Under the pieces are notes generated by a model. It was not told the DNA's origin, ran no database searches, and was given only the letters and a program-made list of their open reading frames with translations. The translations under genes were made by a program, and so were the position numbers. Positions 1-64,000 of a stretch of DNA of 64,000 nt are shown one piece after another. The stretch's first letter is position 1; every line of letters starts with the position of its first letter. This stretch comes from Tetrahymena thermophila SB210. Its lineage: Eukaryota; Ciliophora; Oligohymenophorea; Hymenostomatida; Tetrahymenidae. The stretch is from NCBI RefSeq assembly GCF_000189635.1, contig NW_002476463.1, positions 372,001 through 436,000 of the forward strand. The letters run 5' to 3'.

Positions 1-179
1 AATGGAGATTAATAAATATATAATTGTTTAACAGATAAAAATGGGTTTGTCTAAGTAATATACCAAAATATCATTAAGCAAAATCTCTAAAATAGCCTAA
101 ATTTGGATATACATAAATAATATATTAAACTATTTAAGATTTTTTAAGAATAATATTGGAGAATTGGTAAAAGTAGATT

Positions 180-1400
180 TGATGGATAAGAGTATTCAAA
201 TTAAAGTTTACTGTTTGATAATTTTTGCATAGGATGAATCTCTTAATTCTCATCCTGAATGAATAATGAGCTTAACGTCTTATATATTCTTATGCATTTA
301 TAAAAAAGTTACTTAGTAATAATTTATAATATACACTTTACTGTCTATTACCGAAACCTTAAGAATGTAAAGGAGATTCAATTAATATCAAGAAATACAC
401 GAATGGGTAAAATAAAAAAAGTTTTTTATAACTTGAATTTAAAAATATAGTAATTACTTTATGCTCAATATGACAAAATTTAACAATTATTTAAAAATTT
501 TAATAAATTAAAAGAGTTTTCATATTTTTTATCTATTAGGTTTATATGGTTTCAGTAAGCTTAGCAAAAAGGACAGGAACTCAATCTGCTAGGGAAAATT
601 ACTTTTGAGTTAAGTAAAGACTTAGATGTTATCTAAGCATTTAACAAATCTTACTGTTTGATCAGCAACGCAGTTAAGTTTTTAAAGAAATATATGGCTA
701 GTACTCAATCTATCATGATAATAGTAGTATAAGCAGAAACTGCAGATTTATTCACTAGAAAATATCAGTTGAATGACGCTTACCAATTAAAGTAATGTAC
801 ATTTAAATTTTCAAGAATCTAAATTGCTATAATTATCCATCCACCTTTGGTTGATTATTATGTATATATATCTTATGCATTTAGAAATTCTAAAAATTGA
901 TTACAAAATTAATTTTTTAATTAAAACTTTGGAAATTAAGATAGTCATTCTATAATTGCTGGTACTTAAATAGAGCGGGCTAATATCTTAACTTAATCAA
1001 ATTACTGTAAGCAGGTAAGAATTAAATTTTGAATAAATTATTCTCTGATTTAAATTTCAACTATTAGAACTCCATCATGTTGTTTTAAAAATCCCTAAAA
1101 AACTATATGGAATAGAAAATAGAATTCATTATCACCTTTAGGGTAAATAGTTGGAAATAGAAATTTTTTATCTTAAATTTTCTTCTTTATACTATTTTTG
1201 GCAAAACTTTGAAGAAGCATGAAAGTACAAATCTAAGTTGATTGATGGCTAGGATTTAATTTATTATAGCCACTACTAGCTATATTTTTGTAAAAGGTGG
1301 ATATAAGAAAAAGCCTTAGAAGATGAGGCTAATAAGTGCTAGAGGATGATGAGATAAATTGATTTTATTAAGACACATTGGAAACAATGAAGTTGTGCTT
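180..1400 (+). pseudogene. Decayed TPR-type gene, copy 1
   Basis: This stretch aligns with 8380-9800 and in part with 5310-5900. Read with TGA as the only stop, it gives broken pieces of one protein: a segment around 550-760 rich in Leu/Lys/Gln, and a segment around 940-1140 matching the copy-2 piece that contains the KIPKKLYGIENR run. In-frame TGA codons and frame changes interrupt every candidate frame. The TPR assignment comes from the better-preserved copy at 8.7-9.3 kb, which has an N-H-P-L-L-A-H-Y-Y followed by a K-A-M-E-I pattern as in kinesin-light-chain-type repeats. No start codon or complete exon set could be defined. Confidence 0.5.
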
Positions 1401-1739
1401 GAATATAATAAAAAAATATTAAGTGTTGTTAGACAGGTTCTAACTTAATAACCAAATTTTTACTAATTTTTAGAATCAATTACTTAAATAGAAGAAAACC
1501 AATTTAATTTTTTTTTTATTTTTGAATTAATAAAGCGATTGATTGGATTTAAAAATATTGTAAAAAAAAATAAATATTTCAAATAAAATTAAATATTTTT
1601 TTATATTGAAAACATAAATATTTATTTATTTATATTTTTAGCTTTGTATAAACAATTTTAAAGTCTTTAAAAAAATTACAACATGGTATAATATAAAAAA
1701 TAAATTATTTAGATTATAATTATCGTTTTTACATACTAT

Positions 1740-2000
1740 TTTTCCTAAATTTTTTGTAACACTGTGTAAAATTTTGAAGTATTTGCTTTTCTTATGCTAT
1801 AACCATCAAATTGATTTGTTCTATATATTAATATTTGTTTTTAATTTTAGAGTTTTAAAGCCATAACTTTTCAGAATTCTTCATAAAGCGATTGAATATT
1901 TTTTGCAGATTTTTAATTTATTCATATAAAATGTTTGAAACAACTTCAATCACTAGAAATTTCCCTTTATATTATTGAAATTCAGTTAAAAAAACTAATC
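1740..2000 (-). pseudogene. Remnant of the 240-residue family gene
   Basis: The minus strand matches the 3' part of the intact gene at 9964-10742, including the region coding the L-K-N-S...W-L...S-K-I-K core. It then jumps, near 1910, to sequence equivalent to about 10410-10490, so the middle of the gene is deleted. What follows corresponds to about 11240 onward, so exon 1 is also gone. It cannot encode a family protein. It shows that copy A of the duplication once carried the same gene as copy B. Confidence 0.6.
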
Positions 2001-4289
2001 ATTAATCTTATTTCCTCAATAAAAAATAATGTAGGTTTGGATTTGAGTGTAAAAAACTAAGAAATTATTAGAAAAAAATTTTTATGATGCTAGTTAGTAA
2101 TTTGATTTATGAATAGAATTTTAATTTGATAAAAAATTTATTTTCGATCGCAAAAATTAATTAGAAGATTAATTATGAAATTGATTAAAATATAGATAGA
2201 TGAAAGCAAAAACTAAATAAACAATTTAATTTACAGTATTTTTTTAATTTAAAAAAATAGTAAAATTTATTATAATGCTTACTAATTGCAAAAATAGTAA
2301 CAAATAATCTTTATTATTAGCTAACAAACTTTCTTAAAATAATGCTTATTCATAAAATTTAAATATTAATTGATGTTATTTAATTTTGCTCTGCTTTTAT
2401 ATAATAAAGCTTTTAAAACGTTAGATTTAAAATTGCTTTATTTTAGAATCTAAAATTATTACATTTTATTATAAATAATGATTTTACAGATATTTTATAA
2501 GTATTTTAAAAGCTTATTTACAATTAAGACATAATAAAAATTTCAAGTTGGGTTTGTTTCTTCTCTTAATTCTTAATTTGCTCAATTAAAAGCAGCTAGA
2601 TAAATTTTTACAATAATTATTTTAAGAAAACTTTAAATAATTTTTATAACTTTTGTTTTATTTTATTAATTATAACTTGCTATTAAGATAATTTTATTAA
2701 TATTAAGTATTTAAGCTTATTTTAATTTATATTATCTATAATATAATAGGGACTTAAAGTTTAAAGAGATTTATATTTTTTAACATAACTTCGCCAATGC
2801 TTATCTGAATTAACTCCTATTTTTAATCTATAATTTATTAAAATAATTTATTATCCTCTTATTTCTGATTTAATAAAAATAGAATTCAAACTATTTTCAG
2901 CTAGTGTATTTATTTTCTTTTACTAAATTTCGGAGGTATTTTTAAATTAGCAATAAATAACTTTATGTTTCTATCAAAATTTTTATCAAAGTTTTAATAT
3001 GTTTTTTTCTTGATAATTTAGTAAAGAAACTAATATTAATTTTAAAAATTATATAAAATAAATGTCCAATAATCATAATTAAGAATTGCATTTGAAAAGA
3101 AAATTTAGAATTTAATTCAAACCTATATTTGATTTGTTTCACAAGCAAGATGAGAATTAAAGTTTACATTTATTTTTGTATTGACTACAGGTAAAAAAAT
3201 AAACTTTAATTTTATTGATTCAAGTAGTGATATTTATGGGAATATAGTAATCTTAAAATTTAAATAATTCAATTAGAAAAATTTATAAGTATTTATAAAT
3301 ATTTAATTAATTTTTGCAACAATAAATTTAAGCAAACACAAACAAACATTTTTTTTCAAGCTCTTATCTTTATGGAGTAATTGAAAATTTTGAATAATCT
3401 TAATTTAATAATATTTTATAAGGATAACCATTAAAATATTATAATTATTTTAGAGGTATTCTTTTAAACAGAAAGTTTAACATAAATTAAACGATCATAG
3501 ATATTTCCTTATGTATATATAGAAAAGAAAATAAATATTGAGCTTGAGTATAAAGTGTTATCAGCCACTGGAAGAATTTTTTAATTTACATAAGCTTCAC
3601 AAACAAATCAGCTATAATGAATAGAAAAATTATAATAAATAAGAGTAGCAATAATTATAATTGAATATAAAAAGTAAATTTTTAATTTATAATTGAAAAT
3701 ATTAGCCAATAAAACTCAATAAAGTAAGCAATTTAATTTAAAATATTTTTTTTAACTCTAAACAATTTAAAAAATATATTAGGACACTCTCTTAATAATA
3801 GCTCATAAAATTAATTTTACATTATTTTTTCTTTCGGTTTAACTTAGAGGGATAACGTATTAATAAATTAGCATAATTTTAATTATTTAAAGTTAAAAAC
3901 AAAATTTGACACATATATTTTAATATTTTCTTTTGTTTCTTAAATTAATTTATTTAATATTTTAATTGAATATGCAAAATATTTTAAATTAGTTGTTTAT
4001 ATTTCCTCTTATCTAAACATTATTTTAACTTACTATAAATTTCTACGAATGTGCTTTAGATTTTGATTATTTAATAATGAGCTATATATTGCATAATATT
4101 AAAGGAATTTTTGCAAATTTACAATTTTAATTCAATAACATTTTCAAAATATAAATTTATACATTTTATTTTTATTCTAAACGTAATTATAAAAAAACAT
4201 ATTATTTACAAATTTTATGTATTTAATCGTTAGAATATTTAATTTTATTTTTATTTTTAAATAGTTTCCATCTTATTTAAATTAAAGAC
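2001..4289. other. Gene-free stretch
   Basis: Positions 2001-3700 are the distal part of the duplicated block and match 11240-12850. No frame carries a recognisable protein. Positions 3700-4289 are very A+T-rich, with some likeness to 7450-7540. The short minus-strand frame at 2963-3148 is not conserved as a protein in the second copy and was not called. Confidence 0.6.
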
Positions 4290-5900
4290 CCATGAGTAAG
4301 CTAAACAAAACAAAATAGAAATGCCAAATAATAAATTGCTATTAAAGATTTTGATAATATTTTTGATGATCTTAACTAAGACATTTATAGAATATCAATT
4401 ATTAGGGAAAATGAAGCTAATGTGAATAAAAAAATAAAAATGAAAGAATTAAAGTAGGTTTAGCCTTTTTAAAAAACTTTAGCACAGAATAAATATTAAA
4501 AATGGCAAAATAAACTTTCATATTTAAACTATATACTTTATCTATATTCAGTAAAATTTATGTGGTGGATCATATTATGCTTTTAAAAATAGCAGATCAT
4601 AAACAGAGCCTCTAATTTTAAAGCACATTTTTAATGAGGAACTATTGCTGATCATGAAAAAAATAATGAACTCTAAATGATTTAAAGAATAATTTAATAC
4701 TTAATAGATCCATATAAATAAAATTTTAAACATTAAAAATGTTGAAAAGCTTGCCAGCAATCTTACTAATAAAAAATATGGACCTGTTTTTAAGGAAAAA
4801 AAGAATATGCTATTAATAAAAAAGTGGTGATTTAAATTATTATTTTTTGATTATTTTTAATTTCAAAAGTTAATTTTTTATATTCAAATAGACAAATGAC
4901 TTTGGATATATTTTAAAGGAATTGGATAGACGATAGTAACAAAGAGATAACATTTAGAAAGATGAATATAGATTTAATTAGTGGTACATGAACATATTGT
5001 TAAAGAATGTCTTAAAAATAGTCACCTATGGATATCCATTAAAAGCCTTTCGAGCTATAGTTTCAGCTGAATCAAAGTGACAGTTATGATAGATACAATT
5101 TAAAGCTATAATCCTCTTTACCCTTTAATAGCTCATAAAAATATGGTAGGTTGAAAAATCAAGTAAGATTTAATTAATCTCTAGAAATGCATTAATTGTG
5201 TATATATATTTAAAGGAAAATTTTTTAAACTCTAAATCATGATCTTAATTTACTGACTTAATTTATCATTTATTGTAAAAAGTAAATAATTTGCAAATTT
5301 TACATTTTCTTTTTTTCTCTATTAGGCTTACACAATTTCAGTGAGCAGAGCGAAAAGGACTACAAGTAAAACTATTTGAGAAAGTTGCTGTAAAGGGGTA
5401 AGTAAAGACAATCATGTATATAAAAAGATTAATGAATCTAAGGCATTAATCAGTTAAGCAGTTAACATTTTTAAACAATATATGGTGAGGAATTAATTTT
5501 GAAAAATGATGCATATGCAGAGATTTCAGATTTATTAACTTTAGATATAGTAGTTGAAAGGGGTTCATTAATTAAATTTATAGTGTATTATAATTGTTAC
5601 AAATAAATATGTCAATAATCATCCATTTTTGGCAGATTTTTATATAAATATACCTTTTAAATTTAAAGTTTTAAGACTTTGGTGAGTCAACAATAAATTT
5701 TTAATATGGAAATTAGGTAAAAATAAACGTTATCAATTACTAAAATTTTATTACTATTTAATGATCTTGTAAATTAAGAAAAAGTTTTTTGGAGAAAATC
5801 ATCCTATTAGTGATGATACTTACACAAAATAACTAGTCAATCTAAGTTATTTAAATTAATTACAATAACTAATTGTAAGGTAAAATTTAAATATTGAATA
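4290..5900 (+). pseudogene. Decayed TPR-type gene, copy 3 (diverged)
   Basis: From the ATG at 4291 onward several frames give protein-like pieces. A piece around 4565-4835 reads with few stops (Cys-Gly-Gly-Ser-Tyr-Tyr near its start, Leu-Ala-Ser-Asn-Leu-Thr-Asn near its end) but has an in-frame TGA about 4677. Positions 5040-5150 match about 8060-8170, and 5310-5650 match 8730-9080, the TPR-like part of the family. Frames change between pieces by more than introns can explain. I read this as a third, older copy of the same gene. Whether the 5' piece belongs to the same gene is inferred only from order and strand. Confidence 0.45.
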
Positions 5901-6165
5901 ATAATTATATAACTTTAATTTGTTTTTTAAGAATTGCATAAAATAGCTTTAAAAAAATCGAGAAGTACTGATAGTTTCGAAAATAATATCATCATATCAT
6001 CCTTAGATGCAATAATGCAATAATTGAAGTATTTCATTTTCTATATTTTTAACTAATAATACAGATGAATTTTTTCTCTCCAATTTTAAAGTCTAAAAAA
6101 CAAATTATAACATCTATTTAACAGAAAAAATAAACTATATATATAATAATAATAATTTCTTCATG

Positions 6166-6926
6166 CTATTTTTCCTCAACTTTTTATAGCAATTTGTAAA
6201 AGTTTGAAGGATTTGCCTTTCTTATGCTATAACCATCAAATTCATTTATTCTATGTACTAGTCTTTGTCTTTAATTTTAGAATCTTAAAGCCATAGTTTT
6301 TCAGAGTTCTTCAAAAAATGATTAAATATTTTTTCAGATTTCTGTTTTTACTCAAATTTTTTATCTTGAGATTGAATCTTCCGAATATTGCCAAATTTGT
6401 AGAAACCCTATGCTTAATGTGCTCAAAAGTCCACTTATCTTCACTCAAATTTTCATAAAAGCTCATCAAGAAAGTATCTTAGCACTCAGTAATATGTCTT
6501 TTAAAGGCTGACAAAATATTCTTATACAAATTATGTTTACTTTTTGATATTAAATTAAAAATTTATTAATTTTCTAAATTATTGACTCCCTTTTATTCGC
6601 AAAGAATACTTGACACAACTTCAATCATGGGAGTTTTTCCTTTATATATTATTTTATTTCAGCTAAATTTATAATTAATATTTACTTAATCTTTCATTTT
6701 GATTTATGCATTTTGTTTTTGCCATATGACTCAGTTTTTTAATTTAGTTCGGAAATTTATTAATATAGTCCTTATATTAATCAAATGGTATATTCAAATA
6801 TATTTGAGATTATTATTTTAATTATTTTCTATACTAACAAGTATGTTAGTGTAAATAATCATCCTCATTTTATTTCATTTATTAAAAGTTTTCTTCTGTT
6901 TTAGCAAGAAAATGATAGTTAATCAT
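6166..6926 (-). pseudogene. 240-residue family gene broken by a 1-bp deletion
   Basis: Exon 1 (6926-6686, Met-Ile-Asn-Tyr start) and a 46-bp intron (6685-6640) match the intact gene at 9964-10742 in position and phase. Exon 2 then stays parallel, including the segment K-H-N-L-Y-K-N-I-L-S-A-F, until about 6330. There one base is missing relative to the intact copy, and the frame runs into TGA at 6311-6313. Beyond that the sequence still encodes the L-K-N-S, W-L and S-K-I-K core in the shifted frame, down to about 6166. An assembly error is possible, but 6040-6170 has also diverged and lacks the expected stop. Most likely a recently inactivated member. Confidence 0.65.
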
Positions 6927-7936
6927 AATTTTATATTCCAAAAAGTAAGTTTAAAAATAATTTATATTTGATAAAGATTATTTTTATAATTATTATAAAA
7001 TCTTCTCTAACTCTTCAATTTCTGTTTCAGCAATACAATATACATCAAATAATTGATTTTTGTTATTTTTTAATTAATCAATCCAATCCCCTCTCTTTTT
7101 GAAAAATAAAGAAAAAACAGCTGAGTTATTTTGTTTTTAATATCAATCTACCAAAAACCTTACCCAACTTTAGAAATTTAATTTAAACAAAATAAATAGA
7201 ATTTATTATTTTAAATATATAAATTATCTATTATTATATTTTTATTTTTATAAAAAAACATTAAAATATTTTATTATTTTTATCTTTTCAATAATACATA
7301 AAATTTATTTTACAAAATATTAAAAATTTCCAAAATGTGTTGAATAATTAATATACTGTGAATATAAATGGTTTACATTTATCACTACCTTCATTATTTA
7401 TTTCCAGATAATTACAAAAACCTGAAAATACATATACTACTTTATGTATAATATAAATTTGAAATATTAATCATAAAACTCAATAAAATAATCAATTTAA
7501 TTTAAATTATTTTTTAAATTCTAAAAAAATGGGTAAAAAATTTTTTAAGTTCAAAATTTGAGGAAAGGCATTAAATGTTATCAAAAATTTGTTAAATTTT
7601 GATAAAAACAGAATAATAAAAGCTATTCAAATAATGAATTAGCAAAATTAGCTTAAAATCATAAAAATGAAATAAAATATTGGTGACTTTACCTAAAGAA
7701 ATATTAATTATTTTCAAAGTTTTAAATAAAACTTTGTATTTTAAAAAGAATTTTAGATATTATTCTATCAAGTTTAGTTAGAAGAAGAAGAATATTTCAA
7801 ATTATATAAATAAGCTCTCTCTTACAAATACTATAAATTGGTAAAAAGTTGTTTACATAGCTATTTTTTTAATTATTTTTACTTTCTAATGTTAATTTTT
7901 TGTATTTAATTTAGGTAAATTATTATTGATAAAATA
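6927..7936. other. Gene-free spacer
   Basis: Very A+T-rich with no convincing frame on either strand. Positions 7450-7540 resemble 3690-3780, which suggests both lie at equivalent boundaries of older duplicated units. Confidence 0.5.
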
Positions 7937-8379
7937 ATGGAGATTAATAAATATATAAATTTCTAACAGTTGAAAATGGTTTTATCTTAGTTATACACCA
8001 AAATATTATTAAATAAAATCTCTATAATAGCTTAATTGTGGTTAATCATAAAGTACTTTTAATATTAAGATATCAGCTGGATGAAAGAGTTTGATATGAT
8101 AGATGTAATTTGAAGTTATAATTATCTTTTTTATTATTGCTGGCTCATCAAAAATAAAGCAGTTTGAAAGAAATTTTAGAGAAACAAGAAAATTAAATAA
8201 AAGAAAATTAAGAATTCATGAAAGAAACTAAGTGATTGCTTGGTTAATTTATTAAATTTGGCAAAAGCAATAGAAAAAAAATTAGAAGAAATATTAAAAT
8301 TTCTTTTAGGATAATTTAATTATCGAATTATATTTATAAACTCATTGCGCTTAAAATCAATCTTTTATAAATGGAAATA

Positions 8380-9800
8380 ATATATTAAACTATTCAAGAA
8401 GATTTAAGAACATGCTTGGAGAATTGGTAAAAGTAGATTTAATGGATAATAATATCCAATTAACGCTTACTGTTTGATTATTTTTCCATAGGCTGAATCT
8501 CTTAATTCTTATTTTGAATGAATGATGAGCTTAATATCTTATATATTCTTATGTAATCAGAAATGAGTTACTTATTAATCGTTTATAATAACCACTTTAA
8601 AACCTTAAGAATGTAAAGGAGATTCAATTGATATCAAGAAATACACGAATGGGTAAAATAAAAATAGTTTTTTATAACTTGAATTAAAAAAATAACAATT
8701 ACGTAATTCTCAATTACACAATTTAATAATTAAGTTTAATATTGTTTCAGTGAGCTAAGAAAAAAGGACTAGAAATCAATCTGCTTGGGAAAATTACTTT
8801 AGAGTTAAGTAAAAACTTTGATGTTGACTAAGCATTTAAAGAATCTTACTGATTGTTCAGCAAAGCAGTTGAGTTTTTAAAACAATTTATTGTCAGGAGT
8901 CAATCTAGATAATTGTAGTAGATAGCAGAAATTGCAGATTTATTCAGTTGAAAATATCAGTTGAAAGACTCCTACCAATTAAAAAAAAGTGCATTTAAAT
9001 TTTCTCCATATTGTGATAATCATCCACTTTTGGCTCACTATTATGTATGTATATATATATATTTTATATATGAGAAATTCTAAAAATTTTGATTACAATT
9101 TGACTTTTTAACTAAAGCTATGGAAATTAAGATAGTCATCCTTTAATTGCTGGCACTTACATAGAGCGGGCTAATACCTTAACTTAATTAAATTACAGTA
9201 AGAAGTTAAGATTTGAATTTTGAATAAACTATTCTGTGATTTAAATTTCAACTATTAGAGTTACATAATATTGCTTTTAAAATTCCTAAAAAACTTTATG
9301 GAATAGAAAATAGAATTACATTATCATTTTTAGGGGAAGGTAAAAGAAATTTTTATTTTTTGTCATAAATTATCTTCTTTTAATGTAACATTTTTTTTTT
9401 TTGAGTAGCAGAAATTTGAAGAAGCATGAAAGTACTAATCTAAGATGATTGATTGATGGCAAGGATTTAATTTATTATGGCCATTATCCAATTTAGCTAG
9501 CTAATTTTTTGCAAAAGGTGGATATAAGAAAAGTCTTAGAAGAAGATGAGGTAAATAAGTGCTGAAGATGATGGGATTAATTAATTTCATTAGGCCACAA
9601 ATGAAGCACTGAAGTTTTGTTTGAATATTATAAATAATAATTAAGTTTTGTTAGAGAGGCTCTAACTTAATAATCACCTTATGACTAATTTTAGAATCAA
9701 TTTCGTAAATAGTGGAATAACGAATTTAGTTAATTTTTGATAATTGAATTCAGAAAGCAATTGAATTTAAAAATACTGTTAATGAAAAGAAATACTTGAA
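8380..9800 (+). pseudogene. Decayed TPR-type gene, copy 2 (best preserved)
   Basis: One frame from about 8758 to 9330 reads as protein with Leu-rich helical segments. It includes K-N-F-D-V-D-Q-A-F-K-E-S-Y, then N-H-P-L-L-A-H-Y-Y and later K-A-M-E-I-K. That spacing fits tetratricopeptide repeats of the kinesin-light-chain kind common in Tetrahymena. At least four in-frame TGA codons interrupt it, for example just after E-S-Y and after D-L-F-S. Matching sequence in copies 1 and 3 shows it was once a real gene. It lies convergent with the minus-strand family gene at 9964-10742. The exact start and exon limits cannot be fixed. Confidence 0.55.
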
Positions 9801-9963
9801 ATAACATTAAATTGTTTTGATAAAAATGCTTTTTATATTGAAAACATATAACATTTAGTTATGAAATTATTTATATTTTTAGCTTTGTATATTCAGTTTT
9901 AAAGTCTTTAAAAAAATGACAACATTAGATAATAGAATAATTAAGTTATTTATATTATAATTA

Positions 9964-10742
9964 TCATTTTTACATGCTATTTTTCCTATATTTTTTATAG
10001 CACTATGTAAAATTTTGAAGGATTTGCTTTTCTTATGCTAAAACCATCAAATTAATTTGTTCTATATATTAATCTTTGTTTTTAATTTTAGAGTCTTAAA
10101 GCCATAGCTTTTCAGAGTTCTTCAAAAAGTGATTGAATATTTTTTGCAGATTTCTGTTTTTACTCAGATTTTTAATCTTGAGGTTGTATCTTCCGCATCT
10201 TGCTAAATTAACAGAAACTCTTTGCTAAATGTGTTCAAAAGCCCACTTATTTTCACTCAAATTTTCATACACACTCATCAAGGAAGTATCTTTGCACTCG
10301 ATAATATGTTTCTTAAAAGCTGATAAGATATTCTTATACAAATTATGTTTACTTTTAGAAATAAAGTTAAAAATTTATTAATTTTCTTAATCATTAATTC
10401 CTTTTTATTCAAATAAAATGTTTGACACAACTTCAATCACTGGAACTTTCCCTTTATATATTATTGAATATCAGTTAGATTTTTTAAATAGTAACTAATT
10501 TATTTACTTAGTCCTTCATATTGATTTATGCATCTTGTTTTTGCCACATGACTCAATTTTTTAATTTAGCTTGGAAATTTGTTAATATAATCCCTATATT
10601 AATCTAGATGTATTTTCCAAGATATTTCAAATTATTAATATTTTCTATACTTACAAGTATTTTCATATTAATTCCCATCCTCATTTTATTTAATTTAATA
10701 AACGTTTTCATCTGTTTGAGCAAGAAAAATATAGTTAATCAT
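9964..10742 (-). CDS. Unrecognised 240-residue family protein, member 1
   Basis: I do not recognise the function. Two exons, 10742-10508 and 10451-9964, flank a 56-bp GT...AG intron (10507-10452). Splicing gives 240 residues ending at TGA, with no internal TGA. The N-terminal half is Gln/Asn/Lys-rich with L-D-Q-Y-R-D-Y-I-N-K-F. The C-terminal half carries the family core: K-N-I-L-S-A-F near the start of exon 2, K-W-A-F-E-H-I, a C-G-R-Y patch, then F-L-K-N-S, W-L-Q-D-S-K-I-K-N-K and a final helix-like stretch. No signal peptide, membrane segment or catalytic motif is visible. The start is the first ATG in frame and is shared with the broken copy at 6926. Plus-strand frames at 10608-10974 are antisense shadows. 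Confidence 0.65.
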
Positions 10743-13023
10743 TTTTTTAAATATAAAAAAGAAAATTTTAATAAAAGTTGTATTTATGTTTGATATTTAT
10801 TATAAAATCTTCTTTAAGTTTTCAATTTCTGTTTTAACAATAAATTATGAGTTAAAAAATTGGATTAAGTTATTTATAATTAGTCATCTCTATTTAAAAA
10901 TAATTAACTTAAAATATACAGTTGTTTCTTTTAAATTACATAATTCAAAAAAACTTAATGGCTTAAGAAATTAAATTTAAAATAATTCTGAAATTAGATT
11001 ATATTTACTTTTTTCAAAAAAAAAAAATATAATTAATTAGTGATTATTAACTTTTTCAACACCTAATATTAAAAGCTTATAAATTGCTTTGAGTTTTAAA
11101 TTAATAAGTAAACTGTAAATAAATGTAGATAATTTAATTAAATTAATCCTACCCTAATATTTTTCTTCCCAGCATATTTCAAATAATAATTATAAAGAAA
11201 TGATAATATGTATAGTCCTTTACATATTAATTTTAAATGATCTAATTAAAAAAGTTAGTCATTAATCTGATTTCCTAAATAAAATAAGCAATTTAGTTTA
11301 CATTATTTTTTTAATTTAAAAAAAATTAGTAAAATTTATTATTATGCTTACTAATTGCAAAAATAGTAACAAATAATCTTTATAATTAGATAACAAAATT
11401 TTTTTTTAAAACGATACTTATTCACAAAATTTAAATAGTAATTGAGGTTATTTAATTTTACTCTGCTTTTATGCCATAAAGCTTTTAAAAAAATAAAAAA
11501 ATAGATTTAAAATTGTTTTATTTTAGAATCTAAAATTATAATATTTTGTTATAAAAAAATATGATTTTTTACAGATATTTTATAAGTATTTTAAAAACGT
11601 GTTTACAATGAAGTCATAATAAAAATTTCAACTTGTGATTCTTCTCTTAATTCTTAATTCGCTCAGTATTTGAAAGCATATATATACATTTTTACAATAA
11701 TTAAATAAGAAAAACTTTAAATACTTTTTATAACTTTGGTTTTATTTTATTAATTATAACTTGCTATTAAGATAATAATATTAAATATTAAGTATTTAAG
11801 CTTATTTTAATTAATATTATCTATAATATTATAGGATAGATTTATATTTTTTAACATAATTTCACCAATTTTTATACGAATAAACTCCTATTTTTATACT
11901 ATAATTTATTAAAATAATTTATCATCCTCTTATTTTTGATTTAACACATATATAAATTGATATTCTAATTTAGTTTTAAAATAGATTTAATAGAACAAAA
12001 TAATTAAATCTAATATTTTTAAAATTAAATTAGAATTCAAACTATTTTCAGCTAGTGTATATATATTCATTTACTAAATTTCGGAGATATTTTTAAATTA
12101 ACAATAAATTACTTTATGTATCTATCAACATTTTTCTCAAAGTTTAAAAAATTTTTATTTTTCTAAGACAATTTAGCAAAGAAACTAATATTAATTTTAA
12201 AAATTATATAAAATAAATGCCCAATAATCATAATTAAGAACTATATTTGAAAGAAATGAAAAGAAAATTTAGAATTTAGTTCAAACCTATATTTGATTTG
12301 TTTCATAAGCATGATGAGAATTAAAGCCTACACTTATTTTTGTATTGACTGCAAATAAAAAATATACTTTAATTTTATTGATTCAAGTAGTGATATTTAT
12401 GGAAATAAATTAATCTTAAAATTTAAATAATTCAATTAGAAAAATTTATAAGTATTTTTAAATAGTTATCAATAATTAATTTTTGTGATAATAAATTTAA
12501 ACAAATAAACAAACATTTTTTTAAGCTTTAATCTTTATGGAGTGATTGAAAATTTTGAATAATCTTAATTTAATAATATATTATAAAGATAACCATTTAA
12601 TTATTATTATTATTATTATTATTATTTTAGAGGCAGGCATTCTTTTAAACAGAAGGTTTAACATAAATTAAATTATCATAGATATCGCCTTATGTTTATA
12701 TATAAAAGAAAATAAATATTGCGCTTGAATGTAAAGTGTTATCAGCCACTGGAAGAATTTTTAAATTTACATAAGCTTCACAAACAAATCAGTTATAACG
12801 AAAAGAAAAATTATAATAAATACTAGTAGCAATAATTATAATTGTATATATAAAGATTTAATTTATAAAATATAAAAATACTTTTTCTATTTTAAAATTG
12901 TAGGTAAAATAATTTAAATTATAATTTTTGCTAATTTATATTTAGTAAAACAACATTTTAAACTTTTATTATTATGATTATTATTAATATAGAAATAGCT
13001 TATTTTTTAATCTCTAATCAATC
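10743..13023. other. Gene-free stretch with conserved duplicated block
   Basis: Positions 11250-12850 match 2000-3700 of copy A but encode nothing recognisable. A short block at about 12650-12800 is particularly well kept in both copies. A (TTA)n microsatellite lies at 12601-12629. Confidence 0.55.
12601..12629. repeat. (TTA)n microsatellite
   Basis: About nine and a half perfect TTA units. The equivalent place in copy A (near 3440) lacks the expansion, so it grew after the duplication. Confidence 0.9.
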
Positions 13024-13828
13024 TCATGAACTAGCTAATTTTTTAAATTTTTTATAGTAACAAATGTTTTGAATTAAAATTTTCTTTTCGAAAGCGTTTA
13101 GGATCATCTCAATCTATTTTTTATATGATTCTTTATCTTTTATCTTTGAATGATCAAGCCAGAATTGATTTGAGTTTTTCAAAAAATATAAAAAAACTCC
13201 TGATAAATTCTCATTTTGGAATATGTTTCTAACTTTTAAGCCAAAACGACCACAATTTTAAAGGTTTTACTACACTCTTAGTTTAATTCTATCAAATGTC
13301 CAATCATCTTACGTATGAGACCGATATTATTACTTTTACTATTCATCGCATTAGTATAGAATGTGATTTTGAAACGCATAAATAAGGTTTTTGAAGAAAT
13401 TAGTTTTTGATTTTTATAGAAAATCAATTACTTCTTATTGCTTACTGTCATCATCATTTTCTAAAAATATTAAAAATATTAAAACAAATTAAAAAAAATC
13501 CATTTTTATTCTTCCTTAAATGTTCAGAAGAATCAATCACATTACCTTATTAAATCATCTAATCTTCATTTTATTACTCATATTCTTTCTTTGAATTGCT
13601 CTATTTTTCTTCCATAGAATCCAAGCTACCTATATTCTTCATATATTGATCGTAGTTCTAAAGAATAAAGCACTTATCTACTCTCAATAATTCTAACTTT
13701 CTGAATTAACAAGCTTTTAATTTCTTACTCTTCTTTTTGATTGTAGGGTTGAGTGGAAAACATATAGAAATTGGTAAAATAATTTTTGTATTTTTATCTA
13801 TCAGTTTGTACTTAGCTATTTTAGACAT
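13024..13828 (-). CDS. Unrecognised 240-residue family protein, member 2
   Basis: Function unknown. Exon 1 (13828-13546) and exon 2 (13460-13024) are joined across an 85-bp intron. Exon 1 ends one base into a codon and exon 2 supplies the other two, and the spliced frame gives 239 residues ending at TGA. The protein begins Met-Ser-Lys-Ile-Ala-Lys-Tyr, close to member 3. Exon 2 carries the core in the same order as the other members: E-V-I-D-F-L-Q-K-S-K, K-N-L-I-Y-A-F, W-T-F-D-R-I-K-L-R-V, C-G-R-F, F-L-K-N-S, W-L-D-H-S-K-I-K-D-K. The family is basic, Gln-rich and probably helical, with no visible enzyme motif. Shared length, intron phase and core argue for a functional gene. Confidence 0.7.
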
Positions 13829-16800
13829 AAAGGTGTTAAATGTTTGTATTTTTAGTTTACTTCGATTTTATTTTTTTACAAGCAAGATAATTTTTTTAAA
13901 TAAATTTTCTATATATTTCCAAACAAATCTGAGATAGGTTTTGAAGCTTCATAAGTTTTCATTTAAAATTCATCTTCAGCATCAATAAATATACAAAAAG
14001 CTTTATAAATCTATCTTTATTAGTTAGGTTCTCATAGACCTTATTTTCAGTAAAATAGGATAAGCAAAAAATTCAAAATCCTTATGATGAAAAATCAAGA
14101 AAAATTGAAAAAATATACAAATATTTTTCTATTAATTTAGTAGAATTATTTTAGATTCTTATTGCAATTTTATGACTAAAAAAAAGTAGGATGAATAAAA
14201 AATATGGATTTTTTATTGATAATATATTTTTAAATATGAATGTCCACTAATATTATTTACTGAAATTATCTTCAAGATTATTGGAAATTGAATGTAATGT
14301 AAAAAAAGTGATTTCAAAATAATATTTTTTAAAAATAAGTATTATTCATTTATAAGATTTTAACTTACAATGCAATTAAAATTTATCAGATACTTTTGAA
14401 ATTTAATTGTATTTTTACTTTTCAATAAAAGTAATTGATAAGTATGAAAGTGAGAAAGTATCATTTTTTAAATGAGGTATAAAGAAAAACTTACTACTCA
14501 ATTTTTGTAAATCTCCTATTTTCTGGGGCTTTTTACTTACAATTAAAAAAAAAATTGCCCAAAAAATAGCTAATATTATTTAACTATTTCTTATTTTAAA
14601 CATCAATCTAGTCTATAGAAAAATTATATTTGAAAAATTCAAGCAAAGTATGTAAACTTTTTTATTGATATATGTATATTTTACAAATCAAATAAGCACA
14701 ACATTCTATTTAGAAACAATATAAAAAAACATATAAAACTAACACATTTGATTCTAAAGTTGAAATTTATTGCTCCATATACTATTTTTAATATTCAGTA
14801 ATCCAATAAAATAGTGTAAATTCAAATTATTTTTGTAAACTAACTAACACAATTTGATTGTAATATTTAATCTCAAGTATTTTTATTAATATCAGCATTT
14901 ATTAGAAACAAAAATAAATTATTTTATACTGTAAGTAAAATGAGTATTTATCTCAAGTAAATTTAGTTTTTTTAGAAAAAAATTCATGAAATTTTGAAGA
15001 GTTGTGTAAAGAAACTTAAGAATTTTTCTTTGAATAGAAAAGTTAATAAATTAATAAATGCTCCAAACCAAAAAATTCATTTCAAACATACAACTAACTA
15101 ACCTACTCAACTAAGGTTTAATTTGTAAAAAATATCTGTATTAAAAATATGTATGATATTATATTTTTTTGAATTTTTTGATTTATAAACGACTAAAGAA
15201 ATGTAAATTGTAAACTTCATAGATAAACAAATTAAATTACAGAAATATTATAAATTCTGAAGTTAATCAATTATCAAGGTAAAGCTTATCAAAGTTATAA
15301 TTGATCCAAAGAAAATAAATAAAAAAGGTTACAATCATGAAAATTAATTATAATAATAAAGCTTGCAAAAGCTAACTTTAAATATGTTTTTAAATATTAA
15401 AATGTTAAGTTATTGCGATAAGTAATAGCGCTTTTAAAGTGTACATGAAACTTTATCAACATCTATTAAGTATCTAAAATAATTTAATCCTCGTCTAATA
15501 TAATATCTAATTTCACTCCTCTTCTATTTCTTAATAAGGAAATTCTGAAATGTTGCAATAATAAATTATTTTGTAATAATTATAGGCTATCTTAAATTAA
15601 TATAAAATTTCAATTTTTTACTTATATATTACACCTTTGTTGCTAATAAATTAGTTTCTGCTAATTCTAGAATTCATTTTAAAGCAATTCCTTTTAAGAA
15701 ATTTAACAATAAAAGTAATAATAATAATAACAACAACGAAAAAAAAGTGAGTATAAGACTACAATAAAAACTCTTTTCAAATGAGAGTTAGTTATCTTAA
15801 CTAAAAATTAGTATCAAATAAATACAGTTTTTGGTTATTTTTCGTACTAGAAAAATTTTTCATAAAAATTTGTTAAAAAGAATTCACTTATTTTTATATA
15901 GATGGATGATTACAATAAATATTAACTAGATATCTTTAATCACGAACTTAAATATTATTTTATTGTAATAAAAAATAAAAAAATACTTTTTATCCTTGAA
16001 TAATATCATTAGTTTTAATTTCAAGAATACATTCATTTTCTTTAAATTTTGTAAGCTAAGCAAGAAACTCAATCAAAATATTAAATTTTATCAATACAAT
16101 CACAAATAATTAAAAAATATAATTCAGTAAACACAATCATAATAAGGTGAATATAATAATTTGAATAATGTGAAATCTTTAAATTTTATGGACTATTTAT
16201 TTATTATCTTTAGTTATATATTTGCAAATATTAAAAAGTGTCATCAGTCATCTTACACTCACTCCATATATCCAAATTAATTTTGCGCCTTTAAAAATTA
16301 AAAAGACCATTTACTGTTTTTCAATTTTACTTTAAACTAACATTTATTTATTATTATGTAAATATCTCCAAATAATAATAAAACTATTTGAAACAAATTT
16401 ATATATAATAGATTTAATTTTGTTATTCTTAAATAATGTAAAGTATTATTTATCATCGGTTTGATTACAGTTGCTATTAGTGATGAAAAATTTTGTCTAA
16501 ATATCAAAAAAATTTTTATCACTGGGCGTTAGTTGCGTCTTTCAAAGCAATTATTTTTTAGAGTATATAAATTTATATGATTAGAATCAAATAAAGATTA
16601 ATTTATTATTTTGCTTTCTTTAATGAGTAAAATTATTGGCTGCTAGAATATATTTACTTATTTTTAACAAATTCAAATCTTTTTTAATCTAATTATATAC
16701 ATATAACTTTATTGATTGTAAAGAATAATTTAAAATAATATTTTTAATTTAACTTATAAAAATTTAAAAAAATTCAATATCATTCATCACACACTTAATA

Positions 16801-16835
16801 AATACTTTATAATGGATAGACATTAAAAAGTTTTA
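13829..16835. other. Gene-free spacer between family members
   Basis: A+T-rich throughout, without a frame that has coding character on either strand. The short minus-strand frame at 16337-16522 shows no family likeness and was not called. I see no repeats linking this spacer to the left-hand duplicated blocks. Confidence 0.5.
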
Positions 16836-17628
16836 TCATTCTTTTTAATATGATTCATTTATTATCTTTTTTTATTTTTTGTAAAAAGAAATATTTTAAA
16901 TAAGGACATTCTGATTGTAGGCGTCTAAAATCATTTTAATTTACTTTTTATACGAGTCTTTATTTTTTATTTTAGATTAGTCGAGCCATATTGAATCACT
17001 ATTCTTTAAAAATTATATAAAAACCTTAGATAAGTTAGAATTTTATAACAAATTCCTAACTTTTAAACTAAATCTACTACAATTTTAAAGGTTTTATTAA
17101 ACTCTAAGTTTTATGTGGTTAAATGACCAGCTATCTTAAGTTAGTTACTCATAATTCTGTCTTTGAGTTTCTGTGGTTTAGTAAAGTATGTGATTTGAAA
17201 AAGCGTAGAGAATATTTTTATAGAAGTTATTTTTAGATTTTTATAAGAAATCTATCACTTCTTTCTTCACATCTTCATTTTTAAAATTGTTTTTAATATT
17301 AATGCGAGTTAACAATGAGTATAATAAAAGTGTAAATTCTAATTAAAAAAATACCTTCATTATTAAAGGCTTATTTTAGTTCTAAATGTGAATGTGGGGT
17401 TGAAACCTATTTTATATCTTTTTTTTTAACAAATTTATTTATATATTATTAATAGTTTTGATCATTCATATTTTTGTCACATTTTTATAGCTATATAACT
17501 TTGTAAGAGCATATTTTTTCATATTTCTTCTTAGTCTTTTGAATTATTTTTACCTTAGATGGGCTAATTTCATGTTACTATTGAGAGCTTTGGGTATTTA
17601 TTAATCTATACTTAGCAATCTGGGGCAT
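16836..17628 (-). CDS. Unrecognised 240-residue family protein, member 3
   Basis: Function unknown. Exon 1 (17628-17355) and exon 2 (17281-16836) are separated by a 73-bp GT...AG intron of the same phase as in members 1 and 2. The spliced product is 239 residues. It starts Met-Pro-Gln-Ile-Ala-Lys-Tyr-Arg-Leu-Ile, parallel to member 2. It then has Q-Q-Y-I-N-K-F (shared with member 1) and the exon-2 core: E-V-I-D-F-L-Q-K-S-K, K-N-I-L-Y-A-F, W-S-F-N-H-I-K-L-R-V, F-L-K-N-S, W-L-D-Q-S-K-I-K-N-K. A 16-bp alternative splice would also keep frame, but the 73-bp intron restores alignment with member 2. It ends at the first in-frame TGA. Confidence 0.7.
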
Positions 17629-20299
17629 TTATTTTACAATTTTGAATTTTGTTTTGTTTCTAATAATTCTATGTTTTTTGATAGTTATTTTATAAAAAAA
17701 TGCAAAAATTAAATAGCGCTTATCTTTTATATAAACAAAAGCAATTGTAATTTGTTTTTGGTAAATTTCTTTGCTTATTTCTTAATCTTTTTCTAAAAAA
17801 ATAGCTATAATTTATTATAAGTAGAAATTTCTTTTTTACTTATAGTAAAATAGATAAAAATATTATCATTTTTAACATAGTTATTATGGTTTGACTATTT
17901 GCTTTACTTTGTTAACTTTTTTAGTTATTTTATAAATCTTCTTTAATATAATAATTGGATTGATTCTAAAATAATCCACCTATTCACTTGCTAATTATTT
18001 ATTTATTTATCTATCTATCTATCTGAATTTTGAATTTAAAAATTTTAATATAACTTGCTTGCTTAATAATTGCATGTGATGAATAAAACATATGGTTTTT
18101 ATCTTTTCTTTAATCTAAATTGTTTTATACTTCATTAGATTTGAAAATCAGATTTTCTTTCATTAAGATTGTTTGTACATTTTACAACAAAAAATACAAA
18201 ATTAATCCAAAACTTGATTTAATAATGAATTTTTATTTGCATACACAGTATTAAATAAGGCGAGGAAGATTAGTACAAAAAATATCATCTGCTTTACATT
18301 CAAATTGCATTTTAAAAAATTTTAGTGGATATGTAAATAAAATATTATCTAATTTATTATATGTTGAAATTCTGACTATTGATTTTCATTCATAAAATAT
18401 ATTTTTAAAATGAGTTAATAAAAATTAATAGTGTAACATGGTAAATAATATTTGGGTATTTAAATTTTGCATGGCTAAAAAAAGGAAATTAACAAAAAAT
18501 TAATTAAATGCATTTGTTTAAATTGAAAGGATATATAAGCTAAATACCTCTAAAAACTATAAATGATTATAATAAATTACACAATTTTTTAGTATTATTT
18601 ACAATTTTTAATTTTGTGAAGCGCATTGAAATTCTTAAATATTTTAAAATATTTATGTAAGTTTGTTTAAAATTTATATTTTTTAACACTCTTTTATAAC
18701 CCTTTTTAGATTACAAATAACTTTTTTAGATCTTTAGGATAGAGGAAAAACCACTATGAAATTAAGAAGAAAAAATTAGTCTTTTTAAGATATTATAAAC
18801 AAAATCTGATTATATAAAATAACAAATTTATATGAATAGAAATCAAAAAATAATTTGCTCTTGATAGCAAATAAATTTTTAACAATCGTAATTTAGCTAG
18901 TTTCTGCTTTTTTTGAAATTAATTTTTGATTTATTTTTATTACATTATTTTCATGGATATAATTTGATTAGACAAGCAAGAAATTTTAATTATTACTAGG
19001 CATACTTTTTGTTTTGAGCATGAACAGAGAAATTAACTATTATGTTTTGAGTATTAATAGAGAAATTAAATATCAAATATTATCATCAAATAAATTATAT
19101 TGAACAAATTGAATCTTTGAATTATCTTAAAAAGAAAATATAAAGACAAATGATAACACAAATATATCAAAGATAATGACGTAGCAATTTATTTATTTAT
19201 TTACAATACTATAAAAAACAATGATTATTAATTTTTAAAGTGAATTTAAACAAAAAAAATAATTTTTATTAATGAATTTATAAGATTTTTATTACAAATT
19301 TGACTGATTTTGATTATATTTAATCCATATTATAACAGTTTATGATAGTATTTTACTTAAATCATATTTATTTTTAAGAATTATTTAAATATATCCTTTC
19401 TATATCAAATATTTATCACTTTACAAAGGAGAAATTAATACAGATTTACAGATTTAAAATATAAATTCATTAAAGTTTATTTATTACTAGGCATACTTTT
19501 TGTTTTCAGTATTAATAGAGAAAATAACTATCAAATATTATCATGAAATAAATTACATTGAACAAATTGAATCTTTGAAAAAAAAATAATATAAAGACAA
19601 ATGATATTTCAAATGAATTAAATACAATGACGTATCAATTTACTTATTTACAGTACTTTATAAAACAATGATTATTAATTTACAAAGTCAAAATTAACAA
19701 ATAAAATAACTATTATAAGTGAATTTATAAGAATTTCAATATTTTTATTACAAATTTTACTGATTTTAATTATATTTAACTATATTATAAACGTTTTATG
19801 ATAGTTTTTTATTTAAATAATTATTTATTTAAATGAATTATTTAAATATATCCTCTCAACATCAAACCTTTATCACTTTACAAAGGAAAATTTAATGCAG
19901 CTTTAAAGATTGAAAATAATATAAATTCATTAATATACTGAAGGATCTTAATTAATTATCCATATCCCAATGGAAATAGTATTCAAAATTGAGTAAATTA
20001 ATTAGATGGGAAAAATATATTTTTTTAGGTTACTAATTACTCATTCTCTCATTTTTATAAAAAGCAAATTTCAAAGAAATTGACATAAAAATTTGCTTTT
20101 GATTTATCTTATAACTTAACTAGTGACATAATAAGAATTTATTTTTATAAATTTTAAAGTTATTTTTATAATAAATTATTTTATGGTATGGTTTGTGTTT
20201 AGTTATTTTTATATATATTTATTTATATATAGATAGATATATAGATATAGATATTTAAAATCCAATTGCTAATTAATTTGAATTTGTTTTTTATTTTAT
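17629..20299. other. Gene-free spacer
   Basis: Nothing recognised as coding. It contains the 491-bp tandem duplication (18991-19937) and short runs of TTTA/TCTA and ATAGAT units near 18000 and 20215-20260. The right end is the 3' flank of IFT172. Confidence 0.55.
18991..19937. repeat. 491-bp tandem duplication, two units
   Basis: The 20-base start of unit 1 at 18991 (tattactaggcatacttttt) recurs at 19482. The following 450 bases stay parallel, including the stretches near 19095/19557 and 19420/19867. Small indels separate the units. No coding frame is conserved between them, so it is a noncoding duplication of moderate age. Confidence 0.85.
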
Positions 20300-23200
20300 T
20301 CAATTTGGGGGATTATTGCACCAAGGACAGTTTGCAAAGTTTTATAAGTACATCGACCAATATTCTTTGAGACCTCCTTTTCCGCAACTTCTACAGTTAA
20401 CGAATGTTCCCTTTAAAAGAGGTTATCCTGTTAGGATACAAACTTCAGCCTCAGTTTTACATTTAGGACATGTTTGGCATCCTTCATATATTTAAGTTCT
20501 GCAGCTTTCACAACTACGGATAGGTAAGTCCTTTTCTATTTTAGAATTGCAACTAACTTCCAAAATCCAATTACGTATTCCTTCAATTTGATTTGAGTCT
20601 ACTAGGTTCTTTTCAGGAATGAGTTCTACTTAATAAGGAGATGGAATATCAGTATTTAAGAAGACTTAGTTATCTCCAGTATCAGCACTGTTAGGATCTT
20701 CTATGACTTCAAAGATATCTAAGTATCTATTTAAGATGACGAATGCATATGTGAGCCAGTTCTATTCATTAAGATATTTATTAATATTGTAAAAGATAAA
20801 GAAATTTAAAACATTTTATGAAGAAAATTATAAAGTCGTTTTGTTACTTCTTAAATATTTTGATAATGAAAAATATAATATAATATCAATTTAATTTAAT
20901 ATTTATTTAAAATTTTTACTTATTTTTTGCAAGCAACACCTGCATCATAGAACAATTTATCCATACGAATAAGATCTCCGTATCTAAGCATTGAAATTGA
21001 AGTTCTAGCATAAAGAGCACTCATATTTTTCTTTTCATAAACATTCTTTAGGTTTGCTAAGTGTGCTATGGTTAAGTACCTTTAGAATTATCTTCCTTCT
21101 TGAGACTAGTCTACTTTAGAGCCTTATAAGAGTTTGTAAAAGTTATATAAAGCAGTACGCAAGCTGTTGATTTCTTTAGGATCGCACTCAACAAATATTT
21201 CTAAGCAAAGGTTAATGTAATGCTTAAAGTTTTCAGGAATCAACTGCATGCCGTAGTGAGCATAGGCTTCAATAGTTTCACCAAATTTACCACTTTCCAT
21301 AGTAAATTTGACATAGCGTCTCATTATCTTGGCTAGTATTTCTGCACCCTGATTTTGAGCTGTGTCTAATGCCTATCTCCAATCTATGTTTAAAAATCAT
21401 AATATTTAATTTATAAATTTTGTAATTAATTAAAAATAATATTTTAAGCCTTAAAACATTTCATGTTATTTTCTGTAAAATGTTTGGCATTTTTTTATTT
21501 AAATAAATAAAAAAGCTAATTTATTGAATAAAATTATTATTTCATATTCATGTTAATTGTATGCAGAACATTTATCTTATTAAACTTAAAATTTAAGAAA
21601 ACAAAATTTTTTTGTTAGAACTATTAGAAATTAATTTTTTTTAATTTATAATTTTAAAATCAAATAATTTTGTTACCTCCTTTTTAAATCATCATTTCTA
21701 TAGCTTAGTCAACATGACCACCTTCAATCATACCTCTAGTATCTCCTGTGTTTTATTATTCAGTCATTTGAAGTTATTAGATACGTGCTATCATCTTCTA
21801 CTAGAACTTTAATTATTTTTTTTTTAAATTTGTTTAAATAAATTATTTCTGCACCAAAAATAAAAATTACACTAGGATTATTGACTTATTAGGCACATTA
21901 TTTAGCTTTGGCATAATTTCTTAATTCAAGATAAAGTTATGAAGCTTCTTAGTAGAATCCAAAGTTTTCATAAATATCAGCAGCCTAATCAGCTTTATTT
22001 AAATTTTATAATCCCTTTGCAACAATTAAGACAACTTCTTGCAATCTTTCCTTAACATAAGTTTAGGCAATTTATATAGCTTTATTCCAGACTGCTACCT
22101 AAATAAATTATATTTAAAAATCTTAAAAAATTCTTCTTAAATTTAATTTTTTTATTATTACAACTGTATTTTCATCACAATTTTCAGGAGTAACATTGAG
22201 GTAAGAATCTATTGCCTTGTTGTAATCTCTGCTATCTTCAGATACTCTAGCATTTTAGATATAGTCTTCACCAGTCATAGCTCCTCCTCTACCAACTTAT
22301 TAATGTTAAGAAGTAAGTTCTGAAACTAAATGAGGAGCTTCCTTTTTGGCTACTCTGAAGGCTTCTTACCAATTTTAAATATCCTTGTACATTTTAACTG
22401 CTAATTCTGGTTTCTTAGCCTGGATAAAGCAGTTTTCAGCCTTCTTATATTCTCTTTTTTCAATGAAAGTACGAGCTTAATTCATAAGAATCATGCTTAT
22501 ACTCTATTTTTAGTGTACTTTTGCTACCTATAATGCAGCTTAGAAATCACTCAAATGCTCATACATATTAATAGCTTCTTCAGGTTTACCTGCCTTAATA
22601 AAGTGTTCTTCAGCTTCCTTATATCTAAATATTTGATTTTATTAAATAAAAATTTTCTCAAAAATATTAAAATAAATAAATAAATAAATACCTTTTGTTA
22701 TCTTCAAGTTCAAATGCATATTTGAGGTGAACATCAGGCTTTTTATGGATAGCCTTTTGAGCCATTCTAAAAGCTTCATCGAATTCCTTTCTATCACAAA
22801 GATATTCAATGACAGCATCGATTAAATTGTATTTTAAAAGAATTTTCATACCAGCATCAGGACCCAAAGTTTCTGCCCATTATTTAGCAAGTTCACATGT
22901 TTCCTTATCAGATCCATAAAGCTTGCAGCATCTGACAGCATCTTCCCAATTTCCATTAGATTGATACATGTCAACAGCAGCATGCCAAGCACCAGCTTCA
23001 ATATAGTGATGTTCTGCTTATTTCAAGTTTCCAGCACGCTATAATCTTTGACCAATTTATAAATGAGTATCTCTTAATTATTTAGGTCTATATTTAGCTA
23101 CTAAACGAAGCATAGATTCATACTACTCACTTCTTTAATACATATCAATAGCACGATCATACTCATCTACTTAGCAGTAGAGTTTTTCAGCTTCCTTATA

Positions 23201-26200
23201 GAGGTTTTGTTCCTAGAATTTGATAGCCTATTTAACATATAATTAGACAATTTCAGTTTCAGGGAGATTTTCACGAGCAACACGTAAGGCATGCTCCCAT
23301 TTTGAAGCCTTGGCATACATTTCAAAAGCTTCAACAGCTAAGCCAGCCTTCAAATAATATTTCTCACCAAAATCATATTGACGAACATCAGCATAATGCT
23401 TAGCAATTTGTCTATAAAAAGGACGAGCCATTTCAGGACTTTAATGTTATAAAAGTTAGATTGCCTTGCTCCATTATCTTGAATTGATACTAGCTTCAAT
23501 GGCCTTTTAGAAAGATCCAGCTTCAATATAATGATTAACAGCACTTTCAGTTTACTTTTAGCTAACTAACCAATCACCACACCTCTCTTCTAATTCACGG
23601 CTATATATATAATTAAAAATTAATAACATTTGTGAAATAGAGAAATTTGATTTGAAAATTAATAAATAAAATTTCTTTAATTAATTAAAATATTTGATTT
23701 ATTAATTTATATTTTATTTTCCTCGTTTATTAATTTAATCTTTTTAATTTAAATTGAATTTCAAATAGAATTTTAATAATTTTTACACTAAATTTGGTTG
23801 AACTCTTTTAGCAAGATCGATTGCTTTTTTGTAAGAATTTCCTTCACGGTACATTTAGAGAGCTTTAGGATATTATTCCATTTATTCATAGAATTCACCA
23901 GCTCTTTCATACATTCCTGCGTTTTTGAGAGCTACAGCAATATTTTCGAGAATGTCCTAAGGGAAAGAGTGATCATATGTAAACACTACATTAGCAGCTT
24001 TAGCTGGAAGATTACCTTGTAAGTAGAGCTAGACAGCCTTGTTAAAATCTCTTTCATTTTCCTTAACTTCAGCAGCCTTTTTAAAATTAAAAATTAAATA
24101 AAATATTAGAACTTGTAAAATTTAAACTATACCTTAGCTTCCTACTTTGTCTTTAGAAGCCAAGTGTAATAATTTTCCTTGAGTTCTCTAACCTAAGGAT
24201 GGTTTTTCTTTTCAGCAATCTTAATTGATTCATCCCATTTATGGAGTTCCTAATACATTTCCATAGCTTCTTCAACCTCTTCATGATCTAATAAAATAGC
24301 TTCAGCTCTGTGGAATTGTTTATCGAGGATGGCAAGCTTAGCTTGAGCCTTGTAGTAATTGATACCTTCTTCACTTTCTCTGGCAAGCTTAGAAATCTTT
24401 CTTAAATAAGAAGCCTTGCAAATATCACCTAAAGAAGCATAACAGTGCTCAGCAACTATAATATTTTACTCTTCAAGAGCTAACTTAGATAATGTTTTCC
24501 AGTTAGCTTCTGTGTCAGCATTCATCTCTAATGGGTCAAGAATTGTAGCTGCTTTTTCAAGATCTCCTGATTCAATTGCAAAACCAAAGTTAATAAGAGA
24601 TTCATCTAAGCTGTAAGGAACTACATTATTTCCTTCATTTACCATCACATCAGTCTTACCTATTAATACAAATATTTTTCTTTAACAAATATTCAATTTT
24701 ATTTATTTATTTATTCATTTTATACCTCCATTTCTTTCAATAGACTCAACTTCTCCCTTAATGTTATAGATTGTGACTTTATCTGGATTTTCAATTGAAT
24801 ACCAAACACATAGGTTTTATCTGTTTTAAGCAACAACTACATCTGATTCAGGAACCCACTAAGCATAACTACAGTAACTGAGAAGAGTATTTTTAGTTTA
24901 AGTTTTGATATTATAAAGGTAGAGTTATCTTCTCTTGTCTCTAAACAAGAGCTTATTAGCATGAGTGTTAAGTTCTAAGAAATCAATTTTCGAATCATGA
25001 AGAATCTAACCAATATTTGAGTTACTCATGAGATCTTAAATGTAAATGGTTTGCAAATCTAAGAGATAAGCAATCATTTTAGTTTATTTCACACTGTGGT
25101 AGTTTAATCTAGCAGAAATTAAATTAGTTTTCATGTGCTCAGTTCTGCAGTTACCAAGAGGTTCATTGTTTCCATATTCGATCAAAGTCAATTCTCCACT
25201 GCTAAAAACCATGCAGACTCCTGGATTTGAAAAGTCATACTTTTCTTTACCATCATTTCTCCATGGAATTTCTGAGCATTTATCAACTTCTAAATCAGCT
25301 ACTATGATAGTATCATAAGTATTACCAACTGCAAAACGGTCCTAGAAAATGTTGATTTTGGTAATTTCAGCACCTTAGGCACTTCTAACAACAGATTTTC
25401 TACCAGATGATAATGTTTTGACTACAATTTATGAAGGAGACACATAATTCAACTCAAACTTTCCCTTATAATTAATCATTTTAAATGAGGCATTGTACCA
25501 ATCAACACTTCCGCAAAGAGAACCAGTTACTAATTTAGAACCATCGTTTTTCCATGCAAGAGCTGTAACAGTATAATAATTTTCAATTTATTTAACACCA
25601 ATTTCTTCCCAGAGACTTCTTCTGGAGTTGTAATGATAGATATAAAATCTAACATATAAAAATATAATTGATTTACAATTCAAAAAAAAAAAAATGAATA
25701 AAAGAAAGAAAAAGTGAAACAAGCATTCAAATAATTTATTTGCATTGAAATAATTGATTAATAAGAATAACTTAAAATGATGATTTAGTTAGTATTTATT
25801 AATATTTGTTAGATAATGATGATGATGATTTTTTATTATTTTGATTTCAAATAATTTTTAAATAGTCACTTCCTAATTAAATCTTTCTTCTATATAAAAA
25901 TATTATTCTCCTTAAGCTGTCTTATTTTCTTTCATCCAATATATTATCAATTTAAAATAGAATTCTTTTTTTGCTGTTTAAAATAGCATTTTAATTCATG
26001 TTTTACCTATTGAAGTTGCCTAAAACAACTGTGTCGCCAGATGGGTTGAATGCGGCTATAGTGAATTCTCTTATTTTATCATCATTTGTATAATCAAAAC
26101 GTTAAATATGATTGCCATAAGCATCGTAAAAAGAAACCTTTCCATCATTACCAGCAGCGACAACATGTTCTCCCCAGCCTAAAGCATATGGGATTGAATG

Positions 26201-27325
26201 ATGAACTACAATTTTTTTTCCAAATGCGTAGATTGTACCATCTAAGTGACCGCTTACAAAATTTTCTCCGTCTTTACATGCTGCTAAGCTAACAACATAA
26301 CTATCAGTTGAATACATTACTTATGACTGTTGTTATAAACAAAAATTGAATAAATGCTTCACGCCTTTTGATAAATTAAGTTGATTACTTTGTTTGAACG
26401 AAGGATACCGGATTTGACTTTACCTTCAGCCAAACCAAAAATAACTTCTCCTGCACGTTCATGAGGCCAGCAAAGACATGTTACTGAGGAAGAAGTTGGG
26501 AATTTATTACAAATAGATTTTTTTTCACCCCATTCCTTGCCAATCTTATAGACAAAAACTATATTATCTGATTATGCGACTGCTACCTTTTCACTATCTG
26601 GAGAAAAAGCTACTGCTCTAACAACATATGACTTTTAACCCTAAATATTTTTAATTATTTTTTTTATTAGATTGAAACGCTATAAATTTAAAATTTTAAA
26701 AACTCAAAGAAAATTAAACATATTTTCATTCAACTTTATCTAATCAATCTTAAAATATTTTATGGCTATTAGCTGATGCAATTATACTAATAAAAATCCA
26801 TTTGGATTTATTTTAATTGTCATTATTGAATTCCTTTTTTTATTTTTGTGAATAAATAAATACCTTGTCTGATGGTTTTGTCATAAACTTATCTCTACGC
26901 TATCCTTGCTCATCAAACAAATGAACTACCTTTATTTATAAAAAAATTCTATAAATTAAACATTCATAATAAAATTAATCATGTTTTAAATCTTTTAATC
27001 GCTAATTATTTAATGGTTTGAATTCCTTTTAGCTTAGATTATTTGCTATTGTTAAAAGAATAAAGCAGTTTTAAGTGCTTTCTTTGTATATGAAAATTAA
27101 GTAGAAACCTAACTTAAAAAGAAAAATAACAAAGCACCTATGGAAAAAGTATGGAAATTTTGTTTACAAATCGTTTTAAAAATGAAATATTTTAAATCTT
27201 ACTCTTTCAGCTGTGCAAACTGCGAGTTTTTTTGGCCCATGCTAATTAGGAGACCATGCTACTGATGAAATCTTTTGCATTCCATCAACTGGTGGAATGA
27301 TATTTCCAAAATAAGCAAGTTTCAT
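20300..27325 (-). CDS. IFT172: Intraflagellar transport protein IFT172
   Basis: IFT172 is the large peripheral subunit of the IFT-B complex, which carries cargo along cilia. The start at 27325 gives Met-Lys-Leu-Ala-Tyr-Phe-Gly-Asn followed by V-A-W-S-P-N and V-C-T-A-E-R, as at the N-terminus of known IFT172. Beta-propeller (WD40-type) sequence fills about the first 600 residues (27325-25400). A long helical TPR-like region follows (24660-20930), with [12 protein letters not shown] and D-A-V-I-E-Y-L. The C-terminus is Cys-rich, with several C-x2-C pairs ending near C-P-W-C. About a dozen short A+T-rich introns interrupt it, for example 23600-23790 and 21390-21680. Estimated length about 1,750 residues, normal for the family. 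Plus-strand frames inside are shadows. Confidence 0.93.
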
Positions 27326-28586
27326 TTCTTTACTTTATAAAATTAAAGCAAATACCTTTATTATTTCTTTTTTATTTTATTTTTTTATTTTTTTTCTTTT
27401 TTAAAAATTTGAAATTTATTCAATCTAAAAGATTAAAACAATGAATCCTCTCTTTGGAAATTAGTAATTGTTTGTGTTTCTGAATGGCTTTATTTTTTTT
27501 TTATGCATTCAAAGATTCTTGTACATGAAGTACTATTTCAATTAATAATCGAATTTGTTTAATGGTTAACTCAAAATTTTAAAAATATTCTTTCAAGATA
27601 GATGATCTATAAATACTTAATTTAATTTTTGAGTGTAGCTTTTCAAAAAATAATTTTAAGAATTATTGTTTTTTTTATAAAATTTAAAATATTAAAAACT
27701 AGTTAAAGACATATTAACCTCTTTAAAAAAACATCATTTTAAAGAAAAGCCTTAAAATTCATATTTAATATAATTTATACTCTTTTTACAAAACAAAAAA
27801 ATCATTTTTTAGATCTTTAAAAAGAATTTAGAAATATTAAATTTAATTTAATTGATTTTAAAATAATCTATATTTATAAATTAAAGAGAGTTATTTAGCT
27901 ATTATTAATATAAACTTGTAAAAATTTTTTAATAAACAACAAACTTAAAAGATTTGAAGAAATATATTTTAATAAATGTATTAAAATTTTATAAATAAAT
28001 AAATAAATAGAGCTCTAAAATTTTGAAAATATTTATTTGATTGATTTATTATAGATAGATTAATATCTTTTTGAGTAAAATTTAAATCATATTAAAATTA
28101 ATCAAATTTAAAAAGAATGAAAATTTAAAATGGAAAAATTAAATGACAAACATAACACGAATAAAATTAACAACTTTATTTTACGATTAATCATTATCAT
28201 TCAAATGTGCAAATAAGAATTTGATTGATAATTAATTAAGTTAGTTGCTTGGTTGTTCAAGTTAAACTAATTCAATTAAAAAATTAAATGACAAAGCAAT
28301 TAATTTAAGTATAAATATTGGTATTTATCAAACAAAGATATCAATTTTTGAATGTAAAAAATTTTTAGGTGATAGGCTGATAAATTAAATAATACTAATA
28401 CATTTGAGAAATTCAAAAATAAATAGGTCTGTCTCCTTGACTTTCTTTTAGCTAAACTACAATACTATAAAAGCTTAACACGTTTATTTATCTATATCAA
28501 AAGTTAAATCTATATCTTAAAGTAGAATAAGTAAATTTAGAAATACAATTGTAGAGATCCTAAACTATATTTAATTAGCAATAAAT
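27326..28586. promoter_or_regulatory. Divergent intergenic region, IFT172 / FHA gene
   Basis: The 1.26 kb between two divergent start codons must contain both promoters. It is extremely A+T-rich. No motif could be assigned with confidence. Confidence 0.45.
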
Positions 28587-30650
28587 ATGGGATAGAATGG
28601 TAGCACTAATTGTTGTGGAACAACGGCAGATTGTTAATAAACGGAAGTTGAGGTGAGTGAATACCAACTCAACCAAAATTAATCTTTAAAAAGGCCTGCT
28701 TAGATTTAAAGTTAGAATGGAGTTGCTTTAAGTGAGCAGTAGTAAAAATAGCTTGAGGAGTAGCATAAAATACTTATTTAGTAGCAGTAATAAATATAAT
28801 AGGACTAACACTTAGGCTCTACCCAATAATTTTAGACAGGGAATGATAAAAGTAGCACTAAAAAGAAGAAGAATATGCAAAATCAAGAATTAGCAAATCA
28901 TTTGAGAAAGATTTCAAACAATGACAGGATTATAATGGAGAATAGTATCATACATTCTACTACTAAAAGATTAAATGAAGTGACATCTACTAAAAAGATT
29001 AAAAAAGAGTTATCAGAAATAGTTCATTTTGCAAAAGTTTTATAGTTAAAAATTATATCTTCCAGCACTTTATCAAAGGGAAGTCTACTTTACATAAATG
29101 CCCAAGGATTAGAGAATTCTCTTAGAAAGGAGCTTGATGGGATGACGTTTTTTGGATGCAAAAAGAGATGTCGTAACATAGACAATATCAACTAAGGATA
29201 GTTTGATAACTTCTCTTCTTATAGTAGCTCAAGTAGCAATGAAGATGAAATGGAAGAAGACGACCATACTTTTGACTAGGCTGCATCTAATTAAATTTTA
29301 GATGACATCTATGATGATTAAGATAATAATTAGCAGAATAATATTTAAAATAAATAGCAATTCTTGTAATAAAAAAATCAATCTTCATTTCCAAAAAGCA
29401 ATCTTCAAAGCTAACAGCAATAAAAAAGCGGGTTAAATTCAAAAAACAATTTAAAATAATCATCATCTGTGTCTGCTTAACAGAAATTTAATAATTTAAG
29501 AGGCAGTTTAAAGTAAAAAAATTAAAAAGATGTAGATATTTCTTTCGAAGAGGAAGAAGAAAAAGAGAATAACCCTCTCTAAATGAATAAAAATGGTTAA
29601 TAAAAATAAAATGGATCTTTAGCAAAAAAATAAAACCAAATAAATAACAACAATGTAAATAAAACTACAGGTGATGGATTCAAGAAAAATTTAATCACTA
29701 AACAACAGTAATCAAATTAAATGAAAAAGGAAGAATTAAAAGACTCAAAATATATAAATAAAAGTGTAAATCCATAATCAAATAAAATAAATTTAAATAT
29801 TAAAACAGAAAATTTCAAAAATAACAAAAATTAGTTTATTCTTGAAGAGAAAAAAAATAAAGTAAATAAAAATGGAGAAATCGTGAATGACTTTGTAATA
29901 CCTTCACCAGATCCTGAAATAAGTAAAAGACATAGAGGGAGACATTTTTAAATATATTATGATCGTACTTCTAACTCTTACAAAATAAAGGATTTGGGAA
30001 TAGGGTTTGGATGCTTTTACAAGCTTGATGGTCCTCTCCTTTTAAAAGATAATCACTTGCTCAATATAGGACTAATATTTGTAGTGATTAATTTTACATT
30101 AAACCAAGATAACACAGTTTTGGATGCTTCCACTATTAACAAGAGTAGCAACACAACTTAGTAGCAACATCCTTCTAACAACTCACAATTAAAAAATAAT
30201 TAATCCTTTTTAATATCACAAAATATTTCTAATAATAATAAAAATACCTAAAATAATCAAAATCAAATCTAGCTTTAAAACAATCAACTTACATCTTTAA
30301 ATTAAAGTGTTGATTTTGTAAATGAAAGTATCAATAAAATATGTATTCGTCTTAAATTTTTTGGTGGGCCTTGCAATGGAGAATCATGTGTTCTGGATCC
30401 TCAAAAAGAGACATTTGCAACTATTGGTAGAAACAAAGAGCAATGCACTCTTCATTTCGATGATCATCTTCTCTCAAAAATATAATGCCGTATTGTTTTC
30501 AAACCTAACGAAGGCTGGTATCTGATAGATGGTTCACAAAAAAGAGCATCTACTAATGGCACTTGGCTATATTTAGCTGAGGAGAAAGAAATATACGAAG
30601 GCATGATATTCAAAGCAAATTAAACTTTATTTTAATGCTCTATGCAATGA
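28587..30650 (+). CDS. Double FHA-domain protein with acylation-type N-terminus
   Basis: A single uninterrupted exon of 687 residues ending at TGA. The N-terminus Met-Gly-Gln-Asn-Gly-Ser-Thr-Asn-Cys-Cys fits N-myristoylation at Gly2 with palmitoylation of nearby cysteines, suggesting membrane attachment (inferred). Residues about 30-300 hold Gln-rich and Asp/Glu/Ser-rich stretches around a folded segment with L-L-Y-I-N-A-Q-G-L. Two forkhead-associated regions follow. The first is at about 440-505 (I-S-K-R-H, then Y-K-I-K-D). The second is at about 583-687 (A-T-I-G-R-N near the start, then Y-L-I-D-G and N-G-T). FHA domains bind phosphothreonine. The second has Gln in place of the usual His after S-K-I, so it may bind weakly. 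No kinase or phosphatase domain is attached; the target is unknown. Confidence 0.82.
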
Positions 30651-31353
30651 AAATTTCACTCTGAAAATCTAACAATCTAATTATACAAAATACATCCATA
30701 ATTAATTTTACTCTAGACAACATTTAAACTAAAAAAATAATTCCATTTTATTATTTATATTATCATAAACTAAATTTTGAATTAATACATTTAATTTGTT
30801 TCTAACATTTATGTGTATCAATCAATATATTTCTCTTTTAAATATTAAAAATTCCAAATCTTAATATTAAATTAAATTAAAATTGAGATTTCATAAATTA
30901 AAAAATCTATTTTTTAAAGAAGATTGAGAAAAATACTAAATTTATTCTTAAATTATTTATAAATTTTAAATAGTATTTTTGCTTTTTTAACTTTAAGAAA
31001 TAGTTCTACTTTACAATTTATTTAAGAATATTTTAAAAAATAATACATTCTTTATTAGATTTATTTAAAAAAATAAATTATTTAATTTACATAAAAAATA
31101 AATTTTTTAATTTTATATTACAATAAATGGCAAAAAAATTAAAATACTTAACTATTCTTAAAAAAATCTATTACATATTGGATTAATAGGATTTAAATTT
31201 TGTTTCTATTTGCTGATCCAATTAAAGAATATTAGTATATTATAATAACATTTAAATATTGATAGAAGAAATATTGTCAGATTTATTAAAATCAATAATA
31301 ATATAATTATTATCTTATTTTAAATAAGAATTAAATTTTTTTAAATCTTAAAA
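30651..31353. other. Intergenic spacer
   Basis: 700 bp of A+T-rich DNA between two genes on the same strand. It presumably contains the FHA 3' end and the cullin promoter; no distinct motif seen. Confidence 0.5.
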
Positions 31354-34300
31354 ATGAGTAGTAAAACTTTTATGAATAAGGAAAACACAGAAGGAAAGAG
31401 CATTAATATAAAGGGGAGTGTTACATCATAAGGGTAAATCCCTTAATAATAGCAAGCTTAACAATAATAGTAAAAATAAGGTTTTGTCTATAAGGATCCT
31501 AAAGCGCTTTAATCTTGGGATGTTATAGAGTAGGCTATTTAAATGATTTATGAAAAGAAGACTCATACATTATCGTATTAGGAATTATATCATCACGCAT
31601 ATATTTTAGCATTTTATGGGCATGGAGATTAAGCGTATTCTAGATTAAAAAGCTTATTAGAAAAGTATTCACTTAAAATGCTGAATACTTTAGGATATTA
31701 TGATAGCGAAGAATAAATTTTGGTAAAAATGGTTGCAGTGTGGTAAGATTATAAATAAATGATTAACATTCTAAAAGGAATATTCCTTTATCTAGATAAT
31801 AATTATGTTACTACAAAAAACTTGCAGCCCGTTTTGGTTTTAGGTTATGAGGTGTTCTAATAAATACTCTTCATTTAAAAATCAGAAATATATTCTAAAG
31901 TTTTAGAAATAATATTGACTATGATAGACAAATAGAGATTAGGAGAAAATATAGAGGGATAACTAATCTAAAAAATTATATAAATGAGTGTAAATAAAAT
32001 TAATTTAACATAATTTATTATTTTTTATCAATTATCAATTTTACAAATACAGTTTTCAATCTTCATTTTTGATAAGTTTGAATGACTGATTTAAATTCTA
32101 GATTAAAAATTTAAATTTGTTAAAAAACATTACAATAAATATATTTATTTTGAGTTGTTACTGAAAGTATTTTTAAAAATTTTTTAATAGCTTTATGAAG
32201 ATTTTAAGCATTAAATAAAATATTTTATATTGATTTTAATAAAGGTTGATCTTGGCATGAAAGCAAATATTCAAAAATGCAATTAATATTCTAGATAAAT
32301 ATAATATGAATATATCCCTGAACTCACTATTTATGAAAAGTATTTTGAAAAAGGATATCTTGATTGCTCTGAAAAGTATTTCTCTGAAGAGAGTTAAAGA
32401 TTAATACTTTAGTTATCTCCTAAAGACTATATAATAGCTGTAGAAAGAAGGTTTTTAGAAGAAAAGAAAAGAGTTCATAGTTATTTTTATCAAACATCTA
32501 AGAATAAGATCTAATCACTATTCTTTTAGAAATATATAAATGATTTTGCAAAAGCAATTGTAGATAACTAAGAAAATGGATTATTCAATTGGTTAGATAA
32601 TGACGAAGTTGTGATCATTAAAAAATCACATACGCTTTTCTAAAATACAAAAGAATCATACACTATATTTCTTAATATATTTTATAAATACGTTGCTCAT
32701 TAAACTTCGGCATTAGCAGCAAGATAATCAACACCTGTGAAAGAATATATAGAAGATATTATATTATTTAGGCTTAAAATTATCAATATTATGCAAGAGG
32801 CCTTTTTTTCTTTACTAAAAACAGATGACCAACTTACAATTTAAAGGTAATTAATTAACTTAATATCAAACATTTCAAACAAATAAAAATATAATATTAA
32901 TGATCAAACAAAAATAGATATCAAAGCATTTACATATTGAATTTAATTTATAATATTTTTTACTTTTAAAAGACTTTTGCATAAAATTTTGAATTTATTT
33001 TTTCATATTAGGCAGAGACAAATTAAATAATTGTTTACAAATTTTTCCTTCATGTCTTAAAAATGAATAAAATTAACATTTTTTTATTAAATTTAAATCT
33101 ATAAACTAATAAAAGATAAACTTAAAAATCATTTGAAGATTCTCTAAATGACAGTAATTTTCCTACAGAGCAACTAAATTGTTATATTGATGAAGCTTTT
33201 CAAAAAGATTTCAAAAATAAATCTGAACAATAAATTGAAGAAGTGCTGAATTCCGTCTTTGAAATATTTTGCTTGATAAGAAATAAAGACTATTTTGCAA
33301 GTATTTACATGAAAAGCTTAGCAAAGAGAATACTTTACAACAAAAGTTTAGATGAAAACAATGAAAAGTAAATAATTAGTAAATTCAAACTAGAATGTGG
33401 AACAGTTTATACTAAAAAAATGGAGACAATGTTTTTAGATATGCAACAATCTCTTGAATACTATAACGAATTTAAGTAATTATTTATAAAGAATCTTAAT
33501 ACAAAATCAGCCTATAAATCCTTAGATTTTGATATTAAAGTTCTCACTTGTGGTAACTGGCCATATAAATTAAATTAATTTTCTTAAGTCAAAATTCCTA
33601 ATCAGCTTGAACCTTATATCTCAGAATTTGAAAAACATTACAAATCTAAATTCAAGGGTAGAAAATTGAAATGGATATATTCTGTTGGAAAATCTATTGT
33701 TAAAGGTTACTACAGCTTCAATAACTCAAAGAAAGAATTTTAGGTTTCTAATGTTTAAATGGTTATATTACTTTTATTTAACAACAAGATTAAATATACT
33801 TAGCAAGAACTCACAGCTTTACTCTAAATGCCATATGAAGAATACAAAGTAAATCATTTTTTGAACAAAAACAAGAATATCAAATATATATTTAATAATA
33901 ATACAATTTTTTTAAATATCTACTATGTATTTATTATAAGCAGGAGCTCTAAGATTTTAGCTTACTTATCATATATAAAACAAATATAAACATATTTTCT
34001 ATTTATAATATAAAATAAATTAAATCTTGACCAGTTTTAATAATAATAATAAAAATTTTAATTTTTCCAAAAATGCGATTACTGTAAAAACAATATAAAA
34101 AAATTTAATTACAATTAGTGTTCTTAAGTTTAACTAACAATTTAATTTTATTATTCTCTAAAAAATTTGTACACAGTGAGTTATGGAAATAAATCTTTTA
34201 TGTCTTAGTTTTTATTTATTATTCTAAATTATTTAACGTTTTATCTAACTAAATAGCTTCACTTACTGCCACTTGTGTAACTAAAAATTTTGAAATCTGA

Positions 34301-34640
34301 AAACAATATAGACTTTGAATATAATGACCAATTTAGTTATAAAAATATGAGAGTGCAAGTAAATGTAATGAAGAAAGAAGCAAGCAAAACTGAAAGTTCG
34401 AAAAACCTTGAGTAGATCTGCCTTGAAAGAAAATTTGTTGTAGAAAGCCTAATTGTAAAAATAATGAAATCCAGAAGAAAGATGGAACACTAAGAATTAT
34501 ATCAAGAGGTAGCAAGAATATCTTAGTAGCATCTTTTTTTGCCAGATTAATAAACAGTAAAACAATGTGTAAACTCACTTATTAACAGAGATTATATTCG
34601 CTTATCTGAAAATAAAGATTATTTATAATACGTTGTTTGA
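31354..34640 (+). CDS. Cullin (ubiquitin ligase scaffold)
   Basis: Cullins hold the substrate adaptor at the N-terminus and the RING protein at the C-terminus of cullin-RING ubiquitin ligases. Four exons, 31354-31989, 32245-32846, 33116-33848 and 34257-34640, keep frame across all junctions and give 784 residues, the usual cullin size. Exon 1 carries the N-terminal repeats (I-F-L-Y-L-D-N-N-Y-V, M-I-D-K-Q-R-L-G-E). Exon 3 holds the cullin homology core (Y-I-D-E-A-F, L-A-K-R-I-L, L-E-C-G-T-V-Y-T-K-K-M). Exon 4 holds the winged-helix tail with I-V-K-I-M-K-S-R-R-K-M, which contains the neddylation lysine, and ends R-D-Y-I-R. The N-terminal half is closest in feel to CUL3, but the sequence is divergent and I do not assign a number. 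The minus-strand frame at 34333-34578 is a shadow. Confidence 0.88.
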
Positions 34641-36179
34641 ATTTTCATTTTTATATTCTTCTTAACAAAATTACTTTGTTAACCAATCAATATTACAAAA
34701 AAATATTTTTATTTCAGTCAAACATTTTTATTAATATTTTCTATCTCTTTATATACTTTATACAACAAGTATTTATGTAATTACTTTACTCAAAATATAT
34801 CTTATTATTTATTGAAAATAAATTTCTCTATCTCTATTAATTAAGTTAGTTCCCTCAACTATTTATCTTAATTTAATTGATTAATGAGTTGATCAAAATA
34901 TGTTAAATTTATGATCATAATTTTAAAAAACTTATTTTTATATAATAAATAGTTGTAAGAAAAATAATTTTTTATATAAGTCTTGCCGAACTTATCTCTC
35001 CTAAGATCCTTTCAAAATTATAACCACTCACTTAGTAGATTACATAAAGTTCTCTTTGTAATTATGTTAAATAGTCTTTCAAATTTTTATAAATTGGTTT
35101 TTACTTCTATAATTCTTAAAATTTGTGGGATTTTAATACATAAACTAAAATTATAATTTTTACAATTTCTAAATAAATCGAATTTTCTAAGACTTTTTCT
35201 AAGGTAAAAAACAACAGCTTAAAAAATAGCAATCTAAAAATAAATCATTAAGATTACTACTGTTTAATTTTTATCATTTCTCCCTTAAAAAATATTGAAT
35301 AAATTTTGAGAAAATGAGGGCAAATAACTATTAAATTTAGCGATTTCTCAGAAAAAGGACAGATTTTGTTAAGGAATAATTTCGGTAATTATCTTAAAGT
35401 ATCATGGATAAAGATTTTCTTATGATAAAAAAAATATTAGAATCAAATTTTCTATTAAATACACTCAATAATATTATTGCTTTTACAATTAAAAGAGTCT
35501 TTTAAAATTAAATAAATTGAGTTAGTTATCAATACAATTTAAACATAAATAGGAATTAAATTAAAGATTTAAATTTGATATATTAATTGAACAAATAATT
35601 AACTTAAAAATTAAAACTAACTTATTTCATCGTCTTAGATATAAACATTGTTACTTTAAATGGAGTAAGCTATTCTAAGAAGAATGAATTAACTAAATTT
35701 AATATGTTACTTATATAGAAAATTAGTAGGTTAATTATTTTAAGCAACTTTCTTCATTTTTGTTTTTTATAATAAAAATGAATAGCTAAATAATAAATAT
35801 AATGAAATATATATAATTGAGTGTTTGTAGTATTTGTTCATTTGCCAGCAAAATTTTTTAAAATAATTAAGATGTATTTTCACTTTTATAGTTAATTCTA
35901 AATGATTTTATATATTAATATTGAGAGTAGTAGAGAGGTTATTTTAAAATTATAAATAAAATATGATTACATCATCAAATGTAATTTAATTAAACTGGCA
36001 ACTAGAATTATCTTCATTTTCTAAATAAATATTCTATTTTTATCCAATTTAGATTATTCTATCATTTATGTTTTTTTATTTGTAAGACTTAATATTTATT
36101 GCATTATCAGTCATATGAGATAAATATCAATTATTTATTCGAAATGAATCAATTATTATAAAATGGTTTCACAAATTTT
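34641..36179. other. Intergenic spacer between convergent genes
   Basis: 1.5 kb separating the 3' ends of the cullin and SWIM-protein genes. Unusually long for a convergent gap, yet no frame or RNA-like structure was recognised in it. Confidence 0.5.
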
Positions 36180-36719
36180 TCAGCAGCATGCAGCACATAA
36201 ATTTAAATACTAATTTAAATCAACTTTTATAATCTTATATTCTGCATAGGCTTCACTAAGCAGAGCTGCTAATATATGATTGCAAATAATGTTGTTTGAA
36301 TCGCTAACTATATTATTAACATAATCTTCACAATTGCAGTATTTTGCTCCATTTTCGCTTATAAATACAAGATAAGCCTTATTTTGCTTATCTAAACTTT
36401 CTGATCTTTCGTTGATCTTATAAACACTCATCAAAGGAATGCATTATTACATTATTTCGCATTAATATTTAGAAATATCTTTTTAGTCAAGTAGTATTAA
36501 TGCTTTCCTCATTTATGGACCAAATATGAAAAAGAGTTAATGTAGAGCTATTTTTTCTTGCTTTATCGCCTCTGGATTGTTGGGGTTATTTTAAAGGTCT
36601 TTTATTAAAGATATAAGTCTCATGTATAGACTATCGATTGTCTGTAATTCCATTTATTATTTAAAAATTTTAAATTCGTTAACACTGAGCTTATTCTCAA
36701 TTTGTCTTAAATTAATCAT
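36180..36719 (-). CDS. ZSWIM7/SWS1-like SWIM zinc-finger protein
   Basis: A single exon of 179 residues ending at TGA. The C-terminal half has the SWIM zinc-binding pattern C-N-C (Cys128, Cys130), a gap of 15 residues, then C-N-H (Cys146, His148), followed by I-L-A-A-L-L-S-E-A. Upstream, F-F-I-F-G-P-Q-M-R-K-A-L and L-D-Q-K-D-I line up with the corresponding part of animal ZSWIM7 (F-L-F-G ... L-V-D-R). ZSWIM7/SWS1 works with a Rad51 paralog in the Shu complex during homologous recombination, and is important in meiosis in several eukaryotes. Length is slightly above the human protein (about 140). The start is the first in-frame ATG; a later Met at residue 97 would remove the conserved part. 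Confidence 0.75.
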
Positions 36720-38054
36720 GATTAATTATTATAAAATTGTACATATAAATATTTGTTTATGCAAAATATGTTTTGAGTAGCAAATACCGACATAAATATT
36801 ATTAAATACACATAAATTTGGAGGGAAAAAAATAGTACATTCATAAATTTTATAATTTAATGAATTCTATACTTTTATCATGTAAATTAGTAAAAGCTTT
36901 AAAATAACTCAAATCTATATTCATTTCTGAAATCTGGTTAATTTAATCTTTTATCACTCCTCAATCACATGATTAAACCCAAAATTTTTAAACAATAAAT
37001 CTGAATATAAATTGTTTAATTAATTTTAATGGTATTTTATTTTCAGGTAATTCAAAAAAGATTTACAGACACTTACAATTATCGTAATAGAAATGTCTAC
37101 AGTTTTAACTAGAAAAAATTATTCCAGTGATTTATGATGTTAAATACAAGTTATTAATTAATTAATTAATTAATTAACAATTGACTGAAGCCTTTATAAA
37201 ATTCATATATGTTTCACTTATTGTTAAAATACATATATGTTTGCTATGAAATTAATATGGTATTACTGACTTCAAATATGCGAGCAGTTTTGCTATTTTT
37301 AGATAAAAAACTATGAAAAAATAATTAGATAGTAAATTTATAATTATGGTAACTGGTTAACTAATTACTGATTTTAATATTTTTAATGCGTAAAAATCTT
37401 TTATTAGAAAAACGAGTTTTAATTTTTATTTAATTAGCTTAAATATTACTAAATATTTATCAATAGGTATGTACTAATACTATCTTTAGGTCTAATGACC
37501 TAATTTTGATGTTCAAATACCTTATTTTGATAAATAATAATCACATCAAAGTATTCTGTATTTTTCTACTATAACTAAACATATATTATTTAAAGCTTCT
37601 TTCAATGTCCCTCTTTTCCCACAAAATTTGTTTAAAGATAAAAGTAAATTTATTTCTTTTTGAATTCTTTTAATGGAGTGGGAATTTTCAGTTTTTTATT
37701 TTTATTTAGGAAGAAAGTTTTACTTGTCAAATGGGTTGAAATTTTTGAGGTTAAAATGAAAGGAAAGTAAATTTATTAAAATAGAAATTTAGAGTTATTT
37801 AATTAAATTAGGGATGATTAAAGAAAGTATTAATTTATATTTTTACAAAGTAAAAATAAATATTATATAATAATGAATACAGACAGAGTTATTAATTAGA
37901 TTTAATATAAGGATAAGAAAGCAGTGAGAAGATTTTGTTTGAATTAGAAAGTAATTAAATTAGATTTGTTTTGAATTGATTAGAATTAATTTATTATGTG
38001 TTCGTTTATTTATATAATGCAGTAGTTAGTTCGTTAGTTCTTAATATGATTGAT
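36720..38054. other. Intergenic spacer
   Basis: Upstream of the SWIM gene and downstream of the small Ser-rich gene, so it probably contains the SWIM promoter. It holds an (ATTA)n-type microsatellite at 37154-37177. No coding frame recognised. Confidence 0.5.
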
Positions 38055-38418
38055 TCAAAAGAAATTGCTAAAATTGAATTTGCCTCTTCTTTCAAGGATT
38101 AAATTTGATCTTATTTCAAGAGAGAATTCTTTAAGATTGTTTCCGTTTTATAAAGGAGAAAGAACTTAGGATGAGCTATTGCTGCTGCTACTAGAGCTCA
38201 TACTATCTTCCCTTTAAATTTCTTCAAAAGCAAATAGCTTTTAAGATTGATAATATTATTATTATTTTTAGAAGGGGTCTACAATGCATATGTTTTACTC
38301 ATCGAGCCAGTCATTAATATTTTATTCAATAGATTCCCATTCATCTCTACCTTTAGAAGCATTCATAATATATTATATATCAAGAATACCCTTTTTCTTC
38401 GATTAAGGAGCCTTGCAA

Positions 38419-38463
<45 letters not shown>

Positions 38464-38498
38464 GAAGAAGAGCAAGAAGATAGAAGTAAAGAAGACAT
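38055..38498 (-). CDS. Small poly-Ser protein, function unknown
   Basis: Not recognised. One open frame of 147 residues from ATG at 38498 to TGA at 38055. Near the N-terminus it passes through a long GAT microsatellite (read as TCA, Ser), giving about 20 consecutive serines. It then has C-K-A-P-Q-S-K-K-K-G, a Trp-containing segment (D-E-W-E-S-I and N-D-W-L-D-E), a second Ser tract and a basic end (L-E-R-R-G-K-F-N-F). The richer base composition and use of TAA/TAG as Gln suit real coding. No signal peptide or membrane segment. It could be a later exon of a larger gene, but the ATG has a good in-frame position. Confidence 0.5.
38419..38460. repeat. (GAT)14 microsatellite inside a coding frame
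   Basis: Fourteen perfect GAT units, continued by GAA units to 38470. On the minus strand the frame of the small gene reads it as TCA/TCT serine codons. Confidence 0.95.
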
Positions 38499-40753
38499 GA
38501 TAATACAAATCTTTTTAGAGTGTTAAATTTATGGTTGGATTTATTTTAAATTTTTAAACTTTATTTTTTTATTTATTTTATTTTTTTAATTATTAATTAA
38601 TTTCATAAATAATTAATTTCATTGTTACGAATTTTAAAGACATGCAGTATGTATGAGTGCATGTGGGTTTCTGCTTAATTTACAAGTTGTTTGTTTTTAA
38701 TGACATTATTTTTAATTCTTTAGAACGGCTGAGGAAAATTAATTTCTGGATAATTTTTTGATTTTACTGTCATCTTTATTTTTAATAAATTCTGATATAA
38801 TCTAAAATTTTGGCTTACGCTCAGATTATAAATAAAATTTTGAGCTAGCTAGCTGGCTTTTTTTCATAAATCAAGGAGCACCTATAAGAATATTCTTCTT
38901 AGCTGATATAAAATAGATTAGGTACAAACTCATTAAATTATTGCATCTATCAAAATCGATTATCATCCAAAGCAAAAGAAAATATAATATTAATACTTTC
39001 AGCCTGACTTATAGAAATTCTAGCAAAACAATAATGATAAATCATCAAGAATTAAATTCCATTCTTTAATTGAATTTTCTCATTAAATATTAAAAATAAT
39101 TTGATATGCGTTTCAAAAATATTCAATTCCTCTCTCGAATTACATTTTTAAAATAATTCAATTTTTTTAAGAATTATAAAAATTATGTATTTGTTTAACT
39201 AATTTAATAATAAAAAGAGTTATATTAAATCAAAATACTTTGTTTTTATTTATTTATTAATAATAATTTTTACAAGATTATTTTTGATTTATATTATAAT
39301 TTGTTCTATATTTCATTCTCTCTCTATTAACAAAAGAACTAAAAATAACATTTCTAAAAACTAAGCAAAAATACTATTAGATTATAGCATACAATATTAC
39401 TTTATTGCATATTTTGCATCAAAAAGTTTTATTTTAAATAGTAAACCTTAATCCAAATTAATAATAATAATCCAAAACACATATCCCTAAAACTTCTACA
39501 AAAACTAAGCTCTTTATGTTTTTTATTCTTTGAAATGCGTTAGAACTATATTTAAAAAACTCATTCTGTACAGATAGTTCTAACACTGAGCTCTATAAAC
39601 CTTCTTAATACATGGAATTGATGGAATTCACGAAAGTTTTAAAATATGTAAACCTTTTATTTGTAATTTAAAATATATTTCATTAATGTGAAAATAAATC
39701 AATAATCTTAAACGTAACATATCTTGACCTGGAAAAAAAACGTTTTTATATTGTCTGTAGATTACTGCTCAATAAAAAAGGAAACAATATCCAAACACTT
39801 CCAATTTGCAAAATAAAGTATTGTATGAAATAAATTTTATAGTATTTTTAGTTTAGCAAATAGCTTTTGTAAATATGCTTCTATAAATTGTTTTAGCAAC
39901 GTCAATACAAAAAATAAAAAATTTAGTTTATTCAATCAAATTTAATTATATAATAATAGGTTATTAAATTTTATTGAGTTATTTAAAAGGTTAATTATAG
40001 ATTAAAAACTTATTCCAACAATAAATTCATTATACAAAAATTTGACCTGTATTAAAAATTAAAGTAGTAAAAACTCAGTTCTAAAATAAAAAAATGTTAC
40101 TTGAGTTATAAATTCATTATTTAAGTAGCAAAAATATTCAGATTCTATTTGAAAAATAGAACCAAAAATTTTAAGCTTCTTAAAATGATAGTTTAAATAA
40201 ATTATAAACTGATTAATTGATAAGTAACAGCTTTTATGTTCGTTCACTCATTTATTTTTTATTAAATTTTTTAAAATTTATTATTAAATTTTGAAATCTT
40301 GTTTCAAGCTTATTGATTAGCATTCAAGATTTATCTGCCATTTACTCTATTCAAGGATGTATATAATTTATTATAAATTTATGGCTAGCTAAGATAATAT
40401 TACATTAATTAAATAAATAAAGATAGAATTAATTTGAGGTTAGTTTTTTTCGAGCTTCTTATTTTTTTATTTACAGTTAGTTATTCAAATAATATTTTTA
40501 AATAATTGATAAAAAATATTTTATTTTTAAATATCTTAGAAATTTTAATTTAAGAAATTTAAATTAAAGTACTTTTTATTCTTTTTCTATATTTTAACTA
40601 ATAGAAAAGAGAAAATAATGCATTCTATCTATTCATTCTACTTAACCGCTCATCCTAATTAATCAAAATCAAATCTAAAAAATTCTTTAATTTTTAATTT
40701 CTTTTATTTTCTAGTAGATTACAAAAATAAAATAGGGACTTTTTTATAAGCTT
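38499..40753. other. Intergenic spacer between divergent genes
   Basis: 2.25 kb between the start of the small Ser-rich gene and the start of the poly(A) polymerase gene. It holds the inverted repeat at 39507-39593. No protein-like frame was found; 40059-40247 is a chance frame. Confidence 0.5.
39507..39593. other. Inverted repeat / possible structured RNA
   Basis: A perfect 10-base inverted repeat (39539-39548 with 39575-39584) encloses a 26-base loop. An outer 5-base pair block (39508-39512 with 39588-39592) closes it. The stretch is less A+T-rich than its surroundings. It could be the stem of a small noncoding RNA, but no box elements or family could be assigned, and the strand is not known. 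Confidence 0.3.
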
Positions 40754-43669
40754 ATGAGTTAATAAAATTCTTCAAAAAAAGATTTTGAATCAAAATATAG
40801 TCGTGTGATATTCACTGAACAGGAAATTAATATTATGAAAACTCCCCATGCTATTATGAGCAACTAAAAGGGGTGGAAAAAGGATAGAGAAAGATCCTAA
40901 GAAATTGATTATATGATGAAACCATATTTTGGAACTGAAGAAACAGAACTTTCTAAGTAAAGGTATGTCAATGAGCTGCAAGAAATAGTCACTAAATGGA
41001 GCACTGAATTAGCTTAGTAAATATTAGGTGTATCATCAGAAGAAAGCAAAAAGGTAATGCAAAAAATCCTATTTTTATTTCTTAATAAATAATTTAAATT
41101 CTAATTATTTAGATAGATTAAAATGGTTAAAAAAAAGGAAAATTACGATGAAAATCTAGTTAAAAATTTTAAGATATTTTAAAAATTAGCAAATATCCAT
41201 TTTTACAGCTATATTAATTTGAAATTTTTATTAATTTGAATTCATTTTAATTGTATTTTAATATTTATAAAGTATACTGCTAAATTATTGACTTTTGGAT
41301 CTTCTATTTTAGGTGTTAGCTCTAAAAAGGGAGATATTGATATGGTTTGCACATGTCCTAATTTTATTAAAAGAAATCCTCATTTTGAAGAAGAACTATG
41401 TTAAATTTTGCTGAATAATGAGAATGTTAAATAATTATCCAATATTCGTACTGCAAAAGTTCCAATCATTACATTTTAATACAAAGAGTAAGATATCGAT
41501 ATATCGTTTGCTCAATTGCAACTTCCTTAGTTACCTCCTACTATAGAAGAATATGTTAGCGATGATCTACTTTAAAACATGGAAGAAAGAGATATCCTGT
41601 CTCTGAGCGGTAGAAGATGCAACTAAGCTATAGTTAGGAGTGTTCCAAATTTATAGAATTTTTAGATTACTTGCAGATTTATCAAATTGTGGGCATAATC
41701 AAAAGGAATATACGAAAATTCTATAGGATTTTTAGGTGGTATAAGTTGGGCTATTCTTGTAGCTAAAATATGCTAAATGTTTCCCAATTATGAAGCTAAT
41801 TAATTGCTAGATGAATTTTTTTATTACTATTCTAACTGGGACTTTACAAGTGTTCATGTGTTACTAAATGATTACTATAACTAGAGAACGCCTAAATGTA
41901 ACGCACCATATTCATCTTATATTACTATTTTAATATAATTTTCTTAATATACTCCGTATCTTTGTTTATATGTTCAAGAACATGAAAATCTTCTTACTTA
42001 ATTTCAATTTTACTTCTTAAGATTTCATCAATTAATAAATAAATAAATCAATCAATAAATTAATGAATCAAAATGCTGTTTTTACTTACTTACTTATCTA
42101 TTTTATTAAAATAATTTCAACCTACTAATACTATATTATTATTTTAACTTACTAAAATATCTCAGAAAGAGCTATTACTCTTTACATGAATGTAATGACA
42201 GCCTGTTATCCAGAATACAATTCTACAGAAAGGGTCAAAGAAATTACTCTTTACATCATTAAATAGAGATTACAGTAAAATTAATTTGTTTTTTTTATTA
42301 AATTTTAACTTACTATTAATAAACCAACAAAAAAACGAGATTTTAACTTCGTTAATAATTTGATGATTTTCTCTAAAATTTAACTTCTTTTAAAAAAAAA
42401 AGAAGAGGTATTTAAGAATATATTTTATACTTGCTAATTAAACCAATTTAAAAAAATAATTATTGATATTTTAAATAAAAAATATTTTTAAGTTTTAACA
42501 ACTTCCCTCATTTTCATATAATTCATTTTGATCAGAAATTTCATTGATAAAAATACTTTTGAAATTCAATCACAAAAATATAAAAATGAAATATTTAAAA
42601 AATATGAATAAGAGAGATAAAAATTATGAAATATCAAATACTTAAATGATATTTTTATTTTTTTTTAAATTATAAAAATAGTGAAGCAAATGAATTAATA
42701 TAGAAAGAAATAAAATACTAATATAAACACTATAAAGACTTGTTAGTAAATTATGATTTTGTTAATAACTATTAGGTCTTTATAGAATATAGTTTATAGT
42801 ACCCGGAGAAAATTAAAACATAAGTAACTGACAAGGAATTTGAGGATTTTATGAATGCTTCTAAAGTAAAAATATTAAATTTGATATAAAGACTATCTGA
42901 ATCTCGTCCATAAGGTGTTGAGTTTTGCCCATGGCCTTAGTTTTTTGCAAAAACATAGGTGTCTTATAAAAAAATTTAAGTGCTTTATATAGGGATAAAT
43001 GATAATTCAGAAGAAAAAAACTAGGATTTAGAGAAGGACTGTAAACAACAAATATAATCGTTTTATCAGCTTCTTAAGAATGAGCAAAAATATTCGTAAA
43101 AATTTTTTAATTAGGTTTAATGTTAGTGATTTAAAAAGATGATTGATTGATTGCTTTTGCTTATTTGATAGACTTACTCAATATCTATTTTTTTTTTTAT
43201 TTATTTAAAATTAAAAACAGAGTGGATTTATTTAGAAAGATCCACTAAAACTCTTTCTTTTTGATTTAAAATTTATCTTACTTCTTTAATAAAACTCTAG
43301 AACTTATTTGGAAAAATTCGATGTCGGTATGGATTGGATCAGCAATAAAGAAATAATAAGAAAAACTTTTAAGTTAACTCAGGGCACATACGAAATAACA
43401 ATTCCTAAAGAAGATTAACAAAAATAAGACATTTCGAAGTATGAAGTTACAGTACAAAAAAAAATTAAATTGAATGAGTAAGGAAATTAAGCAAGCAGCT
43501 CAAATAACAATGTAAATTAAAATGAAGAATTTAATACAAAAAGCAATAATTATTTTATAACTAGGATATTAAGGATTGTTCGAACGAAGATGATCAGTAG
43601 TAGCAACTTCAAGTAGGTGAGGAAGAAGAATAAGCAGAGGAAAATTGTGATATCAACGATTTTTATTGA
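40754..43669 (+). CDS. Nuclear poly(A) polymerase
   Basis: Adds poly(A) tails to pre-mRNA 3' ends. Exon 1 starts at 40754 and ends at 41053. Exon 2 (from 41273) has the nucleotidyltransferase signature F-G-S followed by G-D-I-D and the third aspartate in Q-D-I-D-I-S-F-A. Then come L-S-G-R-R, F-I-K-L-W-A and G-F-L-G-G-I-S-W-A, all as in canonical poly(A) polymerases. Exon 3 (about 42162-42273) has C-Y-P-E-Y-N-S-T, and later exons (about 42685-43120 and 43300 on) carry the RNA-binding domain. A likely 53-bp last intron (about 43512-43564) leads to an acidic Gln-rich tail ending at TGA 43667-43669. The long basic C-terminal tail of vertebrate enzymes is absent, as in yeast. Splice sites of exons 3-4 are by eye. 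Confidence 0.88.
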
Positions 43670-46118
43670 AAATCTAAATACTTATTGATAAAATTTTTGT
43701 ATACTCTTGGCTTGTTTGAGTGAGTTACTAAAAATAGACATATATACATAAACACATTATAAATTATATTTATTATAATTAAATAAACAAAAACTGTAAA
43801 TTTAAATTTAATAACATATTTTTAAACCTCCTTATGTAAATCAAAGAAATTAATATTAAATATTTGTAAAATTTATCATTTGCACTAGTGTAGACAATTC
43901 AATTAATATTTTCTCATATTATTAAATAATATTTGTCATTTAAAAAATATTTCAATCTCAAAAATAAATTACAGATATATTACTTTTTTAAATTTAACAT
44001 AAAAGACAATATAGATAATACCTTATGAATTTAAATTAACATTATCAGTTTTTTTGTTAATGAATTAACGACATTATAAGAAATGTAAACATCTGATAAT
44101 ATAATTTACTGAATCACTAATATTTTATGAAATTTTTGATTAACAAATTCAAATAAGCAAATAAAATAAAATTTTGTAGCATTTAGTAATATAAGTATAT
44201 GTAATTTAAATAATCTGATAAAATTAGTTAAAACTCCTGCTATTTGATTTCAGTTATTAATAGCTCATTAAGTTGACAAAAAGCTTAGAATAATCTATTT
44301 TGACTAAATCATTAATTAGTTTTTGATTTTGGATTCAGTATTGATTAGAAAAAAAATCAGTTTGAAATAACAGAAAAATAATATATTTAATAAATATCAT
44401 TTAAATACAGAAATATATTTCCAGAGTGTATTATTATTCTTTTAAAGTTAAATATACTCAATTATTTCTTATTTACACTTTCATAAAATATGGCAAGATT
44501 CTTTTACTCTTCGAAATAGTATTAAATTTTTATAAAATTACGTTAAATCAAACAAAATATTGATTCAGTACAACATTTTTTAAACTCGTTTAAATTGCTC
44601 AAAATATTTAAAACAAAAAACAGATTTAAATTTTATGAATATTTTACAAATATGTTTAAAGTATTTTAGTCTTGTTTTCTTACAAATATTTCGAATGAAT
44701 AAAAGATTTGTTATTGTAGAAATAAAATAAAAAAATAATAAGAAATTTCATTAAAAAATAATTTGCAACTTTAAATTAATTAAACAACACTAAATCAATT
44801 TCAAAAAAAATAAATATAATTATTTTAATAAGAATTTTCATGAAGATAATTTAAAATCGGAAGAAATTTTTGTTTCATTTTTAAAATATATGAACAGATT
44901 AAATATGGATCTTCTGTATATAGAATTTACACAATAAATAAGAATTAATCTATTTAAATAAATTATTTATATATATATTTTTAAATGATTCAGTTTTTTA
45001 TTTTAGGCAAAAGAATTTTATTTATGTCTTTTTATATGTATGTAAGTAAGAAATTATGAAGGAGTAAATTAATCTTTGGGTATATTTTTAATGTTAATAT
45101 CTAATTTTTTTAATAAATTATTATTATTATTGCTATTGTTATTGTCTATAATATATTGAGTTAGTAATCTATTTTATATTAAACCATATTTTTATAAATT
45201 AACAAGGAAAAGATTTAGTACATATTTTTCTACCTCCTATAATAAAATGCTTTACATGTGCTCAAAGCAATTGCTATGTAGAAGTAATTTTATGCGCAGG
45301 GTTAATTAGACTCATATTTTTTAGGTTTAATTTGGTTAAAAATATAATTTGGTTAATTTTAAATGAAAAAATGATCAATTGATTGGTTTTTTTGATTTTA
45401 AAGAAGCCATATTCAAGCAATTTATTCTAACTTTTGAATGATTTTTTTTATTTGGATCTAAGCTAAATAATATTCACTTTGAAACTATCTGGTATTTTTT
45501 ATTTTGATTTAGTAAATAGATTTATTTTAATTATTTACCTCTCTGTTTAATAAACACGTTTCCGATAAACTAACTGATTAGTTTAATTAATATAGCTGAT
45601 TTATTAATAGCATTTAAAATTATGTGGCTTTTTAAGTGTTAGATTAAAAACCATTCATTCATTTTTTGCATTTTGTAAATGAAAAGAAGTTTAATTCAGT
45701 CAGTCGTTTGTTCTTTTAATAGAGTATTTATTTTTGTAATAAAAATTGAGATTTTGAATTTTATTAGTATAGATTTATTTTTTTGAAATAGAGAAAATTT
45801 ATTATGATATTTGTTTGACTTTTTCATGTATTCAAGACTTTTATTTATATTTAAAGTCCCTCATTCATTCTTTATGTCATTCAATTCAGTCAGTATTCAT
45901 CATCAATCCTAGAAGTTATTTAAAAATTTATTAATTTTTGAAAATGTTTGTTTAAATCAAGAGATTTATTGCATAAGGGCAGCAGCTATGCTATGAAGTC
46001 AAAATATTGAGATTCAAAAAATTTTGAGACTAAGCTGCTTATTAATTTTTATAATTTAGTTTTTGCTAAATATTTTGTCTGGGATTTTTAATATTTTTGG
46101 GGTTATTTACAAAACTAT
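43670..46118. other. Intergenic spacer between convergent genes
   Basis: 2.4 kb of A+T-rich DNA with no recognised frame, RNA or repeat, other than short TTATTA runs near 45120. Confidence 0.5.
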
Positions 46119-46922
46119 TCAATTATAGTAGAAATATTCATAGCAATTTTACTGGCTTAATGAGTGTGGAGCTTACTAGCATACGTCAATAGTTTTACAA
46201 GGATGTTGTCTTCTCTTTAAAAGAATAGAGCTGCGTTGGAGAGACAATTAACTATTCAAAGAGTTAGTAGTTGAGATACTGTCTAAATAACTCATTGTGC
46301 CTTACTATTTTACTTTGTAATCGACAATATTTTATGGATTTTCTCTTTACAATTCATTTTCATCAAACGATGATATATTACTATCATTATCATCTTCATC
46401 TTGTTCTTCATTGTTATTTTATTTGTCGCAATCTGTTTTTTGAATAACTTAAATCTCATCTTCGAATTCTTTTTTCTACGAGCGAGAACCCTCTTCGTCA
46501 CTTGAACACTATTAATTAGATAAGATGACTGATGATATCACTTGGCTTTTGATTCTTTAGTAATAGTCCATTTGTTTCTGCATCGGATCAGTTATATAGA
46601 CTTAATTTTCATCAAGATAATTGTGAATCCTGATCTCCACTTGATCCATGTTCCAGCGCAGTTTCATTTCTTCTGTGAAATTCTTAAGCAAATGTAGTGT
46701 TCTTCCTTTCTTCTACTTTTTAAAGTCTTGAAGAGAGAAGTTATCTCCGCTTTAATAAATATTCTGCTGCGAAATCTGCTGCTCAAGATGATCAAAATTC
46801 TAACTAGGTTATGCATCATGTTAGCTCGATTATTCTTTGTATAATTCAGATTCTGATAAAAAATTACCATTATCAAGGTCATCAAATATAAGACTGTTTG
46901 GGTATATAGATTTAATTTCCAT
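46119..46922 (-). CDS. Gln-rich acidic protein, function unknown
   Basis: Not recognised. A single exon of 267 residues, ATG 46922 to TGA 46119. The N-terminal third is Gln/Ser-rich with D-D-L-D-N-G. The middle holds a more ordered stretch (K-K-G-R-T-L-H-L-L-K-N-F, then M-K-L-R-W-N-M-D-Q-V-E-I). An acidic segment follows (N-N-E-E-Q-D-E-D-D-N-D). The C-terminal third is Ser/Gln-rich with a basic K-R-R patch. No signal peptide or membrane segment. Many Gln codons are TAA/TAG, and CAG/CAA are mixed, as in neighbours. Plus-strand and shifted frames at 46310-46885 are shadows. It may be a regulatory or structural protein of largely disordered type. Confidence 0.6.
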
Positions 46923-48114
46923 TTTTAATTTAATTTACTGGTTTTCTTAATAAACAATTAATTAGTTGTTAAATATTTGTTATTTATTTAATAGTATTTG
47001 CTTGCTTTCTTGCTTAATGAATTTTATTTATTTTGATTTAGTTATTAAAATTTTTGTAAATGCTTTATTAACTTTGTTAGATTGTTAAATCGCCTTCTTT
47101 TGCCTATCTATAGGTTAGTTAATTGAAGACTTTGTTTCTTATTTACTTTACTCTGGTCTTATCTTTTATTCAAATAGGCTCAAATATTTTCAGTATCGAA
47201 AAAAATGCTACTCGAGAATAAAAAAGCGTATTCTATAAAATTGCAAGCCAAAAGAATAATTCAATATTTAGCTTTTTATTTAAATTTTTTTTGTAAGCTA
47301 CTTTTTTGTAAGTCTTTTTTTTTGATTAAATATTGATTATACACTAGCAACTGCATTGTTTGATTTTTAAAGCAGGATTAAATCAATTCTTTACTTTAAA
47401 TTAACTTTCTCTTTTATTTTTTGGTATACAAGTTATTGCATGTGTAGTGAGTATTAATGTTACAGAAATCAAATGATCTCTCTCTATCTAAGTTGCTCGT
47501 AACAAAAATTAATTAAAATTTTCTTTATTAAAATATGACAAATTAATTCTTGTTACAATTTAAAAATCTTCATATCACACTAAAAGTATTAAAAATAAAT
47601 AAGCAAAGATTTATTTTATTAAATTTATATATTTATTCTTGAATTTTGTTATCAGTACTCCTACCAATACATCAATCAAATCTTCTTACCACCAATAGAT
47701 TTTATAAGAATATTTTTTAAATAGCACCCAGTAAAATCGACTCAATTTGATATTAATGGCAATGAGCAAATATTTAACAAATACTTAGCTGTTAAGTTGA
47801 GATTTCTTGATATATTAAAAACTCCAATTCTTTCTCAAAATTGTGCTTGTTCTTAATAATTTTTCCCCCATAATCTGTTGTATTGCTTTCATGAATATTA
47901 ATTATTAATTATGATCTATTTGTAGTATTATTATAATTTCATGCAAGCCAAACAAAAAGACATAAAATCGTATTTAAATATCAAAATCAATTAATACCAA
48001 GGAAATATTTAAAAATAACTAAGACATTTAAGAAATGCAAATTAATCTTACACTTTATCTAAAATCTTTCTAATTTTTTACAATTTATTTATTAAAATTC
48101 AATTCTTTAGTTTT
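46923..48114. other. Intergenic spacer
   Basis: Upstream flank of the preceding minus-strand gene, so probably its promoter. No other signal seen. Confidence 0.45.
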
Positions 48115-48645
48115 ATGGTTTTTTTGATATCTTTAATTATTGTAAGAAAATCTGATATCTTTGATCATGAAATTAAACTACATTTAAGTGGTTCTGAAGT
48201 GGTTGAAAACCCTAAGAAGCATTGCAGTTAAATGAAATTTATCAAAACAAAAAAAGAATCTCTAGCCATAAAAGAGGCAGTCTATTTGTTTCCAAAAATA
48301 TTGTACTAACAAATTTAATATTTCCTTCCTCTTTAATTGATGTCAAGACTCATAACAAATTTTTTATTTTTTGTAAACTATTTATCAAGAACTCCATACT
48401 TAAAGCTACAAATCCAAATAAAGACATACACAAATACAATTATAAATTTCTTTGATTTTTTAATAAGATTAATTGAATTTATTTTTAACCAATTTAAGGT
48501 TCAAATGCTAATCTTAGTAGCAGAAAATTTGACCTATTATTATTATTATTCATATAATTCAATTAACTATAATAAAAATATTTTTATAATGATAATTAAT
48601 ACCTCATATGCATTTAATTATCTTATTAAAAAATCCTTATTTTGA
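48115..48645 (+). CDS. Doubtful 176-residue open frame
   Basis: An open frame runs from ATG 48115 to TGA 48643-48645. The first 65 residues look the more protein-like: a short hydrophobic start (V-F-L-I-S-L-I-I-V), then S-G-S-E-V-V-E-N-P-K-K-H-C and K-K-E-S-L-A-I-K-E-A. The rest is rich in Ile/Phe/Tyr/Asn and looks like translated A+T-rich spacer. With TGA as the only stop, frames of this length arise by chance in such DNA. No homolog is recognised. If real it could be a small secreted or membrane protein, or two exons of something shorter. Confidence 0.25.
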
Positions 48646-50704
48646 AACTCCCTTTTTTTATAATTTTTTAGTATTTTTTAATTTGCAACTTCTTTTTAGA
48701 ATAAATATATTCTTGATTTATTTTCCTTTCAATCAATTTACATAACTCCTGCTAATAACTCATACATATTATATTACTCGTTATATTTAATATTACTAAA
48801 TAGTTAAAATACTTTTATTATTTTACTATTTTATTTATCATTCTAAGACATCTTCGCACTGCTAAATTTTACTCTATAATTTATAGAAAATTTATATTCT
48901 TAACAAATTTAACTGTCTATTTGCTTTATAATATGTTTACACTTTATAACGATTGTAAATTTAAATTACTTATCTAACTAATAATCCTATCAGAAAAAAC
49001 GAAAATCAGATTAACGTAATTCAATTAAGTTCATATTTCAAATAAATATTTATCAAAATTTGAAGAATTTTATAATCTTCCAATCTATAGTAAGTATTAA
49101 ATAAAACAATATTTCATTTATTTGGTGCTAATTATTTAAATATATAATATAATATTTATAATAATTTTGATTTTTAAAGAATATATGGATAATATTTCAA
49201 AATATATTTATTTTGTAGCTATAGTATATACTTTAAATCATCATCAATTAGATAGAGCTAATCTCATTCTAAAAATGAGTGTTAATTTTTAAAACATGTT
49301 TTTTGGGATTTTTATATCTACATGATGAATACATTTATGAGGGTTTATAATAAATTAATTTATTTGTTTTTTAGATGAATAAAATATATAAAATTTAATC
49401 AATTATTTTCTTTCTTTTTCAAGAAAATCAAAAATTAACATTTTTCATATCTTGAATACTTACTATTAATAAATAAGATTTATTTTCTTATGTTGCTTAC
49501 TTCAATACACATTAATTTTAACAAATCAAAAAATTTTTAACTATTAATCAAAATTTCATAATTATGTAAAAATAAATTTACAAATTTATCTTATGTAATT
49601 GATTGATATTTATTTTTTTTTTAAGTAAAAAGCCTCTTTTTACTAGTGAATAAATTCAAACTAACTTTAAAAGAGGTATCATTCTTATAATTACTAAATA
49701 ACTTTAATCAAAAATATTTAAAACTTAAATAATTATTTAATTCAAGTGAAATACCAAATAATCGATTTGTGAAATTTATTAAAATTCAAATAATAATTTT
49801 GAATTCTTTTTTTTTTAAACTTAATAAATATATTTATTCTAAACTCAGAATAACTAAAATTACTCTTATCATTTTTTGCAATATAATATTTATTTGTATG
49901 TATTTATTTATTTATTTATTAAACTCTATAATCTTTCTCTAAATATAAATTTTCAAATTTACTTATTTATTGCAAAATACAATATTTAGTAATTTTAAAA
50001 AACACAATGTCAGATATAAGCAACTTTATTATAAATTTTATTATGTATGCCATAAATGCTCAAAAATTTATTTTTTAAAATTAAATAAAAATGTTATTTT
50101 CTAAATGTAAATTACTTCAATTTCATTTACAAATAATTTTACAGGAGATATATCATATATTTATATATTTTCATATATAAAGGTTATCTCGATTTAAGTT
50201 TAGACTCTCAATTAAAGTTCATATATACTAATCATTATTTCATACAAAAAGCCTGGCAAATAATTATGCAAATGGGAATATATATGTATAATGCATTTTT
50301 TTTTCAAAATATTTTTTATTAGGTTTTAGTGACTTGAAATCTTAAAAAGTAATTGAAAAATATCTTTCAAAAATTCAGATAATTCCATAGAAAAATGAAA
50401 TTGATGATAGTTTTAGTAATTAAAATATTTTAAAGTTAGGATTTAAAAAATTTACGAAGATTAAATTTTTAATTTTGTAAATGATGGAAATAAAATATAT
50501 TTTTAAAGTGATAAAAAACGAAAACTTAAACTAATAATTAACTGATACATAAAATAATTACTGATTTCTTTCATAATTATAGAATGAAAATATTATATTA
50601 AATTCGATAACTTCAAAATTCGATATTTTAAACAAAGGAAGGAATATGATGAAACAAAATTTAAATACTTGGTGATCGAGTGAGTATGTGATATTTATTT
50701 ACTT
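48646..50704. other. Intergenic spacer
   Basis: 2 kb of A+T-rich DNA with no recognised gene, downstream of the hydrolase gene. Confidence 0.5.
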
Positions 50705-51628
50705 TCATAAAACTAAATTTTCTTAGCAAAACTCATTTATTTCCTAAGCCAACTCATTAGGAGAATCATAAGGAGGGCAGTGACCAAATTCTTCTTTTAT
50801 TATTACCTTACATTTATCTTTACCTATAAATTCTGCATTACTTAAAGCAAGATGCTTAGGAATAACAACATCCTTAGCACCATGATAAATCAATATGGGA
50901 CATTAAATTCTATCTAAAAGATTGGTTTTAGCAATATTAAAATTTGATAGAGCAAATGCTATTTCAACATAATTTTACTATTTCAAAAAGCCCTCAGCAA
51001 ATAAATTGAGCTCCTCACATTCTAGGTTTGGAGCATATAATCCATTAAAAAGAACAGATTTACATATATTTTTAAAAGTAGTTTTATCTTAGTGTTTTAT
51101 TATTTACTTAAAATATTAAATTTTAGGATGAGCATTAACCTCTTCTATAGATTGTACTCTTCTAGTCTATGTATTATCAGAATTATCATTATTAGTAGAA
51201 CTACCTTATACATCATTGATTTATAGAGGAAAGCCTTCTACATGGCCACTTGCTATCAGCACTGCGCGTTTCACTAGCAATGGGTTCTCTGCTGTAAACT
51301 GCAAAGTCACAATTCCACCTAAACTCCATCCACAAATAATTAAATCTTATAATTAAAGAGTTTGGCAGAATTCTTTTAAGTCAGAACTCAAGTCTTCTAT
51401 CTTTTCTATTTTATTTATATATGAGGACTCTCCATAGCCTCTTTAGTCTATTGCTATAATCCTGTAAGGGAACTTACTTAGTTCAACAACTAAACGATTC
51501 CAACTGTTTTTTTCAGACATATTTCCATGAATTAAAAGCACTGTTTGAACATTATCAGGATTAATTACAGAATAAGCTAAAGTATCACCATTTGACAGCT
51601 TTAAAAACTAGTTCTGAGCTTTAAACAT
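50705..51628 (-). CDS. Alpha/beta-hydrolase fold protein
   Basis: A single exon of 307 residues. The fold's landmarks are all present in order: the oxyanion H-G-N-M at about 34-37, D-Q-R-G-Y-G-E-S near 61-68, the nucleophile elbow G-W-S-L-G-G (Ser about 102), the acid in Y-H-G-A-K-D-V-V-V-P (Asp about 253) and the catalytic His in E-F-G-H-C-P-P (about 283). A cap region with a low-complexity N/S insertion (about 140-160) lies between strands 6 and 7. No signal peptide, so probably cytosolic. The substrate cannot be inferred; the layout fits small esterases, epoxide hydrolases and C-C hydrolases. The start is the first ATG, directly before the first beta strand. Confidence 0.88.
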
Positions 51629-53225
51629 TTTCTTAAATTATCTAATACTAAAAATAAAATATTATCTATTCTAATCCTATCGTTTAAATAAAAATGAGAT
51701 GCTTTTTAGAAAAGAATCAGCTCTTATTTATTTGCTCTTTCAATAAATTTTTTTTGCTTTTGTTTTTATAAATCAATCTTTAGATTGAATTTTTTAGTGA
51801 AAATATGAATTGTTTTTGGCTAATTATAAACAGATTTTATAAGAAAATAGTAAAATCTAAAAATAATAAATTTTAATTTTCATTGAATAATCTTTTACAA
51901 TTATTCATTTCAGTAAAGATTTTTTTTTTTCACAAAAAATCAATGTGTATTAGTCTTTCATAATACGTAAAAGAGCTAATTCACTCAAAAAATAGTGTAG
52001 ATTGATTCTAAAATTCATAATGCTTAATAGTTTCTTTACAATTAACGTAGAAATTCATTAGGCAAGTTATGGTATAAGCCAATATTAATTCAAACAAAAA
52101 ATAAAATTTTTGGAAAACAATCTTTAGTTTATTTTATATAAAACTTACTTTATTTATTTCGATTTAATTAATTCTATTTTACTACAAAAAAAATTATTTA
52201 ATTTAAAGTTTTATTTTTGAAAAAATTATTTGAATTATTTCTGTTTTTTGTGGAAACAATATAAAATCTAAACAAAATTAACTTAATTTTATAATTTATA
52301 AAGCATAAATTTATTTTGAAGTATTTGTAAAACATCATTTTTTTAATTCTTTTAAAAAACATTTTCAATAAATTAGATTTTTTTATAAACTAAGAAATTT
52401 TCTCTTCAAAAATCAAATTATTTATCATAATAATTTTTTAATTGTTAAAAAAAAAAATTAAATTTTAAGCATTTATTTAAATTGATTAAAAAATAATTTA
52501 TTATTTCTTCAATAAATTTTATAATAATTTTTATTTAAAAAATTATAATTTAGAAAAAAAACTAAAATTTAAATGCTATTTAAATAAATTCAAAATTTTG
52601 CAATTAATTTTCTAATTAATCAAAATAAATGTTTATGATTAATTAATTGTATATATCTAATTTTATTATGAAATTAAATAATTTAATTATAAATACAATA
52701 AATTTATACACAAATTGTAAAAAAAGATTCAACTTTATTTGCTATTAAATTATGTAGTTACTTAAAATAATAAATTTTTTTAAAAATTCACCAAAAATAA
52801 TGTATTACAGCATCACTTTTCAACCCTATAAATTACATAATCTTTGTCTAATTTTTCAAATTATTTAGCTTAAAATTAAAACTTTACTTTTTGACTGTTT
52901 TTAAATATTTTTGCTTTACTTAACATTTGAAAAAAATATTTTTAAATTCTTTTTTTTAAGCTGTTTCATTAATTATTGAATGAAATATTTTGATAGAATG
53001 AAAATAATTTGTATTAATTTGAATGATATTTATTTATATTTGTAAACCTAGCTTTGAAAAAAAACTTAAGTAAGTATGTAAGTACGTATATACATATATG
53101 TTTGACAATATAAGTATATAAATTTGCCTTTATTTATGTTTTATAATATATTTAAATTTTGTAAAGATTGTTGTTTATTATTAATTTGTGAAGGAAGGTT
53201 CTTGTAATAATTATAATTAGTTTAA
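51629..53225. other. Intergenic spacer
   Basis: 1.6 kb, among the most A+T-rich in the window. It contains the hydrolase promoter side and the PP2A 3' flank. Nothing else recognised. Confidence 0.5.
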
Positions 53226-55147
53226 TCATAAGAAGTAATCGGGAACTCTCTTTTTCTCGATTGTATCAATTTCTTATTAGGGAGCTTAATCGAATTATAA
53301 TCTATTATTCATTAATTTTAAGAGTATTTTAGATAAAAGATTACAAGCAGTAAATAATAATAAAATCTTACAATGTAGTTCTCATATGTTCATCTACTTC
53401 CATTATGGCTGCTAAGTTACCACATCTATAGCAATAGTTAGGAGCAGAGAAAATTGTAACGACATTCTTATCATGTGTTTCTAAATAACCCTATTTTTTA
53501 TATTGTTTTCAATGATTTTAAATTTTTACAATCTCTTTTTATATAATTACATCCATAGCCAATTGATGTGCACGGGCAATTTTAGTCAAGTCGTTTGTGT
53601 GGTTAAATTGTTCTGAGATTTCTTGGCCGAAAATGAAACCAGCACCTCTTGGAGAATGTCTCCAACCTTTTATATTAAAATAACTGATTAGATTTGAATG
53701 AAATAATTTATATTATACCGCTAATATTATCAGGATCAGACCAAAGAAGATCACACATAGGACCTTCTTAAGGAATTTCCTAAACTCTATCTAATTATCT
53801 AATATTATCGAGTGTGTCAAGAGAAGGAGATAAACCACCGTGTAATGAGAAAATCTAGTTTTAGTAAAAATCAATAAGAATTTAAAGTTTAATAAAACAT
53901 TTAATTGATTCTTTCTTTTTCTACTGATCACTGTTTTTAAATTTTCTTGTTTTTGTTTTATTTTTTTTTAAACATTTTTTAAGTAGGCTACAATCAATAT
54001 TTCTAACTAAATTTTATATTTATTTTTGAATTTTATTGAAATTAATTAAAATAGTCTTGTCTCTTAATAGGTTTATTTATTTATCAATCTATCACTTTCT
54101 AGTTTTTTTTTTATAGATGATTAAGCTCGTTTTACATTTAATCATGATCAAGTAGCTGGTATAAATAGAATTTTTCTTACTTTTCCTTCTACTAAGGCAG
54201 TCAATGGAAGATAATCAAAGACTTCGGTGAAATATTTCCATACATTTGCATTACCATATTTACGCACTGATTCATCATAAAAACCATAAACTTAAGTGGT
54301 TGTTCTACTTTCGTGGTTACCTCTGGTAAGAGTAATTCTATCAGGAAATCTAACTTTCAATGCGAATAATAAGCTAACACTTTCGACTGAGCTATAACCT
54401 TTTTTATCAATACAAATTGGTTTATTTTTGATGTTACATACATCTCTATATATTATTATAAATCCTATGGTAATGAATGGCTGAAAGAAGTCTTAAAAAA
54501 TTTAATTCAGCACTTATTTTATTTTAAAATTTCATCATTTTAGGCATATTTTCTTTTTATTTATTGCATTTTTTATCTGTTTTACCTATTTTTCACCTTT
54601 ATATTCCATATCTACCCTATCGTTGAATGATTTTTTTGTCAAACCAACTTAGGAAAAAAATTAAAAACTAAAAGGAAAAACAAGCACAGTAAGAAAAATA
54701 TATTTAAGTTATATACCTCTATCAACATAATCACCAGTGAACAAGTAGTTGGTCTCAGGAGGCTTACCACCGATCTTAAAGAGTTCTAAAAGATCATTAA
54801 ACTATCCGTGAATATCACCGCAAATAGTAACTGGAGCTCTTACGGGTTGCACATTTGACTCTTAACCTAAAATTTCCTTTGCCTATATTTTTGATGTTAA
54901 TAATAGTATAAATTTTTGCTGCATTATTTATGGTGTTCATAAAATGAGTCTTTTTGCTTTAATAAAATCAAGCTATTTTTGGGTCAAAAACCAAACAAAG
55001 CTCGCGCTCTTTAAAAATAAGATGAAATAGTTTTAAGGTATTAACTTTTTCACAGAGAATTTTAATTTCTGCTTCAGAAAGATGCTTGCATTGATATAAC
55101 TAAGCTATTTGCTTGTCTAGTTAGGCGATTGAAACTTGAGATGACAT
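53226..55147 (-). CDS. PP2A-type Ser/Thr phosphatase catalytic subunit, paralog 1
   Basis: The catalytic subunit of protein phosphatase 2A removes phosphate from Ser/Thr with two metal ions. The minus strand has about seven exons. Exon 1 is 55147-55046 and exon 2 is 54882-54717. The hallmark motifs appear in order: G-D-I-H-G-Q, G-D-Y-V-D-R-G, R-G-N-H-E, H-G-G-L-S-P, then [11 protein letters not shown]. It ends V-P-D-Y-F-L, the PP2A tail whose Leu is carboxymethylated and whose Tyr can be phosphorylated. This tail separates it from PP1 and calcineurin. The Gln of G-D-I-H-G-Q is encoded by TAG at 54802-54804. Length about 310 residues, as usual. Its paralog lies immediately upstream on the same strand. 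Confidence 0.93.
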
Positions 55148-56149
55148 ATGGATATCTGTTATTTTTATTGCTTTTCTTCTTTTTTTTGTTTAATAATTTT
55201 TCCTTTAAACTTTGATTTATTCTTCTTTCCACTAGCTATTTATTATTTAAAAATTTTTTTTATTTATTTGCTCTTAGCCTTTATTGCTTTCTAAAAATCA
55301 AATAAAGATCTCATCCACATCAATATATTTTATTTCATCAAGCTATATACCTACCTACATACCTACACATTATTTCAATTCTTTGCTAAGCTGGAATTCA
55401 TTCATTTATTAATTAGTTTGAAATTTTTAATTAAATCTATTTGTTTATTTATTTGTTTGTTTGTTTGTTTTCCATTTTCAGTTTTCATAATTTAAGTAAA
55501 ATAAGACATTTTAAATTTTGCATTTTATTTTTAAATGAAGTATTTTCCAGCTTAATTCGTTTGCATAAAAATAAATTGAATACATCAAAAAAAATATTTT
55601 AAAAGTGCCCTAAAAATTATACAAAAAATCATTTAATTTATTGAAATATAAAATTTTTTATGAACATTATTTCAAAATAAATGCAAATAAATACAATATC
55701 AAAACAAAAAATTTATTAAGAAAGCTGGAATTCTAGTTAGCTAAGGAAATATAAAGATAGTCGCTTTAAGAAATGCTTATGATTTTTACTATTTAAATTT
55801 ATATATTCGATTATTTTATTATTTATTTGTTTTTATTCTTATAAATTCTTATTTCTATTAAATTACAAAGTTATCATTAATTGATACTCAAAAATATTAC
55901 CATACAACTATTTTTATATGTCTAAATTTTTTAAATAGAGATTTCTAAATGAGATTTTAAACAAAATATTAAGAAAATTTGTTAATTTATATACATTTCA
56001 AACAAAGTTTAATATAATTTTATACTTTTAATATTTTTAATTATTAATTGTTATTTTATTTAGTAATTTAGGTAAGGTTATTTTATTTTTTAGGTTTTTT
56101 GTTAACTAGTAGGCACAATTTATTTATAATAATTCATTCATTCAAAACT
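55148..56149. other. Spacer between the two PP2A paralogs
   Basis: 1.0 kb, with a (TTTG)n run near 55445-55470. It must hold the promoter of paralog 1. No coding frame recognised. Confidence 0.5.
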
Positions 56150-57443
56150 TCATAAAAAGTAATCTGGAACTCTCTAGGGTGAAAGAGTTATTTGTTTTCC
56201 TTCTTGCTAGGGTGATGGACCGAACTAAATTCTAATTTAACAAATAATATTTTATGTAAGAATAATTAGTAAATTAATTGATCAATTTTACATTTCTTAT
56301 TTCATGTGCTCATCTATTTAAAGTATAGCTGCTGTATTACCACATCTGTAACAATAATTTGGAGCAGAAAAAATTGTTATTACGTTTTTGTCGTGACCAA
56401 CTTCAAAACCCTTTTAAGTGAAAATAAATTTAGTCTAATGTATAATTAAAAAAAATTGGTTACCTCATTCACTAATTAATGTCCACGAACAATTTGAGTT
56501 AGGCCATTTCTATGGTTAAACATTTTTGATTAATCTTCACCAAATAAATACCCTGCTCCTCTATTAGAAGGTCTATAACCTTTTAAATTTTAATATATTC
56601 ATTAATTTTCATTATATTCAAATATATATGTTAGTTACCATTAAAACTGTCAGGATCAGACCAGAGAATGTCACAAAGAGGACCTACTTCGGGAATTTCT
56701 TATAATCTATTGAGCTAGTTTATTTCATCAATAGACTCTATTGAAGGAGACAGTCCTCCATGCACACAAAAAATCTTTATAAGTTAAAAATTAATCTGGT
56801 AAATCAGTCAAAAATTTAGTAAAATAAAAAATAAAATAGAAAATTTACTTTGTTTTCAATTACTGCTGAAAGTGGAAGATAATCAAATATGCCAACAAGA
56901 TAATTCCAAACATTTTAATTTCCATATTTTCTTATGCATTCGTCATAAAATCCATATATTTATGTTACTTATCTGCTTTCATGATTTCCTCTAGTCAATG
57001 TTATCCTTTCAGGATATCTAATTTTTAAAGCTAACAGCAATGAAATAGCTTCAACTGAACTATATCCTTATTTTTCAAAACAATTTAAGAATTAAAATTA
57101 TGTTATTTTAAATAAATATATACCTCTGTCAACATAGTCTCCTGTGAAAAGGTAATTAGTTTCAGGAATTTTTCCTCCAGATTAAAAAATTTCTAATAGA
57201 TCACTAAATTGCCCATGAATATCTCCACATACAGTGACAGGAGCTTAAACATGTTTCACGTTTGGTTCTTTTTCTAATATTTCTTTTGCCTAAGATTTTA
57301 ACATAATTAATTAATTATATTTGTTAAGGAATTCAAATAAACTAACTTACTTTGAGACAAAGAAATTTTATTTGACTTTCACACAAGAGTTCAGACTTCA
57401 TAAGTTTTTAAATAAAGTGGTCTATGTCGTTAATTTCCTCCAT
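56150..57443 (-). CDS. PP2A-type Ser/Thr phosphatase catalytic subunit, paralog 2
   Basis: The same motif series as paralog 1: G-D-I-H-G-Q (Gln as CAA here), [29 protein letters not shown] and the terminal V-P-D-Y-F-L. Exon 1 is 57443-57351. Its introns fall at the same codons and phases as in paralog 1: after the short first exon, within V-D-R-G, after the E-N-K/E-G-K segment, within the D-P-D-x-x-x-G segment, and before the S-A-P-N-Y exon. The tandem pair therefore arose by gene duplication, not retroposition. Active-site residues are all kept. The upstream frame stays open well beyond the ATG, so a longer N-terminus is possible but unsupported by an ATG. Confidence 0.9.
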
Positions 57444-58780
57444 TATAAATTTATTTGAATAATATTTTATGAATTTAATTTAAATCGAGATAAGTAATTA
57501 ATTATATTTAAAATTGTCTGAAATTTTATACCTTTAAAGAAGCATGCTTTTCTATTTTTTCAGAGTTTTTCTACTCTTATTTATCATTAAATTCATAAAT
57601 TCTGACTATTAATTTTCTATATCAAGTTTCTTTTCTATTAAATTTGAATAATCCAATAGCAGCGCATGTGATTTAATAAACTTAACACAATTACTTTTCT
57701 CAGAATTAAACAAACATTTTTCTATTACAAATTCGTTACTAAAAACAAATAATAAAAGGAATAAAACACATAATCCTAAAATACAATAAAGCAGTATATA
57801 TAATATGCTGAATTTGTAAAATTTTAAATTCAAGGAAAATACTTTTCACTAATAGTAGCAAATTATTGAATATGAATTTAAATTTAATTTGTATAAAATA
57901 GTATTCCTATTTAAAATAAAAATTACTTGATCAGAAAAAAATAAGAAGCTATCAGATTAATAATCTCATGTAATAAAATAACTGAGAAATTCAAAAAATG
58001 AATTCAAAATAAATTAAATATGAAATATGAAAAAGGAAAGCTAATTATTCAAAGTATAAATTTATTTAGAATGTCTATTATAATTTTTTGTGCTTATATT
58101 TTATAAAAAAACTCTAAGCATTTGAAATAGAAAACTATTTATTGATCAGCATAAATCAGAAATATTTTAAATTAAAGAAACCTTAAAGAACTATTAAAGA
58201 AAGAAAAAGGCTTCAAGTAAATTTGAATATTTGGTTGAAATAAAAGTGAAAATTACAAGTTTTAATAATTTGTATTATTCAGAAATTAATTTAAAATTTG
58301 TTATTTTTAATTTACTCTTAAAATTTTATTTAGAGTTAAAATTTTAAATTAAAATTAGATTAAAAGTTGCAATTTTCTCATCAAATAAACACAAAATATT
58401 AAATTTTAAAAGTTTATTTATATTAAATGTTAAGACATGATTACTTTTTAGTTATAATTTTTTTTCCTTCTTTTTTTAATATAATTTTTAACCTTAAAAT
58501 TAGCTTTCTATTTAATTTCTCTTTATAATAGAATACTCTAAAATAAATAAAAAAATTGCTAATTAAAAATAAATTAATAAATTCAATTAAATGAAATTAA
58601 AATTAATATTTTTAATTTAAATTTTTTGGATTAAAATTAAGAAAATAAAAATTTTGATATTTGATTGTTTAAAAATATAAAACTTTTTCATGAAAGAAAA
58701 ATAGTTATTAAATTATTCAGTCATTAATTGCTTAAAATTCAAATAAAACTAAATATAAAAAATTAAAAATATTTATTTTG
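57444..58780. other. Spacer upstream of PP2A paralog 2, with an in-frame open extension
   Basis: The paralog 2 frame continues open upstream of its ATG to a TGA at 57846-57848. About 130 extra codons encode a strongly hydrophobic stretch of about 25 residues (57740-57815). The only in-frame ATGs lie near 57550-57595, downstream of the hydrophobic part. The remainder to 58780 is A+T-rich 3' flank of the helicase gene. Confidence 0.4.
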
Positions 58781-61700
58781 TCAATTTGTGAAAAAGTAAT
58801 TTGGAGATCTTGTTGATTTTAAAAAGATTTCTTCATTCAACTTATGGGCTTCTGTTTTCATATGCTTCTCAAGCTTTGATCTCCAGTCAGTTACGTTTTA
58901 ATCTTAGAATTTGATTTCTTCATCTTTCTTTTCACTGTCATTCATGACACAATTACAGATGATACAACTTATTTCATTTAGCTCAAGAAGCATTAAAGCT
59001 TTGTGTTCTTATATTTCAATTTACTAATCTTCAGTTAACTTAACCTCTTAAAAGTCTTCATACCCACTAAATACTTTATATTCAAGGTCTGGATATAGAA
59101 TTAGGAGCTGGTTGCAATCTGGGATATGCATTTGATTATATAACTAATTATCGTCTTAAGTAAATCCAATAAGATGGCCATTTTAACAGGCTTTAAGTTA
59201 AATTTATATTTAATTTGTTTAAATAATTTAAATGAAAAAATTTACCATAATATTTGAAGCTATAAATTTGATCTGAGTTTTATGAATTGAGTTAATTAAA
59301 ATTATATTTCAATTCTTTGATAAAATCTGCATTTTGTTCTAAATCTTTTTCCTATTAAGTCTTTAAATTTTACAATTAAAGTTGGTCTGAGAACTAATTA
59401 AAAAATTTACTTTATATTTGGTTTTATCTTGGTTAAATTCTGCTTCTTGAAGTAGCTATTCAATTTTAATGTCCTTCAAATATAAATTATCTGTAAAACC
59501 ATTAAAATTTAATTTCATAAACTTTTCAAGTTGGGCTTACAATTTATTTGCTTTGAACAAAGGCACTTAAAAGAGCAGTTAATGCTTTTTTAAAAAAAAA
59601 ATTGTTATTTTTATTCTTATTAGATTAATCTAAAGTTACATAGCAAGCTTTGCAAGTTATAATTGGCTCATCTATGGTATGAAGAAGGAAAAATCTCTTG
59701 AGTTCTCTCATTTTCATTTGCTTCCAAATATTGTAATTCTCAAAGTATTCCTATAAAAGATTGATATTTTCCTATTCAGAAAGAGTTACAAGATTCGATT
59801 CCTACTTCTTAGTTTGAAGAATTTAATTCATAAATCCTTTCTCAGAAGCATGAGTTATTTTTTCTTAGTTGTTTTTTCTTTTATGATTCTAAAATAATAA
59901 CTTAACATTTCTCTTTTTTTAATTTTGTTATGCAATTGATAATGAATTGTTATTTTTTTCTAAATCCATTTCTTCGTTTTAACATTCACTTGTTTTACAA
60001 TTTTCAGAACTATTTGTCGTCCTGATACTATTCAGTATTTTCATCACCTTTTATTTGTTTTATTCTTCAACATTTACAGAAAAAGTCCCATTTAGATATT
60101 CCTTGCTATATATGTCTTCCCATTTCTCAGAATCAACATGTCTCATCATTACTCTAGAAAGTAATTTTCTTTTTACTTTATTCCATAAATCTAGCTGCAG
60201 ATTAGCTTATCCATTGAAAAAACTATCTTCATCTAAGCAAGCCCTAAGTTCTCTTCTAATATCATTTATTTCTTTAATATCATTATCAAGCATATAATGG
60301 TCTATTTCTATTTCAACGCTATCCACATTAACTCCTTCGTATTTCTTGCCATCTTTATCACAACTTATAATTTATTATTAATAAATATATCTTTTATAAT
60401 CAATATATGGGAAAAATTTTATATTACTTAACATAACATTATGACCCAAAAATCAAAGCTGCAAAAGCCAAAAATAAAGGAAAGTTTGGAGGCATAACAG
60501 TAATTCCTTAAGCAACTACCCTATGACCTCTGCACATTAACTCTGAGGCGACTAAGTATTTATGCCTATTATAATCTCCTAGTGTAACTAAATTTATAGA
60601 ATCACTCTCAAGAGAAACAAGGCGATTAAGTTTTTAATTTGAAATATTCAATTTTGCTTCATAAGCATATTTAAAATTATTTTACTACTTAATAAAGATT
60701 TAATCAAAGTCAATTTTTTTATCTAAAAAAATTGTAGCCGATATTTCTTTAATGTTAGTGTCTTTGTCTTATAGTTTAATGAAATTGAAGTATCTAAAAA
60801 TTAAAAAAAAATATTTAATTAATATCAAATCATATTAATTTTAATTGGTGAAAATTTTGAAATTTAAAATAAAATAAAAAATAACCCTAAAAAGCATATT
60901 TCTAATTTAAATAATTTATCTTTAAAGTTGTCTTTTTTTTCTTTTAAAAATTTAAAAATTAAGTATTTTGGTGAAATTAATTTAAAGTAATTTCTTTGAA
61001 AAATTAAATTTATTTGATGCAAAATGTTTTTATTTAACTTAAATAATCAATTAATTAAAATTAAACTAAAAAAAAATTTAAAATAAAAAATTGTATTTTT
61101 AAGTTCTCATTTTTTTCCTATCTAAAAATTTTAATCATTAATTTTTATTCTGAAAGTAATTTAAAGAAATTTCTTTTAAAAGTTAAATTTACTCAATGCA
61201 AAATAATTTTAATTAACTTAAATAATAAATGAATTTAAAAAAAACTAAAAAAAATGTTACATTTTTTTAAAATAAAATTTTAAAGCTCTCTTTTTCCTAT
61301 TTAAAAATTTTAATAATTAATTAATTTTTAAACTGAAATTAATTTTAAAAATTAGCTTTTAAAAGCTAAATTTATTCAATAATGCAAAATATATTTTAAT
61401 TAACTTAAATAATTAATGGATTAATAGGACAGTATTAAAGTAAGTTTTATTTTAAGTTTAATTTTGGGAAAGTTGGAAAGTATTTTAAAATAGATTGATT
61501 AATTATTTAATTACCTTTTTTTGAAAGTCATAATTTGCTTTAACAGGATAGGAAGTTTTGAAAATTTTTTGAATTCTATGTAGACTGATGAATATTTAAG
61601 CTTAATTTTTGAAACGAAGTTGTTATTTAAAGCTTCTACATTTTCGTATGGATCATCTAGCTCTTTAAATAGCTGTTTTGTTTTGATGAAATGGTTGACT

Positions 61701-64000
61701 CCATCTATTATTTTTTTAATTATAATATCTTTGTCATTAATAGAGAGAGATTAAAATCCATAAACTGTATTTTCTATAATTATAGTGCTAAATGGATCCA
61801 TCTACTCTACTAAAAGGTACTAACGGATTTTTTACATTTCCTTTATATCAAATATGTCTGACTTTAAAGTGTATTTATTAAAAGCTCCAGCCAAACAAAA
61901 CTTTATTTTCATCAAATGACTATCATCATTTAAATCTTTGAATTCAAAAATATCGTACATGCTTCCTGCTTCTTTTGGTATTCTCTATTTCAGGTCTTCT
62001 CTCGTACTTAGAATTTCTCTCAAAACCTTTTATTTATCAATTAATTAATAAATGTTTATGAGATATTAAAAAATTTTACTACCTTAGGATCACAAAAATG
62101 CTTTTCACACCATTGTAGTTCTTCTCTAGAAGCTCTTTTCTTCTTAAATTCTTCTATAAAATACCTATCTATTATTCCTTTTAGTGGTTTTTCTTCACTG
62201 CTCCTATCTGGTAAATATTATTAAAAAGAAAGAGTGGGTGCAATAGAACTATCTTAATTTTAAGGATGGTTGGAAGAATTTTTTAATAATTCTAATTGCT
62301 TAGACAAAGGTAATTTGAGTTATTCTTCACTCAAAATTTTAGGAATTGATTGATCCAAAGAAAGAAAATCATTTTATTCTGATTCTTGCCTAATTTACCT
62401 GCTCTGCATTTTAGACTCTTTCCTTAACTTGATAAACTCTAGCTAAGATTAAAAAAATTCATTTTCCCATTCTTAAAATATCTTAAGTTCTAATATCATG
62501 TCAGATTCTTAGCCTTGATCATATCTAAATATCAAATCAGTGAATTAATCAATTTATTTTAAATTGCCACTAATTTTGTAAAAGGGATTAAAAAATGATT
62601 TTCTCTAGCTGTAGATGCTGGCAATAGTGATACATTCTATAAGACAATCGAAAAAGTACCCAAAGCATATGAATTTAGCAAGCTTCAGGTCGCAAGGCAT
62701 GTCATTATAAAATCTACCAAGTTTAGTAACTTTTACTTTTATTTTTTCTTTTTATGTATCAGTGTATTGTATTTTTTTTAGTTTCAAAGCTCCTACTGAC
62801 ATCAAATTTTCCATAGACTAGCAAATGCTATAATCATCAGGTGCTTCTATTGCTCTTTAAAGAACTCTCACAGGGTCTTCAAACAATCTTAAATTTTATG
62901 AATTCTCTAATTACTACTTTTTAGATTTATTTTTAGTAATAGGTCCTGCTATAAGGAAAGCTGTATCTTGCCCATCAAAAACAGGTTTTGTATCAAATTA
63001 CTTCATATAATCTATATCATCAAAATCAGTGCTAAAATTTAATCTCTTTTTTTTCGACTTCTCGCTTTACTTCTCTTTAATTATCTCTTCTATCAAATTA
63101 TTTTATTCAACATCGTCATCATCACCTTTTATTAGATAAAATAAATATGTCAAAAATAAATCAAAGAGTCATTTTAATTTAATATTAAATTTTTATTCAT
63201 TTACTAAGATGAATCTTTTGGTAGTCACTTTCTCCTTCATCTAGAATTTTTATTTTTAAAATAACCTTTTCAATTGGGCATCTTAATATTTCTGGTGTTT
63301 AATAATCTTTTATTTCTGCCATAAAAAATTGTTTAGGAACTAGTCTAATATTTACACCATTGCAGTTTCTGCCAGTCTAATTTAATTAAATTTTTTATAT
63401 TATTGTAAATATTTAATAAAAAAAAATTATTCTTTTACTCTGCCTGCTCTTTGTGTAATTGAAGCCTTTGAAGCCCATTATAGTTCAAGCTTTTCAATTC
63501 CACTTGATGGATTATAATTTATTTCTTTAGTCAAGCAAAAGTCAAACACTACAAAGCAGTTTGGGATAGTAATAGAAGATTCTGCAATATTTGTGGCTAG
63601 AATAATTTTTGTGTAATCTTAATTTCTCCCAAAAAGTTCTTTAGTATTGATGTCTCCCAAACAGGAGTGCAACTCTATGATTTTATATTTATTTTAATTA
63701 TAAATACTCTAATTGGTTTGTTTGAATTCCATCATTATTTAATCTAAGATTGAATGAAGCTTGACGATTTCGTTGTAACCTGGAAGAAATACAAGAATGT
63801 CACCTTTCTTATATGATCTCAGCATAGGTTCTTCCTAAAATTGCACTCTTTTTATTTCTTTAGCAACTATTTTATAAAGATCTTCATTCAATTCAGGTTT
63901 ACGAGCATTAAAATAATTCTTGTTGCATAACTTTTAAGTATCTTTTAAATCCTCTAACCATACTGTCTAAATTTTGTATTTTTAAACTACTTGGATCTCA
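58781..64000 (-). CDS. DExH-box RNA helicase, TDRD9/Spindle-E-like (3' part)
   Basis: The 5' part, with the N-terminus and motifs I-III, lies beyond the right edge. The window begins in RecA domain 2: I-L-V-F-L-P-G-Y-N-E-I (motif IV region), A-T-N-I-A-E-S-S-I-T-I-P (motif V), then F-D-F-C-L-T-K-E and W-A-S-K-A-S-I-T-Q-R-A-G-R joined across an intron (63438-63377) to T-G-R (motif VI). The HA2-type region has L-Q-R-A-I-E-A-P-D-D. More exons lead to a C-terminal Cys/His cluster (C-I-I-C-N-C ... H-x5-H) and TGA at 58781-58783. The F-C-L-T...W-A-S-K pattern is that of TDRD9/Spindle-E helicases, which act in piRNA silencing. In Tetrahymena a comparable role in scnRNA work is possible but only inferred. 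Confidence 0.85.
60930..61430. repeat. Three tandem ~180-bp units inside a helicase intron
   Basis: Within the largest intron of the helicase gene (about 60796-61514), three diverged units of about 170-185 bp follow one another. Each contains a run near TTTAAAAATTTTAAT followed about 80 bases later by the word TGCAAAAT (near 61018, 61197 and 61383) and an AACTTAAATAAT word. They expand an intron that would otherwise be about 200 bp. Confidence 0.7.

Follow-up and report, generated by a model that had tools for sequence, protein, structure and literature searches.

The window, a stretch of 64,000 nucleotides of the Tetrahymena thermophila genome (C91:372001-436000), covers the right end of an array of tandem repeats about 71 kb long, which begins near C91:318,400, about 54 kb to the left of the window, rather than the cluster of three genes described in an initial annotation. 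The repeat unit of about 4 kb is a convergent pair, consisting of a TPR gene on the plus strand and a gene of the Pfam family DUF4441 on the minus strand. Given that the second exon of the DUF4441 genes is constrained in subfamily A, the main subfamily discussed below, whereas the TPR copies are broken and carry almost no coding signal, we conclude that the DUF4441 gene was kept by selection and its neighbour was let decay. The explanation that we tentatively prefer, based on sequence comparisons, is that the tandem array grew in the germline, that selection acts on the DUF4441 proteins and not on the pair, and that these proteins may be an intracellular, perhaps nuclear, binding module.

Results

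Three DUF4441 genes in the window

Members 1-3 are related genes on the minus strand, located at window positions 9964-10742, 13024-13828 and 16836-17628 and read leftwards, and for each of them a GT-AG model with one phase-1 intron was obtained, in agreement with the initial annotation. Member 1, which is array copy A11, has a 240-aa model with exon 1 at 10508-10742 (donor GTAAAT, phase 1) and exon 2 at 9964-10451, the latter being under purifying selection. Member 2 belongs to subfamily B and its exons at 13546-13828 and 13024-13460 are separated by an 85-nt phase-1 intron; the resulting model of 239 aa is the one phase-1 model that lies within 8 residues of the length first given. For member 3 the initial annotation also gave 239 aa, but no GT-AG model of that length exists and no 73-nt GT/GC-AG intron closes the frame. 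The nearest phase-1 model, with exons at 17355-17628 and 16836-17272 and an intron of 82 nt, encodes 236 aa. In all three genes exon 2 contains the DUF4441 domain and ends with a TGA stop.

The initial annotation took the exact closure of the spliced frames as evidence that these are real genes. This argument does not hold, since with TAA and TAG read as Gln there are 64 GT-AG combinations that close the frame of member 1, and frame closure is therefore poor proof of a real gene. On comparative evidence members 1-3 are real genes, and this evidence is the better one: dN/dS of exon 2 differs in and out of frame (see below) and the splice sites are shared, with a donor and an acceptor at the proposed intron position in all nine open subfamily A copies. 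The donors in these nine copies are at 220, 232, 235 or 241 nt and are all phase 1. A second acceptor (TGAAG) is likewise present in 9/9 copies and the exact exon junction in subfamily A is thus ambiguous.

All three proteins matched PF14536 (DUF4441), with 89.9, 93.7 and 89.6 bits (E = 1.7e-25, 1.1e-26 and 2.2e-25) for members 1, 2 and 3, respectively, compared with a curated cut-off of 24 bits for the whole-protein score. Nearly the whole 116-position model was matched in each case (positions 2-116, 2-116 and 1-116). The family, initially described as unrecognised, has consequently a Pfam entry that its core matches at E 1e-25 to 1e-26, and a strong match of the core to a known domain was what the initial annotation had named as evidence against its reading, although the domain is one without known function. 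Regarding the core motifs listed there, members 2 and 3 have a clear EVIDF-type segment, which is loose in member 1 (NQQIFNFI), and the other motifs are present in all three.

In almost every one of the 50 members examined, the domain is C-terminal or close to the C-terminus. The window members have short N-terminal parts, whereas other members have long N-terminal frames, and a scan of 10 DUF4441 proteins, among them nine with long N-terminal frames, found no second Pfam domain at E 0.01. An NCBIfam scan of three proteins gave a single match (E = 0.052), and PHROGs gave scattered weak matches for DUF4441 members, the best being 2.3e-4 for 1 of 43 members. None of 24 pattern matches in IMG/VR (query: member 3 exon 2) and none of 33 in GTDB genomes (query: the member L051) were confirmed. 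DUF4441 was absent from all 14 control genomes, a result of little weight given that the two named ones are bacteria and the set was taken as prokaryotic. In the literature searched no paper naming the family as DUF4441 or PF14536 was found, and the same was true for IPR027871, which we take to be another number of this family.

A tandem array of convergent gene pairs

When member 1 was used as a DNA query against the genome, 17 places were found, all on C91 between 322,485 and 382,742. The region C91:300001-400000 contains 11 long subfamily A copies (A1-A11) and five fragments, as well as three copies of subfamily B, of which two are good and one is degenerate, plus member 3. Self-comparison revealed long repeats, for example 325,483-329,625 versus 367,585-371,778 with 4,385 aligned bases at 75% identity. 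The repeated stretch carries the TPR gene on the plus strand, and its end is reached shortly before the stop codon of the DUF4441 gene, which lies to the right on the minus strand. Nine of the 11 long subfamily A copies are open, A4 being broken by an insertion in exon 1 and A10 (6155-6926 of the window, minus strand) by a frameshift in exon 2. A10 is the broken copy that the initial annotation had placed to the left of the three genes, and the remnant reported together with it, which derives from a subfamily A copy, is located at 1723-1988 (minus strand), outside the span given at that time.

The insert in A4 (about 105 bp, C91:337,830-337,936, within locus L012) is flanked by terminal inverted repeats with a G-run, GGGGGGGTCACAGCYGGGTG. 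This repeat is found at 8 sites on 6 contigs, two of which carry it as an inverted pair with a spacing of about 80 bases. The insert has the appearance of either a miniature transposable element or an oddity of the assembly.

The TPR gene matches PF13424 and PF13374. Of 20 matches to it in the genome 19 were inside the array and the remaining one was weak (E = 1.7e-4). By grouping of pieces, with a stray piece at C91:345,202-345,315 left out, 13 TPR copies were counted. Only the leftmost copy has kept an open frame over five exon-like blocks, and the other 12 are broken, with 14-29 frame-breaking indels and 0-10 in-frame TGA codons each. Three of these decayed copies are located on the plus strand of the window: T13 (7939-9691), which is convergent with member 1 and has 10 in-frame TGA and 26 frame-breaking indels relative to the open copy; T12 (4892-6017), which is convergent with A10 and has 16 frame-breaking indels and no in-frame TGA; and T11 (1-1484), which starts just left of the window and has 2 in-frame TGA and 14 frame-breaking indels. 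Other DUF4441 clusters have no close relative of the TPR gene beside them, which makes the pairing local to this array. That TPR and DUF4441 form an obligate pair was ruled out on these two grounds, the absence of TPR relatives beside other clusters and a single open TPR copy among 13.

Expansion by duplication is a feature shared with other tandemly duplicated Tetrahymena families, such as the LRR genes, and tandem duplication has been described among species-specific genes, with TPR among the commonest domains of such genes (PMC6564038). Seven domains are named in that account, of which DUF4441 is not one, and the present array differs in that its unit is a two-gene pair of which one gene has decayed.

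Two further features of the window were observed. At 18981-19918 there is a direct repeat of two copies, with pieces 77-93% alike and a period of roughly 450-490 bp. To the right of the array there are conserved genes, with TPR_IF140-IFT172 and IFT80 beta-propeller matches at 22661-25995 (minus strand), an FHA protein at 28041-30647, a cullin at 32904-34637, a poly(A) polymerase at 41240-42463 and a weak helicase HA2_C match at 62023-63168 (minus strand).

Selection on the two partners

The dN/dS values were calculated with the Nei-Gojobori method, using shifted reading frames as control. Among the nine open subfamily A copies (36 pairs), exon 2 gave a median dN/dS of 0.23 in frame versus 1.10 and 0.90 in the shifted frames, at a median dS of about 0.44. 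For exon 1 of the same copies the median was 0.67 in frame versus 0.56 and 0.58 in the shifted frames; length changes in exon 1 stay in frame, even though no amino-acid constraint was seen. The family had initially been called fast-evolving, and this fits exon 1 but not the C-terminal domain, which is under purifying selection. The 12 decayed TPR copies, compared with each other (65 of 66 pairs, those with at least 150 codons), gave 0.72 in frame versus 0.77 and 0.93 in the shifted frames. Judged by these substitution patterns, exon 2 is constrained protein sequence and the TPR copies are hardly so. With the open copy as reference, the dN/dS values of the TPR copies were 0.25-0.45, which alone would suggest constraint and counts against decay, but given the high value among the decayed copies themselves we read it as the constrained past of the open TPR lineage.

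One alternative, possible although we think it rather doubtful, is passive tandem turnover, in which the DUF4441 proteins have an ordinary cell function, the copy number of the array is neutral, and unequal crossing-over generates copies that are lost at random. The five fragments and the one degenerate copy among the long copies, the two broken ones out of 11 long subfamily A copies and the decay of all neighbouring TPR copies but one are as this explanation would have it. However, the median dS found in exon 2 corresponds to time enough for neutral copies to break like the TPR copies did, and yet 9/11 subfamily A copies are open with the low in-frame dN/dS given above. This argues for our preferred explanation, in which the DUF4441 proteins are the target of selection, although selection on copy number or variety itself would be expected to look the same as purifying selection on single copies.

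DUF4441 genes in the genome

A six-frame search of the 101-Mb assembly (445 contigs), very probably that of the macronuclear genome, identified at least 150 DUF4441 places in T. thermophila, all above the cut-off; this number is a lower bound, since 150 of 176 candidates were scored, and includes exon pieces and possibly pseudogenes. Grouping at gaps of at most 25 kb gave 69 groups on 57 contigs, of which 16 had three or more members and together held 90 places. In 15 of these 16 clusters all members were on one strand, compared with about 2 expected by coin toss. The clustering and common orientation reported for the window were thus not only confirmed but had been understated. The only mixed-strand cluster is C113:148742-159978, in which the odd member has an in-frame TGA. 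The arrays at C187:1439-36685 and C381:3821-29088 start within 4 kb of a contig end, and these starts may correspond to the ends of chromosomes or to repeats in which the assembly was broken.

In a tree of 49 of the 50 DUF4441 domains (the frameshifted A10, locus L041, was left out) the 10 subfamily A rows grouped together as a clade (100/99), and a second clade (100/97) was made up of member 3, member 2 and the sister copy of member 2. Each of these two array clades had a different member of a cluster on C17 as its nearest relative (95/90 and 92/82), which indicates that the array is composed of two older lineages, one of which has expanded. This small C17 cluster (C17:1351671-1362832), holding the nearest relatives of both lineages, is perhaps the sister of the ancestral cluster.

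An invariant motif in a basic domain

The motif N-x-x-K-N was invariant in 49/49 domains and in 33/33 representatives below 60% identity, and F27, F87, L91 and W98 (member 3 exon 2 numbering) were kept in 48/49. Given a mean column identity of 26% in the domain alignment, the invariant polar residues point to a binding or active site in addition to requirements of the fold. The pI of the domain was above 9 in 43/43 cases, although this may simply reflect a lysine-rich proteome encoded by an AT-rich genome. K[KR]x[KR] was found in 30 of the 49 domain exons (shuffle mean 22.5), a number reached by 11 of 500 shuffles, which is no probability because the exon rows are related; by manual count, 25 of the 30 occurrences are in the C-terminal tail. 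The NLS-like signal is modest and comes from related sequences.

The surface role that had been considered for such clustered families found no support. The highest 19-residue hydropathy mean in members 1-3 was 0.49-1.05 (Kyte-Doolittle), which is below the usual threshold for a membrane helix. The Ser surface antigens of T. thermophila are described as cysteine-rich and GPI-linked (PMC4136848), whereas members 1, 2 and 3 have 5, 6 and 3 Cys and a hydropathy maximum of 1.05. Our best guess, a weak one, is that the DUF4441 protein may be an intracellular, perhaps nuclear, basic binding module. A more specific version, in which these proteins would be ciliate-specific regulators that bind DNA or RNA sequence-specifically, with N-x-x-K-N in a recognition helix, the variable N-terminus as a regulatory arm and tandem expansion like that of zinc-finger families, we regard as improbable as it stands.

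A DUF4441 paralogue in a complex IV model

A profile of 43 DUF4441 domains was compared with PDB chains and matched one of them, 7w5z_U5, at E = 1.4e-28, identifying it as a DUF4441 protein; six other chains gave E = 0.35-0.62. In a phmmer search with member 3 no PDB chain was better than E 0.2, and members 1-3 were not found in a solved complex, the profile finding only their paralogue U5. The U5 chain (172 aa), labelled 'uncharacterized protein', is letter for letter over its whole length the product of locus L066 (C127:231310; L066:824-1339). This is a distant paralogue of the window genes, with 20% identity to exon 2 of member 3, and is located in the other half of the DUF4441 tree. The U5 sequence is present in one PDB entry only (7w5z). 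As a control, a SURF1-like protein of the same genome gave one distinct sequence present in 7w5z, 8b6h, 8bqs, 8gym and 8gzu, the last four of which we take to be later models of the same complex. Because four entries share the SURF1-like chain but do not have the U5 sequence, we count the mitochondrial lead as weak; U5 may have been dropped or renamed in these entries, or the assignment of a DUF4441 protein to this chain may be wrong.

It appears unlikely to us that DUF4441 proteins belong to the mitochondrial respiratory chain as ciliate-specific accessory or peripheral components, with the array as a source of subunit variants. The profile match and the full-length identity of U5 speak for it, given that 7W5Z is described as the T. 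thermophila complex IV dimer (PMC10227065, PMC10060162), and the placement of one DUF4441 member in this complex counts against a nuclear location. Besides the restriction of U5 to one entry, a later paper on the megacomplex states that poly-alanine models were built for ciliate-specific subunits, which were then named from BLAST searches with letters derived from the density (PMC10227065), a procedure that can misassign and by which 7W5Z itself was likely built. In addition, acidic residues are abundant at the N-terminus of L066, in contrast to a presequence, and at least 150 genes exceed the needs of one peripheral subunit.

Discussion

The explanation that we prefer starts from a comparison of the copies, which shows that a tail-to-tail unit of about 4 kb, with TPR on the plus and DUF4441 on the minus strand, has undergone many duplications, all in the same direction. 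The TPR copies have almost all turned into pseudogenes, whereas purifying selection has continued to act on the C-terminal domain in most of the long DUF4441 copies. The array probably grew by unequal crossing-over in the germline and the target of selection was presumably the DUF4441 proteins and not the pair. With less support, the basic C-terminal domain, which from its sequence is probably helical, may contact one constant partner, e.g. nucleic acid or a fixed protein, through the invariant N-x-x-K-N, the conserved F, F, L, W and S that follow and a basic Y-K-K tail, and differences between paralogues may be carried by the loosely constrained N-terminal part.

Genetic conflict, with the genes acting in defence, mating or self-recognition, or the TPR-DUF4441 unit being a former two-part selfish or recognition module that has lost one part, would fit the one-strand tandem arrays, the unconstrained exon 1 and the convergent two-gene unit, but is very improbable given that the domain is under purifying selection with none of 55 exon 2 pairs from all 11 subfamily A copies above a dN/dS of 1, that the 11 of 54 defined exon 1 pairs above 1 have few sites and are no more than the shifted frames suggest, that the pair is local to one array and that members 1-3 have no hydrophobic segment typical of surface proteins.

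As a family DUF4441 is already catalogued, and what is new is the extent of the array and its unit, the different fates of the two partners, one kept and one lost, the motif without exceptions and the doubtful identity of chain U5 of 7W5Z. This chain is part of a published model of a respiratory complex, and its identity can be tested by means of the DUF4441 family. The array serves as its own control, in that two genes were duplicated together and one was kept and the other lost, which places selection on DUF4441. With at least 150 genes in a model organism, an invariant motif and no paper that names it in the literature searched, the family represents a large blind spot.
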